Shown piece by piece: positions 1-48,727 of a stretch of DNA of 48,727 nt; position 1 is the stretch's first letter, and every line of letters begins with the position of its first letter. A program made the translations under genes and the position numbers. The notes under the pieces are model-generated. The model was not told where the DNA came from. It worked only from the letters and a program-made list of their open reading frames with translations, and searched no databases. The stretch is from NCBI RefSeq assembly GCF_002159915.1, contig NZ_NFJP01000029.1:1-48727 (forward strand), given 5' to 3'. The DNA comes from Gordonibacter sp. An230 (GTDB taxonomy: Bacteria; Actinomycetota; Coriobacteriia; Coriobacteriales; Eggerthellaceae).

Positions 1-34
<34 letters not shown>

Positions 35-35
35 T

Positions 36-1685
36 TTGACGTTGCGAACATCTCACAGGGCCGTGCGAACCGACACCGCCACTCGACAAGGCAAAGGCGG
101 AACGCACCCGAAAAGCCCCCAACCGAAAACCACCGCCCACGCCGGTTCGGATGCCGCCAGCAACGTTCGACCCCGCTTGGGAGAAGCGGTGCGAACGCTT
201 GGGCATTACGTGATGCTCTGGCCACTCGTGCTGGGACTGGCGTTTTCGCGCGCAGGCCTCATCGTGGCTAGCTACGGCAGCTATGCAAGCACCGACCAGG
301 GCATGTTCACCGACGGCGCCATGCTGGTGGCGCTCGCTGTTTTGGCAGCGATCTTCGCATTCCTGCTGATCACCGGCAAGACTGTTGGCAAGCGCGCTAC
401 AAACCTGATCGCGCGCATATGCATCGCTCTCGAAGCGCTCTGCCTTTTCGCCATGGCCGCGCTCAAAACGACGGGAGGACAAGACAGCGAAGAGTTGCTG
501 TTCGCGCTCAGCGCTCTTTGCACGCTCGTCTCGTCGGGCGCCATCTTCTACTGGCTGCGCCGAGCGCGCGGCACCAGCACTACGGTGGCGGTCTTGCTCG
601 TGTTCTCCGCGCTTATCGTGAGCGAGGCGGAGATATTCCTCTGCGCATTGCTGCCCGACGCCATCGCGAACTTGACGGCGATGGTCTTCGCGCTCGTGCA
701 ATACCCCTGCATGCTGTGGGCTCGCAAGCGCGTTCAACCTTACCGCATCGCCTCGCCAACGCTCGCGCACGACTATTTCAGCTTCGCGAAAACCGTGATA
801 CAGAGCAGGCAGCTCCTTGCGGCCACGGCCATCGGCATCGGATGCCTCTCCATCGTCATCGGGCTTCTACGGGGCTATCCCAACGGCGAGGCCATCGCGT
901 TCTCGGCGGCCACGCGCATGGCATACGGCGCACTGACCGTCGTCGTCAGCAGCACGTTCATCGTGCTCGTGCTCATGCGCAAGCAGCATGTCATGACCGC
1001 GGGCGCGTTCATCGTCATGGAGCTTTTGGCCTGTTTGGCGCTCATCGCATACGCTGCGTTTCCCGATATGCTGGACATCGGCGCCGTGTTCACCACCACG
1101 CTGAACGCGCTCATGGTTGCATTCACCTGGTATGTCATTATCGCGTTCATGAGCCATGGCTGGCGCGACCCGTACTATTACGCCATCGCCGCCTGGCTCG
1201 TGTGGCTGGGGTGCCGAGCCCTGTCGCGCGTCGCGCTGATGGAGGCGTACCTCATTTCCGCCAACGACATGCTGATGAGCGCCGTCATAGGCGGACTTCT
1301 CGTCCTGTCCACGCAAGTGGTGTTTGTGCAGTTTCTTGCCATCGCGCTGCGCAGCGCCGACGAGCAGGAGTCCGATGGCATGCGGCATGCGAGCACAGGC
1401 GTGCTGGCAAAGCTGATGGCGCTCGATGAGAACGAGAGCATGTCCGACCTTCGGCAGGCGTCCATGCAGCACAATGCCGAAGAGATGGGCAAGCAGTTCC
1501 TCCTGTCCGAGCGAGAGGTGGAGGTGCTCACATTGTACGCGCTCGGCCATACGCAGAAGCGCGTGGCTGAAGAGCTGTTCATCACGCAAGGCACCGCCCA
1601 CGCTCACATCAAACGGATCTACGCCAAAACGGGCCTGCACTCACGACAGGAGATCATCGACTACCTTGGGAGATACGCATCGTAA
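36..1685 (+). CDS. Membrane-anchored LuxR-type transcriptional regulator
   Basis: The 549-residue protein has about twelve hydrophobic segments between residues ~55 and ~435, a polar linker, and a C-terminal LuxR/FixJ helix-turn-helix over residues ~483-545 (LSEREVEVL ... LHSRQEIIDYL). This is the Eggerthellaceae type of sensor-regulator, in which a polytopic membrane domain is presumed to sense a ligand and the tail binds DNA. The recognition-helix region reads TQGTAHAHIKRIY, where most relatives in the window have NTVKTHV. The start is uncertain: TTG at 36 lies against the poly(C) run, and GTG at 63 or GTG at 189 (preceded by GGGAGAA) are alternatives that remove a polar N-terminus. A threonine aldolase gene follows on the same strand after ~340 bases. 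Confidence 0.82.
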   Translation: MTLRTSHRAVRTDTATRQGKGGTHPKSPQPKTTAHAGSDAASNVRPRLGEAVRTLGHYVMLWPLVLGLAFSRAGLIVASYGSYASTDQGMFTDGAMLVALAVLAAIFAFLLITGKTVGKRATNLIARICIALEALCLFAMAALKTTGGQDSEELLFALSALCTLVSSGAIFYWLRRARGTSTTVAVLLVFSALIVSEAEIFLCALLPDAIANLTAMVFALVQYPCMLWARKRVQPYRIASPTLAHDYFSFAKTVIQSRQLLAATAIGIGCLSIVIGLLRGYPNGEAIAFSAATRMAYGALTVVVSSTFIVLVLMRKQHVMTAGAFIVMELLACLALIAYAAFPDMLDIGAVFTTTLNALMVAFTWYVIIAFMSHGWRDPYYYAIAAWLVWLGCRALSRVALMEAYLISANDMLMSAVIGGLLVLSTQVVFVQFLAIALRSADEQESDGMRHASTGVLAKLMALDENESMSDLRQASMQHNAEEMGKQFLLSEREVEVLTLYALGHTQKRVAEELFITQGTAHAHIKRIYAKTGLHSRQEIIDYLGRYAS

Positions 1686-2026
1686 AGACGGCGGACGATC
1701 CGGCTGGCGGACGATACAAGATCGAAGCGAGCAGGTGCCGCACGACGGCGCGACGCGAGGGAGCGACGGGGCGGGCGTGACGGACGCAACGGAGAACGAG
1801 CAGCGACGAACGGTCGCACGCAAGCCCAATCGACTTGACGAGGCCGCTCTGCGCGTCGAGACGCTTTCGACGGAAGCGAACCGGAAGAGCCTAAAACCGA
1901 CGCTCGGAACGGACAAGAGCAAGCGGGGCAAACGAGGCGGGCACGGCCGAAGAAGACGCGATATCATGCGATGAGGCAAACACCGTGCGCCGAGACGCAG
2001 CCCACCACACGAAAGGAGCCAATGCC
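1686..2026. other. Intergenic region, no gene seen
   Basis: About 340 bases between the LuxR-type gene and the threonine aldolase gene. A short direct repeat of GGCGGACGAT occurs just after the LuxR stop. I see no convincing hairpin. The only clear signal is the ribosome-binding site GAAAGGAG at 2011-2018, which belongs to the next gene. Confidence 0.6.
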
Positions 2027-3064
2027 ATGCTTCACTTCGACAGCGACTACATGGAAGGTGCCCATCCGGCCATCATCGAACGGCTGGCGGCCACGAACCT
2101 CGACCAGACGAGCGGCTACGGCACCGACGAGGTGTGCGAGCGCGCCCGCCAGCGCATCCGGGAGGCGTGCGCGTGCCCGGAGGCGGCGGTGTACTTCCTG
2201 GTGGGCGGCACGCAGGCGAACGCCGCGGTGGCCGACCAGATCCTGCGGCCGTGGGAGGGCATCGTGTCGGCCACGACCGGCCACATCACCGCGCACGAGG
2301 CGGGCGCGGTGGAGGCGTGCGGACGCAAGACACTGCCCTTGCCGCAGCACGACGGCAAGCTGGACGCCGCCGAGGTGCGCGCGTTGTGCGAGGCGTACTG
2401 GGCCGACGAGAACCGCGAGCACATCGTGGCGCCGGGTGCGGTGTACCTCTCGCATCCCACCGAGTACGGCACCGTGTACTCGCTGGCCGAGCTCGAAGCG
2501 CTTTCGCAGGTGTGCCGCGACTTCGGCATGCGGCTGTTCATGGACGGCGCGCGCCTGGGCTACGGCCTGGCCGCCGTTGGAGCCGACGTCACGCTGCCCG
2601 ACATCGCACGCCTATGCGACGCGTTCTACATCGGCGGCACCAAGGTGGGCGCGCTGTGCGGCGAGGCCGTGGTGTTCACGAAGCCGGGACTCGACGACCA
2701 CTTCTTCACGCTCATGAAGAAGCGCGGAGCGCTCTTGGCGAAGGGTCGCTTCCTGGGGCTGCAGTTCGACGTGCTGTTCGAGGAGGAGGACGGCGGGCTG
2801 CGCTACGAGAACGCCGGCCGCCATGCCGTGGCGCTCGCGCAGCGCCTGGCCGAGGGCTTCCGCGCGAAGGGCTACGACCTGCACCTCGACTCGCCCACGA
2901 ACCAGCAGTTCGTCGTGCTCGACGACGCCGCCAAGGAGCGCCTAGCCGAGCATGCGTCGTTCGGCTTCTGGGAGCTCGCGCCGGACGGCCGCACCGTCGT
3001 GCGCTTCGCGACCAGCTGGGCCACGCGCCCCGAGGCCGTGGACGAGCTGCTGGCGCTGCTGTAG
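2027..3064 (+). CDS. ltaE: Low-specificity L-threonine aldolase (PLP-dependent)
   Basis: This 345-residue protein of the beta-eliminating lyase/threonine aldolase family would cleave L-threonine or L-allo-threonine to glycine and acetaldehyde in the cytoplasm. The N-terminal FDSDYMEGAHP block, GGTQAN (60-65), the PLP-stacking His in TAHEAGA (His90), the Asp/Arg of MDGAR (172-176) and the Schiff-base Lys in YIGGTKVGAL (Lys206) all fit the family. The start at 2027 is chosen because GAAAGGAG lies eight bases upstream; a nearby ATG at 2022 is out of frame. A hairpin with a T-run follows at 3214-3245. Product assignment is strong; natural substrate preference is not visible. Confidence 0.9.
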   Translation: MLHFDSDYMEGAHPAIIERLAATNLDQTSGYGTDEVCERARQRIREACACPEAAVYFLVGGTQANAAVADQILRPWEGIVSATTGHITAHEAGAVEACGRKTLPLPQHDGKLDAAEVRALCEAYWADENREHIVAPGAVYLSHPTEYGTVYSLAELEALSQVCRDFGMRLFMDGARLGYGLAAVGADVTLPDIARLCDAFYIGGTKVGALCGEAVVFTKPGLDDHFFTLMKKRGALLAKGRFLGLQFDVLFEEEDGGLRYENAGRHAVALAQRLAEGFRAKGYDLHLDSPTNQQFVVLDDAAKERLAEHASFGFWELAPDGRTVVRFATSWATRPEAVDELLALL

Positions 3065-3448
3065 GAGAAGCGACGCCGGCCTTCATTCCGCCTCGCCGAA
3101 CGGCGCCGGAAAGACGGTTGCACCACACGGCAGGAACCCATGCCATCCACAGCGGCCTTGCCGCAAAGCTTCGCATCACCTCGACCGGACCGAAAAGCAG
3201 AAACGAGAGAGAAGGAGGGGGCTCGCGCGCGCCCCTCTTTTTTCGCCCCGCTTCTTCGTCCCGCTTCTTCGTCCCGCTCCGCAGTCTTCGCCCTCATCCG
3301 ACCATCGCCTCTCGCCCCGTCCGCCCCGGAGGCGAGAGCGCGCAGCCGCATCGGCCCCGCCTCCTCGGCGTGGTCCAAGCCGCCCAGCGAGATCGGAGGC
3401 AAGAGCGCGCAGACCGCCGGCCCTTCCTTCTTCTACCTCCGGTACTTT
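3065..3448. other. Intergenic region between convergent genes
   Basis: It holds the terminator above, a run of two near-identical 13-base units reading CCCGCTTCTTCGT around 3247-3275, and the first half of a perfect 16-base tandem duplication that overlaps the end of the aminotransferase gene. No gene is supported. Confidence 0.6.
3214..3245 (+). terminator. Rho-independent terminator after the threonine aldolase gene
   Basis: A G-rich arm, a GC-only loop and the arm GCCCCTC are followed by six or more T residues. It lies 150 bases past the stop, between convergent genes. Confidence 0.75.
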
Positions 3449-3462
3449 CTACCTCCGGTACT
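3431..3462. repeat. Perfect 16-bp tandem duplication over the aminotransferase stop codon
   Basis: TTCTACCTCCGGTACT occurs twice without a gap, at 3431-3446 and 3447-3462. On the minus strand the first copy read encodes the last codons and stop (...EEYRR*) and the second lies just outside the gene, so slippage here would not change the protein. Confidence 0.9.
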
Positions 3463-4633
3463 CCTCCATAAGAGCTTTGAACGCCGGCATGGCGGCGGTG
3501 ATGACATCGGCGCTCACGCAGTAGCTCACGCGCACCCAGCCGGGCACCCCGAAGCTGTCGGAAGGCACGAGCAGCAGCTCGTGCGCTTTCGCGCGCTCGC
3601 CGAACGCTCGCGCATCGTCCTCGAGCGCACGCATCCACAGGTAGAACGCCCCTTGCGGCTCCACGAACTCATAGCCCAAGGCCGACAGGCCCTTAGTGAG
3701 CAGCTTGCGGTTCGCAGCGTAAGATGCAACATCGCTCGGCTCGTCCACGCATGCGGCAATTACGCGCTGGAACAGCACCGGAGCGCAAACATAGCCGAGC
3801 GCGCGGCCCGCACCGGCCACAGCGGAGTTTACCGAGGCGGCGTTTTCCATGCGATCGGACACGTAGACGTAGCCGATGCGCTCGCCCGGAAGGGAGAGCG
3901 ACTTCGAGTACGAATAGCACATGATCGTGCGCTCGTACACGCAAGGCACATAGGGCACCTCCACACCGTCGTAAACGATCTCGCGATACGGCTCGTCGCT
4001 GATCAGGTACAGCTCGCGTCCGAGTTCCGCCTCCTTCGCCGCAAGCAGGTCGGCCAGCGCCTCCAGGCTCTTGCGCGAGTACACGACTCCCACGGGGTTG
4101 TTCGGCGTGTTGATGATGACGGCGCTCGTTCTAGGCCCGATGGCTGCGGCTAGAGCGTCGATGTCGGGCTGAAAGTCCGACATGCGAGCGGGCACTTCGA
4201 CGCAAGCGCAGCCAGCCGTCTCGATCCACACCTTGTACTCGGGAAAGTACGGGCTGATGACGACCACCTCGTCGCCGGGCTCGGTTACCGCCGACACGGA
4301 AATGGCGATGGATGCCGCCGCACCAGCGGTCATGTAGACGCTCTCGGACGACGCATCGATGCCGAAACGACGGCGAATGCTGTCGGCGACGGCCGCACGC
4401 ACCTCCGGCACGCCGCCTGCGGGCGAGTAACCATGCAGCGACGCGGCCGGTTGCTCGAGCAGCGCCAAAGCGGCGTCCTTCACCGCAACGGGCGCTGGCA
4501 CGCTCGGGTTACCAATGCTGAAGTCGAACACGTTCCCATCGCCGATCTCAGCTTTGCGCGCCATCCCGTACGCGAACAGCTCGCGAATCGCGTTCGGCTC
4601 GACTCCCAATCCGAGCATCCTCTCGTTCACCAT
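3449..4633 (-). CDS. Class I/II pyridoxal-phosphate aminotransferase
   Basis: This 394-residue fold-type I aminotransferase resembles aspartate/aromatic transaminases. Visible landmarks are GNPSVP near residue 41, the substrate/PLP block NTPNNPVG (175-182), ISDEPY with the PLP-binding Asp213, and SYSKSLSLPGERIGY with the Schiff-base Lys244 and phosphate-binding Arg252. It would transfer an amino group from an amino acid to a 2-oxo acid in the cytoplasm; the substrate cannot be read off. The start at 4633 is preferred because GAGGAG lies ~10 bases upstream; a longer frame to 4675 lacks such a site. It is convergent with the threonine aldolase gene. Confidence 0.88.
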   Translation of the reverse strand: MVNERMLGLGVEPNAIRELFAYGMARKAEIGDGNVFDFSIGNPSVPAPVAVKDAALALLEQPAASLHGYSPAGGVPEVRAAVADSIRRRFGIDASSESVYMTAGAAASIAISVSAVTEPGDEVVVISPYFPEYKVWIETAGCACVEVPARMSDFQPDIDALAAAIGPRTSAVIINTPNNPVGVVYSRKSLEALADLLAAKEAELGRELYLISDEPYREIVYDGVEVPYVPCVYERTIMCYSYSKSLSLPGERIGYVYVSDRMENAASVNSAVAGAGRALGYVCAPVLFQRVIAACVDEPSDVASYAANRKLLTKGLSALGYEFVEPQGAFYLWMRALEDDARAFGERAKAHELLLVPSDSFGVPGWVRVSYCVSADVITAAMPAFKALMEEYRR

Positions 4634-4822
4634 GCAGCACCACTCCTCGTCGCAAAAGATTTTCGCCCTGTGCAAAGGTTAGCACAGTTGGCGCAAACCC
4701 TCGGGTCAAGACCGCACATCGACGGGAGACGCCGCGAACACTGTAACGACGGACCCGCTGCACTCAGGGCGTCTCATTCATCGCATCGTCGCCAACCGAA
4801 CGCCTCTATAGCGAATGCCCGC

Positions 4823-6346
4823 CTAACGGTCCGCAGAGTCGAGCAGGTCGATGAGTTCGTCGCGCGAATGCACCCCCACCTTTTGATATATATGGCTAAC
4901 GTGCGTTTTCACCGTGTTGTACGACAGAAAGGTCTCGTTGGCGATGGAGCGCAACGTCCGTCCGCACAACAAGTAGCCCAGCACGTCTTTCTCACGGGCG
5001 GACAACCCGAAACCTGCCGCCACATTCGCGCATCGGCCCTCGAGATCGCGCAAAGGATCGACCGGCTCGTCCGCATTCGCCTGAAGCGATTTCGCGAACG
5101 CTTTGTCCCGCTCACGATTCTCTATGTTCTCCAGCGCTTTGGGAAACAGCAGCACGCCGATAAGAAGCAGCAGATATGCGATCCCCAACGCAGCCCCCGT
5201 CGCCCAAACGCCGGGCAACGGCAAGACAACGGCCGCCAGCATCGACCCGGACGCGAGCCCAATGTCGATAGTGCACGTGCCTCCCGCGAAAACCAGGCAT
5301 GGCTCGGTTTTCGTATCGGCGGCCATCAGCCCGAATTCCGTATAGACATAGACGAGGAACAGATGATAACCCGTTAGCATGAGCACGCCCGCACCGGATT
5401 CGACGCCCTCCCAAGGGAAGCTCTCGCCGAACAAGAACAAAGGCAAGGCGAGAAGCCCTCCTGCAACGAGCGGAATGACCAGACGCGAGAACAGACACAA
5501 TCCGTGCTTTTCCATGAAAAGGTAGTCAAGGCATGTGGCGAGCACCATCAAAACGCATACGCATGAGAGGATGGTGCTCCATCCGGTGGCAGTTTCGCCC
5601 GACTCCGCGAATGTATACCAATTCTGAAACAGCCCCGTTGGCAGCGCCAAGATGAAACAACAGGCCAACACGCTGACCACCATGCGTTTGCAAGGCCGCT
5701 CAGCATCCTGACGCGCCGAGGGCGCAAGCGGGTTCGCCGCAGGAGCACGGCTCTTCGCGAATCGCCATTCGAAAGCCTCGCACCCTCGCCCTGCCGCACC
5801 CGCCTTCGCCATTCGTTGCATGCACGCAGAAGTTGCAAAGGGCAAGAGGCACGTGACCGCCAACGCAGCCAGATCGGGCAAATTCGGAATCAGCAATGCG
5901 ATGAACATCCCCACTATCACCGAACCGGACAGGATCAAGCGCTGATCGGAGGCTTGCAGCAACGACGAGTACGGTCCGCACCACATGAGCAGCATTCCGG
6001 CGGTGCCCATACCCGAAACGAAGGAGCCTGCCAACACGAGCGCATTCAATCCGAAAGCCCAACGCCCCGCCGCCAGCATCGCCGTACCGATGGCAACCAG
6101 CGAGGGAAATGCCCGCGATGCGAAACGGCCGTTCGGCGCAAACCCTCGCCTACGCGCAAGCAAAAGAAGCACACCCAAACTCGCGCAATGGGAAACGACG
6201 TTCACCGTCCATGAGAAATGGGAGAGCTCAACCGGTCCGTCCTTCCAAAGCAACGACGCGACCATGGACACGCTCGCCCACGCCCAGTAAGAGCCGATCC
6301 CAACCAGCAGGCAAAAGCCTTCTTCGAACCTGAGCCTTTTCAGCAT
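4823..6346 (-). CDS. Membrane-anchored LuxR-type transcriptional regulator
   Basis: A 507-residue protein with about twelve hydrophobic segments from residue ~10 to ~405 and a LuxR helix-turn-helix in the last ~65 residues (LSAREKDVLGYLL ... NTVKTHVSHIYQKVGVHSRDELIDLL). The ATG at 6346 has GGGGGAGGG upstream. It is transcribed divergently from the Tat flavoprotein at 6598, with ~250 bases between the starts, which suggests that it controls that reductase and perhaps senses its substrate. Ligand unknown. Confidence 0.86.
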   Translation of the reverse strand: MLKRLRFEEGFCLLVGIGSYWAWASVSMVASLLWKDGPVELSHFSWTVNVVSHCASLGVLLLLARRRGFAPNGRFASRAFPSLVAIGTAMLAAGRWAFGLNALVLAGSFVSGMGTAGMLLMWCGPYSSLLQASDQRLILSGSVIVGMFIALLIPNLPDLAALAVTCLLPFATSACMQRMAKAGAAGRGCEAFEWRFAKSRAPAANPLAPSARQDAERPCKRMVVSVLACCFILALPTGLFQNWYTFAESGETATGWSTILSCVCVLMVLATCLDYLFMEKHGLCLFSRLVIPLVAGGLLALPLFLFGESFPWEGVESGAGVLMLTGYHLFLVYVYTEFGLMAADTKTEPCLVFAGGTCTIDIGLASGSMLAAVVLPLPGVWATGAALGIAYLLLLIGVLLFPKALENIENRERDKAFAKSLQANADEPVDPLRDLEGRCANVAAGFGLSAREKDVLGYLLCGRTLRSIANETFLSYNTVKTHVSHIYQKVGVHSRDELIDLLDSADR

Positions 6347-6587
6347 AGCAACCCTCCCCCGTCAACGCGAAGCGCGCATTCATTATCTCAGAGCGGCCTT
6401 GAACCGCAGCTGAGCATTCATCGGCGCGCATCGCCCGTATCAGGTGATTTCAAAGCACACCCCATCCTCCCGATGCGCCCGGTCGCACTTCCAAAGAGAA
6501 TAGCCTCGTCACAAGCCGCTGCTTGCAGACGCGCGTCCAAGACGGCAAAGACATCTTGCAAACAGGCAGAACCGCAACGAGCATCGA

Positions 6588-6600
6588 AGGGGAGCATATG
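6588..6600 (+). promoter_or_regulatory. Ribosome-binding site deciding the flavoprotein start
   Basis: AAGGGGAG just before ATG 6598 fixes the start at the methionine that begins a Tat signal, rather than at upstream in-frame alternatives that would add 25 unrelated residues. Confidence 0.75.
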
Positions 6601-8175
6601 AAATTGCAACGAGAACTTTCACGCAGAAGCTTTTTGGGCTTGGCAGCGGCGGGAGCAGCCGTGGCGGGAGTCGGGCTCGCCGGATGCGGCCCAACGAGCG
6701 CCGGCTCGAACGCATCCCAAGAAGACGTCGCCGGCTATGCGCCAGAAGAGGTCGTCGAAACCATCGATGCGGACATTGCGGTGGTGGGGCTTGGAATGTC
6801 GGGCCTTGCCGCGGCCGTTCAAGCAGGGTGCAACGGCGATGCGGTCGTGGGACTCGAGGCCACAAACGTCACCGGAGGCAACGGCATCGGCGTAGAGGGC
6901 ATCTTCGCCGTGGGGACGGAATTGCAAAAAGCGGCAGGCATCGAAATCGATCCCGTGGAGGTCGTCCGAACCGAACTCGAAGAAGCGCAGATGGTCACAG
7001 ATGGAGCCTTGTGGAGCAGATTCGTTCGCGCGTCGGGCGACAATGTGTCATGGCTCATCGAGCAGGGAGTTAAGTTTTCGGGCGTCGTGGACGACTATCT
7101 TGGCTCAGGAATCGTGAGTGGTTTTCACTGGTTCGAAGGGAACGTCGCCAGCACCGGGTACATCCCGCAAATGACCGAGCGGGCGAAGGTGCTGGGCGTC
7201 GACATCCGAATGGAGACCACCGCCAAGAAGCTCATCAAAGAAGGAGGCAAAGTTACCGGGCTGTACGCGCAACGCAAGGACGGAAAAGCCATCCGGATCA
7301 ATGCGAAGGCGGTCATTTTGGCAACCGGAGGATACGCCCAGAGTCAAGAATTCATGGAAGAGAGGGGGTTTAACTGGGAAAACGTCATATATGGCGGAAC
7401 GCCCGGTCATAATGGCGACGGATTGAAAATGGCGTTCGAGGTAGGCGCGCGCAGTTTTGTCAAAAACTCCACGTTCAACTGCACGAACATCTGCGGACGG
7501 GGCGACACCTTCGCCTGGAAGGCCGATCCGTTCACCTCGATCTTCTGCGGCGCGGGAATGTTCGGAACCGGGGGGAACCAACTGTGGGTCAACCAAGACG
7601 CCGCTCGCTTCATCAACGAGAATTTCGCCGCCGCTAATTTCGAAATGCAGAGCGTCCCCGCTATGACCCATCGCGCTCTGTACTCCGTGTTCGACCGAGC
7701 CATTCTCGAAACGGCGTTCGCCCAGGATCCCGAAAGCCTCGAGCGAATCGACTCCATCAACGAGCCGGACTTGGCCGTGGCCGATACGCTCGAAGAAGCA
7801 GCCGCGCACTTCGAGCTCGACGCGGCGGCACTGCAGGCAAGCGTCGATCGCTACAACGAGCTGTGCGAAGCGAAAGCCGATGCCGACTTCGGCAAGCCGG
7901 CAGAACTGATGGACCCCATCAAAACCCCGCCATACTACATCGCCAAACTGAACCAGTACTACCTCATGTCCGTGGGCGGCATCGAATGCGATATCAATGC
8001 GCAAGCGCTCGACGAAGCCAAGCGGCCCATCGAAGGGCTGTACGCAGTTGGCACGGACGGCTGCATGCTGTACCGCAACATCTACACCATCAACGTTGGC
8101 GGCACGTGCAACGGCAACAACGTGAACTCGGGCCGAACGGCTGCGAACCACGCGCATTCCACGATCACGAGCTAG
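6598..8175 (+). CDS. Tat-exported lipoprotein FAD-dependent reductase (FAD_binding_2 family)
   Basis: This 525-residue flavoprotein has a twin-arginine signal (SRRSFLG, residues 8-14) ending in a lipobox LAGC (Cys30). It should be exported folded with FAD and anchored outside the membrane. The dinucleotide motif is GLGMSG near residue 60, and the C-terminal block GLYAVGTDG closes the FAD site. The sequence is related to fumarate/urocanate reductase flavoproteins. However, the segment where fumarate reductase has HHTMGG reads LMSVGG, and the late Arg of the NRLGG block is not evident; instead there is a YRNIYTINVGG stretch. The electron acceptor is therefore unknown. No haem motif or cytochrome partner is nearby. 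It is divergent from the LuxR regulator at 4823-6346. Confidence 0.87.
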   Translation: MKLQRELSRRSFLGLAAAGAAVAGVGLAGCGPTSAGSNASQEDVAGYAPEEVVETIDADIAVVGLGMSGLAAAVQAGCNGDAVVGLEATNVTGGNGIGVEGIFAVGTELQKAAGIEIDPVEVVRTELEEAQMVTDGALWSRFVRASGDNVSWLIEQGVKFSGVVDDYLGSGIVSGFHWFEGNVASTGYIPQMTERAKVLGVDIRMETTAKKLIKEGGKVTGLYAQRKDGKAIRINAKAVILATGGYAQSQEFMEERGFNWENVIYGGTPGHNGDGLKMAFEVGARSFVKNSTFNCTNICGRGDTFAWKADPFTSIFCGAGMFGTGGNQLWVNQDAARFINENFAAANFEMQSVPAMTHRALYSVFDRAILETAFAQDPESLERIDSINEPDLAVADTLEEAAAHFELDAAALQASVDRYNELCEAKADADFGKPAELMDPIKTPPYYIAKLNQYYLMSVGGIECDINAQALDEAKRPIEGLYAVGTDGCMLYRNIYTINVGGTCNGNNVNSGRTAANHAHSTITS

Positions 8176-8212
8176 ACGCGCACCCCTCGCCCCTCCAATC
8201 GTGATGGGCACG

Positions 8213-8245
8213 TGGCGAGAGGCCTCGGCTCGAGGCCTCTCGCCA
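8213..8245. terminator. Bidirectional hairpin terminator
   Basis: A perfect 15-bp inverted repeat (TGGCGAGAGGCCTCG, and its complement after a 3-base loop) lies between a plus-strand flavoprotein gene and a minus-strand LuxR gene. There is no long T-run, so it may act in both directions or need Rho. Confidence 0.7.
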
Positions 8246-8594
8246 TCCGCGCAGAAGCGCATCGCAAGTCGCCGCTACGCCGAAGGCAAGCGCGCTCGCA
8301 GCGAACCTCGCCCGTTGTGTTGCATGATCGCATCGCCACTCGCCCAAATCCGCGCACTCTGCACAACTCCGTCGATCACAACGAGAGCGCTCATGCGCGA
8401 AAACCTGCAGGCACGACCGAGACCCGCAGTGGCGGCGCATGCGCCCGCCCTTTCGCCGGAACCTCTCGCAAACAACGCATCGCGCCAAGAAGAGCGAGGC
8501 GAAAAGGCGTCCCCATAAGACGGTCTGCGAACGCCACGACGCCCCCTCGCCAAGCATCTTGCAGGGGCAACCCTCGTTTGCTCTCATCGCCTGC
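8246..8594. other. Intergenic region between convergent genes
   Basis: About 350 bases between the flavoprotein terminator and the end of the next LuxR gene. Short open frames here have shadow-like composition (Arg/Ala/Ser-rich) and no ribosome-binding site. Nothing else is supported. Confidence 0.6.
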
Positions 8595-10178
8595 CTAGCG
8601 CGCCTCCTCCAGCTTGCGCATGAGCTCGGCACGATTGTGGACGTCGAACTTCTCGTAGATGTGGCGCACGTGCGTTTTGACGGTGGCCGGAGAGATGACG
8701 AACTTCTCTTGGATGTACTTCGACCCATGTCCCGTCACCCACAGCGCGAACACCTCCTTCTCGCGCGGGGAGAGTTGGTAAGCGGCGGCCAGCGCGTCGA
8801 TGCGCGCAGCGAGCCCTTCGGACGGCGGAACCAGCCCGACGTCCACCGACGAGGCGCCGGCCGCAACACCCGAGCCCTTCGAGGCGCGCACGCCGCCCAC
8901 GCCTCCTTCCGCAGCGCCGCCTTCATCACCGCTCTCGCCCCCCGAGGCTCCCTTTTCGCCAAGCGCCGCAAGACGCGCGAGCTCTGTCGGCGTAGGGCTT
9001 TCGAACGCGAACGTGGTGTCGCGATCTGCGAACGTAAAGCCCGCTGACACCACGAGAACGAACACGGCCGTCACTGCGAACGCGGTCACATCGCCGACGA
9101 ACGCGAACGCCGCCAGTTCGCCCGTCACGATGCCCGCATGCACCGCCAATCGACCCATTGCGAACACGAGCAGCGGAGAGAAATGCGTCGTGCGCGCGAT
9201 CTCAGCAAGCAACGCCCATGTGAGCACCTCGAACAAAACCGAGCTGAGCGACGCCATGAAGAACACCGCCCAGGCGTTTCCCTGCCCCACGAGCGCGATA
9301 AGCACGAACGCCAATGCCCACACCGACAAGGCGATGCGGTAGAGAACGCCGAGATTGAGGCTCGTGCGCGACGCGAACGTGCCGTACAGGAAGAAGATGA
9401 GCGCAGCCAGCGCAATGGTGCCCGCCATGAGCCACGGATCGGAGAACACATCGGGGGCAAGGTCGCCGAAATACACGCGCAGGCCGCCATACGCGAACAG
9501 AGCCGTCGTCAATCCCACGAGCACGCGCCAAGAAAGCGCCGTGCGCACGAGCATCCGAACCTCCTCGCGAGCACCTCTCGCATGCGCAACGCCAACCCCG
9601 AGGCGCCGTGCGCACCCGCCTCCGCGCATGCTGGCAACAGCCGTCGCCGCAGCAGCCAAAGGTAGCAGCGACACACCCGCCGACGAGAACGCCGGCTCGA
9701 GCGCCGCAAGAGCCGCGAGCGCCGCGTACAGCACGGCAGCTCCGAAAAACGTCATCGACGTGAACAGCACCGCACGCCTCGCGTCGAGGCCGCGATACGC
9801 GACGCCCCATGCCAGCACGATGGGAGAGCATGCAAGCCCCGTCACCAGCGCCCCGGCCACCGTCAACGCCGGATTCGGCGCAAGCAGCGGAGACGAGTAC
9901 AGAAACGTGCCCGCAGCAGCCGCCACACCGCATCCCGCCAACACCCGCGCAACACGCGCAGCGGACCATGCCGCAACACGATGGAAGCACACGGCGCTCG
10001 CACCGAACACGACCATGGCCGCGGCTGCCGAAGCCACGTGCACGAACGACAGAGACCGCCCATCGCCACCTACGATGTCGATGGAATTGAAGGAAAGGAA
10101 CACCCAAGCCCAGTAGAAGCTCAGGCCCGCATAGCGCAACGCGAACTCTCGGCTCACGGCCGCAAACCCCGTCTTCAC
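8595..10178 (-). CDS. Membrane-anchored LuxR-type transcriptional regulator with long Gly/Ser linker
   Basis: A 527-residue protein with about twelve hydrophobic segments, a low-complexity Gly/Ala/Ser/Glu linker of ~60 residues, and a C-terminal helix-turn-helix (LSPREKEVFALWV ... ATVKTHVRHIYEKFDVHNRAEL). The linker is much longer than in the sister regulators and probably lets the DNA-binding head move away from the membrane. I prefer GTG at 10178, preceded by AGGGGAGGG, to ATG at 10208, which has only a weak site and would add ten residues. It is divergent from the flavoprotein at 10579. Confidence 0.84.
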   Translation of the reverse strand: MKTGFAAVSREFALRYAGLSFYWAWVFLSFNSIDIVGGDGRSLSFVHVASAAAAMVVFGASAVCFHRVAAWSAARVARVLAGCGVAAAAGTFLYSSPLLAPNPALTVAGALVTGLACSPIVLAWGVAYRGLDARRAVLFTSMTFFGAAVLYAALAALAALEPAFSSAGVSLLPLAAAATAVASMRGGGCARRLGVGVAHARGAREEVRMLVRTALSWRVLVGLTTALFAYGGLRVYFGDLAPDVFSDPWLMAGTIALAALIFFLYGTFASRTSLNLGVLYRIALSVWALAFVLIALVGQGNAWAVFFMASLSSVLFEVLTWALLAEIARTTHFSPLLVFAMGRLAVHAGIVTGELAAFAFVGDVTAFAVTAVFVLVVSAGFTFADRDTTFAFESPTPTELARLAALGEKGASGGESGDEGGAAEGGVGGVRASKGSGVAAGASSVDVGLVPPSEGLAARIDALAAAYQLSPREKEVFALWVTGHGSKYIQEKFVISPATVKTHVRHIYEKFDVHNRAELMRKLEEAR

Positions 10179-10578
10179 CGGCCCTCCCCTTGCAGTCAGC
10201 GTCGTCATCCAAGAAACGCCCTCATTGTAACCGACTTCATCGAATCGCGCTCATTCGGGAAGCTCCGCAAGATGCCACGCCCCGAGCAGCATGGCGAGCC
10301 CTGCGCGCCGAAGGGCGTCCGCATTCAGCACGCCAAAGCGGGTCGGAGCCTTCGAAGACCCCGCCGCCCAACCGGCATCCCGAACCCGCCCGCATCAACC
10401 CAAAGGGTTGATGTCGCCCGTCGTCATGGGAAATCAACCCTTTGGGTGGGCGGCACGACGCCCCATCCCGCATATCGTAGGCATCGCAGTCGGGCACCGG
10501 CGACCACTCGAAGCGAGCGCCGCCGACCGCGAGGAAAAGCAACCAGCAACGTAGCACGACACAGGGAGGATGATTCGC
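10179..10578. promoter_or_regulatory. Divergent regulatory region of the second LuxR/flavoprotein module
   Basis: Four hundred bases between two divergent starts, with no gene. Its most marked feature is the inverted repeat at 10398-10447. The ribosome-binding site GGAGG at 10565-10569 serves the flavoprotein. Confidence 0.6.
10398..10447. promoter_or_regulatory. Large dyad, candidate operator
   Basis: ACCCAAAGGGTTGAT at 10398-10412 is matched perfectly by its reverse complement at 10433-10447 across a 20-base spacer. The left arm extends to 10394 and is itself nearly palindromic (ATCAACCCAAAGGGTTGAT). It lies ~130 bases upstream of the flavoprotein start, without a T-run. That fits a pair of operator half-sites better than a terminator. 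Confidence 0.6.
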
Positions 10579-12345
10579 ATGACCACCACTTCGCACAGGC
10601 GCGGTCTTTCCCGCCGCGCGTTCCTCGGCCTCGGCGCCACCGCCGCCGTCGCGGCGGGCGCAGGCCTCGCAGGCTGCGCGCCGCAGACGAACGGCGGCGC
10701 GTCGAAGGGAGCAGAGTCCGGCTCGGGCTCAACCGCAGGCTCCGGCACCCCCAGCTTCATGACTGCGCCCGAGCCCATCGCCGAGGGCGACATCACCGAG
10801 ACGATCGAAGCGGACATCGTCATCGTGGGCGCGGGCCTCTCCGGCATCAGCGCGGCCCGCTCAGCCGTCGAGAACGGCGCGAAGAACATCGTCGTCGTGG
10901 AGAAGGCCACCACGTGGCAGTACCGTTCGAACCAAGTGGGCTGCATCGGCGGCAAGATACAAGAGGACCTCGGCATTCACATCGACAAGAACGCCGTGGT
11001 CGGCCAGATCATGAAAGAGTGCGGCTATCGTCCCAACCAGCGCATCCTCAACTTGTGGGCCGATCACTCTGGAGAGGCGTTCGACTGGTACCTGGCCGCA
11101 AGCGAGGGCCAGTACGTGGTGGAAGCCGAGTCCGATCCTTACGACGGCGAATCCATGAGCGTTCGCAAGATGCACTGGCCCCATCCCGAAGAGGCCAACG
11201 TCGCCGCCGACTACTACCCCATCTTCGACGACTGCCAGATCTGCCTGCCCGACAACGGCCCCTACATCCAGAACATGGTGGAGATATGCGAGGAGGCCGG
11301 CGTGCGGTTCCTGTACTCCACGTTCGCCCGCCAACTTGTGCGCCCGGACAACGCCGGTCGCGTCGAAGGGGTCATCGTCGAGGACGAGAACGGCGACTAC
11401 AAGAAGATCACCGCCAGCAAGGCCGTCCTGCTGGCCACGGGCGACTACGCGTCGAACGCCGAGATGATGAGCTACTACGTGCCGTGGTCCGACCGCTTCG
11501 CCAGCATCTTCCCGAACGTCGACGCCAAGGGCGAGAAGACGAACACGGGCGACGGGCAGCAGATGGGCATGTGGATCGGCGCCAAGATGGAGGACGGTCC
11601 GCACGCTCCCATGACGCACCACCTGGGCGGTCCTTTGGGCATGGACGCGTTCCTGCTCGTCGACATCTACGGCAACCGTTTCATGAACGAGGACGTGGGG
11701 GGCCAACCCTTCCAAAACCAGCTGTCGCGCCTGCCTAAGAAGACCGCGTGGCAGATCTTCGACAGCAAATGGAAAGACCAGATCAAGTACATGGACACCG
11801 GCCACGGCAACGTGAACTGGTACGTGGAATCAGGCTCCGAGGTGCCCAACGGCTCGTATGGCAAGAACGCCTACATCTCCGAGGAGGACAACGAGGACGG
11901 CAACACGCCCGGCTTCACGAGCTACTTCGAGGGCGACAAGGCCGTGGGCGTCACCGCGAACTCCATCTCCGAGCTGGCGAAGCTCATGGAGGTTGACGAG
12001 GCAACGCTCGTCGCCACCATCGAACGATACAACGAGCTGGCCGCCGCCGGCAACGACGAGGACTTCGGCAAACGCGCCGACCGCCTGTTCCCCATCGAGG
12101 AAGGGCCCTTCTACGCCTACCCGCTCACCGACACCGTGATCCTCGTGAACATGGGCGGCCTGCAAACCGACGTGGACTTCAACGTGCTAGACACCGAGGA
12201 CGAGGTGATCGAGGGCCTGTACGCTGTGGGCAACGCCCAGGGCGGCCGCTTCCTTGTGGACTACCCGCTGCCCGCGCCCGGCATCAGCCACGGCATGGCG
12301 CTCACCCACGGCATGCTGGTCGGACGCATCTTGGCCCAGCTGTAG
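10579..12345 (+). CDS. Tat-exported lipoprotein FAD-dependent reductase (FAD_binding_2 family)
   Basis: This 588-residue flavoprotein has the Tat motif SRRAFLG (11-17), lipobox LAGC (Cys33), the FAD motif GAGLSG (~85) and C-terminal GLYAVGNAQGG. It is a clear paralogue of the flavoprotein at 21581-23314: both have GPHAPMTHH followed by GG, both have a WQIFDSKW block, and both end with DYP before the last Gly. The fumarate-reductase HHTMGG block reads LVNMGG and no NRLGG Arg is seen, so it is probably not a fumarate reductase. ATG at 10579 is used because GGAGG sits nine bases upstream; ATG at 10570 is too close. The likely regulator is the divergent LuxR gene at 8595-10178. Confidence 0.88.
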   Translation: MTTTSHRRGLSRRAFLGLGATAAVAAGAGLAGCAPQTNGGASKGAESGSGSTAGSGTPSFMTAPEPIAEGDITETIEADIVIVGAGLSGISAARSAVENGAKNIVVVEKATTWQYRSNQVGCIGGKIQEDLGIHIDKNAVVGQIMKECGYRPNQRILNLWADHSGEAFDWYLAASEGQYVVEAESDPYDGESMSVRKMHWPHPEEANVAADYYPIFDDCQICLPDNGPYIQNMVEICEEAGVRFLYSTFARQLVRPDNAGRVEGVIVEDENGDYKKITASKAVLLATGDYASNAEMMSYYVPWSDRFASIFPNVDAKGEKTNTGDGQQMGMWIGAKMEDGPHAPMTHHLGGPLGMDAFLLVDIYGNRFMNEDVGGQPFQNQLSRLPKKTAWQIFDSKWKDQIKYMDTGHGNVNWYVESGSEVPNGSYGKNAYISEEDNEDGNTPGFTSYFEGDKAVGVTANSISELAKLMEVDEATLVATIERYNELAAAGNDEDFGKRADRLFPIEEGPFYAYPLTDTVILVNMGGLQTDVDFNVLDTEDEVIEGLYAVGNAQGGRFLVDYPLPAPGISHGMALTHGMLVGRILAQL

Positions 12346-12391
12346 CCTTCCCCGCGCGTCCGCGGCCCCTCCCTGCGGACGCCCTTTCTTC

Positions 12392-12427
12392 GCGCGAAGG
12401 GCCCAGACGGCCATGTCCGGGCCCTTC
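12392..12427 (+). terminator. Hairpin terminator after the flavoprotein
   Basis: A perfect 11-bp inverted repeat (GCGAAGGGCCC and its complement) with a 14-base loop, ~45 bases after the stop. It lacks a T-run and lies between convergent genes. Confidence 0.65.
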
Positions 12428-12490
12428 GCCTGTCAGTCCCCGCATACGGCGCACGCGGGCAGTCGGGCGCCCACGCGCGCGACGGGCACG

Positions 12491-12934
12491 TCAGTCCTGC
12501 TTCACCACGAGCACGTCGCAGCGCATGGAGCGTATGAGAAACGTGGACACACTGCCCACGAACGCGTACTTGATGTTGGACAAGCCCCGCTCTCCGCAAA
12601 TGACCAGGTCGGGCTGTGTCGGCTCGATGAGCTGGTGCTCGAGCGTGTCGGTGATGCGACCCGCCCGCACGAGCAGTTCGACCGATGGGATGCCTGCATT
12701 CGCGCGCGCCTCTGCCAAGACGTCGGCAAGATCGGCCTCGATTCGCTTCTTGCCCTCAACGCACAGCGCCTCGAAGTCCACGCCAGACGCTTCGTAGGGA
12801 ACCGAATCGACGACATGCCCGAACACGAGCGACGCATGGTCGTCGGCCGCCAACGCCACCGCGCGCTCAGCCACCGCCTTCTGCGTCGACGCTCCATCGA
12901 GCGCTGCGAAAATACGCGTGTACCGCTGTCCCAT
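12491..12934 (-). CDS. Universal stress protein (UspA family)
   Basis: A 147-residue single-domain Usp. It opens with the usual strand-Asp pattern (RIFAALDGA) and ends with the nucleotide-binding pattern G-x2-G-x9-G-S (from GERG to VGS) and CDVLVVK. Such proteins bind ATP or similar nucleotides in the cytoplasm and support stress survival; a specific role is not visible. ATG at 12934 has AAAGGAG upstream; a longer frame to 12970 has no such site. It is convergent with the flavoprotein gene and stands alone. Confidence 0.88.
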   Translation of the reverse strand: MGQRYTRIFAALDGASTQKAVAERAVALAADDHASLVFGHVVDSVPYEASGVDFEALCVEGKKRIEADLADVLAEARANAGIPSVELLVRAGRITDTLEHQLIEPTQPDLVICGERGLSNIKYAFVGSVSTFLIRSMRCDVLVVKQD

Positions 12935-13049
12935 GTCCGCTCCTTTCATCGCCCGGCGGCCTTTCGCCACCGCGTTTCGCCCCTATTGTACCGCAGCGCT
13001 GCCTCCGGAAGAGCCAATGCTGCGAAACGGAAAAGGGGAGCTTCCCACC

Positions 13050-15278
13050 TCACAACGCACGCGCGGCAAGGTTGGCCGACGAGATGGCCTCGGCGATGTT
13101 GTACGGTTCAGCGCAATCGCCCACCAGCGCCACTTCGATCCCCGACAGGCTGTCTGCGAGTTCGGTGTTCGGCAGCTCGTCGCTCATGTCCACAAGCGCG
13201 CTGCAAGGCAAGACCACGTCCACGCCCGCCTCGCTTTTGATCGTGATCTGCCCATCGCCAACCTCCAAAACTTCGGCAGACGGCCAGATGCGCACGCCTT
13301 GGGCGGTGATGGCCGATTCCACGAAGTCGCGCATGTTGACCGAATGGCCCTTTTCGAACGCCTCGAGCGGATCGGGCGTGACAATGGAAACGTTTTTTCC
13401 GAGTGACAGCAGGTAGACCGCAACGTCGACCGCTTGGCAATTGCTGCCGAGCACCGTTACGTCGTCGCCCATCTCGGCACTGGCCACCTCCTCAAGCGAA
13501 AGCACCTGCGTGCCCGACGTGGCCTCGAATGCGGTTTCGGCACGCTTGCCGCCCACGGCGACGATCACCGCATCGGGGGCCTCCTGCTCCACCAGCGCGG
13601 CATCCACCTCGGTTCCCATGACCACGTTCACACCGTATACTTCAAGCTGCTTGGCCAGGTAGCTCCTCAGACGGCCGAGATTCTCATGCGGACCCTTGAT
13701 GCCCTCAGCGGCCGCGAGCCTGCCGCCCAGACTGCCGCCTTTCTCGTACAGCGTCACCGCGCATCCGCGCTGAGCCGCCACGCGCGCCGCCTCCATGCCG
13801 GCAGGGCCTCCGCCCACCACCATGACCCTCTTCTCGCCCTCTATGGGCGCGGGCGTCCAACCTTCGGGCATGGCCTCTCCGTACGCACGCCAATTCGCAG
13901 CGTTCACGCGGCAGTGCTCCATGAGGGCGCCCGACTTGTCCGGATCGTAAAAGCAGTGCAGGCAGCGCGTGCACGGAGCGATCTCGTCGATGCGCCCTTC
14001 GCGCAGCTTGTTCACGTATTCGGGATCGACGCACAGCGGACGGTTCATTACAAGGAAGTCGAGCTTTCCCTCCGAGATGGCCGCCTCGAAGTAGTCGGGC
14101 GCCTGCGCCGGATCCATGTACGTGGCCGCCCCCACCGGAATGGACACCGCGCTTTTGATCTCGGCAGCCACATCGAGCATGAGACCGCAGCCGGAATGGT
14201 CGGCGCGCAGCTTGCCCTGGAAGTGGCGCGAGAAGTCGAACCGGCCGCCGAAACCGGTCGCACCTTCCAAGCCCCGCACGGCGAAGTACAGCTCGCTCGC
14301 GAACTGCGCGATGTGCTGGCCGGCCGGCCCCAAGCGCACGTGCAAGCTGTCAGCGCCCGCATCCTCGAGCATCTTCGCGATGGCCTTGTTCTCCTCGATG
14401 GAAGTGCACATGGAATCGGCTCCGAGGCTCCGATCGTTTCCTTCCACGCCGTTGATGAGCACCTGCACCACGAAGTCCTCGCCGCATGCCTCCTTGACGC
14501 CCTTGACCACTTCGACGACGAAGCGGGTGCGGTTCTCGAGGGACTGCGGGCCGTACTCGTCGGTGCGGTTGTTGCGCGCCCGCGAGAGGAACGACTGGCC
14601 CACGTTGTTCGCCGCGAAATTCAACTCGAACGCATCGAAGCCGTCGTCGTGCAGGCGCTTCGCGATGCCGATGATCGTCTGCTCCCACTCCTTCACCTCG
14701 TCGGTTGAGTAATTCCCGAGGAAAGGCTCCTCGAAGTCGAGCGGACCGATAGGCGAGCCCATGGTGTCGAACTGGTAGCCTACATGCGCGCCCGCGGCAT
14801 GCAGGCGGTCGACGAGGCCTTTCACGTCGTAGGAAGCGTAATCCTGCTTGAGAGGGCTCGCGGTAAGCTCCCAGATGTTGGCGAAATCCTCGACCCAGAT
14901 CATCTCGACGCCACCTTGCGCCATACGCTCGTAATAGCCGATGTACTCGTCCGGATTGCCCTTCATGAACGCCAGCTGGAACGCCGCCGACTTCACCATG
15001 CGGTGGCCGAGCTCGATGCCACCGAGCTTCCAGCCGCTGAACAGCGCCGATGATGCGAAATCAGTGATGGAGTTGGCAGTGTAGCCGTAGTCCTGAGGGT
15101 TGAGGACGTCGTTGCGATCGACCGTCGCGCCTTGCACGTCATTCGCGCTCTCGTCCACGCCGCCATCCAGTTGCGAGGCGGGCGCGCATCCGGCCAAACC
15201 GAAAGCCCCTGCCCCCACCGCCCCCGCTGCAAGCCCCTGCAAGAAGCTTCTGCGCGAAATGCCCTTCGCATCTATCAT
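13050..15278 (-). CDS. Tat-exported old-yellow-enzyme/FAD-NAD(P) fusion oxidoreductase
   Basis: This 742-residue protein has the layout of 2,4-dienoyl-CoA reductase/enoate reductase enzymes. An FMN TIM barrel spans residues ~60-400, four cysteines for a [4Fe-4S] cluster (CTRCLHC then EHC) lie at about 430-455, and a two-dinucleotide-fold FAD/NAD(P) half follows (VVGGGPAGMEAARVA near 510). It would move electrons through Fe-S and FMN to an activated C=C or C=O substrate. Unusually for this family it begins with a Tat signal (SRRSFLQG, 9-16) and lipobox LAGC (Cys31), so it should act outside the membrane, where NAD(P)H is absent. ATG at 15278 has AAGGAGGAAG upstream. It is divergent from the LysR regulator. 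Confidence 0.88.
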   Translation of the reverse strand: MIDAKGISRRSFLQGLAAGAVGAGAFGLAGCAPASQLDGGVDESANDVQGATVDRNDVLNPQDYGYTANSITDFASSALFSGWKLGGIELGHRMVKSAAFQLAFMKGNPDEYIGYYERMAQGGVEMIWVEDFANIWELTASPLKQDYASYDVKGLVDRLHAAGAHVGYQFDTMGSPIGPLDFEEPFLGNYSTDEVKEWEQTIIGIAKRLHDDGFDAFELNFAANNVGQSFLSRARNNRTDEYGPQSLENRTRFVVEVVKGVKEACGEDFVVQVLINGVEGNDRSLGADSMCTSIEENKAIAKMLEDAGADSLHVRLGPAGQHIAQFASELYFAVRGLEGATGFGGRFDFSRHFQGKLRADHSGCGLMLDVAAEIKSAVSIPVGAATYMDPAQAPDYFEAAISEGKLDFLVMNRPLCVDPEYVNKLREGRIDEIAPCTRCLHCFYDPDKSGALMEHCRVNAANWRAYGEAMPEGWTPAPIEGEKRVMVVGGGPAGMEAARVAAQRGCAVTLYEKGGSLGGRLAAAEGIKGPHENLGRLRSYLAKQLEVYGVNVVMGTEVDAALVEQEAPDAVIVAVGGKRAETAFEATSGTQVLSLEEVASAEMGDDVTVLGSNCQAVDVAVYLLSLGKNVSIVTPDPLEAFEKGHSVNMRDFVESAITAQGVRIWPSAEVLEVGDGQITIKSEAGVDVVLPCSALVDMSDELPNTELADSLSGIEVALVGDCAEPYNIAEAISSANLAARAL

Positions 15279-15397
15279 GTCTTCCTCCTTATTCCACAAA
15301 GATTGCCCCTTGCCTCCAGGTAACCACAACAAGATGCCTCGACGGAAGAAAGAAGCCGCAGCACCCCCGCCACGGTTCATTGCGGGGAGCAGCCGAT

Positions 15398-15426
15398 CTG
15401 ACCCCAAGAACGAGGAGCGTTATAAT
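15398..15426 (+). promoter_or_regulatory. Sigma-70-like promoter for the LysR gene
   Basis: CTGACC at 15398-15403 and a perfect TATAAT at 15421-15426 are separated by 17 bases, about 55 bases upstream of the LysR start. The position in the divergent OYE/LysR region fits autoregulation. Confidence 0.6.
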
Positions 15427-15479
15427 GACGGGCAGGGGAACCGCGCAACAGAGGCATGCTGTTCGAAAGGAGGGGGCTT

Positions 15480-16367
15480 ATGGATGCGAACAGCTTGCAC
15501 TGCTTTCGGCTCGCCTACGAGAGCAGATCCATCAGCAAAGCGGCGAGGCAGGCGTTTCTCACCCGCCAAGGCATGAGCCAAGTGCTCAAAGGACTCGAGA
15601 CCGATCTCGGGCGCACGCTGTTCGTCCGCACACCGCAGGGGCTCGATCCCACGACGACAGCCGACCTCGTGTACCCAAAGGCCGTGGACCTGCTCGACAG
15701 CTACGATGCCATACGGGCCATCTGCTCAGCAGAAAGGCCCTCTCGAAAGCCGATTCGCATGAGCGTTTCGCTCGGCGCGCTCGATTCCCTTCCGCTCGAT
15801 CGGCTCGTCGAGGAATTTCGCACCGGTCATCCGGAGATGCGGCTCGAGCTCGACATCATCGAGCCCATCATCGCAGAACGGTGCGTGGAGGAGGGCAGCG
15901 AGGACATGGCCCTCATCGTCGGAAACCTGCGCGGATCGCGTACGCGCTGCACGCGCCTGTGCGACATTCCGCTCTACGCGGCCGTCCACAAATCGCTGCT
16001 TCCGCAGAAAGAACACCACACTCTGGACAGCTTGGACGGACTTACTTGGTACGGGCTTTCCAAAGACTTCCCGCTAGACGAAGCCATCACCGAGCTCGCT
16101 CGGAAACGGGGACTCAACCTAACCATGTCATTCGATTGGCACGACTACCACCTCATCCTCGATCAAGTGAGACGGAGAAAGGGCGCCTGCGCAGTGCCCC
16201 GCCATCGTATCCGGACATTCTGCACCGACGGCATCGCGGCCATCCCCCTTGACGACGCCTCATGCACGTGGGCCGTCAACGCCCTCACCCCTCGCAATCG
16301 CCCTCTGCCCGACGCAACGCGAACCGTTCTCGACTGGCTCGCAGAGCGCCTGCAAAGCGAGACATAG
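15480..16367 (+). CDS. LysR-type transcriptional regulator
   Basis: This 295-residue protein has an N-terminal winged helix-turn-helix over residues ~1-60 (LHCFRLAYESRSISKAARQAF, with the segment GMSQVLKGLETDLGRTLFVRT) and a periplasmic-binding-like effector domain over ~90-295. ATG 15480 is preceded by AAAGGAGG. It is divergent from the Tat OYE fusion at 15278 with a 200-base shared region, the classical LysR arrangement, so it most likely controls that enzyme in response to its substrate. The effector is unknown. Confidence 0.88.
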   Translation: MDANSLHCFRLAYESRSISKAARQAFLTRQGMSQVLKGLETDLGRTLFVRTPQGLDPTTTADLVYPKAVDLLDSYDAIRAICSAERPSRKPIRMSVSLGALDSLPLDRLVEEFRTGHPEMRLELDIIEPIIAERCVEEGSEDMALIVGNLRGSRTRCTRLCDIPLYAAVHKSLLPQKEHHTLDSLDGLTWYGLSKDFPLDEAITELARKRGLNLTMSFDWHDYHLILDQVRRRKGACAVPRHRIRTFCTDGIAAIPLDDASCTWAVNALTPRNRPLPDATRTVLDWLAERLQSET

Positions 16368-16699
16368 CCAGTTGGCGATATGCCTTTGGCAAGCTGTGCG
16401 GAGCAGCGCAGCCGTTGAGCCGAGCGCCGAACGCAAGCGCCGCAAAGACGGTCCTTTGGTTTCTGCTGGGCGTATGCGCAGTTTTCGCCAGCTTCGCGCA
16501 GGAAACGCCGCGGCGCGGTGCAATAAACGCATGCGAAGCTTGCCGACCGTTCGACGAAGCGCGCATTTGGGCCGCACCAACACTGCGCGAACGTTCGACG
16601 GACGTCCACGAATCGTCCGACGGGGCAGCGAGTCCCCGAATAGCCGACCCGCTCTCGCAGACACCGGGTCTAGCAACTCGCGCGTCCGATCCTCCCCGC
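16368..16699. other. Intergenic region between convergent genes
   Basis: About 330 bases between the LysR and TauE genes. I see no gene and no strong hairpin. Confidence 0.55.
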
Positions 16700-17413
16700 C
16701 TATCCCGTCACCAGCAGCAATCCGCCAATGCACAGGATGAGCGCGTACGTGAACTTGAGGAACTTCTCTTGGCTGATCCGCTTCTGCAGCTTGTTTCCCA
16801 AAATCGTGGCGACCACGGCCAACGGGACGCAAATCGCCACCACTTGCAGGATATCGCTCGTGAAGTGCCCGCGCTGGAACGCGATGAGGGCATACACCCC
16901 GTTGAGAACCGTCCATGCAGCCGAAAGCGTTATGCGGAACTGCTGGCGATCGCGCAGCTTTTGCACTGCGTAGATGACGAGCAGCGCCCCGCCCGACACG
17001 AACATGCCCTGGATGAGGCCCGCCAAAGCCAGCACGGTCCAAAGCATCCATTCGGGCAGAAACCCCGTTTGGGGACGCAACAGGTTCTTCGCCCCAATCG
17101 CCACGAGTACGACACCGTACAGCTTCAACAGAATATGTAGCGGCATGACGGCATCCAGCCAGATGCCCACGAACATGAACACCGCCATCACCAAGAGGAT
17201 CTTGCCCAATTCCCGCCAATTCACGCTCTTCAAATCCGTCACCGCAAGCAGCCCGCATGCGAAAAACCCCATCGCGTTGAGCACGGCCACCGTAGGCTCC
17301 AACCCCAGGAGCATCGTGCCGACCGGCATGGCGAGGATGTTGCCGGCAAACCCGGTGATGGCCTGTACGGTATAGGCGAAGAAGAACGCCACCAAGAAGA
17401 GCGCTTTTTCCAT
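16700..17413 (-). CDS. TauE/SafE-family membrane permease
   Basis: A 237-residue, very hydrophobic protein with about eight membrane segments and the duplicated half-structure of the TSUP (sulfite exporter TauE/SafE) family. The opening YTVQAITGFAGNILAMPV and the second-half LALAGLIQGMFVSGGALLVIY have the family's Gly-rich helix pattern. Members move sulfite, sulfonates or other organic anions; the substrate here is unknown. ATG 17413 (MEKALFL) is preferred to TTG 17422. It is convergent with LysR and could serve the OYE system, but adjacency is the only evidence. Confidence 0.82.
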   Translation of the reverse strand: MEKALFLVAFFFAYTVQAITGFAGNILAMPVGTMLLGLEPTVAVLNAMGFFACGLLAVTDLKSVNWRELGKILLVMAVFMFVGIWLDAVMPLHILLKLYGVVLVAIGAKNLLRPQTGFLPEWMLWTVLALAGLIQGMFVSGGALLVIYAVQKLRDRQQFRITLSAAWTVLNGVYALIAFQRGHFTSDILQVVAICVPLAVVATILGNKLQKRISQEKFLKFTYALILCIGGLLLVTG

Positions 17414-17793
17414 ATGCCGCAATCCTATTCTACGCGATCATCGTATCAGTGTAGCATCGATGCCCCTCCAACATGAAGCAGCAAAGGAATGCAGCGCATC
17501 CTGCACCCGCAGACGGCGATTGCCCCTCCGAGCTCCAGCGCAAATGCCGTATATCTCCTGTTCGACAATGCACGACAGCGCGGAAATAGCCACGCGAACC
17601 CATGCGCGATCACTCCACTCCTAGTCTGCGGAGACGAAACCCCTCGCAAAACGTCGCACAACCCACCAGCTACCCCAGTTGCACCAACAATCATCCTTAG
17701 CGACCAAGCGGCAATCGATCCCGAACGTCGACGCCGACGGCAAAGCGTCATCAAAAAACTTGTGAGACGCCGGCATGCCGCAACACAAGCAGG
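17414..17793. other. Intergenic region upstream of a truncated LuxR gene
   Basis: About 380 bases with no supported gene. If the LuxR remnant downstream was once complete, its first ~10 membrane segments should have been encoded here; no frame shows them. The missing part has therefore been deleted rather than frameshifted. Confidence 0.55.
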
Positions 17794-18303
17794 ATGCACC
17801 TATACACCTCGGGAATCGTTCCAACCACGCCCCATCCCATCGTGGAAACCTGGGGCAACGCCATGGCGTCATGGGGCACGCTGCTCGGCGCCAACTTCGG
17901 GCGCTTCACGAACGAGATGGCGTCGAACCCGACTACGACGTCCATCATCTCGGCCTGCGTCGTGTTCGGCATCGTAGCGTACGTGGTGCTCGTGCAAAAG
18001 TCGTTCAGCTTCTCGCATACCATCCAGGGCATCGAGCCGCTCGCGCCGCTCTTGTCGGCAAGCGCAGGCGACGCGCCCTCCCCCGTGACCGATCGATGCG
18101 GGGCCATTGGCGCGGCGGCCGGGCTCACCGAGCGCGAGCAGGAGATTTTCGAATACCTCGCGCGCGGGCGCAACGTCCGCTTCATCCAAGACGAGCTGAC
18201 CGTGTCGTACAACACGGTGAAGACCCACGTCAGCCACATCTACGCGAAGCTCGGCGTGCACTCGCACCAGGAGCTGATCGACCTGGTGGAGCGCACACCT
18301 TAG
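17794..18303 (+). pseudogene. 5'-truncated membrane LuxR regulator remnant
   Basis: The 169-residue frame holds only the last one or two membrane helices (ISACVVFGIVAYVVLV) and an intact LuxR helix-turn-helix (LTEREQEIFEYLA ... NTVKTHVSHIYAKLGVHSHQELIDLV). Complete relatives in this window have 318-549 residues. No ribosome-binding site precedes ATG 17794 and no coding signal continues upstream. A strong terminator hairpin still follows. It may be a pseudogene or may still yield a small membrane-tethered DNA-binding protein. Confidence 0.75.
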
Positions 18304-18325
18304 CGAGCGACGACGCGAATGCGCA

Positions 18326-18387
18326 CCCGCGCTCGCCCCAAGCACACGCTCCGGCGCTCCCAAGCGTGTGTTTGGGGCGAGCGCGGG
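18326..18387. terminator. Very strong bidirectional hairpin
   Basis: A 25-bp stem with one mismatch (arms 18326-18350 and 18363-18387, 12-base loop) between the LuxR remnant and the convergent CMD-family gene. The arm core is CTCGCCCCAAGCACACGCT. Confidence 0.8.
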
Positions 18388-18443
18388 AATGCGACCGACG
18401 GCGGCCCCGGCTTGCGCGGCCGCCGTGACCGTCTGCTGCGCGC

Positions 18444-19226
18444 CTATTCGCCGGCGTCAGCGCCTTCAAGCGCTTTCGCGGCTTCGTCGATGCAGCGCAG
18501 GGCGTTCAAACTGCGCGGGTAGCCGATGTAGGGCAGGCACTGCGACACCACCTTGATGAGAAACGCCCGATCATTGCCCACGCGTATATTCGCCTGCGCA
18601 TGACTGATCGCTTGGGGCTCGCAACCACCTTGGGCGACAAGAAAGCAGAATGTAATCATTTCTCGCTGCGCATCGTCCAATCCCGTGCGTGTGTAGTAGT
18701 CGCCGAAGCAGTTCTCGGCGAGCCACCGGTTGATGTGGCGCGTCTCCTCAGGACCCGACTCGTAGAAGTCGGCCATATGCGGCCCGAAGAGATCAACCTG
18801 CTTCTGCGCGCCCGCTTCGAGGCGCGTGTCCATGGTCGTGGTGGCCTGGCTTTCCAACGGCAGATCGACCAGGCGATGCTCCAGCAGTTCGTTCACCGCA
18901 TACAGAAACGGCAGCATGCGCCCCATACCCACGTACGGCGTGGAATGGTAGACGATCTCCTTCACCTCGACCGGCGTGACGCCCAAATTGAACGCGCCTT
19001 TCACCATGGCTTTGAACAAATCAATCGCCTGCGAACCCACGAGCGCTGCCAGTATGGCCATCATGCGCGTACGGTCATCCAAATCGTCGCTGTGCGGCAC
19101 CTCACCGAACGCAAAACCGTCCATGCGCTCGACGAACTCAGGGTCTGTCTCCATCAGCGGCGAATCAAACCCGGGGAACAAGCGGCCGCGGTATTCCCTT
19201 GCTCGATCAACATTGCTTTGGCCCAT
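18444..19226 (-). CDS. Carboxymuconolactone-decarboxylase-like protein with two CMD domains
   Basis: A 260-residue protein with two consecutive all-helical CMD-type units: residues ~45-135 (containing EVKEIVYHSTPYVGMGRMLPF) and ~165-255 (containing QREMITFCFLVAQGGCEPQAISHA). CMD proteins include 4-carboxymuconolactone decarboxylase and AhpD peroxidase partners. The AhpD CxxC pair is absent, so a peroxidase role is unlikely; reaction unknown. ATG 19226 has GGAAGGAG upstream. It lies on the same strand as, and downstream of, the LuxR gene at 19491-20939, separated by a hairpin repeat. Confidence 0.8.
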   Translation of the reverse strand: MGQSNVDRAREYRGRLFPGFDSPLMETDPEFVERMDGFAFGEVPHSDDLDDRTRMMAILAALVGSQAIDLFKAMVKGAFNLGVTPVEVKEIVYHSTPYVGMGRMLPFLYAVNELLEHRLVDLPLESQATTTMDTRLEAGAQKQVDLFGPHMADFYESGPEETRHINRWLAENCFGDYYTRTGLDDAQREMITFCFLVAQGGCEPQAISHAQANIRVGNDRAFLIKVVSQCLPYIGYPRSLNALRCIDEAAKALEGADAGE

Positions 19227-19360
19227 AGGTTGGCTCCTTCCCTCATGCGTTCGCGATATTGTCACCATCCTACTACGCGCAGGCAACCCCGCGTCAACTG
19301 CTGCCAGCAAAGAACCATAGGAGAGAGAGACGAGCACTCCCACCGGACGCTGCCGCCCCG

Positions 19361-19418
19361 CGTTGTCGCCCGAAACGGTCGCTTTTCGCGCCGAAACCGA
19401 CCGTTTCGGGCGACAACG
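19361..19418. repeat. Hairpin repeat element, copy 1
   Basis: A perfect 21-bp inverted repeat (arms 19361-19381 and 19398-19418, core GTTGTCGCCCGAAACGGTCG) around a 16-base loop. The same element recurs at 21131-21188 with matching arm ends, arm length and loop layout. It could terminate the LuxR transcript, but the symmetry and duplication suggest a small dispersed palindromic element. Confidence 0.85.
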
Positions 19419-19490
19419 TAGGACATGGGACAACACAGAGCGCGGAACAACACTGGACCGTGCAGCCCTCGCGCGGATCCCGCAGCGCGC

Positions 19491-20939
19491 CTACGCCTCC
19501 CGCTCGATGAGATCCACCACCTCGTCGCGCGAGTGCACATCGAGTTTCTGGTAAATCGACTTGACGTGGTATTTCACCGTGTTCTCGGACACCACGAGCC
19601 TCTCGGAGATGGATCGCACCGTCCGCCCCTGTCCCAAGTGCCTCAGTATCTCCGATTCACGCGGCGTCAGCCCGTACGTCTCAACGATCTGTCGGCACCG
19701 TTCCTCCAGCGCAACCTGAGGCGCCACCGTCGCCGGAATCGTCCGGCCCGCCCCTTCGCCCGAAAATGTCCTATCCTTGAACAGAAACGTCGACACCATG
19801 GCGACCAGGTACACTGCAACCAGCGCCACCGCCGTCAGCTTGAGGTCGCCGACGCTGAACGTGTGGGCGTTCAACGTCCCCACCACAGCCCCAGCCAGCT
19901 GCGCGGCATTGGTGCACACCAGCGAGCACGAGAACAGCAGCCCCGCGGGAAGCCGTGTGTCGCGCACGGCATTTGCCGTCATGCACCACAGGATGATGCC
20001 AGCCACCAACGATCCCAGCTGGGCGCACGCATTGGCAAGCCCTCCGGCCCCGTCCCAAATCAACGGCAGAAGCAGAAAACCCGTCGCGGAAAGCGGCAAA
20101 GCCACTTTGTACACCGATCCCAAGCTCGGCTGGCTTTTCGCCATCAGCGCGGGCAACAGCAAAACCAAGACGACCGCCCCTTGCGTGATGATCGAGGTGC
20201 ACTGGAACGTCGCAAGGGGTATGCTCTGCTGAATCGATACCTGAAGCATCAGCCCGCTCATGAACGACAGGATAGATGTTCCCAAAATGGGACGCCACAA
20301 CGACAAGAGCGCACCTTTCAGCACCGGAGCCGAACACTCCTCCCCGATAGGGCCGCGCATGTCGAGACACCGCTTGCAAAACGCCACGGACACGAAGAAC
20401 AAAATCGCGCCCACAGGAGCAACCGCCGGCGTCGGCAAAAGCGTGACGAGCAGATAGAGAACCAAGCTCAACGCATTGCTCAGCAGCACGAACAGGTAGA
20501 CACGGCGCAGGTCGAGCGTTCCGGAGAACCGAGCCCACAAAAGCGTGACCAGCGCGCCGCCCGCGCCGTACAGCAAGCCGCCGAACATGAGCCACGGCAG
20601 AAGCACATCGGATGGGGCGAACGGGACGAACTCGAACGCCATCTTCGTAACCAAAAAGCCCGCAGCCGCTACGCCCGCGCACAGAAACGCCGAAGCAAGG
20701 GTCGAGATGCGGCTTCGCCGACGCATGACGGCTATCATCGACCCGTACACCAGCACGCGGGCCCCCACGATAGCCACCTGGAACAAAGACTGGACCGGTA
20801 TGGCCGAGCCGTCCACAGAGGCAAACATCGTCGGAGACTCGAACGACACATACCCGAACACCAAATACAGAGCGTAGCCGCTCATAAACACAGCATCGCG
20901 CACCCGCATGCCAGCGAACAGCTCTTTCAAGCGCTCCAT
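19491..20939 (-). CDS. Membrane-anchored LuxR-type transcriptional regulator
   Basis: A 482-residue protein with about twelve hydrophobic segments (residues ~14-390) and a C-terminal helix-turn-helix ([15 protein letters not shown] ... [26 protein letters not shown]). ATG 20939 is preceded by GGGGAAG. It is divergent from the flavoprotein at 21581 and flanked on both sides by copies of the same hairpin repeat. It probably regulates the flavoprotein, and perhaps also the CMD-family gene downstream. Confidence 0.86.
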
Positions 20940-21580
20940 GCTTCCCCTATCCCATCCCGTGACTGGCTCCAGTGTAGCTTATACGACCATGAAAGTCACC
21001 GAAGCCCCCCGGCAAAATGTTTCCGACCTCCATCGCCTCCCCGGCACGCCCACGCGCTCGGGCGTCCATCCTATCCACCCCATCGCGCTCGCGATGCATT
21101 CCCGATGCGACATCGCACAACCGCGGGAGGGGTTGTCGCCCGAATCGGTCGTTTCTTTCGCCTAAAACGACCGATTCGGGCGACAACGCGCAAGCCAAAA
21201 TGACCCTCGGCCGCACACGGCCTCCGAGGAGTTTCCTTCCCGCGCCCCGCAGCGCTGCACGTCCAGAATGCGGCGCTAAACCCGGCGAATAGCGGCAACC
21301 ACCCGGTTCAGGTAGGTTCCCATCGGCCAAAACAGCGAAAACTACCCGCAGGCGGGTGTGGCGTCCCCCGACACGGAAGGCATAAGGTGCAAACAGTCGA
21401 AGCGAATCGAGGGCTGTAACGCAAGGGAGAAAACGACGAGCGGCGCCAAAGCCGCAAGCGTCGTACCGCGCCGCCCGGCGCTGCCGCATGTCGCAACGCT
21501 CCCGTGCGCCAACCCGCCGAATCGCCGCAACGAAGGCAGGGGAGGGAGCACCTCTGCACGCACAAGGGAAGGAGCACTTC
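20940..21580. promoter_or_regulatory. Divergent region of the third LuxR/flavoprotein module
   Basis: About 640 bases with no supported gene. It holds the second hairpin repeat (21131-21188) and the flavoprotein ribosome-binding site GGAAGGAG just before 21581. The region is longer than the equivalent spacers in the other modules (~250-400). Confidence 0.55.
21131..21188. repeat. Hairpin repeat element, copy 2
   Basis: A perfect 23-bp inverted repeat (arms 21132-21154 and 21165-21187, core GTTGTCGCCCGAATCGGTCG) with a 10-base loop. Compared with copy 1 the outer 13 bases are identical, and one base pair differs compensatorily (AAC/GTT becomes ATC/GAT), so pairing is preserved. Confidence 0.85.
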
Positions 21581-23314
21581 ATGAACAAAGGATTGAGCCG
21601 TCGCGCATTCCTAGGCCTCGGCGCCACGGCAGCCGCTGCGGCAGGCGTGGCCGGCCTCGCGGGCTGCGCACCGCAGCAAAGCGGCACTGCGAACAGCGGA
21701 AACGCCGGCGCGGACGGATCGGCCTCCGGCATCGCCCCCAGCGAGTACACCCCCGACTTCCTAACCCCGCCTCCGGTTCCCACCGATGTCAAAGAGGAGA
21801 AGGACTGCGACGTCCTCGTCATCGGCCTGGGCCTTGCCGGCACCGCCGCCGCCAAGGCAGCAGCCGAAGCCGGCAAAAAGGTCATCGTGCTCGAAAAGCA
21901 GCCCGAAGACGGCTACACCGTCATCTCCATGGCTGGCGACTTCGGCGTGGTGGGTTCGCAGATCCAGAAGGATCTCGGCATCGAATGGGCGCCCAAAGAG
22001 GACATCATGAACGAGTACGTCAAAGAGACCGGCGGCCGCTGCGACACGTGGATGATGAGTTATTGGTACGACCATTCCGGCGAGGACTTCGACTGGTTCA
22101 TCGAGGGTGCAGACTACGAGGTGCTCAAGTCCACCGCCGCCAACCGCGAGACGGACAAGCCGAACTTCATCCGTCCGAAGTGCTTCCCCAAGTTGGAAAC
22201 GTACAACTACAAAGAGGAGCTGTACCCCTACTTCCACGGCACCATCACGGCGAACCCGAACATGCAGTGGTGCTGCCAGGCTGCGTGCGATGCCGCCAAG
22301 GCCGCCGGAGCAGAGATCATCTACGGTGCCGAGGGCGAGCAGCTCTTCAAGGACGGCGAGGCCGTGGCGGGCGCTTACGCCAAGACGGCTGACGGCTATC
22401 TCAAGGTGAACGCCAAGGCCACCATCCTCTGCACCGGCGACTACGGTGCGAACCTCGAGATGCGCCACTACTACGCCCCTTGGACCGACGAGTTCCAGGG
22501 AGGCTACGACGACGGCCAGGGCCAGCTCATGGGCATCTGGGCGGGCGGCTGGATGGAGCTGGGCCCACATGCCCCAATGACGCACCACATGGGCGGAGCT
22601 CTCGGCGTGGATAGCTACCTGCAGCTCAACATGGAGGGCAAGCGCTTCATGAACGAGGACGTACCCGGTCAAAACATCGCAGACGAGCATACGCGCCAGC
22701 CCGTCGCCAAAGACCCCGAGCTCGCCGCGGCCGGCGTGAAGGCATGGCAGATCTTCGACAGCAAGTGGCCCGAGCAGATCATCCACATGCCCGACGGTCA
22801 CGGCTACACCACCTACTTCATCCCTGAAGAAGAGGCCGCGAACTACGAAACGGTGCTCTCGGGCTTCGGCTTGGGCTACACTACGCAGGCCATGGTGGAC
22901 GAAGCCGTCGATGTCAAATGCGACACGCTCGAGGAGCTGGCCGAGCAGACAGGCCTGCCCTACGAGACGATGAAGGCAGAGATCGAGCGCTACAACGAAC
23001 TGTGCCACAAGGGCTACGATGAGGACTTCGGCAAAATGGCGAAGCGCATGTTCCCTGTCGAGAACCCGCCGTACTACGCGTGCAAGTTCGGCAACGCGGG
23101 CATGCTCGTCATGTTCGGCGGCCTCGAGTGCAACCACGATCTTCAGGTGACCAAGGACGGCACGAACGATCCGATCCCCGGTCTGTACGTGGCTGGCAAC
23201 ACGATGGGTCGCCGCCTCCAGGTGGACTACCCCGTTGTCGTAGCCGGCATCAGCCTGGCCACTGCGCTTACGTTCGGCCGCTTGGCCGGCACGAACGCCG
23301 CAGCCAGCGTGTAA
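21581..23314 (+). CDS. Tat-exported lipoprotein FAD-dependent reductase (FAD_binding_2 family)
   Basis: A 577-residue flavoprotein with Tat motif SRRAFLG (6-12), lipobox LAGC (Cys29), FAD motif GLGLAG (~80) and C-terminal GLYVAGNTMG. It is paralogous to the protein at 10579-12345, sharing GPHAPMTHH-x-GG, FMNEDV, WQIFDSKW and the late DYP motif. The fumarate-reductase His block reads LVMFGG and the NRLGG Arg is replaced by a VDYPVVVAG stretch. It is predicted to be an extracytoplasmic reductase of an unknown organic acceptor. ATG 21581 has GGAAGGAG upstream. The likely regulator is the divergent LuxR gene. Confidence 0.88.
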   Translation: MNKGLSRRAFLGLGATAAAAAGVAGLAGCAPQQSGTANSGNAGADGSASGIAPSEYTPDFLTPPPVPTDVKEEKDCDVLVIGLGLAGTAAAKAAAEAGKKVIVLEKQPEDGYTVISMAGDFGVVGSQIQKDLGIEWAPKEDIMNEYVKETGGRCDTWMMSYWYDHSGEDFDWFIEGADYEVLKSTAANRETDKPNFIRPKCFPKLETYNYKEELYPYFHGTITANPNMQWCCQAACDAAKAAGAEIIYGAEGEQLFKDGEAVAGAYAKTADGYLKVNAKATILCTGDYGANLEMRHYYAPWTDEFQGGYDDGQGQLMGIWAGGWMELGPHAPMTHHMGGALGVDSYLQLNMEGKRFMNEDVPGQNIADEHTRQPVAKDPELAAAGVKAWQIFDSKWPEQIIHMPDGHGYTTYFIPEEEAANYETVLSGFGLGYTTQAMVDEAVDVKCDTLEELAEQTGLPYETMKAEIERYNELCHKGYDEDFGKMAKRMFPVENPPYYACKFGNAGMLVMFGGLECNHDLQVTKDGTNDPIPGLYVAGNTMGRRLQVDYPVVVAGISLATALTFGRLAGTNAAASV

Positions 23315-23371
23315 CTCGCACCTTCCGCACGAGGCGGCCGTCCCCCTCCCTCTTGCGGCCGCCTCCCTCGC

Positions 23372-23401
23372 AGGCCTCCGCCGTTGCAACGGCGGAGGCC
23401 T
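23372..23401. terminator. Bidirectional terminator between convergent genes
   Basis: A perfect 30-base palindrome (AGGCCTCCGCCGTTG and its complement), ~60 bases past the flavoprotein stop and ~140 bases past the end of the minus-strand membrane-anchor gene. Confidence 0.8.
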
Positions 23402-23539
23402 TCCACCCTTCGGCGAACAGGGAAACGCGCACCTGAGCCCCCATCTCGCTGTCGCACTTCGAGCAGCTCCGCGCCAACAGCGACCGCCCTGAGCAACACG
23501 ACTCGAAACTCCGGCGCCGACACCTCCGCATCCTGTAAA

Positions 23540-24346
23540 TCACATCAGCCCCGCGGCAAAGAACGCCACGCGCGCAAGAACCACGCCAACCAAGGTAAAG
23601 AGGCATACGACGACGCCGCCAATTCGTGCGGGCAGAACGCCCGCACGGACCGCTGCGACAGCGATGCTTGCCACAAGTGGCCCCAATACGCCGGAGGCGA
23701 CCAGCAAACCCGTCGCATCCACGCCGATGCGCGCCAGATGCAAGCCGAACGCGCACAGCGTCGCAGCGAACGCGACTCCTGCAGCCACGCTGGCTGCGGC
23801 AAGGCTGCTATTCGCCAGCCCTGATCGGTTGAGCAGGGCGCACAGACCCGCGCCAAGAGCGAGATCCCCCACCAGGAACAACGGAACCGTTGCAGCTCCG
23901 CTCCAAGCCGGCAAACCCAAACTCTGGTAGTACGCCAAACCCGTGACCACCATAAGTCCCACGGCGATCAACCCGCCGACCCAACGCACCGGACGCACCG
24001 AGACGCCTTTGAAACTTGCCAGCGCGAGATCGACGACGACGACCAAGCCAAACGCGATAGACCAATACGCCTCCTGCGCGATCATAGACCCAGGGTTTGC
24101 CATACCGTTCACGAAGCGCAAGGGCTGCCCCAGGTGGGCCAGCGTCCCGCACAAACCCAACCCCAGCAACACTAGGCATACAAGCGGAAACAGCCAAGGG
24201 CGCAAGGGCTTCGCTTCCGGAGCATTTTCGGTATGCGTTCGGCAGATCGACCGTCCGTTTCCGCACAGGGAGTCGACCGCATACGCACCCGCTGCCAAAC
24301 CGGCGAACGTCGTGAACACTAAAAGAGGAAACGTCTCCATGACCAT
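23540..24346 (-). CDS. DMSO-reductase-type membrane anchor subunit (DmsC-like)
   Basis: A 268-residue integral membrane protein with about eight hydrophobic segments, matching the length and pattern of DmsC/NrfD-like anchors, which pass quinol electrons to the Fe-S subunit. It opens METFPLLVFTTFAGLAAGAY, and GTLAHLGQPLRFVNG matches the family's conserved H-x-G region. It is the third gene of a minus-strand dmsABC-like operon, starting 16 bases after the Fe-S subunit stop. Confidence 0.87.
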   Translation of the reverse strand: MVMETFPLLVFTTFAGLAAGAYAVDSLCGNGRSICRTHTENAPEAKPLRPWLFPLVCLVLLGLGLCGTLAHLGQPLRFVNGMANPGSMIAQEAYWSIAFGLVVVVDLALASFKGVSVRPVRWVGGLIAVGLMVVTGLAYYQSLGLPAWSGAATVPLFLVGDLALGAGLCALLNRSGLANSSLAAASVAAGVAFAATLCAFGLHLARIGVDATGLLVASGVLGPLVASIAVAAVRAGVLPARIGGVVVCLFTLVGVVLARVAFFAAGLM

Positions 24347-24362
24347 ATGTCACCACCCGCTT

Positions 24363-24929
24363 CTATACATAGTAGACCGACGGATGCGTGCCCATCTCGG
24401 GAAGATACGCCTGAGCCTTACCCGATTGCACGAGCTTGCGCACGTCGCTCTCCGGATCGTTCAGATCGCCGAACACGCGCGCGTTCGCCGGGCACGCTGC
24501 TACGCAGTACGGCTCGACACCCTCGGCCACACGCTCCGCGCAGAAGGTGCACTTGCTCATCACGTGGTCGACGTCGTTCATCGACGGCGCACCGTACGGG
24601 CACACCCAGCTGCAGTAACCGCATGCGATGCACACGTCCTGATTCACCGACACGATGCCGGTGGCGAGGTCTTTGTGCATGGCGCCCGACGGACAGTTGT
24701 TCACGCACGCCGGATTATCGCAGTGGTTGCACAGCAGGGGGCGGAAGGCCAGCGTTGTGCGCGGGAACGTGCCCGTCGACTGGTACAGCACCTCGCCGTC
24801 CAGGCTTTCCAGATGGTTCCAGTGCGCGCTGCCGGGAACCTCGTTCGATATCTTGCAGCTCACGGTGCAGGTCTGGCAGCCCACGCAATGCTGCGTGTCT
24901 ATCACCATGCCGTATCGTCTCTCAGTCAT
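24363..24929 (-). CDS. DmsB-like [4Fe-4S] electron-transfer subunit
   Basis: A 188-residue ferredoxin-like subunit with sixteen cysteines in four cluster motifs: Cys15/18/21/25, Cys67/70/75/79, Cys100/103/106/110 and Cys127/130/142/146. This is the DmsB/NrfC arrangement that wires the membrane anchor to the molybdoenzyme. It has no signal of its own, so it probably rides out with the Tat-targeted catalytic subunit. It starts 10 bases after the catalytic-subunit stop and precedes the anchor gene. Confidence 0.92.
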   Translation of the reverse strand: MTERRYGMVIDTQHCVGCQTCTVSCKISNEVPGSAHWNHLESLDGEVLYQSTGTFPRTTLAFRPLLCNHCDNPACVNNCPSGAMHKDLATGIVSVNQDVCIACGYCSWVCPYGAPSMNDVDHVMSKCTFCAERVAEGVEPYCVAACPANARVFGDLNDPESDVRKLVQSGKAQAYLPEMGTHPSVYYV

Positions 24930-24939
24930 GATACCCCCT

Positions 24940-27501
24940 TCACGCCTTTTCGACTTCGACGAGCACGTCGTAGAAAGCGGTGTTTGTCATGCTGTACGCC
25001 TCTTCGGCGTCGCAGATGGTGTGATGGGTCAGGTTCTGATAGCAGCCCTCGATGAAGTGGTCAGGCGTCCAGCCGCTCTGCGTGGCCACCGCGCCCGGGA
25101 TGATGCCCTCGGTCAAAAACGCGCGTATCTTCATGCTGCCGCGGTCGTTGCGCACGCGTACCACGTCGCCGTGAGAAATGCCGCGCGCCTCGGCGTCGAC
25201 GGGGTTTATCTGCAACAGCGGCTCGTCCTGCACCACCTCGAGCGCCGGATTCAAGATATGTTGAGTGTGCACATTCAGACGATCATGGTATTGGATGTAC
25301 ACAAGCGGATACTTCGACGCCAACTCACCCTCACGCGGATCCTCGCACGGCGGAAGCCAAGTAGGCACCTCTTCGCCGAAAGGCAGAAGGCTTTCGGTAT
25401 AGAACTCGAACTTACCCGTATCAGTGGAATAACCGGTGCCGTCCTCGTAGACGATCGCCGAATCGAATATGCCGTCGGAGCGGCTGTAAATGCCCCGCTC
25501 GACCACGTCGCGTTCCCAATCGAAGTCATCCCACGCAGGATGATCGGTGCTCACGAACTGACGAATCCACTCCTCATCGGTCTTGTCCCAGTACTGCTCG
25601 ACGCCGGTTTTCTTCGCCAGCAGCGTCATAATCTCCACATCGGACTTGCTCTCACCCATCGGCTCAATGGCGGGCTGGTTGAACATAGCCCACGGGCTGC
25701 GGTCGATGAGATCCCAATGCTCCCAGTACGTGCAAGCGGGCAGCACGATGTCGGAGTACTTCGCCGTCCACGTCCACCACGGGTCAACCGTCACGATGAA
25801 GTCGATGGCGGGGATCACCTCGTCAATAATGCGGTTGGAGTCGGGACTCATGTTGACGAAGTTCGAGTTGGCGATCCACAAAAAGTCAATGGGCACTGGA
25901 TTGTGGTCCACCGCCGCCGCGTACACCTTCGACGAGGGAACGAGATTCGCCTTCTTGCCCGTATTCGACCAATCGTCAAAATCATATACGGAGCCGGTGT
26001 ACCCTGCGACTGGCTTGGTAGTGGCCGTGCCTCCCGCATGCGAAGCGCCGCCGCCCAAAACCCCAATGTAGCCGGCCACCATGGCAAGCGTCGCCACGGT
26101 GCGGAACGGCGAGTACGAGTGATACACGCGCTGCATACCCTGCCCCATGCGGATACCCGCAGGCTGAGCCTCGATGTACTCCCGAGACAGGCGCTCCACC
26201 ACAGAAGGGTCAATGCCGCAGATCTCCCCAGTACGCTCGAGCGTGTAAGGAGCGCACGCATCCTTCAAATGGTCGAAGGCCGTACGACACTCCACTCCAT
26301 CCACCGTGAACGAACCGCTTAGCGCAGGCCTGACGCCTCCGACCTTGATGGCGGCGGCGTCGGGTGCGGGCACTGCAGCTCCCGTCAACTCATCCCAGAT
26401 CACATATGTGCCGGCATCCGCGCCCGCTTTGCCCTGAGCAGCGGGGGCGGTGCCGATGGAGCCTTCGTCGTCTTTCCGAGCGCCCGTCGCCGTGGCCACC
26501 ACCGAACCGTCCACCATGCGCAAGTATGCGCCATCGTCCTCACGAACGAGGTAGGGAGCGACCGATTCCTCCACCAGCTTGTCTTTGGCGTGCAGATCGT
26601 TGCCGATGATCCAGTTCATCATGCCCAACGCCAGCGCGGGATCGGTTTGCGGCCTGATGGGAATCCACTCGTCGGCCATAGCCGCCGTGGAGCACTGACG
26701 CGGATCGATGACGATGATCTTGCAGCCGTTTTTGCGAGCGGCCACATAATCGCGCAATTCGGAGGTGTGGGTGTCGGCCACGTTGCGGCCCCACACCAGC
26801 AACAGCTTCGAGTTCAGATAGTCGCGCGAGTCGTGCGCGCCACGATGCGTGCCGAACACCATGGTCATACCCATGGATGCACCGTGATCGCCCATGATGC
26901 CCTCGATATCCCAAGTGGTGGCTCCGACGCAGGCGGCATAGCGCGTGGGCGCCTCCCACGACAACTTGCCCAAGTCGCCCGTGAACGAGTAGAACGAGGC
27001 GGCCTGCGGGTCTTTTGCCAGCACGGCATTGAGTTTTTCGGCGATCTCGTCAATTGCGTCATCCCACGTAATGCGCTCAAACTCTCCCGAACCGCGTTCG
27101 CCCGTGCGCCGCATGGGATACATGACGCGCGCATTCTCGTCCTGCAGGCGCTGGATGTAGCTCATAGAGCGTAGGCACGCATTGGCGTACCCCGGCCGTC
27201 CCGGCATGTCGCCAGGCTCGACACGCACGAGCTTGCCGTCGCGCACCGTACCGTGCAGATGGCAGCGCGACGTGCAGTTCACCGTGCACACCGCATGCAC
27301 AGCCCTCTCACCCCCCGCCGCCGAAGCCCCGCCCTCTGACGCATGCACTGTGCCGGGAAGCGCCGCCTGCGCACCGAACCCCAGCGCAGATGCAACGGTT
27401 ATCGCGCCGACGCCCTTGACAAACGTGCGGCGGGTCAGCTTGCCATCACGCGTGAAGTACTCGGGTTCGTGCGCAACGGCGTTCGTCTCGAATTCGTTCA
27501 C
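24940..27501 (-). CDS. Tat-exported molybdopterin oxidoreductase, DmsA-like catalytic subunit
   Basis: This 853-residue enzyme of the DMSO reductase family has a Tat motif (LTRRTFVKG, 22-30) and an N-terminal [4Fe-4S] motif (Cys72, Cys76, Cys80, Cys109). Further on are a molybdopterin region with GDHGASMG at 204-211, where the molybdenum ligand should lie, and a C-terminal molydopterin-binding domain (DVVRVRNDRGSMKIRAF). It would reduce or oxidise a small substrate outside the membrane and exchange electrons through the next two genes. Known relatives include DMSO/TMAO, polysulfide and catechol-dehydroxylating enzymes; the substrate cannot be read here. GTG 27501, with AAGGAGG upstream, is chosen over longer frames to 27582. 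No TorD/DmsD chaperone is adjacent. Confidence 0.9.
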   Translation of the reverse strand: MNEFETNAVAHEPEYFTRDGKLTRRTFVKGVGAITVASALGFGAQAALPGTVHASEGGASAAGGERAVHAVCTVNCTSRCHLHGTVRDGKLVRVEPGDMPGRPGYANACLRSMSYIQRLQDENARVMYPMRRTGERGSGEFERITWDDAIDEIAEKLNAVLAKDPQAASFYSFTGDLGKLSWEAPTRYAACVGATTWDIEGIMGDHGASMGMTMVFGTHRGAHDSRDYLNSKLLLVWGRNVADTHTSELRDYVAARKNGCKIIVIDPRQCSTAAMADEWIPIRPQTDPALALGMMNWIIGNDLHAKDKLVEESVAPYLVREDDGAYLRMVDGSVVATATGARKDDEGSIGTAPAAQGKAGADAGTYVIWDELTGAAVPAPDAAAIKVGGVRPALSGSFTVDGVECRTAFDHLKDACAPYTLERTGEICGIDPSVVERLSREYIEAQPAGIRMGQGMQRVYHSYSPFRTVATLAMVAGYIGVLGGGASHAGGTATTKPVAGYTGSVYDFDDWSNTGKKANLVPSSKVYAAAVDHNPVPIDFLWIANSNFVNMSPDSNRIIDEVIPAIDFIVTVDPWWTWTAKYSDIVLPACTYWEHWDLIDRSPWAMFNQPAIEPMGESKSDVEIMTLLAKKTGVEQYWDKTDEEWIRQFVSTDHPAWDDFDWERDVVERGIYSRSDGIFDSAIVYEDGTGYSTDTGKFEFYTESLLPFGEEVPTWLPPCEDPREGELASKYPLVYIQYHDRLNVHTQHILNPALEVVQDEPLLQINPVDAEARGISHGDVVRVRNDRGSMKIRAFLTEGIIPGAVATQSGWTPDHFIEGCYQNLTHHTICDAEEAYSMTNTAFYDVLVEVEKA

Positions 27502-27824
27502 CTCGCCCTCCTTCTTCCGTTTTCGAATCATTGAACGTGCGGACAGGGAAACAATACGTCGACATCGCCACGCCCTCCACACATGTCGCTGTTAACAGCA
27601 CATCGTTGGGCCACGCGCCCAAACGACGGTCGTTCCCACAGTTTTGTGGGCACGACACAGAACTGGTTGGACGCACGCGCATCCAAGCCGTATCATCTCG
27701 TGCGCGAGCTCGCCCCTCACAACGAGCCCTTCGCCGATCCTCCGCTTTGCAGAAAGAGAGAGGGAGGGGATAAAGGCGAGAGTCGCAAGACGGGACGCTC
27801 CGCATGCAAAGGGGAGGGGTTTCC
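27502..27824. promoter_or_regulatory. Divergent promoter region with three dyads, molybdoenzyme operon/MFS
   Basis: Three palindromes lie within ~65 bases: GCTGTTAACAGC at 27588-27599, with ATGT/ACAT flanks; AACGAC-G-GTCGTT at 27622-27634; and CCCACA-GTTT-TGTGGG at 27635-27650. The first resembles a Crp/Fnr-type operator. A Crp/Fnr-family gene lies two genes away. Confidence 0.6.
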
Positions 27825-29162
27825 ATGGGCGTCCGAACAGACAGGGCCGATCGTCGCCACACGGCGACACCGTCCTCGACCCTCACAACGGGGCTCGTTG
27901 CCTGCTCGGCGTTTTTGCTGTTCGGCCTCAACAACGTCGAGACGGCCGCCCTTCCCTCCTACGCCATGGCACTTGGTGCAGGACCGCTTGTCGCCGGCTT
28001 GCAGAACAGCTTGTTCGTCCTCGTCGCCATCCTGTTACGGGTCGCCTTAGAGCGCGCGGTCGACCATCGGGGCGGCCGTTTCGCCATGATCGCAGGGGCG
28101 CTGGGATACACCGTCCCCTGCTTGGCCCTTGCAGGTTGCACCGAGCTGTGGCAGGTTGTCGTCATGCGTCTCGCACAAGCATTTGGCTTGGCGTTGTTCC
28201 AGCCCAGCGTTGCACAGTACCTTGCCGCCATCTCTCCCGCCTCCACTTTGGGAAGGCGATTGGGAGCGGTGCGGTTCGCCACCACAGCTTCGCTCATGGC
28301 AGGGCCTGCAGCCATGTTTCCCCTCGCCGATTCTTGCGGGTACGGAGCGTTTTTTATCGCGCTTTTCCTAACTGGAGCCTGCGGTACAGCCATAGCCGTC
28401 GCACTGCCCCAGATTTCGACAAGACGCGGCGCGGGAAAAAGACATGGGGACGAAGGAGCATCTGCGCCTGGAACCTCAACCAAATTGGCATCCGCGGCCG
28501 ATAAGAGAGCTGCCCTTGCATCGAATCCGACGCCTATCACGCACAGTCCTCTCAACGCAGTCGCGGCCCCTGCCGCCGTGCGCGCTTCGACGCCCTTTCG
28601 CCTCTCCCCACGAAGACGAGCCCTCCTCATAGCCGAGCCCCTCGCACTCGCCCTAGGCTACAGCGTCGTCATGAACTTCGGGCAAACGCTCGCACATGAA
28701 ACGCTTGCACCCGGCAACGACGGCACGCTGTTCGGCCTCATGAGCGCAGGAGGACTCATTGCAAGCCCGCTTGCCGGATGGATGGCCGATCGACTTGGTC
28801 CGAAATGTTCCGTAGCCGGAGCCGCGGCCTTCAACGGCTTCGGCTTTCTGCTCATGGCGCTTGGAGGCTCCCCCGCGACCATTCTCGCGGGAGCATTTCT
28901 ATGCGGAGCGGGATACTACGGTGCCACCGCCGCGCTCGTCGCCGCGGCGGGAACATCTTCGTCGAGCGAGAGCGCCGGCACGTTCTTGGCGCGACAGCAA
29001 AGCGCACTCGACATGGGAATGATCGCGGGCGGATTGCTGTCCGGAAGCATGATGCAGACAGGGCTTTCCGTCTCCGACGTCTGCCTGGCAACCTCGGCGA
29101 TCATTGGAACAAGCCTTGTCATATGGAGTATGATGTACCCGAACGAGAAGGGGACTTCCTAA
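27825..29162 (+). CDS. Major facilitator superfamily transporter
   Basis: A 445-residue permease with about twelve membrane segments in two halves, joined by a long polar loop (residues ~200-265, rich in Arg/Ala/Ser/Pro). The first half has the loop-2-like segment ERAVDHRGGRFAM and the second ADRLGPK, as in MFS drug/metabolite porters. ATG 27825 is preceded by AAAGGGGAGG. It is divergent from the molybdoenzyme operon and is followed nine bases later by a Crp/Fnr regulator. The three units plausibly form a substrate import/respiration/regulation locus; the substrate is unknown. Confidence 0.86.
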   Translation: MGVRTDRADRRHTATPSSTLTTGLVACSAFLLFGLNNVETAALPSYAMALGAGPLVAGLQNSLFVLVAILLRVALERAVDHRGGRFAMIAGALGYTVPCLALAGCTELWQVVVMRLAQAFGLALFQPSVAQYLAAISPASTLGRRLGAVRFATTASLMAGPAAMFPLADSCGYGAFFIALFLTGACGTAIAVALPQISTRRGAGKRHGDEGASAPGTSTKLASAADKRAALASNPTPITHSPLNAVAAPAAVRASTPFRLSPRRRALLIAEPLALALGYSVVMNFGQTLAHETLAPGNDGTLFGLMSAGGLIASPLAGWMADRLGPKCSVAGAAAFNGFGFLLMALGGSPATILAGAFLCGAGYYGATAALVAAAGTSSSSESAGTFLARQQSALDMGMIAGGLLSGSMMQTGLSVSDVCLATSAIIGTSLVIWSMMYPNEKGTS

Positions 29163-29171
29163 GGGGAGATT

Positions 29172-29873
29172 ATGGAAGCGATCAGACTATTCGTGCAGCC
29201 GAAGCCTCTGCTCAGCAGCATTATCGAACGCGCCATTTCCGAAAACCAGCTGAAAGCGCAACCCCTTACGCTCAACTCGGGAAGCTACCTTTTTCGCGAA
29301 GGCGACGACGTGCGAGAAACATACTACCTCACAAGAGGGCTCGTCCGACTGTACAGCGACACCCCCGACGGATATACCAAGACGGTGTTCTTCCACAAAG
29401 CAGGCACATTGATTGGGTTCCAAGGATTTCGCCCCGAACCCGACCGCAAGCCGTCCATCCTCAACGCGAAGGCCACCACAAAAGTCGAGATCTACGCTAT
29501 CGGAGCGGAGCATTTCGGTTCGTACCTCAAAACGCATGGAGACGCCTGCTACTCTATGGCCCAATACCTGTTCGAAATGCTTGCAATGCAAACTTGCGAA
29601 GCGGTAAACGCCTCCATCTACCCCGTGCTGCAACGGTTCTCAGCGCTCTTACTCACCTTGGCGCGAGAGTTCAATTCGGCCCAAGCTCCGGCCATCATCC
29701 CTTTCGGCAACGAAGAGCTCGCCGAAATGCTTGGGGTGCATGTGAACTCCATCACGAACTCAGTCGTGGCGCTTCGCAACGCCGATTGCGTCGAACGGCA
29801 GCGCAATGCGCTGATCATCACCGATTTCAAAAAGCTCAAAAGCATCGCCGAGAGCCTCATCGTCGAAAACTAG
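29172..29873 (+). CDS. Crp/Fnr-family transcriptional regulator
   Basis: A 233-residue protein with an N-terminal cyclic-nucleotide-binding-like beta-roll (residues ~25-140, including SGSYLFREGDDV and YYLTRGLVRLY) and a C-terminal winged helix (~150-228, ELAEMLGVHVNSITNSVVALR). The N-terminal cysteine cluster of Fnr is absent, so it is not an Fe-S oxygen sensor; ligand unknown. ATG 29172 has GGGGAG upstream and lies nine bases after the MFS stop, so the two are likely co-transcribed. The dyads at 27588-27650 are candidate targets. Confidence 0.88.
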   Translation: MEAIRLFVQPKPLLSSIIERAISENQLKAQPLTLNSGSYLFREGDDVRETYYLTRGLVRLYSDTPDGYTKTVFFHKAGTLIGFQGFRPEPDRKPSILNAKATTKVEIYAIGAEHFGSYLKTHGDACYSMAQYLFEMLAMQTCEAVNASIYPVLQRFSALLLTLAREFNSAQAPAIIPFGNEELAEMLGVHVNSITNSVVALRNADCVERQRNALIITDFKKLKSIAESLIVEN

Positions 29874-30254
29874 CCCTCACCCTAGGCGCTCGGATGCGCT
29901 TCGCCGATATCGCCTAAGAATTTGTCGGCACCGGCAATCAAGCCCCCGGCCTCTTTTTTTCACCCCCTCCATCGACCGTCCGCTGCTGTCTTCATGCGCC
30001 CAGAGCCCAGCGTGGTGGCTGGATGTGTGGCAGCAAGCTGAACGAGAGCGGTGCGCGCAAACGCAGGGTGCGACGAAAGCGCATATCGGCAATCGCCAGC
30101 ATGAAAGACAAGATTTGGGCGCACTCGCTTGCAACGTTTGGAGGACGACCAGCTGCCGTCGCAACGCGCCCGCAAGCGCCGCGCAGGACACCATCGCAGA
30201 CGACGGATCCACCCATACGACCGACATCGCCCCGAAGCCGGGCCGACAACCTCC
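29874..30254. other. Intergenic region between convergent genes
   Basis: About 380 bases with no supported gene. A T7 run at 29954-29960 after a weak GC-rich stem could end the Crp transcript. Confidence 0.5.
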
Positions 30255-31211
30255 CTACGCCATCTTCCAGAAGTCACGGGAAAGCGCCTGACGATCAGAC
30301 TGCCCCGTTTTCTGCAGGATGTTATGCACGTGCACCTTCACCGTGCTCAACGCCAAATGCATGGAAGATGCGATGTTCTGATTATCCTTCCCCAGCAGCA
30401 CGTAGCGCAGAACCTCGCATTCCCGTTCCGACAGCTGGTACCGCCTTCCATACGCCAGAAGATTGGCGTCGATGAGCTCCTCTTGACGACCACCGCCATG
30501 CATGGGAGGTCGCTCGAAACGCAACGAAAGAGAGCGAACCGCATCGCGGCATGCCAAGAACGCGCACGCCAGCATGAGCACGTTCTCCGAGAAGTTGCGC
30601 TCCGGAGCATAGGCGCGCGGTCCGATGAACACCGGCTCGGGAACGAGGAATACCAACGCATCTTCGAGCACCACGCACAGCCCTAACACCCACAGCGCTA
30701 TATACAAGACGCGATGGCGGAGCAAGCGACCCCGTTCGTCTTCGCTTTTCGTCAGAACGAGCCACACGGCAACGAACAGCAGCATCCAAAACAGATATGC
30801 CTCGCGCATGAAGAAGAACCAAAAAGACCGCACGTTGCCCTCGGGAATGAGCAGCAGGCACGCAAGACTGCCCGCCACGAACACCACGGCAGGCGCCACC
30901 TTCATCACACTGCGCGCTTCCCCCAAGTACTCGCACAAAAGCAACCAGAACGACGTGAGGAAACCGCAACCGGTCACCACGAGCGACAGCGAGATCACCA
31001 AAGCGTACGCCGCCCCTAACCCTGCGGTGTCCTCCGTGAAGAAATCCCCTTGAAACACCCAGGCAACATCGAAGAAATAGAATAGAAACCCGAAGAACGC
31101 GAACAGCATGATCCGCTTGCGCGATACGAGGTACGACGAAAGGCACGTAGCCGAGGCGAGAACTGAAACCAACATCACGAACAACGTGTAGTGGAAAAGC
31201 GCGAACCCCAC
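30255..31211 (-). CDS. Membrane LuxR-type regulator, short form
   Basis: A 318-residue protein with about seven hydrophobic segments (residues ~3-230) and a C-terminal helix-turn-helix (LSERECEVLRYVLLG ... STVKVHVHNILQKTGQSDRQAL). It is clearly shorter than the twelve-segment LuxR proteins elsewhere in the window. GTG 31211 has GAGGTG upstream; ATG starts at 31271 or 31292 would add a polar N-terminus without a good ribosome site. It is divergent from arginine deiminase, which it may control. Confidence 0.82.
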   Translation of the reverse strand: MGFALFHYTLFVMLVSVLASATCLSSYLVSRKRIMLFAFFGFLFYFFDVAWVFQGDFFTEDTAGLGAAYALVISLSLVVTGCGFLTSFWLLLCEYLGEARSVMKVAPAVVFVAGSLACLLLIPEGNVRSFWFFFMREAYLFWMLLFVAVWLVLTKSEDERGRLLRHRVLYIALWVLGLCVVLEDALVFLVPEPVFIGPRAYAPERNFSENVLMLACAFLACRDAVRSLSLRFERPPMHGGGRQEELIDANLLAYGRRYQLSERECEVLRYVLLGKDNQNIASSMHLALSTVKVHVHNILQKTGQSDRQALSRDFWKMA

Positions 31212-31582
31212 AATCGAACACCTCGCATTCGTCTCTGCGCAACGTCGATGGCCTGCATCATCATAGCGCATGTTCGCACCGCGCGGCCTCAACGCCCTTA
31301 AGCGGATACTCCCACTCGGCCTTCGTGACTTTGCTTCCGCATCTGCACTCGCTCATCTGCGGTTTAGCGAGGGTGTAGCAGTCTTTTGCTTCCGCTACAC
31401 CCACAATGCACCTCCGGATAAACCTCGCTTACATCTTTTCTTCACAACTTGGAGAGCGCATGGTGAAGCCATGACGACGTGACGGCGAGCAATCGCCCCA
31501 GGGCGGCCACTCAGCCGGAACGCACTTGGCGAAGAGAGGTGCCTGCGCACCGCTGCGAGACAACCAACAAAGGAGGTCGAAC
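31212..31582. promoter_or_regulatory. Divergent LuxR/arcA regulatory region with dyads
   Basis: About 370 bases. GGGTGTAGC (31371-31379) and GCTACACCC (31394-31402) form a perfect 9-bp dyad. It is embedded in a wider imperfect symmetry (GTTTAGCGAGG on the left, AAACCTCGCTTA on the right). TTGCTTCCGC occurs twice. AAAGGAGG before 31583 is the arcA ribosome site. Confidence 0.55.
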
Positions 31583-32800
31583 ATGTCAGGAGTGAACGTC
31601 AAGAGCGAGATCAAGCCCTTGAAGAAGGTTCTTCTGCATCGTCCGGGCAAAGAGCTTCTGAACCTGACGCCGAACACGCTCGAAGAGCTGCTGTTCGACG
31701 ACATTCCGTTTCTGAAGGTCGCTCAGGAAGAGCACGACGCGTTCGCCCAGGCTCTGCGCGACAACGGCGTGGAGGTGTTCTACCTGGAAGACCTCATGGC
31801 CGAGGTGCTTGAGGCCAACCCCGAACTGCGCGAGCAGTTCCTCAAGCAGTGGATCGAAGAGGCCGGCATCCGCACGGATCGCTACCAGAAGATCATCTTC
31901 GACTACCTGCAGGAGAACTACGCGCACGCCAAGGATCTCGTGCTGAAGACGATGGAGGGCATCAACCTCACCGAGCTCCACACCGACAAGTCCAACTCGC
32001 TGGTGGACCTGGTGTCCGAGGCCTCGAAGATGGTCGTCAAGCCCATGCCGAACCTGTACTTCACCCGCGACCCGTTCGCGATGATCGGCAACGGCGTGTC
32101 CATCAACCGCATGTACTCCGAGACCCGCAACCGCGAGACCATCTACGGCGAGTACATCTTCGCGCATCATCCGATGCTCAAGGGCACGCCTGAGTACTAC
32201 AGCCGCTACAACACGTTCCACATCGAGGGCGGCGACATCCTCAACATCAACGAGCACGTGCTGGCCATCGGCATTTCCCAGCGCACCGAACCCGATGCCA
32301 TCGACGCCATCGCGAAGAACATCTTCAACGATCCGACGAGCCCCATCGAGACCATCCTGGCGTTCAACATCCCGAACTCCCGCGCCTTCATGCACCTCGA
32401 CACCGTGTTCACGCAGATCGACACCGACAAGTTCACCATCCATCCCGGCATCATGGGCCCGCTGACGGTGTTCGAAATCACCGCCGAAGGCGACGGCATC
32501 AAGGTGAAGGAAGTGAACGGCACGCTGGAGAGCATCCTGGAGACCTACGTCGGCCATCCCGTGGAGCTCATCCCCTGCGGCGGCGGCGACCGCATCGCGG
32601 CCGAGCGCGAACAGTGGAACGACGGCTCGAACACGCTGTGCATCGCCCCGGGCAAGATCGTGGTGTACGAGCGCAACGACGTCACGAACAAGGTGCTGCG
32701 CGACAAGGGCCTCGACCTCATCATCGTGCCCTCCGCCGAGCTGTCCCGCGGCCGTGGCGGCCCGCGCTGCATGAGCATGCCCATCGAGCGCGAGGACTAG
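31583..32800 (+). CDS. arcA: Arginine deiminase
   Basis: This 405-residue cytoplasmic enzyme hydrolyses L-arginine to citrulline and ammonia, the first step of the ATP-yielding arginine dihydrolase pathway. Family landmarks are LHRPGKEL near residue 20, YFTRDPFA, FHIEGGDIL, and the catalytic Cys396 in GPRCMSMP ten residues from the end; the length is typical. ATG 31583 follows AAAGGAGGTCG. It stands without arcB, arcC or arcD, which is unusual, although they may lie elsewhere. The divergent LuxR gene is the likely regulator. Confidence 0.95.
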   Translation: MSGVNVKSEIKPLKKVLLHRPGKELLNLTPNTLEELLFDDIPFLKVAQEEHDAFAQALRDNGVEVFYLEDLMAEVLEANPELREQFLKQWIEEAGIRTDRYQKIIFDYLQENYAHAKDLVLKTMEGINLTELHTDKSNSLVDLVSEASKMVVKPMPNLYFTRDPFAMIGNGVSINRMYSETRNRETIYGEYIFAHHPMLKGTPEYYSRYNTFHIEGGDILNINEHVLAIGISQRTEPDAIDAIAKNIFNDPTSPIETILAFNIPNSRAFMHLDTVFTQIDTDKFTIHPGIMGPLTVFEITAEGDGIKVKEVNGTLESILETYVGHPVELIPCGGGDRIAAEREQWNDGSNTLCIAPGKIVVYERNDVTNKVLRDKGLDLIIVPSAELSRGRGGPRCMSMPIERED

Positions 32801-32803
32801 AAC

Positions 32804-32894
32804 CACCGCCTCGCCCCTTCTTCTCACGGTTGCACCCGCACGTCCGAATCCGGTTAGTTTTGGCGAACGAGAGCCGGATTCGGGCGAGGCGGTG
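32804..32894. repeat. Nested stem-loop directly after arcA
   Basis: An outer perfect 13-bp inverted repeat (CACCGCCTCGCCC at 32804-32816, complement at 32882-32894) encloses an inner 10-bp stem (CCGAATCCGG at 32844-32853, CCGGATTCGG at 32874-32883). The right arms overlap by two bases, so the stems compete at their junction. The inner loop (TTTTGGCGAACGA) resembles the reverse complement of the loop of the hairpin repeats at 19361 and 21131. It may be a terminator or a diverged third copy. Confidence 0.6.
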
Positions 32895-32980
32895 CGATAC
32901 GCAGGCCCGCGCGATTCCGCCCTGTCGTCTACCCGCGGCAATAGGAACCCGCGGGCTTCGTGCGTTTACGCATCGTTCGC

Positions 32981-33104
32981 CTACCAGGCCGCAGCCACGC
33001 AGCGACGCGCGAGCCGACGACACTACCAGGCTGCAGCCATGCAGCGACGCGCGAGCCGACGACAACGCGCTGACGCCATGCCGCAACGTGCAGGTTGACG
33101 ATAG
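32981..33104. repeat. 42-bp tandem repeat (minisatellite)
   Basis: Two consecutive 42-base units (32981-33022 and 33023-33064) differ at only two positions; a third, degenerate unit follows to about 33104. The unit begins CTACCAGG and ends GAGCCGACGACA. It lies ~220 bases upstream of the XRE gene. Confidence 0.85.
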
Positions 33105-33327
33105 CGCATATCCGCTTTCTCTTCGCTCGCCACCACCCCCTCCGCGCTCCTCGCGCCTTACCTTGAGAGCACGATGCCAGCAGCTTATTCCGTTCTCATA
33201 TCCCCTGTTCATCGTCCTGTCAAACACTTTTTGCAAAGAGATTTCCGCAAAGGAGCCCCTGCGCCAAAGTCTTTTGATGGTAAAGTGGCACCCATCATGG
33301 CAACCTTGGATCAGCGAAGGGAACGAC

Positions 33328-33915
33328 GTGGAGCTAGGCAAGCACATCAAGGAGTACCGGACAGCGCGCGGCATGTCTCAGGAAGACCTCGCGGAGCGCA
33401 TTTACGTGACGCGCCAAACGGTGTCCAACTGGGAGACCGACAAGACGTACCCCGACGTGGAAAGCCTATTGCTTCTGAGCGTTCTTTTCGACACGACCGT
33501 AGACGAACTGATCAAAGGAGATGTGGAGGCCATGAAGAATTCAGTCGAGAACGACTACAGGAAGATGGCGCAGCTTTCGTGCGGAGGCTTAGGGCTGGCG
33601 ATCCTCGGATGCGTCCTGTTCATCGCAGGACTCACGTTCTGGGATTGGAACCTTGTACCTTCTGCCATCATCGGGCTATTGGTGTGGGGCATCGGCATGG
33701 CGTTCATCATGAAATGCGAGCGCATCAAAAAAGAGCACGACCTGGTGACATACCGCGAGATCCTCGCGTTTAAGAAAGGCGAGCCCGTCGACCGCAACAA
33801 CACGAAGAGCCGTCGCGCCCGTCAGCATCGCGCGGTAAAGGCTGCCGCGATCACCGTGGTCGCTGCAGCAGTCGGCGGCGTCCTCGGCTATGCCTACGCC
33901 GCATTCTGCCTTTGA
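33328..33915 (+). CDS. XRE-family regulator with two C-terminal membrane segments
   Basis: A 195-residue protein with an N-terminal Cro/CI helix-turn-helix (residues ~1-62, MSQEDLAERIYVTRQTVSNWETDK) followed by a pair of membrane helices (~85-130) and a last hydrophobic helix near the C-terminus (~170-193). A short basic stretch lies between them. The DNA-binding head would be held at the membrane. GTG 33328 is preceded by GAAGGGAA and begins exactly at the domain start. A strong terminator follows at 33936-33970. Its target is not evident. Confidence 0.82.
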   Translation: MELGKHIKEYRTARGMSQEDLAERIYVTRQTVSNWETDKTYPDVESLLLLSVLFDTTVDELIKGDVEAMKNSVENDYRKMAQLSCGGLGLAILGCVLFIAGLTFWDWNLVPSAIIGLLVWGIGMAFIMKCERIKKEHDLVTYREILAFKKGEPVDRNNTKSRRARQHRAVKAAAITVVAAAVGGVLGYAYAAFCL

Positions 33916-33935
33916 GCGCAAGCCGCGCAAATTCC

Positions 33936-33970
33936 GCGGGGCCGCCGATGCTCCTCCTCGGCGGCCCCGC
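33936..33970 (+). terminator. Hairpin terminator after the XRE gene
   Basis: A perfect 13-bp stem (GCGGGGCCGCCGA and its complement) with a 9-base loop, 20 bases past the stop. There is no T-run. Confidence 0.7.
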
Positions 33971-34161
33971 CATCAACAGTTCGAGAAGCCGCAGGCGCAA
34001 AGGCGAGCCCTCTTCCGTGCCGAGCGAAACTTTCGTCATTGGCAGCGTTCTCACTCGAGACTTCGCAAGGCTGATCCCGTCCTCTTCACTCGAAAAGAGC
34101 CAAGGTCGCAGCATGCCAAACCACACCATTCTCGGTTTTCGACGGCAGATCACCTACATGC

Positions 34162-34292
34162 GTGCATGTTTTTTCGTTTTTGCGAACGATTCCCCTTCGC
34201 TTCCGATTCTTTTCCTTGATTGCAACAGAAAAACCCCAGGTAGCAAAAAACCCGTTCTCTTTTTTCGTTCCCAAAAACGAAAAAACATGCAC
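34162..34292. repeat. 131-bp element bounded by 26-bp inverted repeats
   Basis: GTGCATGTTTTTTCGTTTTT at the left end continues to 34187. It is matched by its reverse complement at 34267-34292 with a single mismatch in 26 bases. The 79-base centre has an AT-rich, A/T-run-rich composition unlike its surroundings. No transposase is present. It could be a miniature mobile element, or a long RNA hairpin. Confidence 0.7.
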
Positions 34293-34515
34293 TTTGGCGC
34301 CCGATCCGCTCGCCCGGAACGAAACATGAGGCATCGCCCTTCTTGATTACGCGACCAAACTCAGGAAATTCAGATCAGATCCAAACAACCAAAACCGCGC
34401 ATCTCGCGATGATCGCAAGCCCCTCGCTCGCTCGCCGGAGCAAACCCGCCCCGCAACATCGCGAAGCGCAAGAAAAACGAGCCGAACCCCAGAAACGGTC
34501 CAAAAGCAGCCCCTC

Positions 34516-34551
34516 CGCGAACGCCTCAACCGGCAAGCCGAGGCGTTCGCG
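34516..34551 (-). terminator. Hairpin downstream of a decayed minus-strand gene
   Basis: A perfect 12-bp stem (CGCGAACGCCTC and its complement) with a 12-base loop, just beyond the stop of the remnant that ends at 34564. It suggests the remnant was once an expressed gene. Confidence 0.6.
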
Positions 34552-34563
34552 CGCATCGCCATC

Positions 34564-35066
34564 CTACTTCCAGGCGGGCTTCGTCTTGGTCTCGCTCCCC
34601 TTCGAAGGCTTCGATCCCGCCTGTTGCCCCCCTTCTTGAAAAGCGCCGCGTTCAACGCCACCAGCGCGCGAACCCCGCCTGTTTTCTGACTAGCCAACTC
34701 GCGATATCGTCCTCCAGTCGCACGATGCAACTCGACCATAGCGCGTCCAAAAGCCTCGCCTACCGCGCTTGCCAGAATCTCGCGCGCATGAGAGACGACG
34801 CAGCACGTGTCTAGCGGCGCAAGCCCTTAAGGAACACCCTTCATGATAAGGCCGACTCAGCATCGTCGAAGCCGACAGGATGCCTGCAGCCATCGGCTGC
34901 ATACGCTACGAACCAGCCGCGCCTTTGGATAGGCCGCGCCCCTCGTTGTGGCGCTTGGCGCAGACAGCACCCGCCCGCAAACAAGGAAGCTCCGCTCCTG
35001 GAAGCTGGTCGCAATCAAGGCCGTCACCTCCTCGTCGAGTTCGCAATTTGACGTAAGATGCAGATG
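34564..35066 (-). pseudogene. Decayed gene ending in a TKTKPAWK tail
   Basis: Three stretches on the minus strand read like protein but are broken. Around 35066-34960 a segment contains TALIATSFQERSFLVCGRVL. From about 34815 to 34630 the frame without a start codon reads TCCVVSHAREILASAVGEAF and on to LVALNAALFKKGG. A one-base deletion in a G run at ~34627-34632 then separates that frame from a tail ending ETKTKPAWK and stop at 34564. The family is not recognised. The last 29 bases are identical to the 3' end of the glutamate decarboxylase gene. Confidence 0.5.
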
Positions 35067-35219
35067 AGGATGAGCGGCTCAAACCGGAGCGTTTCTACCG
35101 CCCTCTCGGTCCTGCTCGTTAAGAGGCCACATGCGCAGCCTTCCTCGAAGCGCCCATCCATGCACGAGCAGGACCGATATCGGAAAGGCGGGCTCTTTTA
35201 GCGGTTAAAAGTAGGGCGA

Positions 35220-35229
35220 GGGGGGGGGG
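35220..35229. repeat. G10 homopolymer tract
   Basis: Ten consecutive G residues in non-coding sequence, following GTAGGGCGA. Tracts of this length are prone to slippage. No gene start is close enough to assign a role. Confidence 0.8.
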
Positions 35230-35916
35230 CGATCTCGCCATGCGCCTGTGCAGCTTACGCCCACAGCAGCTATCTTGACGGCTGCCCTCGATGATCAGCT
35301 CGTCAATCTGAGGGCCATTACCGCGCGGATAACCCATCAAGCCCACGCCTCGCGAGCCTGCCAAAACCAACCATTCTTTCGTTGCGGAAGAGCGCGTTTC
35401 CGGCAAAGCGTCCATGTCAGCCGCCGTCTTCCCCAAATTGCTTGCTTGGCGACAAGCGATCACCCTCGCTTCAAAGCCTTCTGCGCACTATCCGCTTCTC
35501 CAGGGACAAATCCATAGGCCGCAGCAATCAAAAGACACTACCCTGCCAGAACCGCACACCTAAGAGCATTGCAAACATATTCAGACCATCTCGATCAGCG
35601 CCGTCTTTAACCTTCTCTGCCACAATCAGCTGCTCGAATGGCTTTGGCGAAACACGAGCTAATACTCGCGTGCGATATCCCCGTTTGAATTATTGCGAAT
35701 TCGATGTTGGGGATGCCCGACTTTCTGTTCGTGCGGCAAAGACCTCCTTTCCGCATGATCGCAACTTCACCTGAGCTCTCGCAACAACATGCGACCCCGC
35801 TGGATCAAGCGAAGGCATCTCTTGCGTACGAACGAACTGCGAGCAACAGTCGCAAACTCATAAGCATCGCATAAACAACACCTGAGCCTGTTGCGATTGG
35901 GACAAAAGGCATCATG

Positions 35917-37539
35917 CTATAGATACTCAGATAGCAATGAAATGAGCTCTTGTCGAGAGTGTACCCCTATCTTCTGATAGGCGTTTGCGAGATGCGATTT
36001 CACGGTATTGACGCTAACCACCAATTCCTCGGCAATGTAGGGAGCACTTCTGCCATAAGCGTACATGCCGACAATCTGCTGCTCTTTAGCTGTAAGCTGA
36101 TAGCGCTGGGCCATGAGGCAAATGGCGGAGTTTCGGTGCTCTCTCGAATCTTGCTGAATAGAGACCGCACTTGGAGAATTATTTCCCGGCTCCAACCGTC
36201 GTCCCGAACGGCTCTCTCGGATTGCGTCGGATCGCGCAATATCGGTCATCGCGTTTTTTGCCTCAAGAACCCTCTCCTCTTTATCCTCCGAAAGCCCTTT
36301 TTCGCACGCATTCTTTTCTGGCAAATTCGCCGACGACGCCCCTCCGTTGGGAATCCGAGAAAGATCCGTACTCGATAGCTGAGCAAACAGGTTATCCACA
36401 TCGCGCTCGCTCAGCAACCATATGAACGCCACGGCCAGCATGATGACAATGAGAGCGCATAGAACGTGGAGATCCGGGATGCTACCCCATGAAGGCAGCG
36501 TCGCTGAGACGATGGGCACCAGCATACTCGGAAAAGAGAGAAGAGAATATATTCCCGCGAGTATGGCCACAGGGCTTTTCCGAGTGTAGGAGCTTACATC
36601 TACCGCCATAGTCACGGTGCCGAACCAAAAAAGCACGCCCGCACTCAAAGCGAACAACATCAGCATCCAAGACATGCTCCTCGCGCATGAGAATAGGGCG
36701 AATGCCACTATGAAGAGCGTGATGACAACTTTAAGCAAAGACGAGTAGCTCGGAAACGCTTTTGCAGCCAGAGTGCGCCAAATAACGGGCGTGGCAATCA
36801 CCAAGCTAAGCGCATATAGCAAATCGGAATTCTGCCCAGAACTGGTTATGGCTTGGAGCGCCGCAAACGCGCACAAGGCTATCACCAGAAAACCCATAAC
36901 AGGCTTTGAATCAACGGAGAGAACGAACCTCTTCCGAGGCAGGGGAAAAATAAGCTGTTGAAACAATCGATTCGAACCAGCAAGCAGAACGAGAGATCCT
37001 GCGTAGGCGCCGATGGCCCACCAGCATGAACCTATGCTATATGGAACAAACGCCTTAACAACGGCCTCCATAAGCATGGCTGCAATGATGCAACGACGCG
37101 CCCACAAACTGTAGAAGCGAGTCGCCTGAGCAAACCAAAGCACAGCAAGGGGAACGGCAGCACAGGACATTCCCACCACAAACAACCCTTCAGCAAATGC
37201 CCCCATTCCCAAAGCATATTCAATTGCCCCAATGCTCCCACATAAAACAGAGGTGGCAACAAACCCCAGCACGGCCGCCCCCTCTAAAGCGCCCGGCCGG
37301 ATAAGAGCAACTATCGTCAGCGCCAAAGCAACGATAGAATAGAAAAACGCAGAAACAATAGTCCACGAGACGCCGGGAAAGACGTCCGGGGCGCCCATGT
37401 GAATAGTGGCGCTTTCAAGCGAGAAGTCTCCGAGGAACGTAAGAGCCAAGCCTAGACCGAACAGCAGACAGGCGCGCCATGAAGGCACGCCCGAAACAGG
37501 TCGATCCAAAATCTGGGTTTGCACCGCTCTAAATTGCAT
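35917..37539 (-). CDS. Membrane-anchored LuxR-type transcriptional regulator
   Basis: A 540-residue protein with about twelve hydrophobic segments (residues ~20-390), a polar linker of ~80 residues, and a C-terminal helix-turn-helix (LTAKEQQIVGMYAYG ... NTVKSHLANAYQKIGVHSRQELISLL). ATG 37539 follows AGAGGG. It lies 104 bases downstream of the flavoprotein at 37644-39227 on the same strand, unlike the divergent modules elsewhere. Its DNA is visibly less GC-rich than most of the window, which suggests separate acquisition with its flavoprotein. Confidence 0.86.
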   Translation of the reverse strand: MQFRAVQTQILDRPVSGVPSWRACLLFGLGLALTFLGDFSLESATIHMGAPDVFPGVSWTIVSAFFYSIVALALTIVALIRPGALEGAAVLGFVATSVLCGSIGAIEYALGMGAFAEGLFVVGMSCAAVPLAVLWFAQATRFYSLWARRCIIAAMLMEAVVKAFVPYSIGSCWWAIGAYAGSLVLLAGSNRLFQQLIFPLPRKRFVLSVDSKPVMGFLVIALCAFAALQAITSSGQNSDLLYALSLVIATPVIWRTLAAKAFPSYSSLLKVVITLFIVAFALFSCARSMSWMLMLFALSAGVLFWFGTVTMAVDVSSYTRKSPVAILAGIYSLLSFPSMLVPIVSATLPSWGSIPDLHVLCALIVIMLAVAFIWLLSERDVDNLFAQLSSTDLSRIPNGGASSANLPEKNACEKGLSEDKEERVLEAKNAMTDIARSDAIRESRSGRRLEPGNNSPSAVSIQQDSREHRNSAICLMAQRYQLTAKEQQIVGMYAYGRSAPYIAEELVVSVNTVKSHLANAYQKIGVHSRQELISLLSEYL

Positions 37540-37643
37540 TGGCCCTCTTCTGCCGATGCGAAAAACGCAAGGTCCGAACGCCCCCGTCCTGATGGCGAGA
37601 CCGATCTAGGGAAGCTGTCGGATTTCTAACCACTCGGACAATT

Positions 37644-39227
37644 CTACATACAGGCGGCATTGGCAGCAAGGTATCCGCTCGTCAGACACCACCCCTGACC
37701 GAGCCCCCCGAACACGCTCATAGGATAGTCCCGATAGTACAGCGAGCCATTGTCAGTACCGCAAGCGAACAGACCGACTATGGGACTCATTTGCTCATTC
37801 AGCACGCGCATATCGCCATCACTAGCAAGGCCGCCCAGCGTGGTGTAAGACGACGCCTTGAGCCGCACCGCATAGAAGGGAGCCTGCGTTACAGAGTTTA
37901 TCAGGAAGTCGGGCATCACGTTGAATTCGGGGTCGATGCGATTCTTCACGCATTGGTTGTAGGCCTCCACCGAGGCTTCCAAATTCGTATAATCAACCCC
38001 TATAGCCTGAGCAAGCGCTTGCAGTGTGTCAGCCTTGTGGCAATCAGGGTTTGACTTGAGGTTTTCCAGCAAGTCACCTGTCGATTTGCCAGATCCGTAG
38101 TCGATGTCGCCCATGGCGGCCATGCGCTCAATGTAGGCGGAATCAACAATGGCGTACGCAGCCTGCTGGTTCAAAAGCGCAATGTTGCGGTTCGTTGGAT
38201 CGGTGTAAGCAAGTCCTTCGTTGTAGAAGCGTTTGCCGTCTTGATTGACAGTTACGTGCACCTCCCAAGCGATGGCCGCGTTCAAAACATTATTCATCTC
38301 GACAGTATTAGCCGCACCGCCAAAGGTGTACATGAGCGCCGAAGGAGCATGCATTGCGGCTCCTGCTTGAATGGCGAAGCGAATGCCATCGCCCTCGCGA
38401 CCGTCTAGACCATAAAAAACGAAACGATCATAGGGTACGTTCATGTAGCGTTCGACCATCTCGGCGTTGCCGCAGAAACCGCCAGTCGCCAGGATGACCG
38501 CTTTGGCGTTTATCCTTATCACCTTTCCGGACGCGTCGGTGGCATAGGCTCCTTTCACCTGTCCATCCTCGATCACTAGGCCGGTGAGCGATGTCTCCAG
38601 ACGCAGGTCTACTTTGCCCGTACTTTCAGCGAATGCCCACATCGGGTCGTTGAGTCCAGGGCCGTTAAGCGTATATTCTCCGTTCACAGTGGTGCCATTC
38701 ACGTAGGTGATCTCGTCACTCATTAGAATGGGGTTCGTGGGCGTCACCTCAACGCCTTTCGATTCGACCCAGTCCACCGCCTCACCACTCATATTGATGT
38801 AGGCGCGCAGAGGCTCGCTGAGCGAACCCCAATCCTCATATTCCATGATCTTCAGATATGCTTCTTGTTTATCAAATTCTACGCCGGTCTTCTTTGTAGC
38901 GGAGGAATTCACGCAAGCAAACCCTTCCGTGAACTGCGACGTTCCTCCTCGCTCCGTCCTCTTCTCGAGACAGATGACCTTAGCTCCCAGATCAACCGCG
39001 CGAGCTACGGCAGATGTTCCAGCGGTTCCGGTGCCGCATACTACGATGTCGCATGTTTCCTCCATATCGAAAGCCTGTGCACCCGCATCACCGCTTTCAT
39101 CAACCAAATTTTCCTTCGCATTCTTCGCAGGAGCCGCACATCCGCCCAAGGCCGTTGCCCCTGCAACCGTTATTCCCGCCAGCAAAGATGTAGACAGAAA
39201 CTGCCTCCGATTTATCGTCACCGTCAT
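37644..39227 (-). CDS. Tat-exported lipoprotein FAD-dependent reductase (FAD_binding_2 family)
   Basis: A 527-residue flavoprotein with a Tat-like motif (NRRQFLSTS, 6-14), lipobox LGGC (Cys30), FAD motif GTGTAG (~62) with CLEKR, and a C-terminal GLFACGTDNGS block. It then reads YYRDYPMSVFGGLGQG, combining the YR of the protein at 6598 with the DYP of the other two. The fumarate-reductase HHTMGG block reads YTTLGG. The acceptor is unknown. ATG 39227 has GAGGAGG upstream; the longer frame to 39374 is unsupported. The following LuxR gene is on the same strand. Lower GC content than its neighbours suggests transfer. Confidence 0.86.
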   Translation of the reverse strand: MTVTINRRQFLSTSLLAGITVAGATALGGCAAPAKNAKENLVDESGDAGAQAFDMEETCDIVVCGTGTAGTSAVARAVDLGAKVICLEKRTERGGTSQFTEGFACVNSSATKKTGVEFDKQEAYLKIMEYEDWGSLSEPLRAYINMSGEAVDWVESKGVEVTPTNPILMSDEITYVNGTTVNGEYTLNGPGLNDPMWAFAESTGKVDLRLETSLTGLVIEDGQVKGAYATDASGKVIRINAKAVILATGGFCGNAEMVERYMNVPYDRFVFYGLDGREGDGIRFAIQAGAAMHAPSALMYTFGGAANTVEMNNVLNAAIAWEVHVTVNQDGKRFYNEGLAYTDPTNRNIALLNQQAAYAIVDSAYIERMAAMGDIDYGSGKSTGDLLENLKSNPDCHKADTLQALAQAIGVDYTNLEASVEAYNQCVKNRIDPEFNVMPDFLINSVTQAPFYAVRLKASSYTTLGGLASDGDMRVLNEQMSPIVGLFACGTDNGSLYYRDYPMSVFGGLGQGWCLTSGYLAANAACM

Positions 39228-39666
39228 GACGAAATCCTCCTCTCCTGTTGCAAATTCATCGGCGCAGCGACAAAAGAACCGCTCAGGTAGATCGACGCGC
39301 CGCCTTCTTGCTTCAACTATAGGAAAGCGATAAAAGGCGCATAACCTCCGTTTAGTACGAGACCCTAAAAGCACTCCTCAATCTCATACGAAACGTATGG
39401 GAACGACGGGCGCCTCGCTCGATGCGCATTTCATTCCACTATTGTTAAAGATGACGTATGCGCGTACTAAGCCGTTGAAATTCGATCAGTGGTGCTTGCG
39501 ATTCGACTCCCTTCTTGCTCCTGCATCGACACACGACTTCACACAAGTCGCCAACGTGAAAAAGCGCCGTGACCTCACCGGTCGCGGCGCATGGATCTTA
39601 CTGGCACCGTACAAATTCTTTCAGGTTCAGCTACTTTTGTCGCCCACGTCCAAGATGGCGCACGAA
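39228..39666. promoter_or_regulatory. Upstream region of the fourth flavoprotein
   Basis: About 440 bases between gadB and the flavoprotein, both on the minus strand. It holds the gadB terminator (39560-39590) and a 15-base dyad CATACG-AAA-CGTATG at 39385-39399, ~158 bases before the flavoprotein start, a candidate regulator site. No gene is seen. Confidence 0.55.
39560..39590 (-). terminator. Rho-independent terminator after gadB
   Basis: An 11-bp stem (39564-39574 with 39580-39590, one wobble) is followed on the minus strand by TTTTT. It lies ~75 bases past the gadB stop. Confidence 0.8.
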
Positions 39667-41157
39667 CTACTTCCAGGCGGGCTTCGTCTTGGTCTGCACC
39701 TCGTCACCCCTGTCGACGCTCGAACGGCCGCCATGGTTGAAGCCGGCTTTGGCAGCCTCTTGCACGTCGCCCGCCACGATGCGGGCCTTGCTCAAAACGT
39801 CGATCCCCTTCTTTAGATCATCCGCCAGTTTGATGGCGAGCTGCATAGAGAAATCCTGACGCACCACGACGCGCTGCACCACCACATCCTGCAGATTGGC
39901 GGGCATCGGGTACGCAGGCACGAGCCAGCCGCTCATGCGCAAACGGTCGGACAGGTCGTAGAGCGACCACTCCACGTCGGCGTCGTCCTTTAGGCCCCAG
40001 CACACGATGGGAATGTTAGACGCATCCTCGTACATCTCGAAGATGCCCATTTCCTCGAGTTCGGCGGCCAGATAGCGCGCCACGTCGAGCGTCCGCAGAT
40101 GAATCTCGCGAAAGCCCTTGAAACCGTTGCGCATGAGCACGTAGTACTGTCCCACGATCTGCGAGGCGCTTCGAGAGAAGTTGATGGCCATCGTGGCCTC
40201 CTCGCCGCCCAGGTAGCTCACCCAGAAGATCAAGTCCTCGGGCAGCGCTTCCTTGCTGCGCCACACAACCCAGCCGATGCCCGGGTACACGAGCCCGTAT
40301 TTATGGCCGGAAGCGTTAATGGACCAAACGTTCTCCAACTGAAAGTCCCACACCAGATCGGGATCCACGAACGGAGCGACCAGGGAGCCCGATGCACCGT
40401 CCACGTGGATGCGGATCGGCAGATTCGAGTGCTCTTTGTTGTACGCACCCACCAGCTCGTCGAGCTTCTGCACGTCGTCGAACTTGCCGGTGTAGGTGAT
40501 GCCGAGGATGGCCACGATGCCGATGGTGTGGTCGTCCACGTAGTCCATGACCGTGTCCATGTTCAGCGACAGATGATCTTTCTCAAGCGGCACGAGGCGC
40601 ATCTCGATATCCCAATAGCGGCAGAACTTCTCCCAACACACCTGGTAGCCTGCGGAGATCACCAGGTTCGGGCGCTGCTCGGTGTAGATGTCGATGCCGG
40701 CGTCCTTCGCCAGCTTCTTCCAGCGGAACAGCATGCCGAGGCCGCCCAGCATGCAGGCCTCGGACGAGCCGACGGTGGAGGTGCCCATGGGCTCCTCGTC
40801 GGGATTCGCATGCCACAGATCGCCGATCATGGCGACGCAGCGGTTCTCGAGGTCGGCCGTCATGGGGTACTCGTCCTTGTCGATGGCGTTTTTCGCCATG
40901 ACCTCGGACATGATTCTCGCAGCCATGGGCTCCATGTAGGTCTGACAGAAGGTGGCAAGGTTCTGCGTGGCGTTGCCCTCGATGGACAGATGCTCTTTGA
41001 CCATCTCGTAGACGATGCGCGGCTCGACGGGCTCGTCGTTCATCCTCGTACGAGGCATCTGCGCATCGGATGCTTCGCTGCCGAAAATGGGCGTGAGATA
41101 CTTCGTTTCCTCGTCCATCGCATCGAGGATCGCGCTTGTCGACATGCGTTCTTTCAT
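39667..41157 (-). CDS. gadB: Glutamate decarboxylase
   Basis: This 496-residue PLP enzyme converts L-glutamate plus a proton to GABA and CO2. Similarity to GadB is clear along the length: GNATQNLATFCQTYM, DLWHANPDEEPMGTSTVGSSEACMLGG, HVDGASGSLVAPFV, the Schiff-base Lys in SINASGHKYGL, and NFSRSASQIVGQYY. It is longer than the ~466-residue E. coli enzyme: where that protein ends with KHT, this one reads NHGG and continues for ~22 residues to TKTKPAWK. ATG 41157 has AGGAGG upstream. It follows gadC on the same strand with a 108-base gap, forming an acid-resistance operon. Confidence 0.94.
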   Translation of the reverse strand: MKERMSTSAILDAMDEETKYLTPIFGSEASDAQMPRTRMNDEPVEPRIVYEMVKEHLSIEGNATQNLATFCQTYMEPMAARIMSEVMAKNAIDKDEYPMTADLENRCVAMIGDLWHANPDEEPMGTSTVGSSEACMLGGLGMLFRWKKLAKDAGIDIYTEQRPNLVISAGYQVCWEKFCRYWDIEMRLVPLEKDHLSLNMDTVMDYVDDHTIGIVAILGITYTGKFDDVQKLDELVGAYNKEHSNLPIRIHVDGASGSLVAPFVDPDLVWDFQLENVWSINASGHKYGLVYPGIGWVVWRSKEALPEDLIFWVSYLGGEEATMAINFSRSASQIVGQYYVLMRNGFKGFREIHLRTLDVARYLAAELEEMGIFEMYEDASNIPIVCWGLKDDADVEWSLYDLSDRLRMSGWLVPAYPMPANLQDVVVQRVVVRQDFSMQLAIKLADDLKKGIDVLSKARIVAGDVQEAAKAGFNHGGRSSVDRGDEVQTKTKPAWK

Positions 41158-41265
41158 CGGGAACCTCCTGTAAGTCGTTTGCAGCAGGGCAAGAGCCGGG
41201 CGCAAGCCCCATCGAGCTGAACACGCTGCACAGAGCCGCACGGGCAGCTACGAGCGCACTCGCCG

Positions 41266-43476
41266 TTACGGCGCCGAATTGCTGTCGCCCTCGTCGTTAT
41301 AGCTTTTGTTCGTGCTCGCATCTCGCGAATCGCGCGCCGATTGCGCGGAGCGCGCGGCGCGCGCGTCTTGTGCCGACCCTCCAACCTGTTCGCCATGTGA
41401 ATCTTGCTCGTACCGCCGGCCCTCGCGGGGCGAGACGCCCGCGCCCTCGGCACCCGGCCGCACATCGTTTGCCGCATTGCGCTCAGCCGCCTTCACCGCG
41501 GTCGACGTCTCGCGCACATCTGCAGAGAAAGGGCTTTCCGGACGATTCGTCACGCTCGCCACCGCCACGGAAATCGTGCGAACGACACTCCCGCCGACGC
41601 CAGCGCCGGATGTTATGCCGCTCGAACCCGAAGCTCGCGCCATGCCGCTCCCATGAACAGAAGGCCGCGGCTCGGAATTCAAGCTGTCCCTCGCCCGAGT
41701 GCGTTTGTTGATCTTCCCGCTCCCTTGCCCAGCAGCTTGCGAACCAGCTTTCGCGCCAAGCGTGTCCCGCGCGTCTCGAAAACCCGTCGACGACGAGCCG
41801 ACCGCATGCCGAGGGGAGACAGACGTCGGCGCAGTCGCACCCGCCTTGGGAACGACCGAAATCGATCCTCTTCGAACCGCGCCTGCGCTACGGCCAGCCC
41901 TTTCGATTCTCACCGCCTCCGTCTCGCTCTTCGGCGCCCATCGATGCCGCTGCGAATAGATGACGAACGGAAGGGCCACCGACACCGCAAACGCCACGAA
42001 CAACGTGATCTGGTACACCCGGTTTGCCTGCGCCGTCAAATTCGACGACGGAAAGAACGAGATCACGAGCGTCGCCACCGTCATGAGCAAGCCCACGCTC
42101 GCCACAACGATTTTGAACGGCGTGCCACCCGGCAGCTGAAACGACCTCGGCAGGCTTTTCTTCCTCAGCACCAACACGAAGTATCCTAGGAAGAACAGCA
42201 CGTAGCCCACCAGGTAGATGACCACCGTCAGCCCGATAGCCGTCAAATAGCCCACCGACGAGCTTGACCCGCCGGATAACGCGATGGAACCGCACAGAAC
42301 CGCATCCCATACAGTGACAATGGCAGCTTGGATCACGACGGTCTTCACCGATACGCCATGCTTGTTCACCGTCTTGAACGACGGCGGCAGAATGCCGTCG
42401 TGCGCAGTGTCGAGCAGCGCGCGCGACGGACCAACGATCCATGCTGATATCTCAGCCAACACGCCCAATGCCAAAAGCAGTGCCACCGCGAACACGATCC
42501 AGCCAAACCACGGTCCGAAGTGCTGCACGTAAATAGCGCTAAACGCTTCGATCACGCCAAACGACAGGTTGCTGTCCAGCACGTTCGCGGGCAGCGTTGT
42601 GGCCACGGCCAAGCCTCCCAGGGCGTCGAGCGCGATGGTGAGCACCGCCAGGACAATCATGGCTAGCGGATAGTTGCGATTGGGATTTTTCAACTCGTTC
42701 ACGTGCGATGCGGACGCTTCCACACCCATATACGCAAGAATGAACGACGCGAAGATCACGAGCGTATCCACTTTGCCGAAATCCGGCACGAGCGCAGAAG
42801 GCGAAAGATCGATCCGCGAGACGCCGCCAGTGGCAAAGTAGACGATCAGGCCCACCAGAAGCACGACGACCGGCACGATGATACCGCCCACGAAGCCCAC
42901 CTTTGAGATGCGTGCCGTGTACTTCGTGCCGCCCAGCTGCGTGAGCGTGAGCAACCACACGATAGCCGCCACCCCGAAGAACATGACGAGCGGGTCGTTG
43001 TACAGCGCATCCCACCCCGCCACGTAAGCGAACGCGGCCAAGACGAAAAACGCCATCGTCACGAACCCCACGGTGATCTGAAACCATTGGAAGAACAACG
43101 CCGCGAACCCCCAGCGTCTTCCCAATGTGTTGCCCACCCAAGCGAAAACACCGCCGGACTCCCATCCTCTCACCGTCGCCATCTCGGCCGCGCATAGCGC
43201 CACGGGCAGAAACCACAGGATTCCCCCGACGACGAGGAAGAACACCAAACTAAACCCAGATGAGGCGAACGACGGATACTCGTACACCGTCATCACCATG
43301 GACGCAGTAATGGCGAAGAACCCGAAGAACGTCAGCGTACGCTTGAACGAGGGCCTCCCCATCCTTCCCACAGGCCCGGAATCGACCGTAGGCGATAACG
43401 CAGATGCGGACGCGGCAGCAGACGGCGGCATCGACGCGGACGCGGATGCAACCGCCTGTTGGCGGGGTTCGTTCAT
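41266..43476 (-). CDS. gadC: Glutamate:GABA antiporter-like APC permease with long C-terminal tail
   Basis: A 736-residue amino-acid permease with a polar Ser/Ala-rich N-terminus (~45 residues), about twelve membrane segments to residue ~505, then a ~227-residue hydrophilic tail rich in Ser, Ala, Arg and Gly. The core matches GadC-like antiporters (GMNEPRQ aside, ITASMVMTVYEYPSFASSG at the start and GWESGGVFAWVGNTLG later). It should exchange glutamate for GABA at the cytoplasmic membrane beside gadB. E. coli GadC has ~511 residues and a short C-terminal plug that gates transport by pH; this tail is several times longer. ATG 43476 has GGAAGGAG upstream. Confidence 0.88.
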   Translation of the reverse strand: MNEPRQQAVASASASMPPSAAASASALSPTVDSGPVGRMGRPSFKRTLTFFGFFAITASMVMTVYEYPSFASSGFSLVFFLVVGGILWFLPVALCAAEMATVRGWESGGVFAWVGNTLGRRWGFAALFFQWFQITVGFVTMAFFVLAAFAYVAGWDALYNDPLVMFFGVAAIVWLLTLTQLGGTKYTARISKVGFVGGIIVPVVVLLVGLIVYFATGGVSRIDLSPSALVPDFGKVDTLVIFASFILAYMGVEASASHVNELKNPNRNYPLAMIVLAVLTIALDALGGLAVATTLPANVLDSNLSFGVIEAFSAIYVQHFGPWFGWIVFAVALLLALGVLAEISAWIVGPSRALLDTAHDGILPPSFKTVNKHGVSVKTVVIQAAIVTVWDAVLCGSIALSGGSSSSVGYLTAIGLTVVIYLVGYVLFFLGYFVLVLRKKSLPRSFQLPGGTPFKIVVASVGLLMTVATLVISFFPSSNLTAQANRVYQITLFVAFAVSVALPFVIYSQRHRWAPKSETEAVRIERAGRSAGAVRRGSISVVPKAGATAPTSVSPRHAVGSSSTGFRDARDTLGAKAGSQAAGQGSGKINKRTRARDSLNSEPRPSVHGSGMARASGSSGITSGAGVGGSVVRTISVAVASVTNRPESPFSADVRETSTAVKAAERNAANDVRPGAEGAGVSPREGRRYEQDSHGEQVGGSAQDARAARSAQSARDSRDASTNKSYNDEGDSNSAP

Positions 43477-43593
43477 ACCCCTCACTCCTTCCCTAACCTT
43501 CGGCGAGACGCTCCCTCCGATGCGCCCGAGAACGCGCTCGCACGGCTTTCGATGCTCCCGAAGGTTCTATCAGAGGAGAAAGGGCCGCAAACG

Positions 43594-43623
43594 ACGACGG
43601 GAGGGCGTTCACCCTCCCGTCGT
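43594..43623 (-). terminator. Strong hairpin between tetR and gadC
   Basis: A perfect 12-bp inverted repeat with a 6-base loop. On the minus strand only three T residues follow, so it could end the TetR transcript or act in the gadC leader. Confidence 0.6.
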
Positions 43624-43861
43624 TAAAGCGTTGGCTCCTCATTGCTACCCGCCCCCGCAAACACACTTTGACGCCCCTCTTACACTGCCGACGAAATCCC
43701 CGAAGCGCGCGTTCGAAACGAGCGCAAAAGAGGGCAGAGGTGCCTCGAGCACAGCACGAAGGCATGTCTGCGCCGCGAAAGCAGCAAGGACAGCCCAACT
43801 GCGAGCGCACTTCGACGCAAACAACCGCGAGCCCGCCCTCATCCGCCCCGCGCAACCAACG

Positions 43862-43878
43862 CCCCCCCCCTTTTTTTT
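43862..43878. repeat. C9T8 mixed homopolymer tract
   Basis: Nine C followed by eight T residues (A8G9 on the gadC strand), ~390 bases upstream of gadC. It is slippage-prone; no role can be shown. Confidence 0.75.
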
Positions 43879-44193
43879 CTACGCGCGATAGCCGACGACA
43901 CATCGTGAAGCGCCGGCAGATCCCGTCCTTTCGCACGCGCTCGCGCAGCTCGCTTCCTCAACGCTCCCCTCTCGTATGCGCAGAAAGCCTTTCGGGAACG
44001 CCCTTTTTTCTGCGCAATTGCTCGTGAAGAGGCCCTGCGAACGCGCGAAAACGGTCACATGGCGCCCGACAGCCGCGAACCGACCGAGCGCGCGCAGACG
44101 AACGCGCATGCCGCGCCCCCATCGCAAGCCGTCCAGATTTGGGCCATTGGCGCATGGAAGACAAAATCCCAGATGCACATGGCGCCAACGCTG

Positions 44194-44793
44194 TCAGTCG
44201 CGCGAATTCCCCGCATACGTCTCAAGCGCTTCGCGCAACAGCTCCGTGGCGAACTCGCGCACGTCGTAACCTTCGGAGATGGCGGCCACCGCTGCACCGT
44301 CCACGATAGTGCCCACCATACGGGGCGGCATGTCGATTCCGGCGCGCGCAAGAATGCGCCCGATAGCCGCATCGAGCGACACGCGCCCCTTCTGATACGC
44401 CTCCGTCACCACATCGGACTCGGCCGCCGCGATAAGCTGGCCGTAATGAGCGGCGGGCACGACGGATCCGTCGGGAAGGCACGCGCGCACCAGAAGATCG
44501 ACCACCTGATCCCGGCATTCCTCGGGCGAAAGCCCTTCGGCGGCAGCGGCCGCCTTCTCGGCACGCTCAGACCACAGTTGAATATTGTAGCGCCCGGCCT
44601 CGTGCAACAGCTGGGTGACGGAATCGAAGTAATATCCCACAGACGACGACGCCGCCCCGGCCCACTTCGCCACCTTTCGGTACGTAACCGCTTTCGGACC
44701 TTGCTCACGCAACAGAGCCGCAGCAGCAAGCACAAGCGAAGTGCGCGTAATCTGCGCCTTCAATGATTTCGGCGTTTGCGACGTTTCGCCCAT
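44194..44793 (-). CDS. TetR-family transcriptional regulator
   Basis: A 199-residue repressor-type protein with an N-terminal TetR helix-turn-helix over residues ~15-60 (ALLREQGPKAVTYRKVAKWAGAASSSVGYYF) and an all-helical ligand domain after it. ATG 44793 is preferred, with AAAGGG upstream; a GTG at 44796 is adjacent. It lies between an MHS symporter gene upstream and gadC downstream, all on the minus strand. Either may be its target; nothing in the sequence decides. Confidence 0.86.
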   Translation of the reverse strand: MGETSQTPKSLKAQITRTSLVLAAAALLREQGPKAVTYRKVAKWAGAASSSVGYYFDSVTQLLHEAGRYNIQLWSERAEKAAAAAEGLSPEECRDQVVDLLVRACLPDGSVVPAAHYGQLIAAAESDVVTEAYQKGRVSLDAAIGRILARAGIDMPPRMVGTIVDGAAVAAISEGYDVREFATELLREALETYAGNSRD

Positions 44794-44872
44794 CACCTCA
44801 TCATCCCTTTCCTACGCCACCCAAGCGCGCCCGCCTGCTCCGAAGCCGCGCGAGGCGCGGCGCCATATAAAA

Positions 44873-44920
44873 GTCGCCATGACCCGCTCGAACCGAGTTC
44901 GGACGGACCATGGCGATATC
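44873..44920 (-). terminator. Imperfect hairpin after the MHS symporter gene
   Basis: TCGCCATG and its complement CATGGCGA bound a stem of about 20 bp with four mismatches, just past the symporter stop and before the TetR start. It could also serve as a TetR operator. Confidence 0.5.
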
Positions 44921-44940
44921 ATACCAAACGACAACAGGCC

Positions 44941-46284
44941 TTACTCGACTTCCGTCAGGTCCTGCCCCGTATGTTCGTGAGACAGGATCATGGCGACAAA
45001 CGCAATGACGGCGATGAACACCATGTAGAACGCCGGGGCAATGTTGTTGTTCGTCACCGAGATCAACCAGAAGGAAATGTAGGAGGCCGACCCACCGAAG
45101 ATCGCATTCGCCAAGTTGAAGCTCAAAGCGAAGCCGGAATAGCGCACATCCGTGGGAAACGTCTCGTTCAGGTAACTGGCCAGCGTGCCGTCATTGATGG
45201 TGAGCAAGAGGCACATGACCAGCTCGACCACGAGGATGACCACAAAGTTCATCGTGCTTAGCAGCATAAACGCTGGAATGGTGAGGATGATGAAGCCCAC
45301 GCACGCAGCGACAAGCATTTTCTTGCGGCCTAGGCGGTCAGATATGCGCCCGGACAAGAAGATGAACCCGATGTAGACCACCAGCACGATGTTCGTGATT
45401 ATGGAGGCAAGCGCCGGATCGTAATTCAGCGTTGTCTCCAAATAGTTCGGCAAGTACGTGAGCACCGCGTAGAAGCCAACCGCATTCAGAACGCACGCGC
45501 CGAACGAGATGACGAGGCGCTTGAAATGCTTTCTGAACAGCGTGCGCATGGGCTTGTCCTCGCCCTGCAGCCCCTTCGCCTTCAGATCGTTTTGCATCTG
45601 CTCGTACACCGGCGAGTCCTCAAGATGCTCGCGGATGTAGTGCGTGATATAGCCCAGCGGACCCGCCAGCCAGAACGGGATGCGCCAGCCCCATTCGGTC
45701 ACGAACTGGGAATCGGCTCCCCAGATGTTGAACATGGCCGAAGCGAACAAGGAGCCCACCAGCAAGCCCGCCGCCGTGGAAGCCGGAACCATCGAGCAAT
45801 AGAAGCCACGATGGTTCGTCGGCGCGTACTCGGCGATGAACGTGGCGGCACCGGCGTACTCACCAGCGGCGGAGAAGCTCTGCACCATGCGCAGGAGCAG
45901 GAGAAGAAGCGGCGCGCCCACGCCGATCATCGCATAGGTGGGAAGACAGCCGATGAGGAATGTGGCGCCGGACATCAGTAAAATGGAGATGGAAAGAGCC
46001 CACTTGCGACCCTTCTTATCTCCCATATTTCCCCAGAACAGCGCTCCGATAGGCCGAACCAGGAAAGAGAGGGCGAATACGCCAAACGTAGACATGACCG
46101 CCACCGTGCGATCCTCTCCAGGGAAGAACACCAAAGCGATGACGGTAGCCAAATACGAATAGCTCGCGTAGTCGAACCATTCGATAAAGTTGCCGAGGAA
46201 CGAAGAGCCGACGACTCTTTTGAGGGTTCTGTGCTTCTCCTCGTCGGTATAGCCCCTGCGTTCCATCGTCGTTTCAACACTCAT
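44941..46284 (-). CDS. MHS-family (ProP-like) proton symporter
   Basis: A 447-residue major-facilitator protein of the metabolite:H+ symporter family, with about twelve membrane segments. The N-terminal GNFIEWFDYASYSYLA, the loop-2 motif GNMGDKKGRKWAL and FIAEYAPTNHRGFYCS are typical. The family imports proline/betaine, citrate, 2-oxoglutarate or shikimate with protons; the substrate is unknown here. ATG 46284 is preceded by AGGGGA. It lies upstream of tetR on the same strand with a ~150-base gap. Confidence 0.88.
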   Translation of the reverse strand: MSVETTMERRGYTDEEKHRTLKRVVGSSFLGNFIEWFDYASYSYLATVIALVFFPGEDRTVAVMSTFGVFALSFLVRPIGALFWGNMGDKKGRKWALSISILLMSGATFLIGCLPTYAMIGVGAPLLLLLLRMVQSFSAAGEYAGAATFIAEYAPTNHRGFYCSMVPASTAAGLLVGSLFASAMFNIWGADSQFVTEWGWRIPFWLAGPLGYITHYIREHLEDSPVYEQMQNDLKAKGLQGEDKPMRTLFRKHFKRLVISFGACVLNAVGFYAVLTYLPNYLETTLNYDPALASIITNIVLVVYIGFIFLSGRISDRLGRKKMLVAACVGFIILTIPAFMLLSTMNFVVILVVELVMCLLLTINDGTLASYLNETFPTDVRYSGFALSFNLANAIFGGSASYISFWLISVTNNNIAPAFYMVFIAVIAFVAMILSHEHTGQDLTEVE

Positions 46285-46601
46285 GATAGTCCCCTAAGAA
46301 CAGTGCGGCCCAGTCGAACACGTCCGTACGGATGCTCTCAGGTCGCATGCCTTGCGTCCTCGCCATCGAAATCCCAATCGTTCGTCCGAATGTAAACGCT
46401 TTGCCTACTTTACCTTAGTTCGGTGACAGAGTTCTCGACAGATCGGCACGTAGCCGAATTGTAACCATCTTTCGGCGTAAAAGACTTCTCTATGCAGCGA
46501 GTCCGCGATTCGCATCCACGCACGTCAAAGGATGCAGGGTCCGCTTCTCGCCACCAAGCGGACCCCTCGACGTTACGTTGTCCAATCGCACATCTACTCG
46601 A
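46285..46601. other. Intergenic region upstream of the MHS symporter
   Basis: About 320 bases without a gene. A 10-bp hairpin with a 9-base loop (GGGTCCGCTT at 46537-46546, complement at 46556-46565) probably terminates the minus-strand gene that ends at 46602. The rest should carry the symporter promoter, but I could not place it. Confidence 0.6.
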
Positions 46602-47162
46602 TCAGTAGTCCTCGAGCAGATCAACCTGGGCCTTGCTCGCACGCATGACGAAATTGCGCGTAGCCCTCTGCCCACCCTGTGCCAACTTGCGCAAGATAAC
46701 CCTCTTGAGGCGCGGGTACTCACTCATACCGTACCAGGCGAACGCCGTGCCGCCCGTGTACGCCTCGACAATGCTGTGCACCGGCAGACTTGCATCGCGC
46801 TTCGCATCGAGAGCAAGATACTCCTCGATCTCGGACGCGCACACATCTCGAATAACCTCGGGACTGATCTCGAGGTCATGCGACAGCTGCCTGAGCTGGT
46901 AATCGACCTCGGCGTCGTCGGCGTGCGGGAAGTAGGTTACGTCGTAGGTGACCGCAGCCAACCCCGACGCCTTCGCAAAGCCCAGCAGCGTGTCGAGCGA
47001 CATCATCTGCACATGGTCCTCTGTGCGCTCGGCAATGTCCAATTCGGCTGGAAATCCCTGCAATCCCGCCTGGTCAAATGCGGTCAGCAGTTCGTCCTCG
47101 CTCTTGGCTGCCTCGAACTCGACCGCAGTCGCGATGTGGGTCAGGTTGCTTGTAATCTTCAT
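46602..47162 (-). CDS. Hypothetical protein, unrecognised family
   Basis: A 186-residue soluble, acidic, mostly helical-looking protein without signal peptide or membrane segment. I do not recognise it. It has an acidic N-terminal half (FEAAKSEDELLTAFDQAG) and an aromatic stretch (GTAFAWYGMSEYPRL) before a basic C-terminal helix (RVILRKLAQGGQRATRNFVMR). ATG 47162 is preceded by GAGGAAGG. It lies 90 bases downstream of the EamA permease on the same strand and is followed by a hairpin, so the two may form an operon. Confidence 0.75.
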   Translation of the reverse strand: MKITSNLTHIATAVEFEAAKSEDELLTAFDQAGLQGFPAELDIAERTEDHVQMMSLDTLLGFAKASGLAAVTYDVTYFPHADDAEVDYQLRQLSHDLEISPEVIRDVCASEIEEYLALDAKRDASLPVHSIVEAYTGGTAFAWYGMSEYPRLKRVILRKLAQGGQRATRNFVMRASKAQVDLLEDY

Positions 47163-47252
47163 ATGCTGCACCTTCCTCTTCAGAGCGGGGCGGACGCGGC
47201 ATCTTGGCCGATCGGCCGCCCATCCAGCACGTTCTCAGCGCAATCGCAGACC

Positions 47253-48398
47253 CTAGCGAAGATCGAGGTCCTCTTTCCGGGCCTCCTCTTCAAGGCGGGC
47301 AGACAGGTTTTCACGAATCTCGACTTCTTTCTCGTGCTTCGCGCCTTCGATGATGCCCTTGACGGCCGGAATCGCTCCGCCGCCGATGATGAGGACGCCG
47401 CCGATGATGGTGTTGATGGTCAGCGCCTCGCCAAAGATGACCAAGCCGATGAACAGCGCGACCGGAACCTCCCAGTACGCGATGGTTCCGTAATCGGCAG
47501 CAGGCAGATTGCGGCCGGCAACCAGCAAGAAGCCCAACGCTACCGCGCCGGAGAAGATCCACAGAAGAACGGCGCCTATCCAGTTGAATGCGGTGAGATG
47601 CAAGTTAAGCGCCCAGTTGGACGGCACAATGCCGCTTTCGCCCATGAAGTTCATGGCCAGCGTAACCGCAAGCGCAGCAATCGCAGCGGCCAGGAAGTTC
47701 CACACACCGCGAGCGGTGGTGTCAGCATCTTTACGATAGCCGTTGAAGAACATCGACAAGCCGTAGAACACGCCCGAAAGCAAACCGAAGATGTCACCGA
47801 TGCCCTTCTGCGGATAATCGGGCGTGGACATCTCGAGGCTGAAGCTCACCGTGAACGCGCCCGACTCGTTGAACCCGACGATGTTGTTGCCGAACAGCGT
47901 GCCGATGATCACCGCCACCAAGCATATCCATTGCAGCAACGACATGGGCTCTTTTCTGAATATCCGGGCGAACAGAATGCAAAGCACGGGCCCTGTGTAG
48001 ATGAAAAGAACCGAGTTTGCAACCGACGTGAGCAGCGTGGCGGTCACGTAGCACGCAAGAGAAAGGCCGATCATGACGCCGCCCAGAATGATGGCGGGCG
48101 TCACCTTGAGCTTCTTGAACACGCCCACTTTGTGGGTGATGAACAGCAGCGCGACGAAGAAGACGAACCCCATGGTCATGCGGCCCACGGCCATGAGCGC
48201 GCCCACCGAGTCGCCGGCATTCAAACCAGCCGTACCGTCGAACATGTCGGTGCGCGTCGCCCAACGGCTGAACAAAGGCACAAGGCCCATGCCCGTCGCC
48301 GAGATGAGCATGGCGATCGTTCCCCACTTTCGATCCATCTCGAAGCCGGTTCCGCCACCGGATTGCGCGCTTCCCTGAGCGATCTTGTTGTCCGCCAT
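47253..48398 (-). CDS. EamA-family (DMT) permease
   Basis: A 381-residue membrane protein with about ten hydrophobic segments in two EamA-like halves and a charged C-terminal tail of ~35 residues (KHEKEVEIREN ... EEEARKEDLDLR) that could form a short coiled coil. Family members export or import small metabolites or amino acids; the substrate is unknown. The insertion between the two halves (around residues 175-200) and the charged tail make it longer than the usual ~300 residues. ATG 48398 follows AAGGAGG. It is the first gene of a likely two-gene unit. Confidence 0.85.
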   Translation of the reverse strand: MADNKIAQGSAQSGGGTGFEMDRKWGTIAMLISATGMGLVPLFSRWATRTDMFDGTAGLNAGDSVGALMAVGRMTMGFVFFVALLFITHKVGVFKKLKVTPAIILGGVMIGLSLACYVTATLLTSVANSVLFIYTGPVLCILFARIFRKEPMSLLQWICLVAVIIGTLFGNNIVGFNESGAFTVSFSLEMSTPDYPQKGIGDIFGLLSGVFYGLSMFFNGYRKDADTTARGVWNFLAAAIAALAVTLAMNFMGESGIVPSNWALNLHLTAFNWIGAVLLWIFSGAVALGFLLVAGRNLPAADYGTIAYWEVPVALFIGLVIFGEALTINTIIGGVLIIGGGAIPAVKGIIEGAKHEKEVEIRENLSARLEEEARKEDLDLR

Positions 48399-48557
48399 TG
48401 GTCCTCCTTAAACCAGTAGCAAAAAAGGTATAGTCCAGCCAGACCTCCGCGAGAAGGATTTTCATCATGAAAGATCGAATGCGAAACACCGAGGGTCTTA
48501 CCTTTGATCCTGCATGACCTTATGATTTTTCACGTGCGATTGTTGCGGGCTGGAAAC

Positions 48558-48601
48558 AAAAAGGGGATCCGGCATGCTTTGCAAACCGAATCCCCTTTCT
48601 T
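48558..48601 (-). terminator. Rho-independent terminator of the gene cut by the right edge
   Basis: On the minus strand AAAGGGGAT-T-CGG pairs with CCG-G-ATCCCCTTT (12 of 13 positions) and is followed by a T-run. It lies ~60 bases past the stop of the partial gene. Confidence 0.85.
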
Positions 48602-48658
48602 TACATCGCGACGCCGCTCATCAGAGTCTAGACTGCGTCACGCGGGCTTACTACGCGG

Positions 48659-48727
48659 CTAGTCGTTCCACATCTCCGGGCGCACCAGGGTGGGATCCTT
48701 GACGCGGTTCGGGAAGTAGTCGAGGCA
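48659..48727 (-). CDS. C-terminal end of a gene cut by the window edge
   Basis: Twenty-two codons and a TAG stop run in from the right edge (ending DPTLVRPEMWND), followed by a good terminator. The fragment is too short to assign a family. It is on the same strand as the EamA gene, upstream of it. Confidence 0.65.
   Translation of the reverse strand, partial: CLDYFPNRVKDPTLVRPEMWND

Follow-up and report, generated by a model that had tools for sequence, protein, structure and literature searches.

What would an enzyme of the Old Yellow Enzyme (OYE) type do on the outside of a gut bacterium, and where would its electrons come from? Gut fusions of an OYE barrel, a [4Fe-4S] cluster and an FAD/nucleotide fold are treated as NAD(P)H enzymes in the available parts of two reports (PMC11574389, PMC12238238). 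The window, the whole stretch of 48,727 nucleotides from Gordonibacter sp. An230 that was analysed (source genome 3.88 Mb, 73 contigs), encodes such a fusion with an export signal. We give a probability of about 60% to the reading, drawn from sequence comparison, that this protein is a flavin/iron-sulphur reductase anchored to the membrane outside the cytoplasm, that it draws its electrons from the membrane and not from NAD(P)H, and that its substrate induces it via a LysR-type regulator. The architecture, the export signal, the single branch of relatives, the replaced motifs, the constraint and the adjacency of the regulator are computed.

The fusion gene and its domains

The coding sequence lies on the reverse strand at 13050-15278, encodes 742 residues and is defined by its open reading frame, its Pfam matches and a branch of 49 members. 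A Shine-Dalgarno sequence, AGGAGG (15284-15289, reverse strand), was read directly 6-11 bases 5′ of the ATG, and AGGAGG is likewise found 5′ of the ATG in the nearest named orthologue, from Candidatus Rubneribacter avistercoris (L043, 86%), an identity that suggests Rubneribacter as the likely genus of the source. On the same strand the gene encodes a Tat lipoprotein signal (residues 1-31; 15186-15278), a variable linker (residues 32-58; 15105-15185), an OYE-type barrel (residues 73-432; 13983-15062), the [4Fe-4S] motif cysteines C436, C439, C442 and C456 with spacing 2-2-13 (13911-13973) and an FAD/nucleotide double fold with an intact FAD GxGxxG motif (residues 483-742; 13053-13832).

Pfam Oxidored_FMN matched residues 79-274 at 74.5 bits (cut-off 27) and Pyr_redox_2 matched residues 484-708 at 61.3 bits (cut-off 26.1). 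By these matches, and by comparison of the modelled residues 73-742 with 1ps9, the order of barrel, cluster and FAD/nucleotide fold is that of the FadH/TMADH-type fusion superfamily, and the four cluster cysteines are present in 49/49 members. FAD_binding_2 matched residues 485-526 only (22.6 bits, model positions 2-43 of 414), so the fusion lacks the full domain of COG1053-type exported flavin reductases and was not assigned to them. The protein has no CxxCH haem motif, and a loose pattern that we take to describe ApbE-type flavinylation sites gave no match in it. An anti-phage role was rejected, as there was no PADLOC match.

An AlphaFold model made with 19 sequences has a mean pLDDT of 74.7 and a pTM of 0.76, with pLDDT below 50 in the signal, residues 318-333 and the cluster loop. 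Its best Foldseek match is 1ps9 (E 4.9e-40). VIA-align gave Z 32.0 over 600 residues for 1ps9 and Z 31.2 over about 600 residues for 6qkg, and single-domain OYEs equal 1ps9 in Z. Likeness of fold does not by itself establish function.

The model also matches 2tmd (Z 31.5, 608 residues) and 3k30 (Z 30.6, 592 residues), which raises the possibility that the fusion is an exported dehydrogenase, oxidising an outside substrate at FMN and passing electrons via [4Fe-4S] to a membrane carrier. Trimethylamine dehydrogenase (TMADH) and histamine dehydrogenase oxidise their substrates in the cytoplasm without NAD, and the electrons leave through [4Fe-4S] to a soluble carrier. TMADH-type enzymes are a precedent for a fusion that does without NAD(P)H, and the TMADH cluster spacing of 2-2-n is found in all branch rows shown, but the FAD GxGxxG motif is kept in 49/49 members, whereas TMADH, with its FMN covalently attached to a barrel cysteine, has ADP at that site. 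Many exported reductases, moreover, occur in the hosts, which are anaerobes and more commonly need an acceptor for electrons outside the cell. Sequence alone does not tell reduction from oxidation by the fusion; we consider a dehydrogenase unlikely and continue with a reductase.

A branch of putatively exported proteins

A preliminary description of this DNA had pointed to a Tat signal and a lipobox on the fusion and predicted an extracytoplasmic lipoprotein. Direct reading and conservation across species bear out the signal, and they support export and lipidation as predictions. SRRSFLQG forms residues 8-15, with the twin arginines at 9-10, and LAGC follows at residues 28-31, as in a Tat lipoprotein. 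TatC and Lsp are both encoded in the source genome.

Sixty relatives were searched at the protein level and named genomes by pattern, and the DNA of the relatives found in this way was then fetched. Bit scores among the fetched frames leave a gap between members (at least 467.8) and others (at most 229.2). The membership threshold was 460 bits, which places the second copy in L047 (458 aa frame, 229 bits) below it. Omission of L012, a cut duplicate of L009, reduced 50 clusters to 49, and the tree input was trimmed to the C-terminal 745 residues of L080 and 760 of L004. The 21 cytosolic rows are E. coli FadH and 20 lower-scoring matches from same-order relatives, each with a fetched locus. The comparison leaves out L035, the shorter frames of L003, L034 and L057, and many further matches for which no locus was fetched.

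The 49 distinct members, the window protein included, form one branch (support 100) apart from the 21 cytosolic homologues, in a tree built by a quick method, in which some cytosolic rows sit on long branches. The label of exported or cytosolic changes once on this tree, compared with 18.3 times in shuffles. The Tat motif is present in 48 of the 49 members, as RR in 47 and RK in one. The 49th, L071, lost its N-terminus at a contig end and was retained as a row. On C46 and C72 the script gave no ATG, which leaves the start of the member on each uncertain. No Tat pattern was detected in the first 80 residues of the 21 cytosolic homologues.

By pattern, a lipobox follows the Tat motif in 22 of 23 Eggerthellaceae members, and the 23rd (L023) has LPGC, which the pattern missed. 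Outside the Eggerthellaceae there are 25 complete rows; 24 lack the lipobox pattern, and the match in the other (L072) is perhaps chance. An AxA string, as in signal peptidase I sites, is found in all 25, a string that is common anyway in such alanine-rich stretches. These counts suggest that export is common to the whole branch and that lipidation is confined to the Eggerthellaceae.

Conservation of the Tat motif in 48/49 members leads us to reject a chance signal. It also makes an internal start that drops the signal unlikely, an outcome that the preliminary description had named as fatal to its reading, and the signal is conserved as protein in L043. Nei-Gojobori estimates for the single pair of window and L043, which are rough for short stretches, gave dN 0.118 and dS 1.167 for the signal (residues 1-31), dN 0.463 and dS 0.659 for the linker, dN 0.043 and dS 0.591 for the barrel (residues 59-430), and dN 0.075 and dS 0.593 for the whole gene.

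Members occur in genomes of Raoultibacter, Gordonibacter and Eggerthella and in Bacillota MAGs, several of which are of ruminant origin according to their titles. The 16 named loci comprise four Eggerthellaceae, two other coriobacterial and ten Bacillota records. Strong matches occur in at least 29 of 296 genomes of the window's class, at least 27 of them in its own family; these are lower bounds, as at most three candidates with E <= 1e-120 were scored per genome. The source genome holds six branch members with 36-55% mutual identity. Tandem same-strand pairs of exported OYE members occur in Bacillota MAGs (L048, 7998-12854; L051, 2872-7717).

Replacement of the NAD(P) motif

The second Rossmann unit (residues 606-645; 13344-13463, reverse strand) reads GSNCQAVD where the GxGxxG NAD(P) motif is expected. 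The preliminary description had proposed an alignment of the NAD(P)-binding residues, and this alignment finds the motif replaced: GxGxxG occurs in 0/49 members, GxGxxA in six and neither form in 43, compared with 17, one and three of the 21 cytosolic rows. GxGxxA is a form known from some NADPH enzymes. The replacing signature consists of N613 (38/49), Q615 (46/49), A616 (47/49) and D618 (48/49). Most members (39/49) have T or S as the last residue of the second strand, and E or D stands there in 14/21 cytosolic rows; R413 and Q169 are present in all 49 members.

Since six members have GxGxxA and three cytosolic rows have neither form, the motif alone separates the two groups incompletely. 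Two cytosolic rows of the sister group, L002 (GAQIEG) and L025 (GGQIEA), are also without GxGxxG in the second unit and keep Arg at position 274 of the barrel, so the loss of the motif started, or happened again, outside the exported branch.

The altered second Rossmann fold is under strong purifying selection (residues 600-645: dN 0.029, dS 0.831 in the same pair). With its NAD(P) motif replaced and its residues constrained, the fold looks repurposed and not decayed. The preliminary description had offered a membrane electron donor or a repurposed nucleotide fold as alternatives, and both now seem to be true.

These motifs also bear on whether the signal is non-functional or NAD(P)H continues to supply the enzyme. 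The six members that keep GxGxxA would suit the latter, but the window protein itself has GSNCQA, its signal is under purifying selection, and the Tat motif spans Actinomycetota and Bacillota members. We therefore regard this reading as very improbable, and an exported enzyme with another electron source as preferable.

A remodelled barrel

Position 274 of the barrel is Arg in 21/21 cytosolic rows and Leu in 49/49 members, and R315 is present in 49/49 members and 0/21 cytosolic rows. The arginine lost from position 274, which appears to have moved to 315, is presumably the FMN-contacting Arg of OYEs. At the position of FadH His252, which we take to be the FadH donor residue, cytosolic rows have Tyr (14/21) or His (4/21), members have His in 0/49 and Tyr in 3/49, and the window protein has Ala; the loop bearing this position is poorly modelled. 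FadH Tyr166 is thought to be the substrate protonator, according to the part of a report that was available (PMC10769871). At that position members have Asn in 42/49 and Tyr in 0/49 (N225 in the window protein), and cytosolic rows have Tyr in 9/21, Trp in 7/21 and Asn in 3/21. As both positions vary among the cytosolic rows too, they carry less weight than the arginine shift. Identity as a 2,4-dienoyl-CoA reductase was rejected, since the window protein lacks both GxGxxG in its second Rossmann unit and the Tyr166/His252 donors.

The best NCBIfam matches are the long form of bilirubin reductase, mycofactocin-system OYE 2 and BaiCD, and the fusion could be a BaiCD/BilR-type ene-reductase of steroids, bile acids or bilins that is exported and otherwise keeps its usual chemistry. 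The scores are far below the equivalog cut-offs, however, at 265.6 of 750, 255.2 of 793.15 and 198.5 of 825 bits, and the HGDR of BilR is found in 0/49 members. BilR was rejected on both counts, and mycofactocin-system OYE 2 and BaiCD on their scores. The altered Tyr166 and His252 positions also speak against such an enzyme, a point weakened by the variation among cytosolic rows, and we judge it quite unlikely. Nothing specific favours as substrates the compounds named in the preliminary description, unsaturated acids and ketosteroids; the positions that normally carry catalysis in this fold are altered.

Regulator and genomic setting

A 303-residue LysR-type regulator (Pfam HTH_1 and LysR_substrate) is encoded divergently at 15456-16367 on the forward strand. 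In the control region between the two genes (15279-15455) no inverted repeat of 7 or more was found, and no LysR operator was assigned there. The divergent neighbour noted earlier is real and recurs: LysR relatives adjoin three of the four other Eggerthellaceae orthologues (L043, L044 and L054, with 76%, 48% and 49% identity), and none was detected at L045. Across the branch, 41 members have sufficient flanking sequence, and 24 of these have a LysR or LuxR relative no more than 500 bases away, compared with 34 of 230 control genes at the same loci; none was detected for the other 17.

The window is an island rich in reductases. It encodes four FAD_binding_2 proteins (6523-8175, 10570-12345, 21488-23314 and 37644-39374), a molybdopterin oxidoreductase (24940-27582) and three LuxR-type regulators (4823-6346, 8595-10208 and 35917-37539); the protein at 10570-12345 has a Tat-like signal and a lipobox by reading. 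A universal stress protein (12491-12970) and a TauE/SafE-type permease (16700-17422) flank the fusion/LysR pair, and relatives of both also occur near the L043 orthologue. A pyridoxal-dependent decarboxylase and an amino acid permease adjoin one another at 39667-41241 and 41266-43485, possibly as an amino acid decarboxylation pair.

The abundance of exported reductases from other families, both in the window and in the Eggerthella lineage, supports the reading of the fusion as an outside reductase. Against it, no donor is encoded beside the gene and no single carrier was found in all 16 hosts. No recurrent redox partner or donor gene was found beside members among the neighbours examined (ten proteins profile-scanned, three without a match).

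Candidate electron carriers

Three carriers were surveyed in 16 host genomes as candidates for one shared donor, and each fails in some host. UbiA prenyltransferase, a marker of quinone synthesis only, was found in 9/16 (9/9 coriobacterial, 0/7 Bacillota), FMN_bind in 15/16, and Cytochrom_NNT, for NapC-type cytochromes, in 1/16, in draft genomes searched with one Pfam model each. The source genome has 11 FMN_bind matches and no Cytochrom_NNT. No single carrier serves all 16 hosts on these counts, unless some genes escaped detection or the hosts take up quinones, possibly from neighbours.

The genome without FMN_bind, G030, belongs to the window's family (2.4 Mb, one contig) and has two exported OYE members and one UbiA. 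ApbE was matched in 16/16 host genomes, but in G030 only within a 66-residue frame, so the flavinylation system seems to have been lost there. The carrier may differ by host, with menaquinol in G030 and a flavinylated carrier in those Bacillota hosts in which no quinone prenyltransferase was detected.

A proposed mechanism

There are several steps in the mechanism that we propose. First, the fusion would fold with FMN, FAD and [4Fe-4S] in the cytoplasm, and Tat would move the folded protein out. Lipidation at Cys31 would then anchor it to the membrane. Outside, it would meet no NAD(P)H, in keeping with the replaced NAD(P) motif of the branch, and electrons from a membrane-linked carrier would enter the FAD/nucleotide-fold half that formerly took them from NAD(P)H. 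From FAD they would pass through [4Fe-4S] to FMN and on to an organic acceptor in the remodelled barrel. Finally, the divergent LysR regulator would turn the gene on with that acceptor. In this account we infer which cofactors the fusion contains, where it sits, which way its electrons run, and what its donor, acceptor and inducer are.

It is tempting to go further and regard the branch as extracytoplasmic respiratory reductases of a third structural class, at work in gut anaerobes, although we hold this view tentatively and would not yet bet on it. An NAD(P)H-dependent cytosolic ene-reductase would have been exported once, and its NAD(P) site would have become an entry port for an extracytoplasmic carrier, marked by the conserved G-x-N-x-Q-A-x-D signature. 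Its FMN site would have been rebuilt, with the arginine shifted from the end of one strand to that of the next. The family would have spread into many paralogues with separate inducers. The branch clearly illustrates that selection can maintain a nucleotide-binding fold whose nucleotide motif has been replaced, and it offers residues that are testable by mutation. Different hosts lack different candidate carriers and could so help to distinguish them.

Comparison with known systems

The window fusion is a variant of the known OYE/[4Fe-4S]/FAD architecture. Its barrel, four-cysteine cluster motif and FAD/nucleotide double fold follow one another as they do in E. coli FadH. FadH lacks an export signal and has GxGxxG, Arg at position 274, Tyr and His donors and a cysteine spacing of 2-3-11, whereas the window fusion has a Tat signal, GSNCQA, L274 with R315, Asn and Ala, and a spacing of 2-2-13. 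BilR (long form) and BaiCD have the same architecture in gut bacteria and are the first and third NCBIfam matches, but the fusion is far under their cut-offs and lacks HGDR. In the accessible part of the BilV preprint (PMC13252198), signal peptide, periplasm, extracellular and Tat do not occur as whole words. A search of open-licence literature by title and start of abstract found no paper describing exported OYE fusions, which is weak evidence. Trimethylamine and histamine dehydrogenases (2TMD, 3K30) have the same fold over about 600 residues; unlike them, the fusion has an export signal and an intact FAD motif.

The E. lenta respiratory reductases form two major families, gathered by COG1053 and COG0243, in the available part of a recent account (PMC13060105). 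The fusion resembles these exported FAD_binding_2 and molybdopterin reductases in its Eggerthellaceae hosts and in the LuxR or LysR genes nearby, and differs from them in its catalytic domain, an OYE barrel/[4Fe-4S]/FAD fusion. A count of E. lenta reductases by those two families, as that part presents it, would miss the exported OYE branch. With two exported reductase families already named for Eggerthella, this branch is a candidate for a third class.
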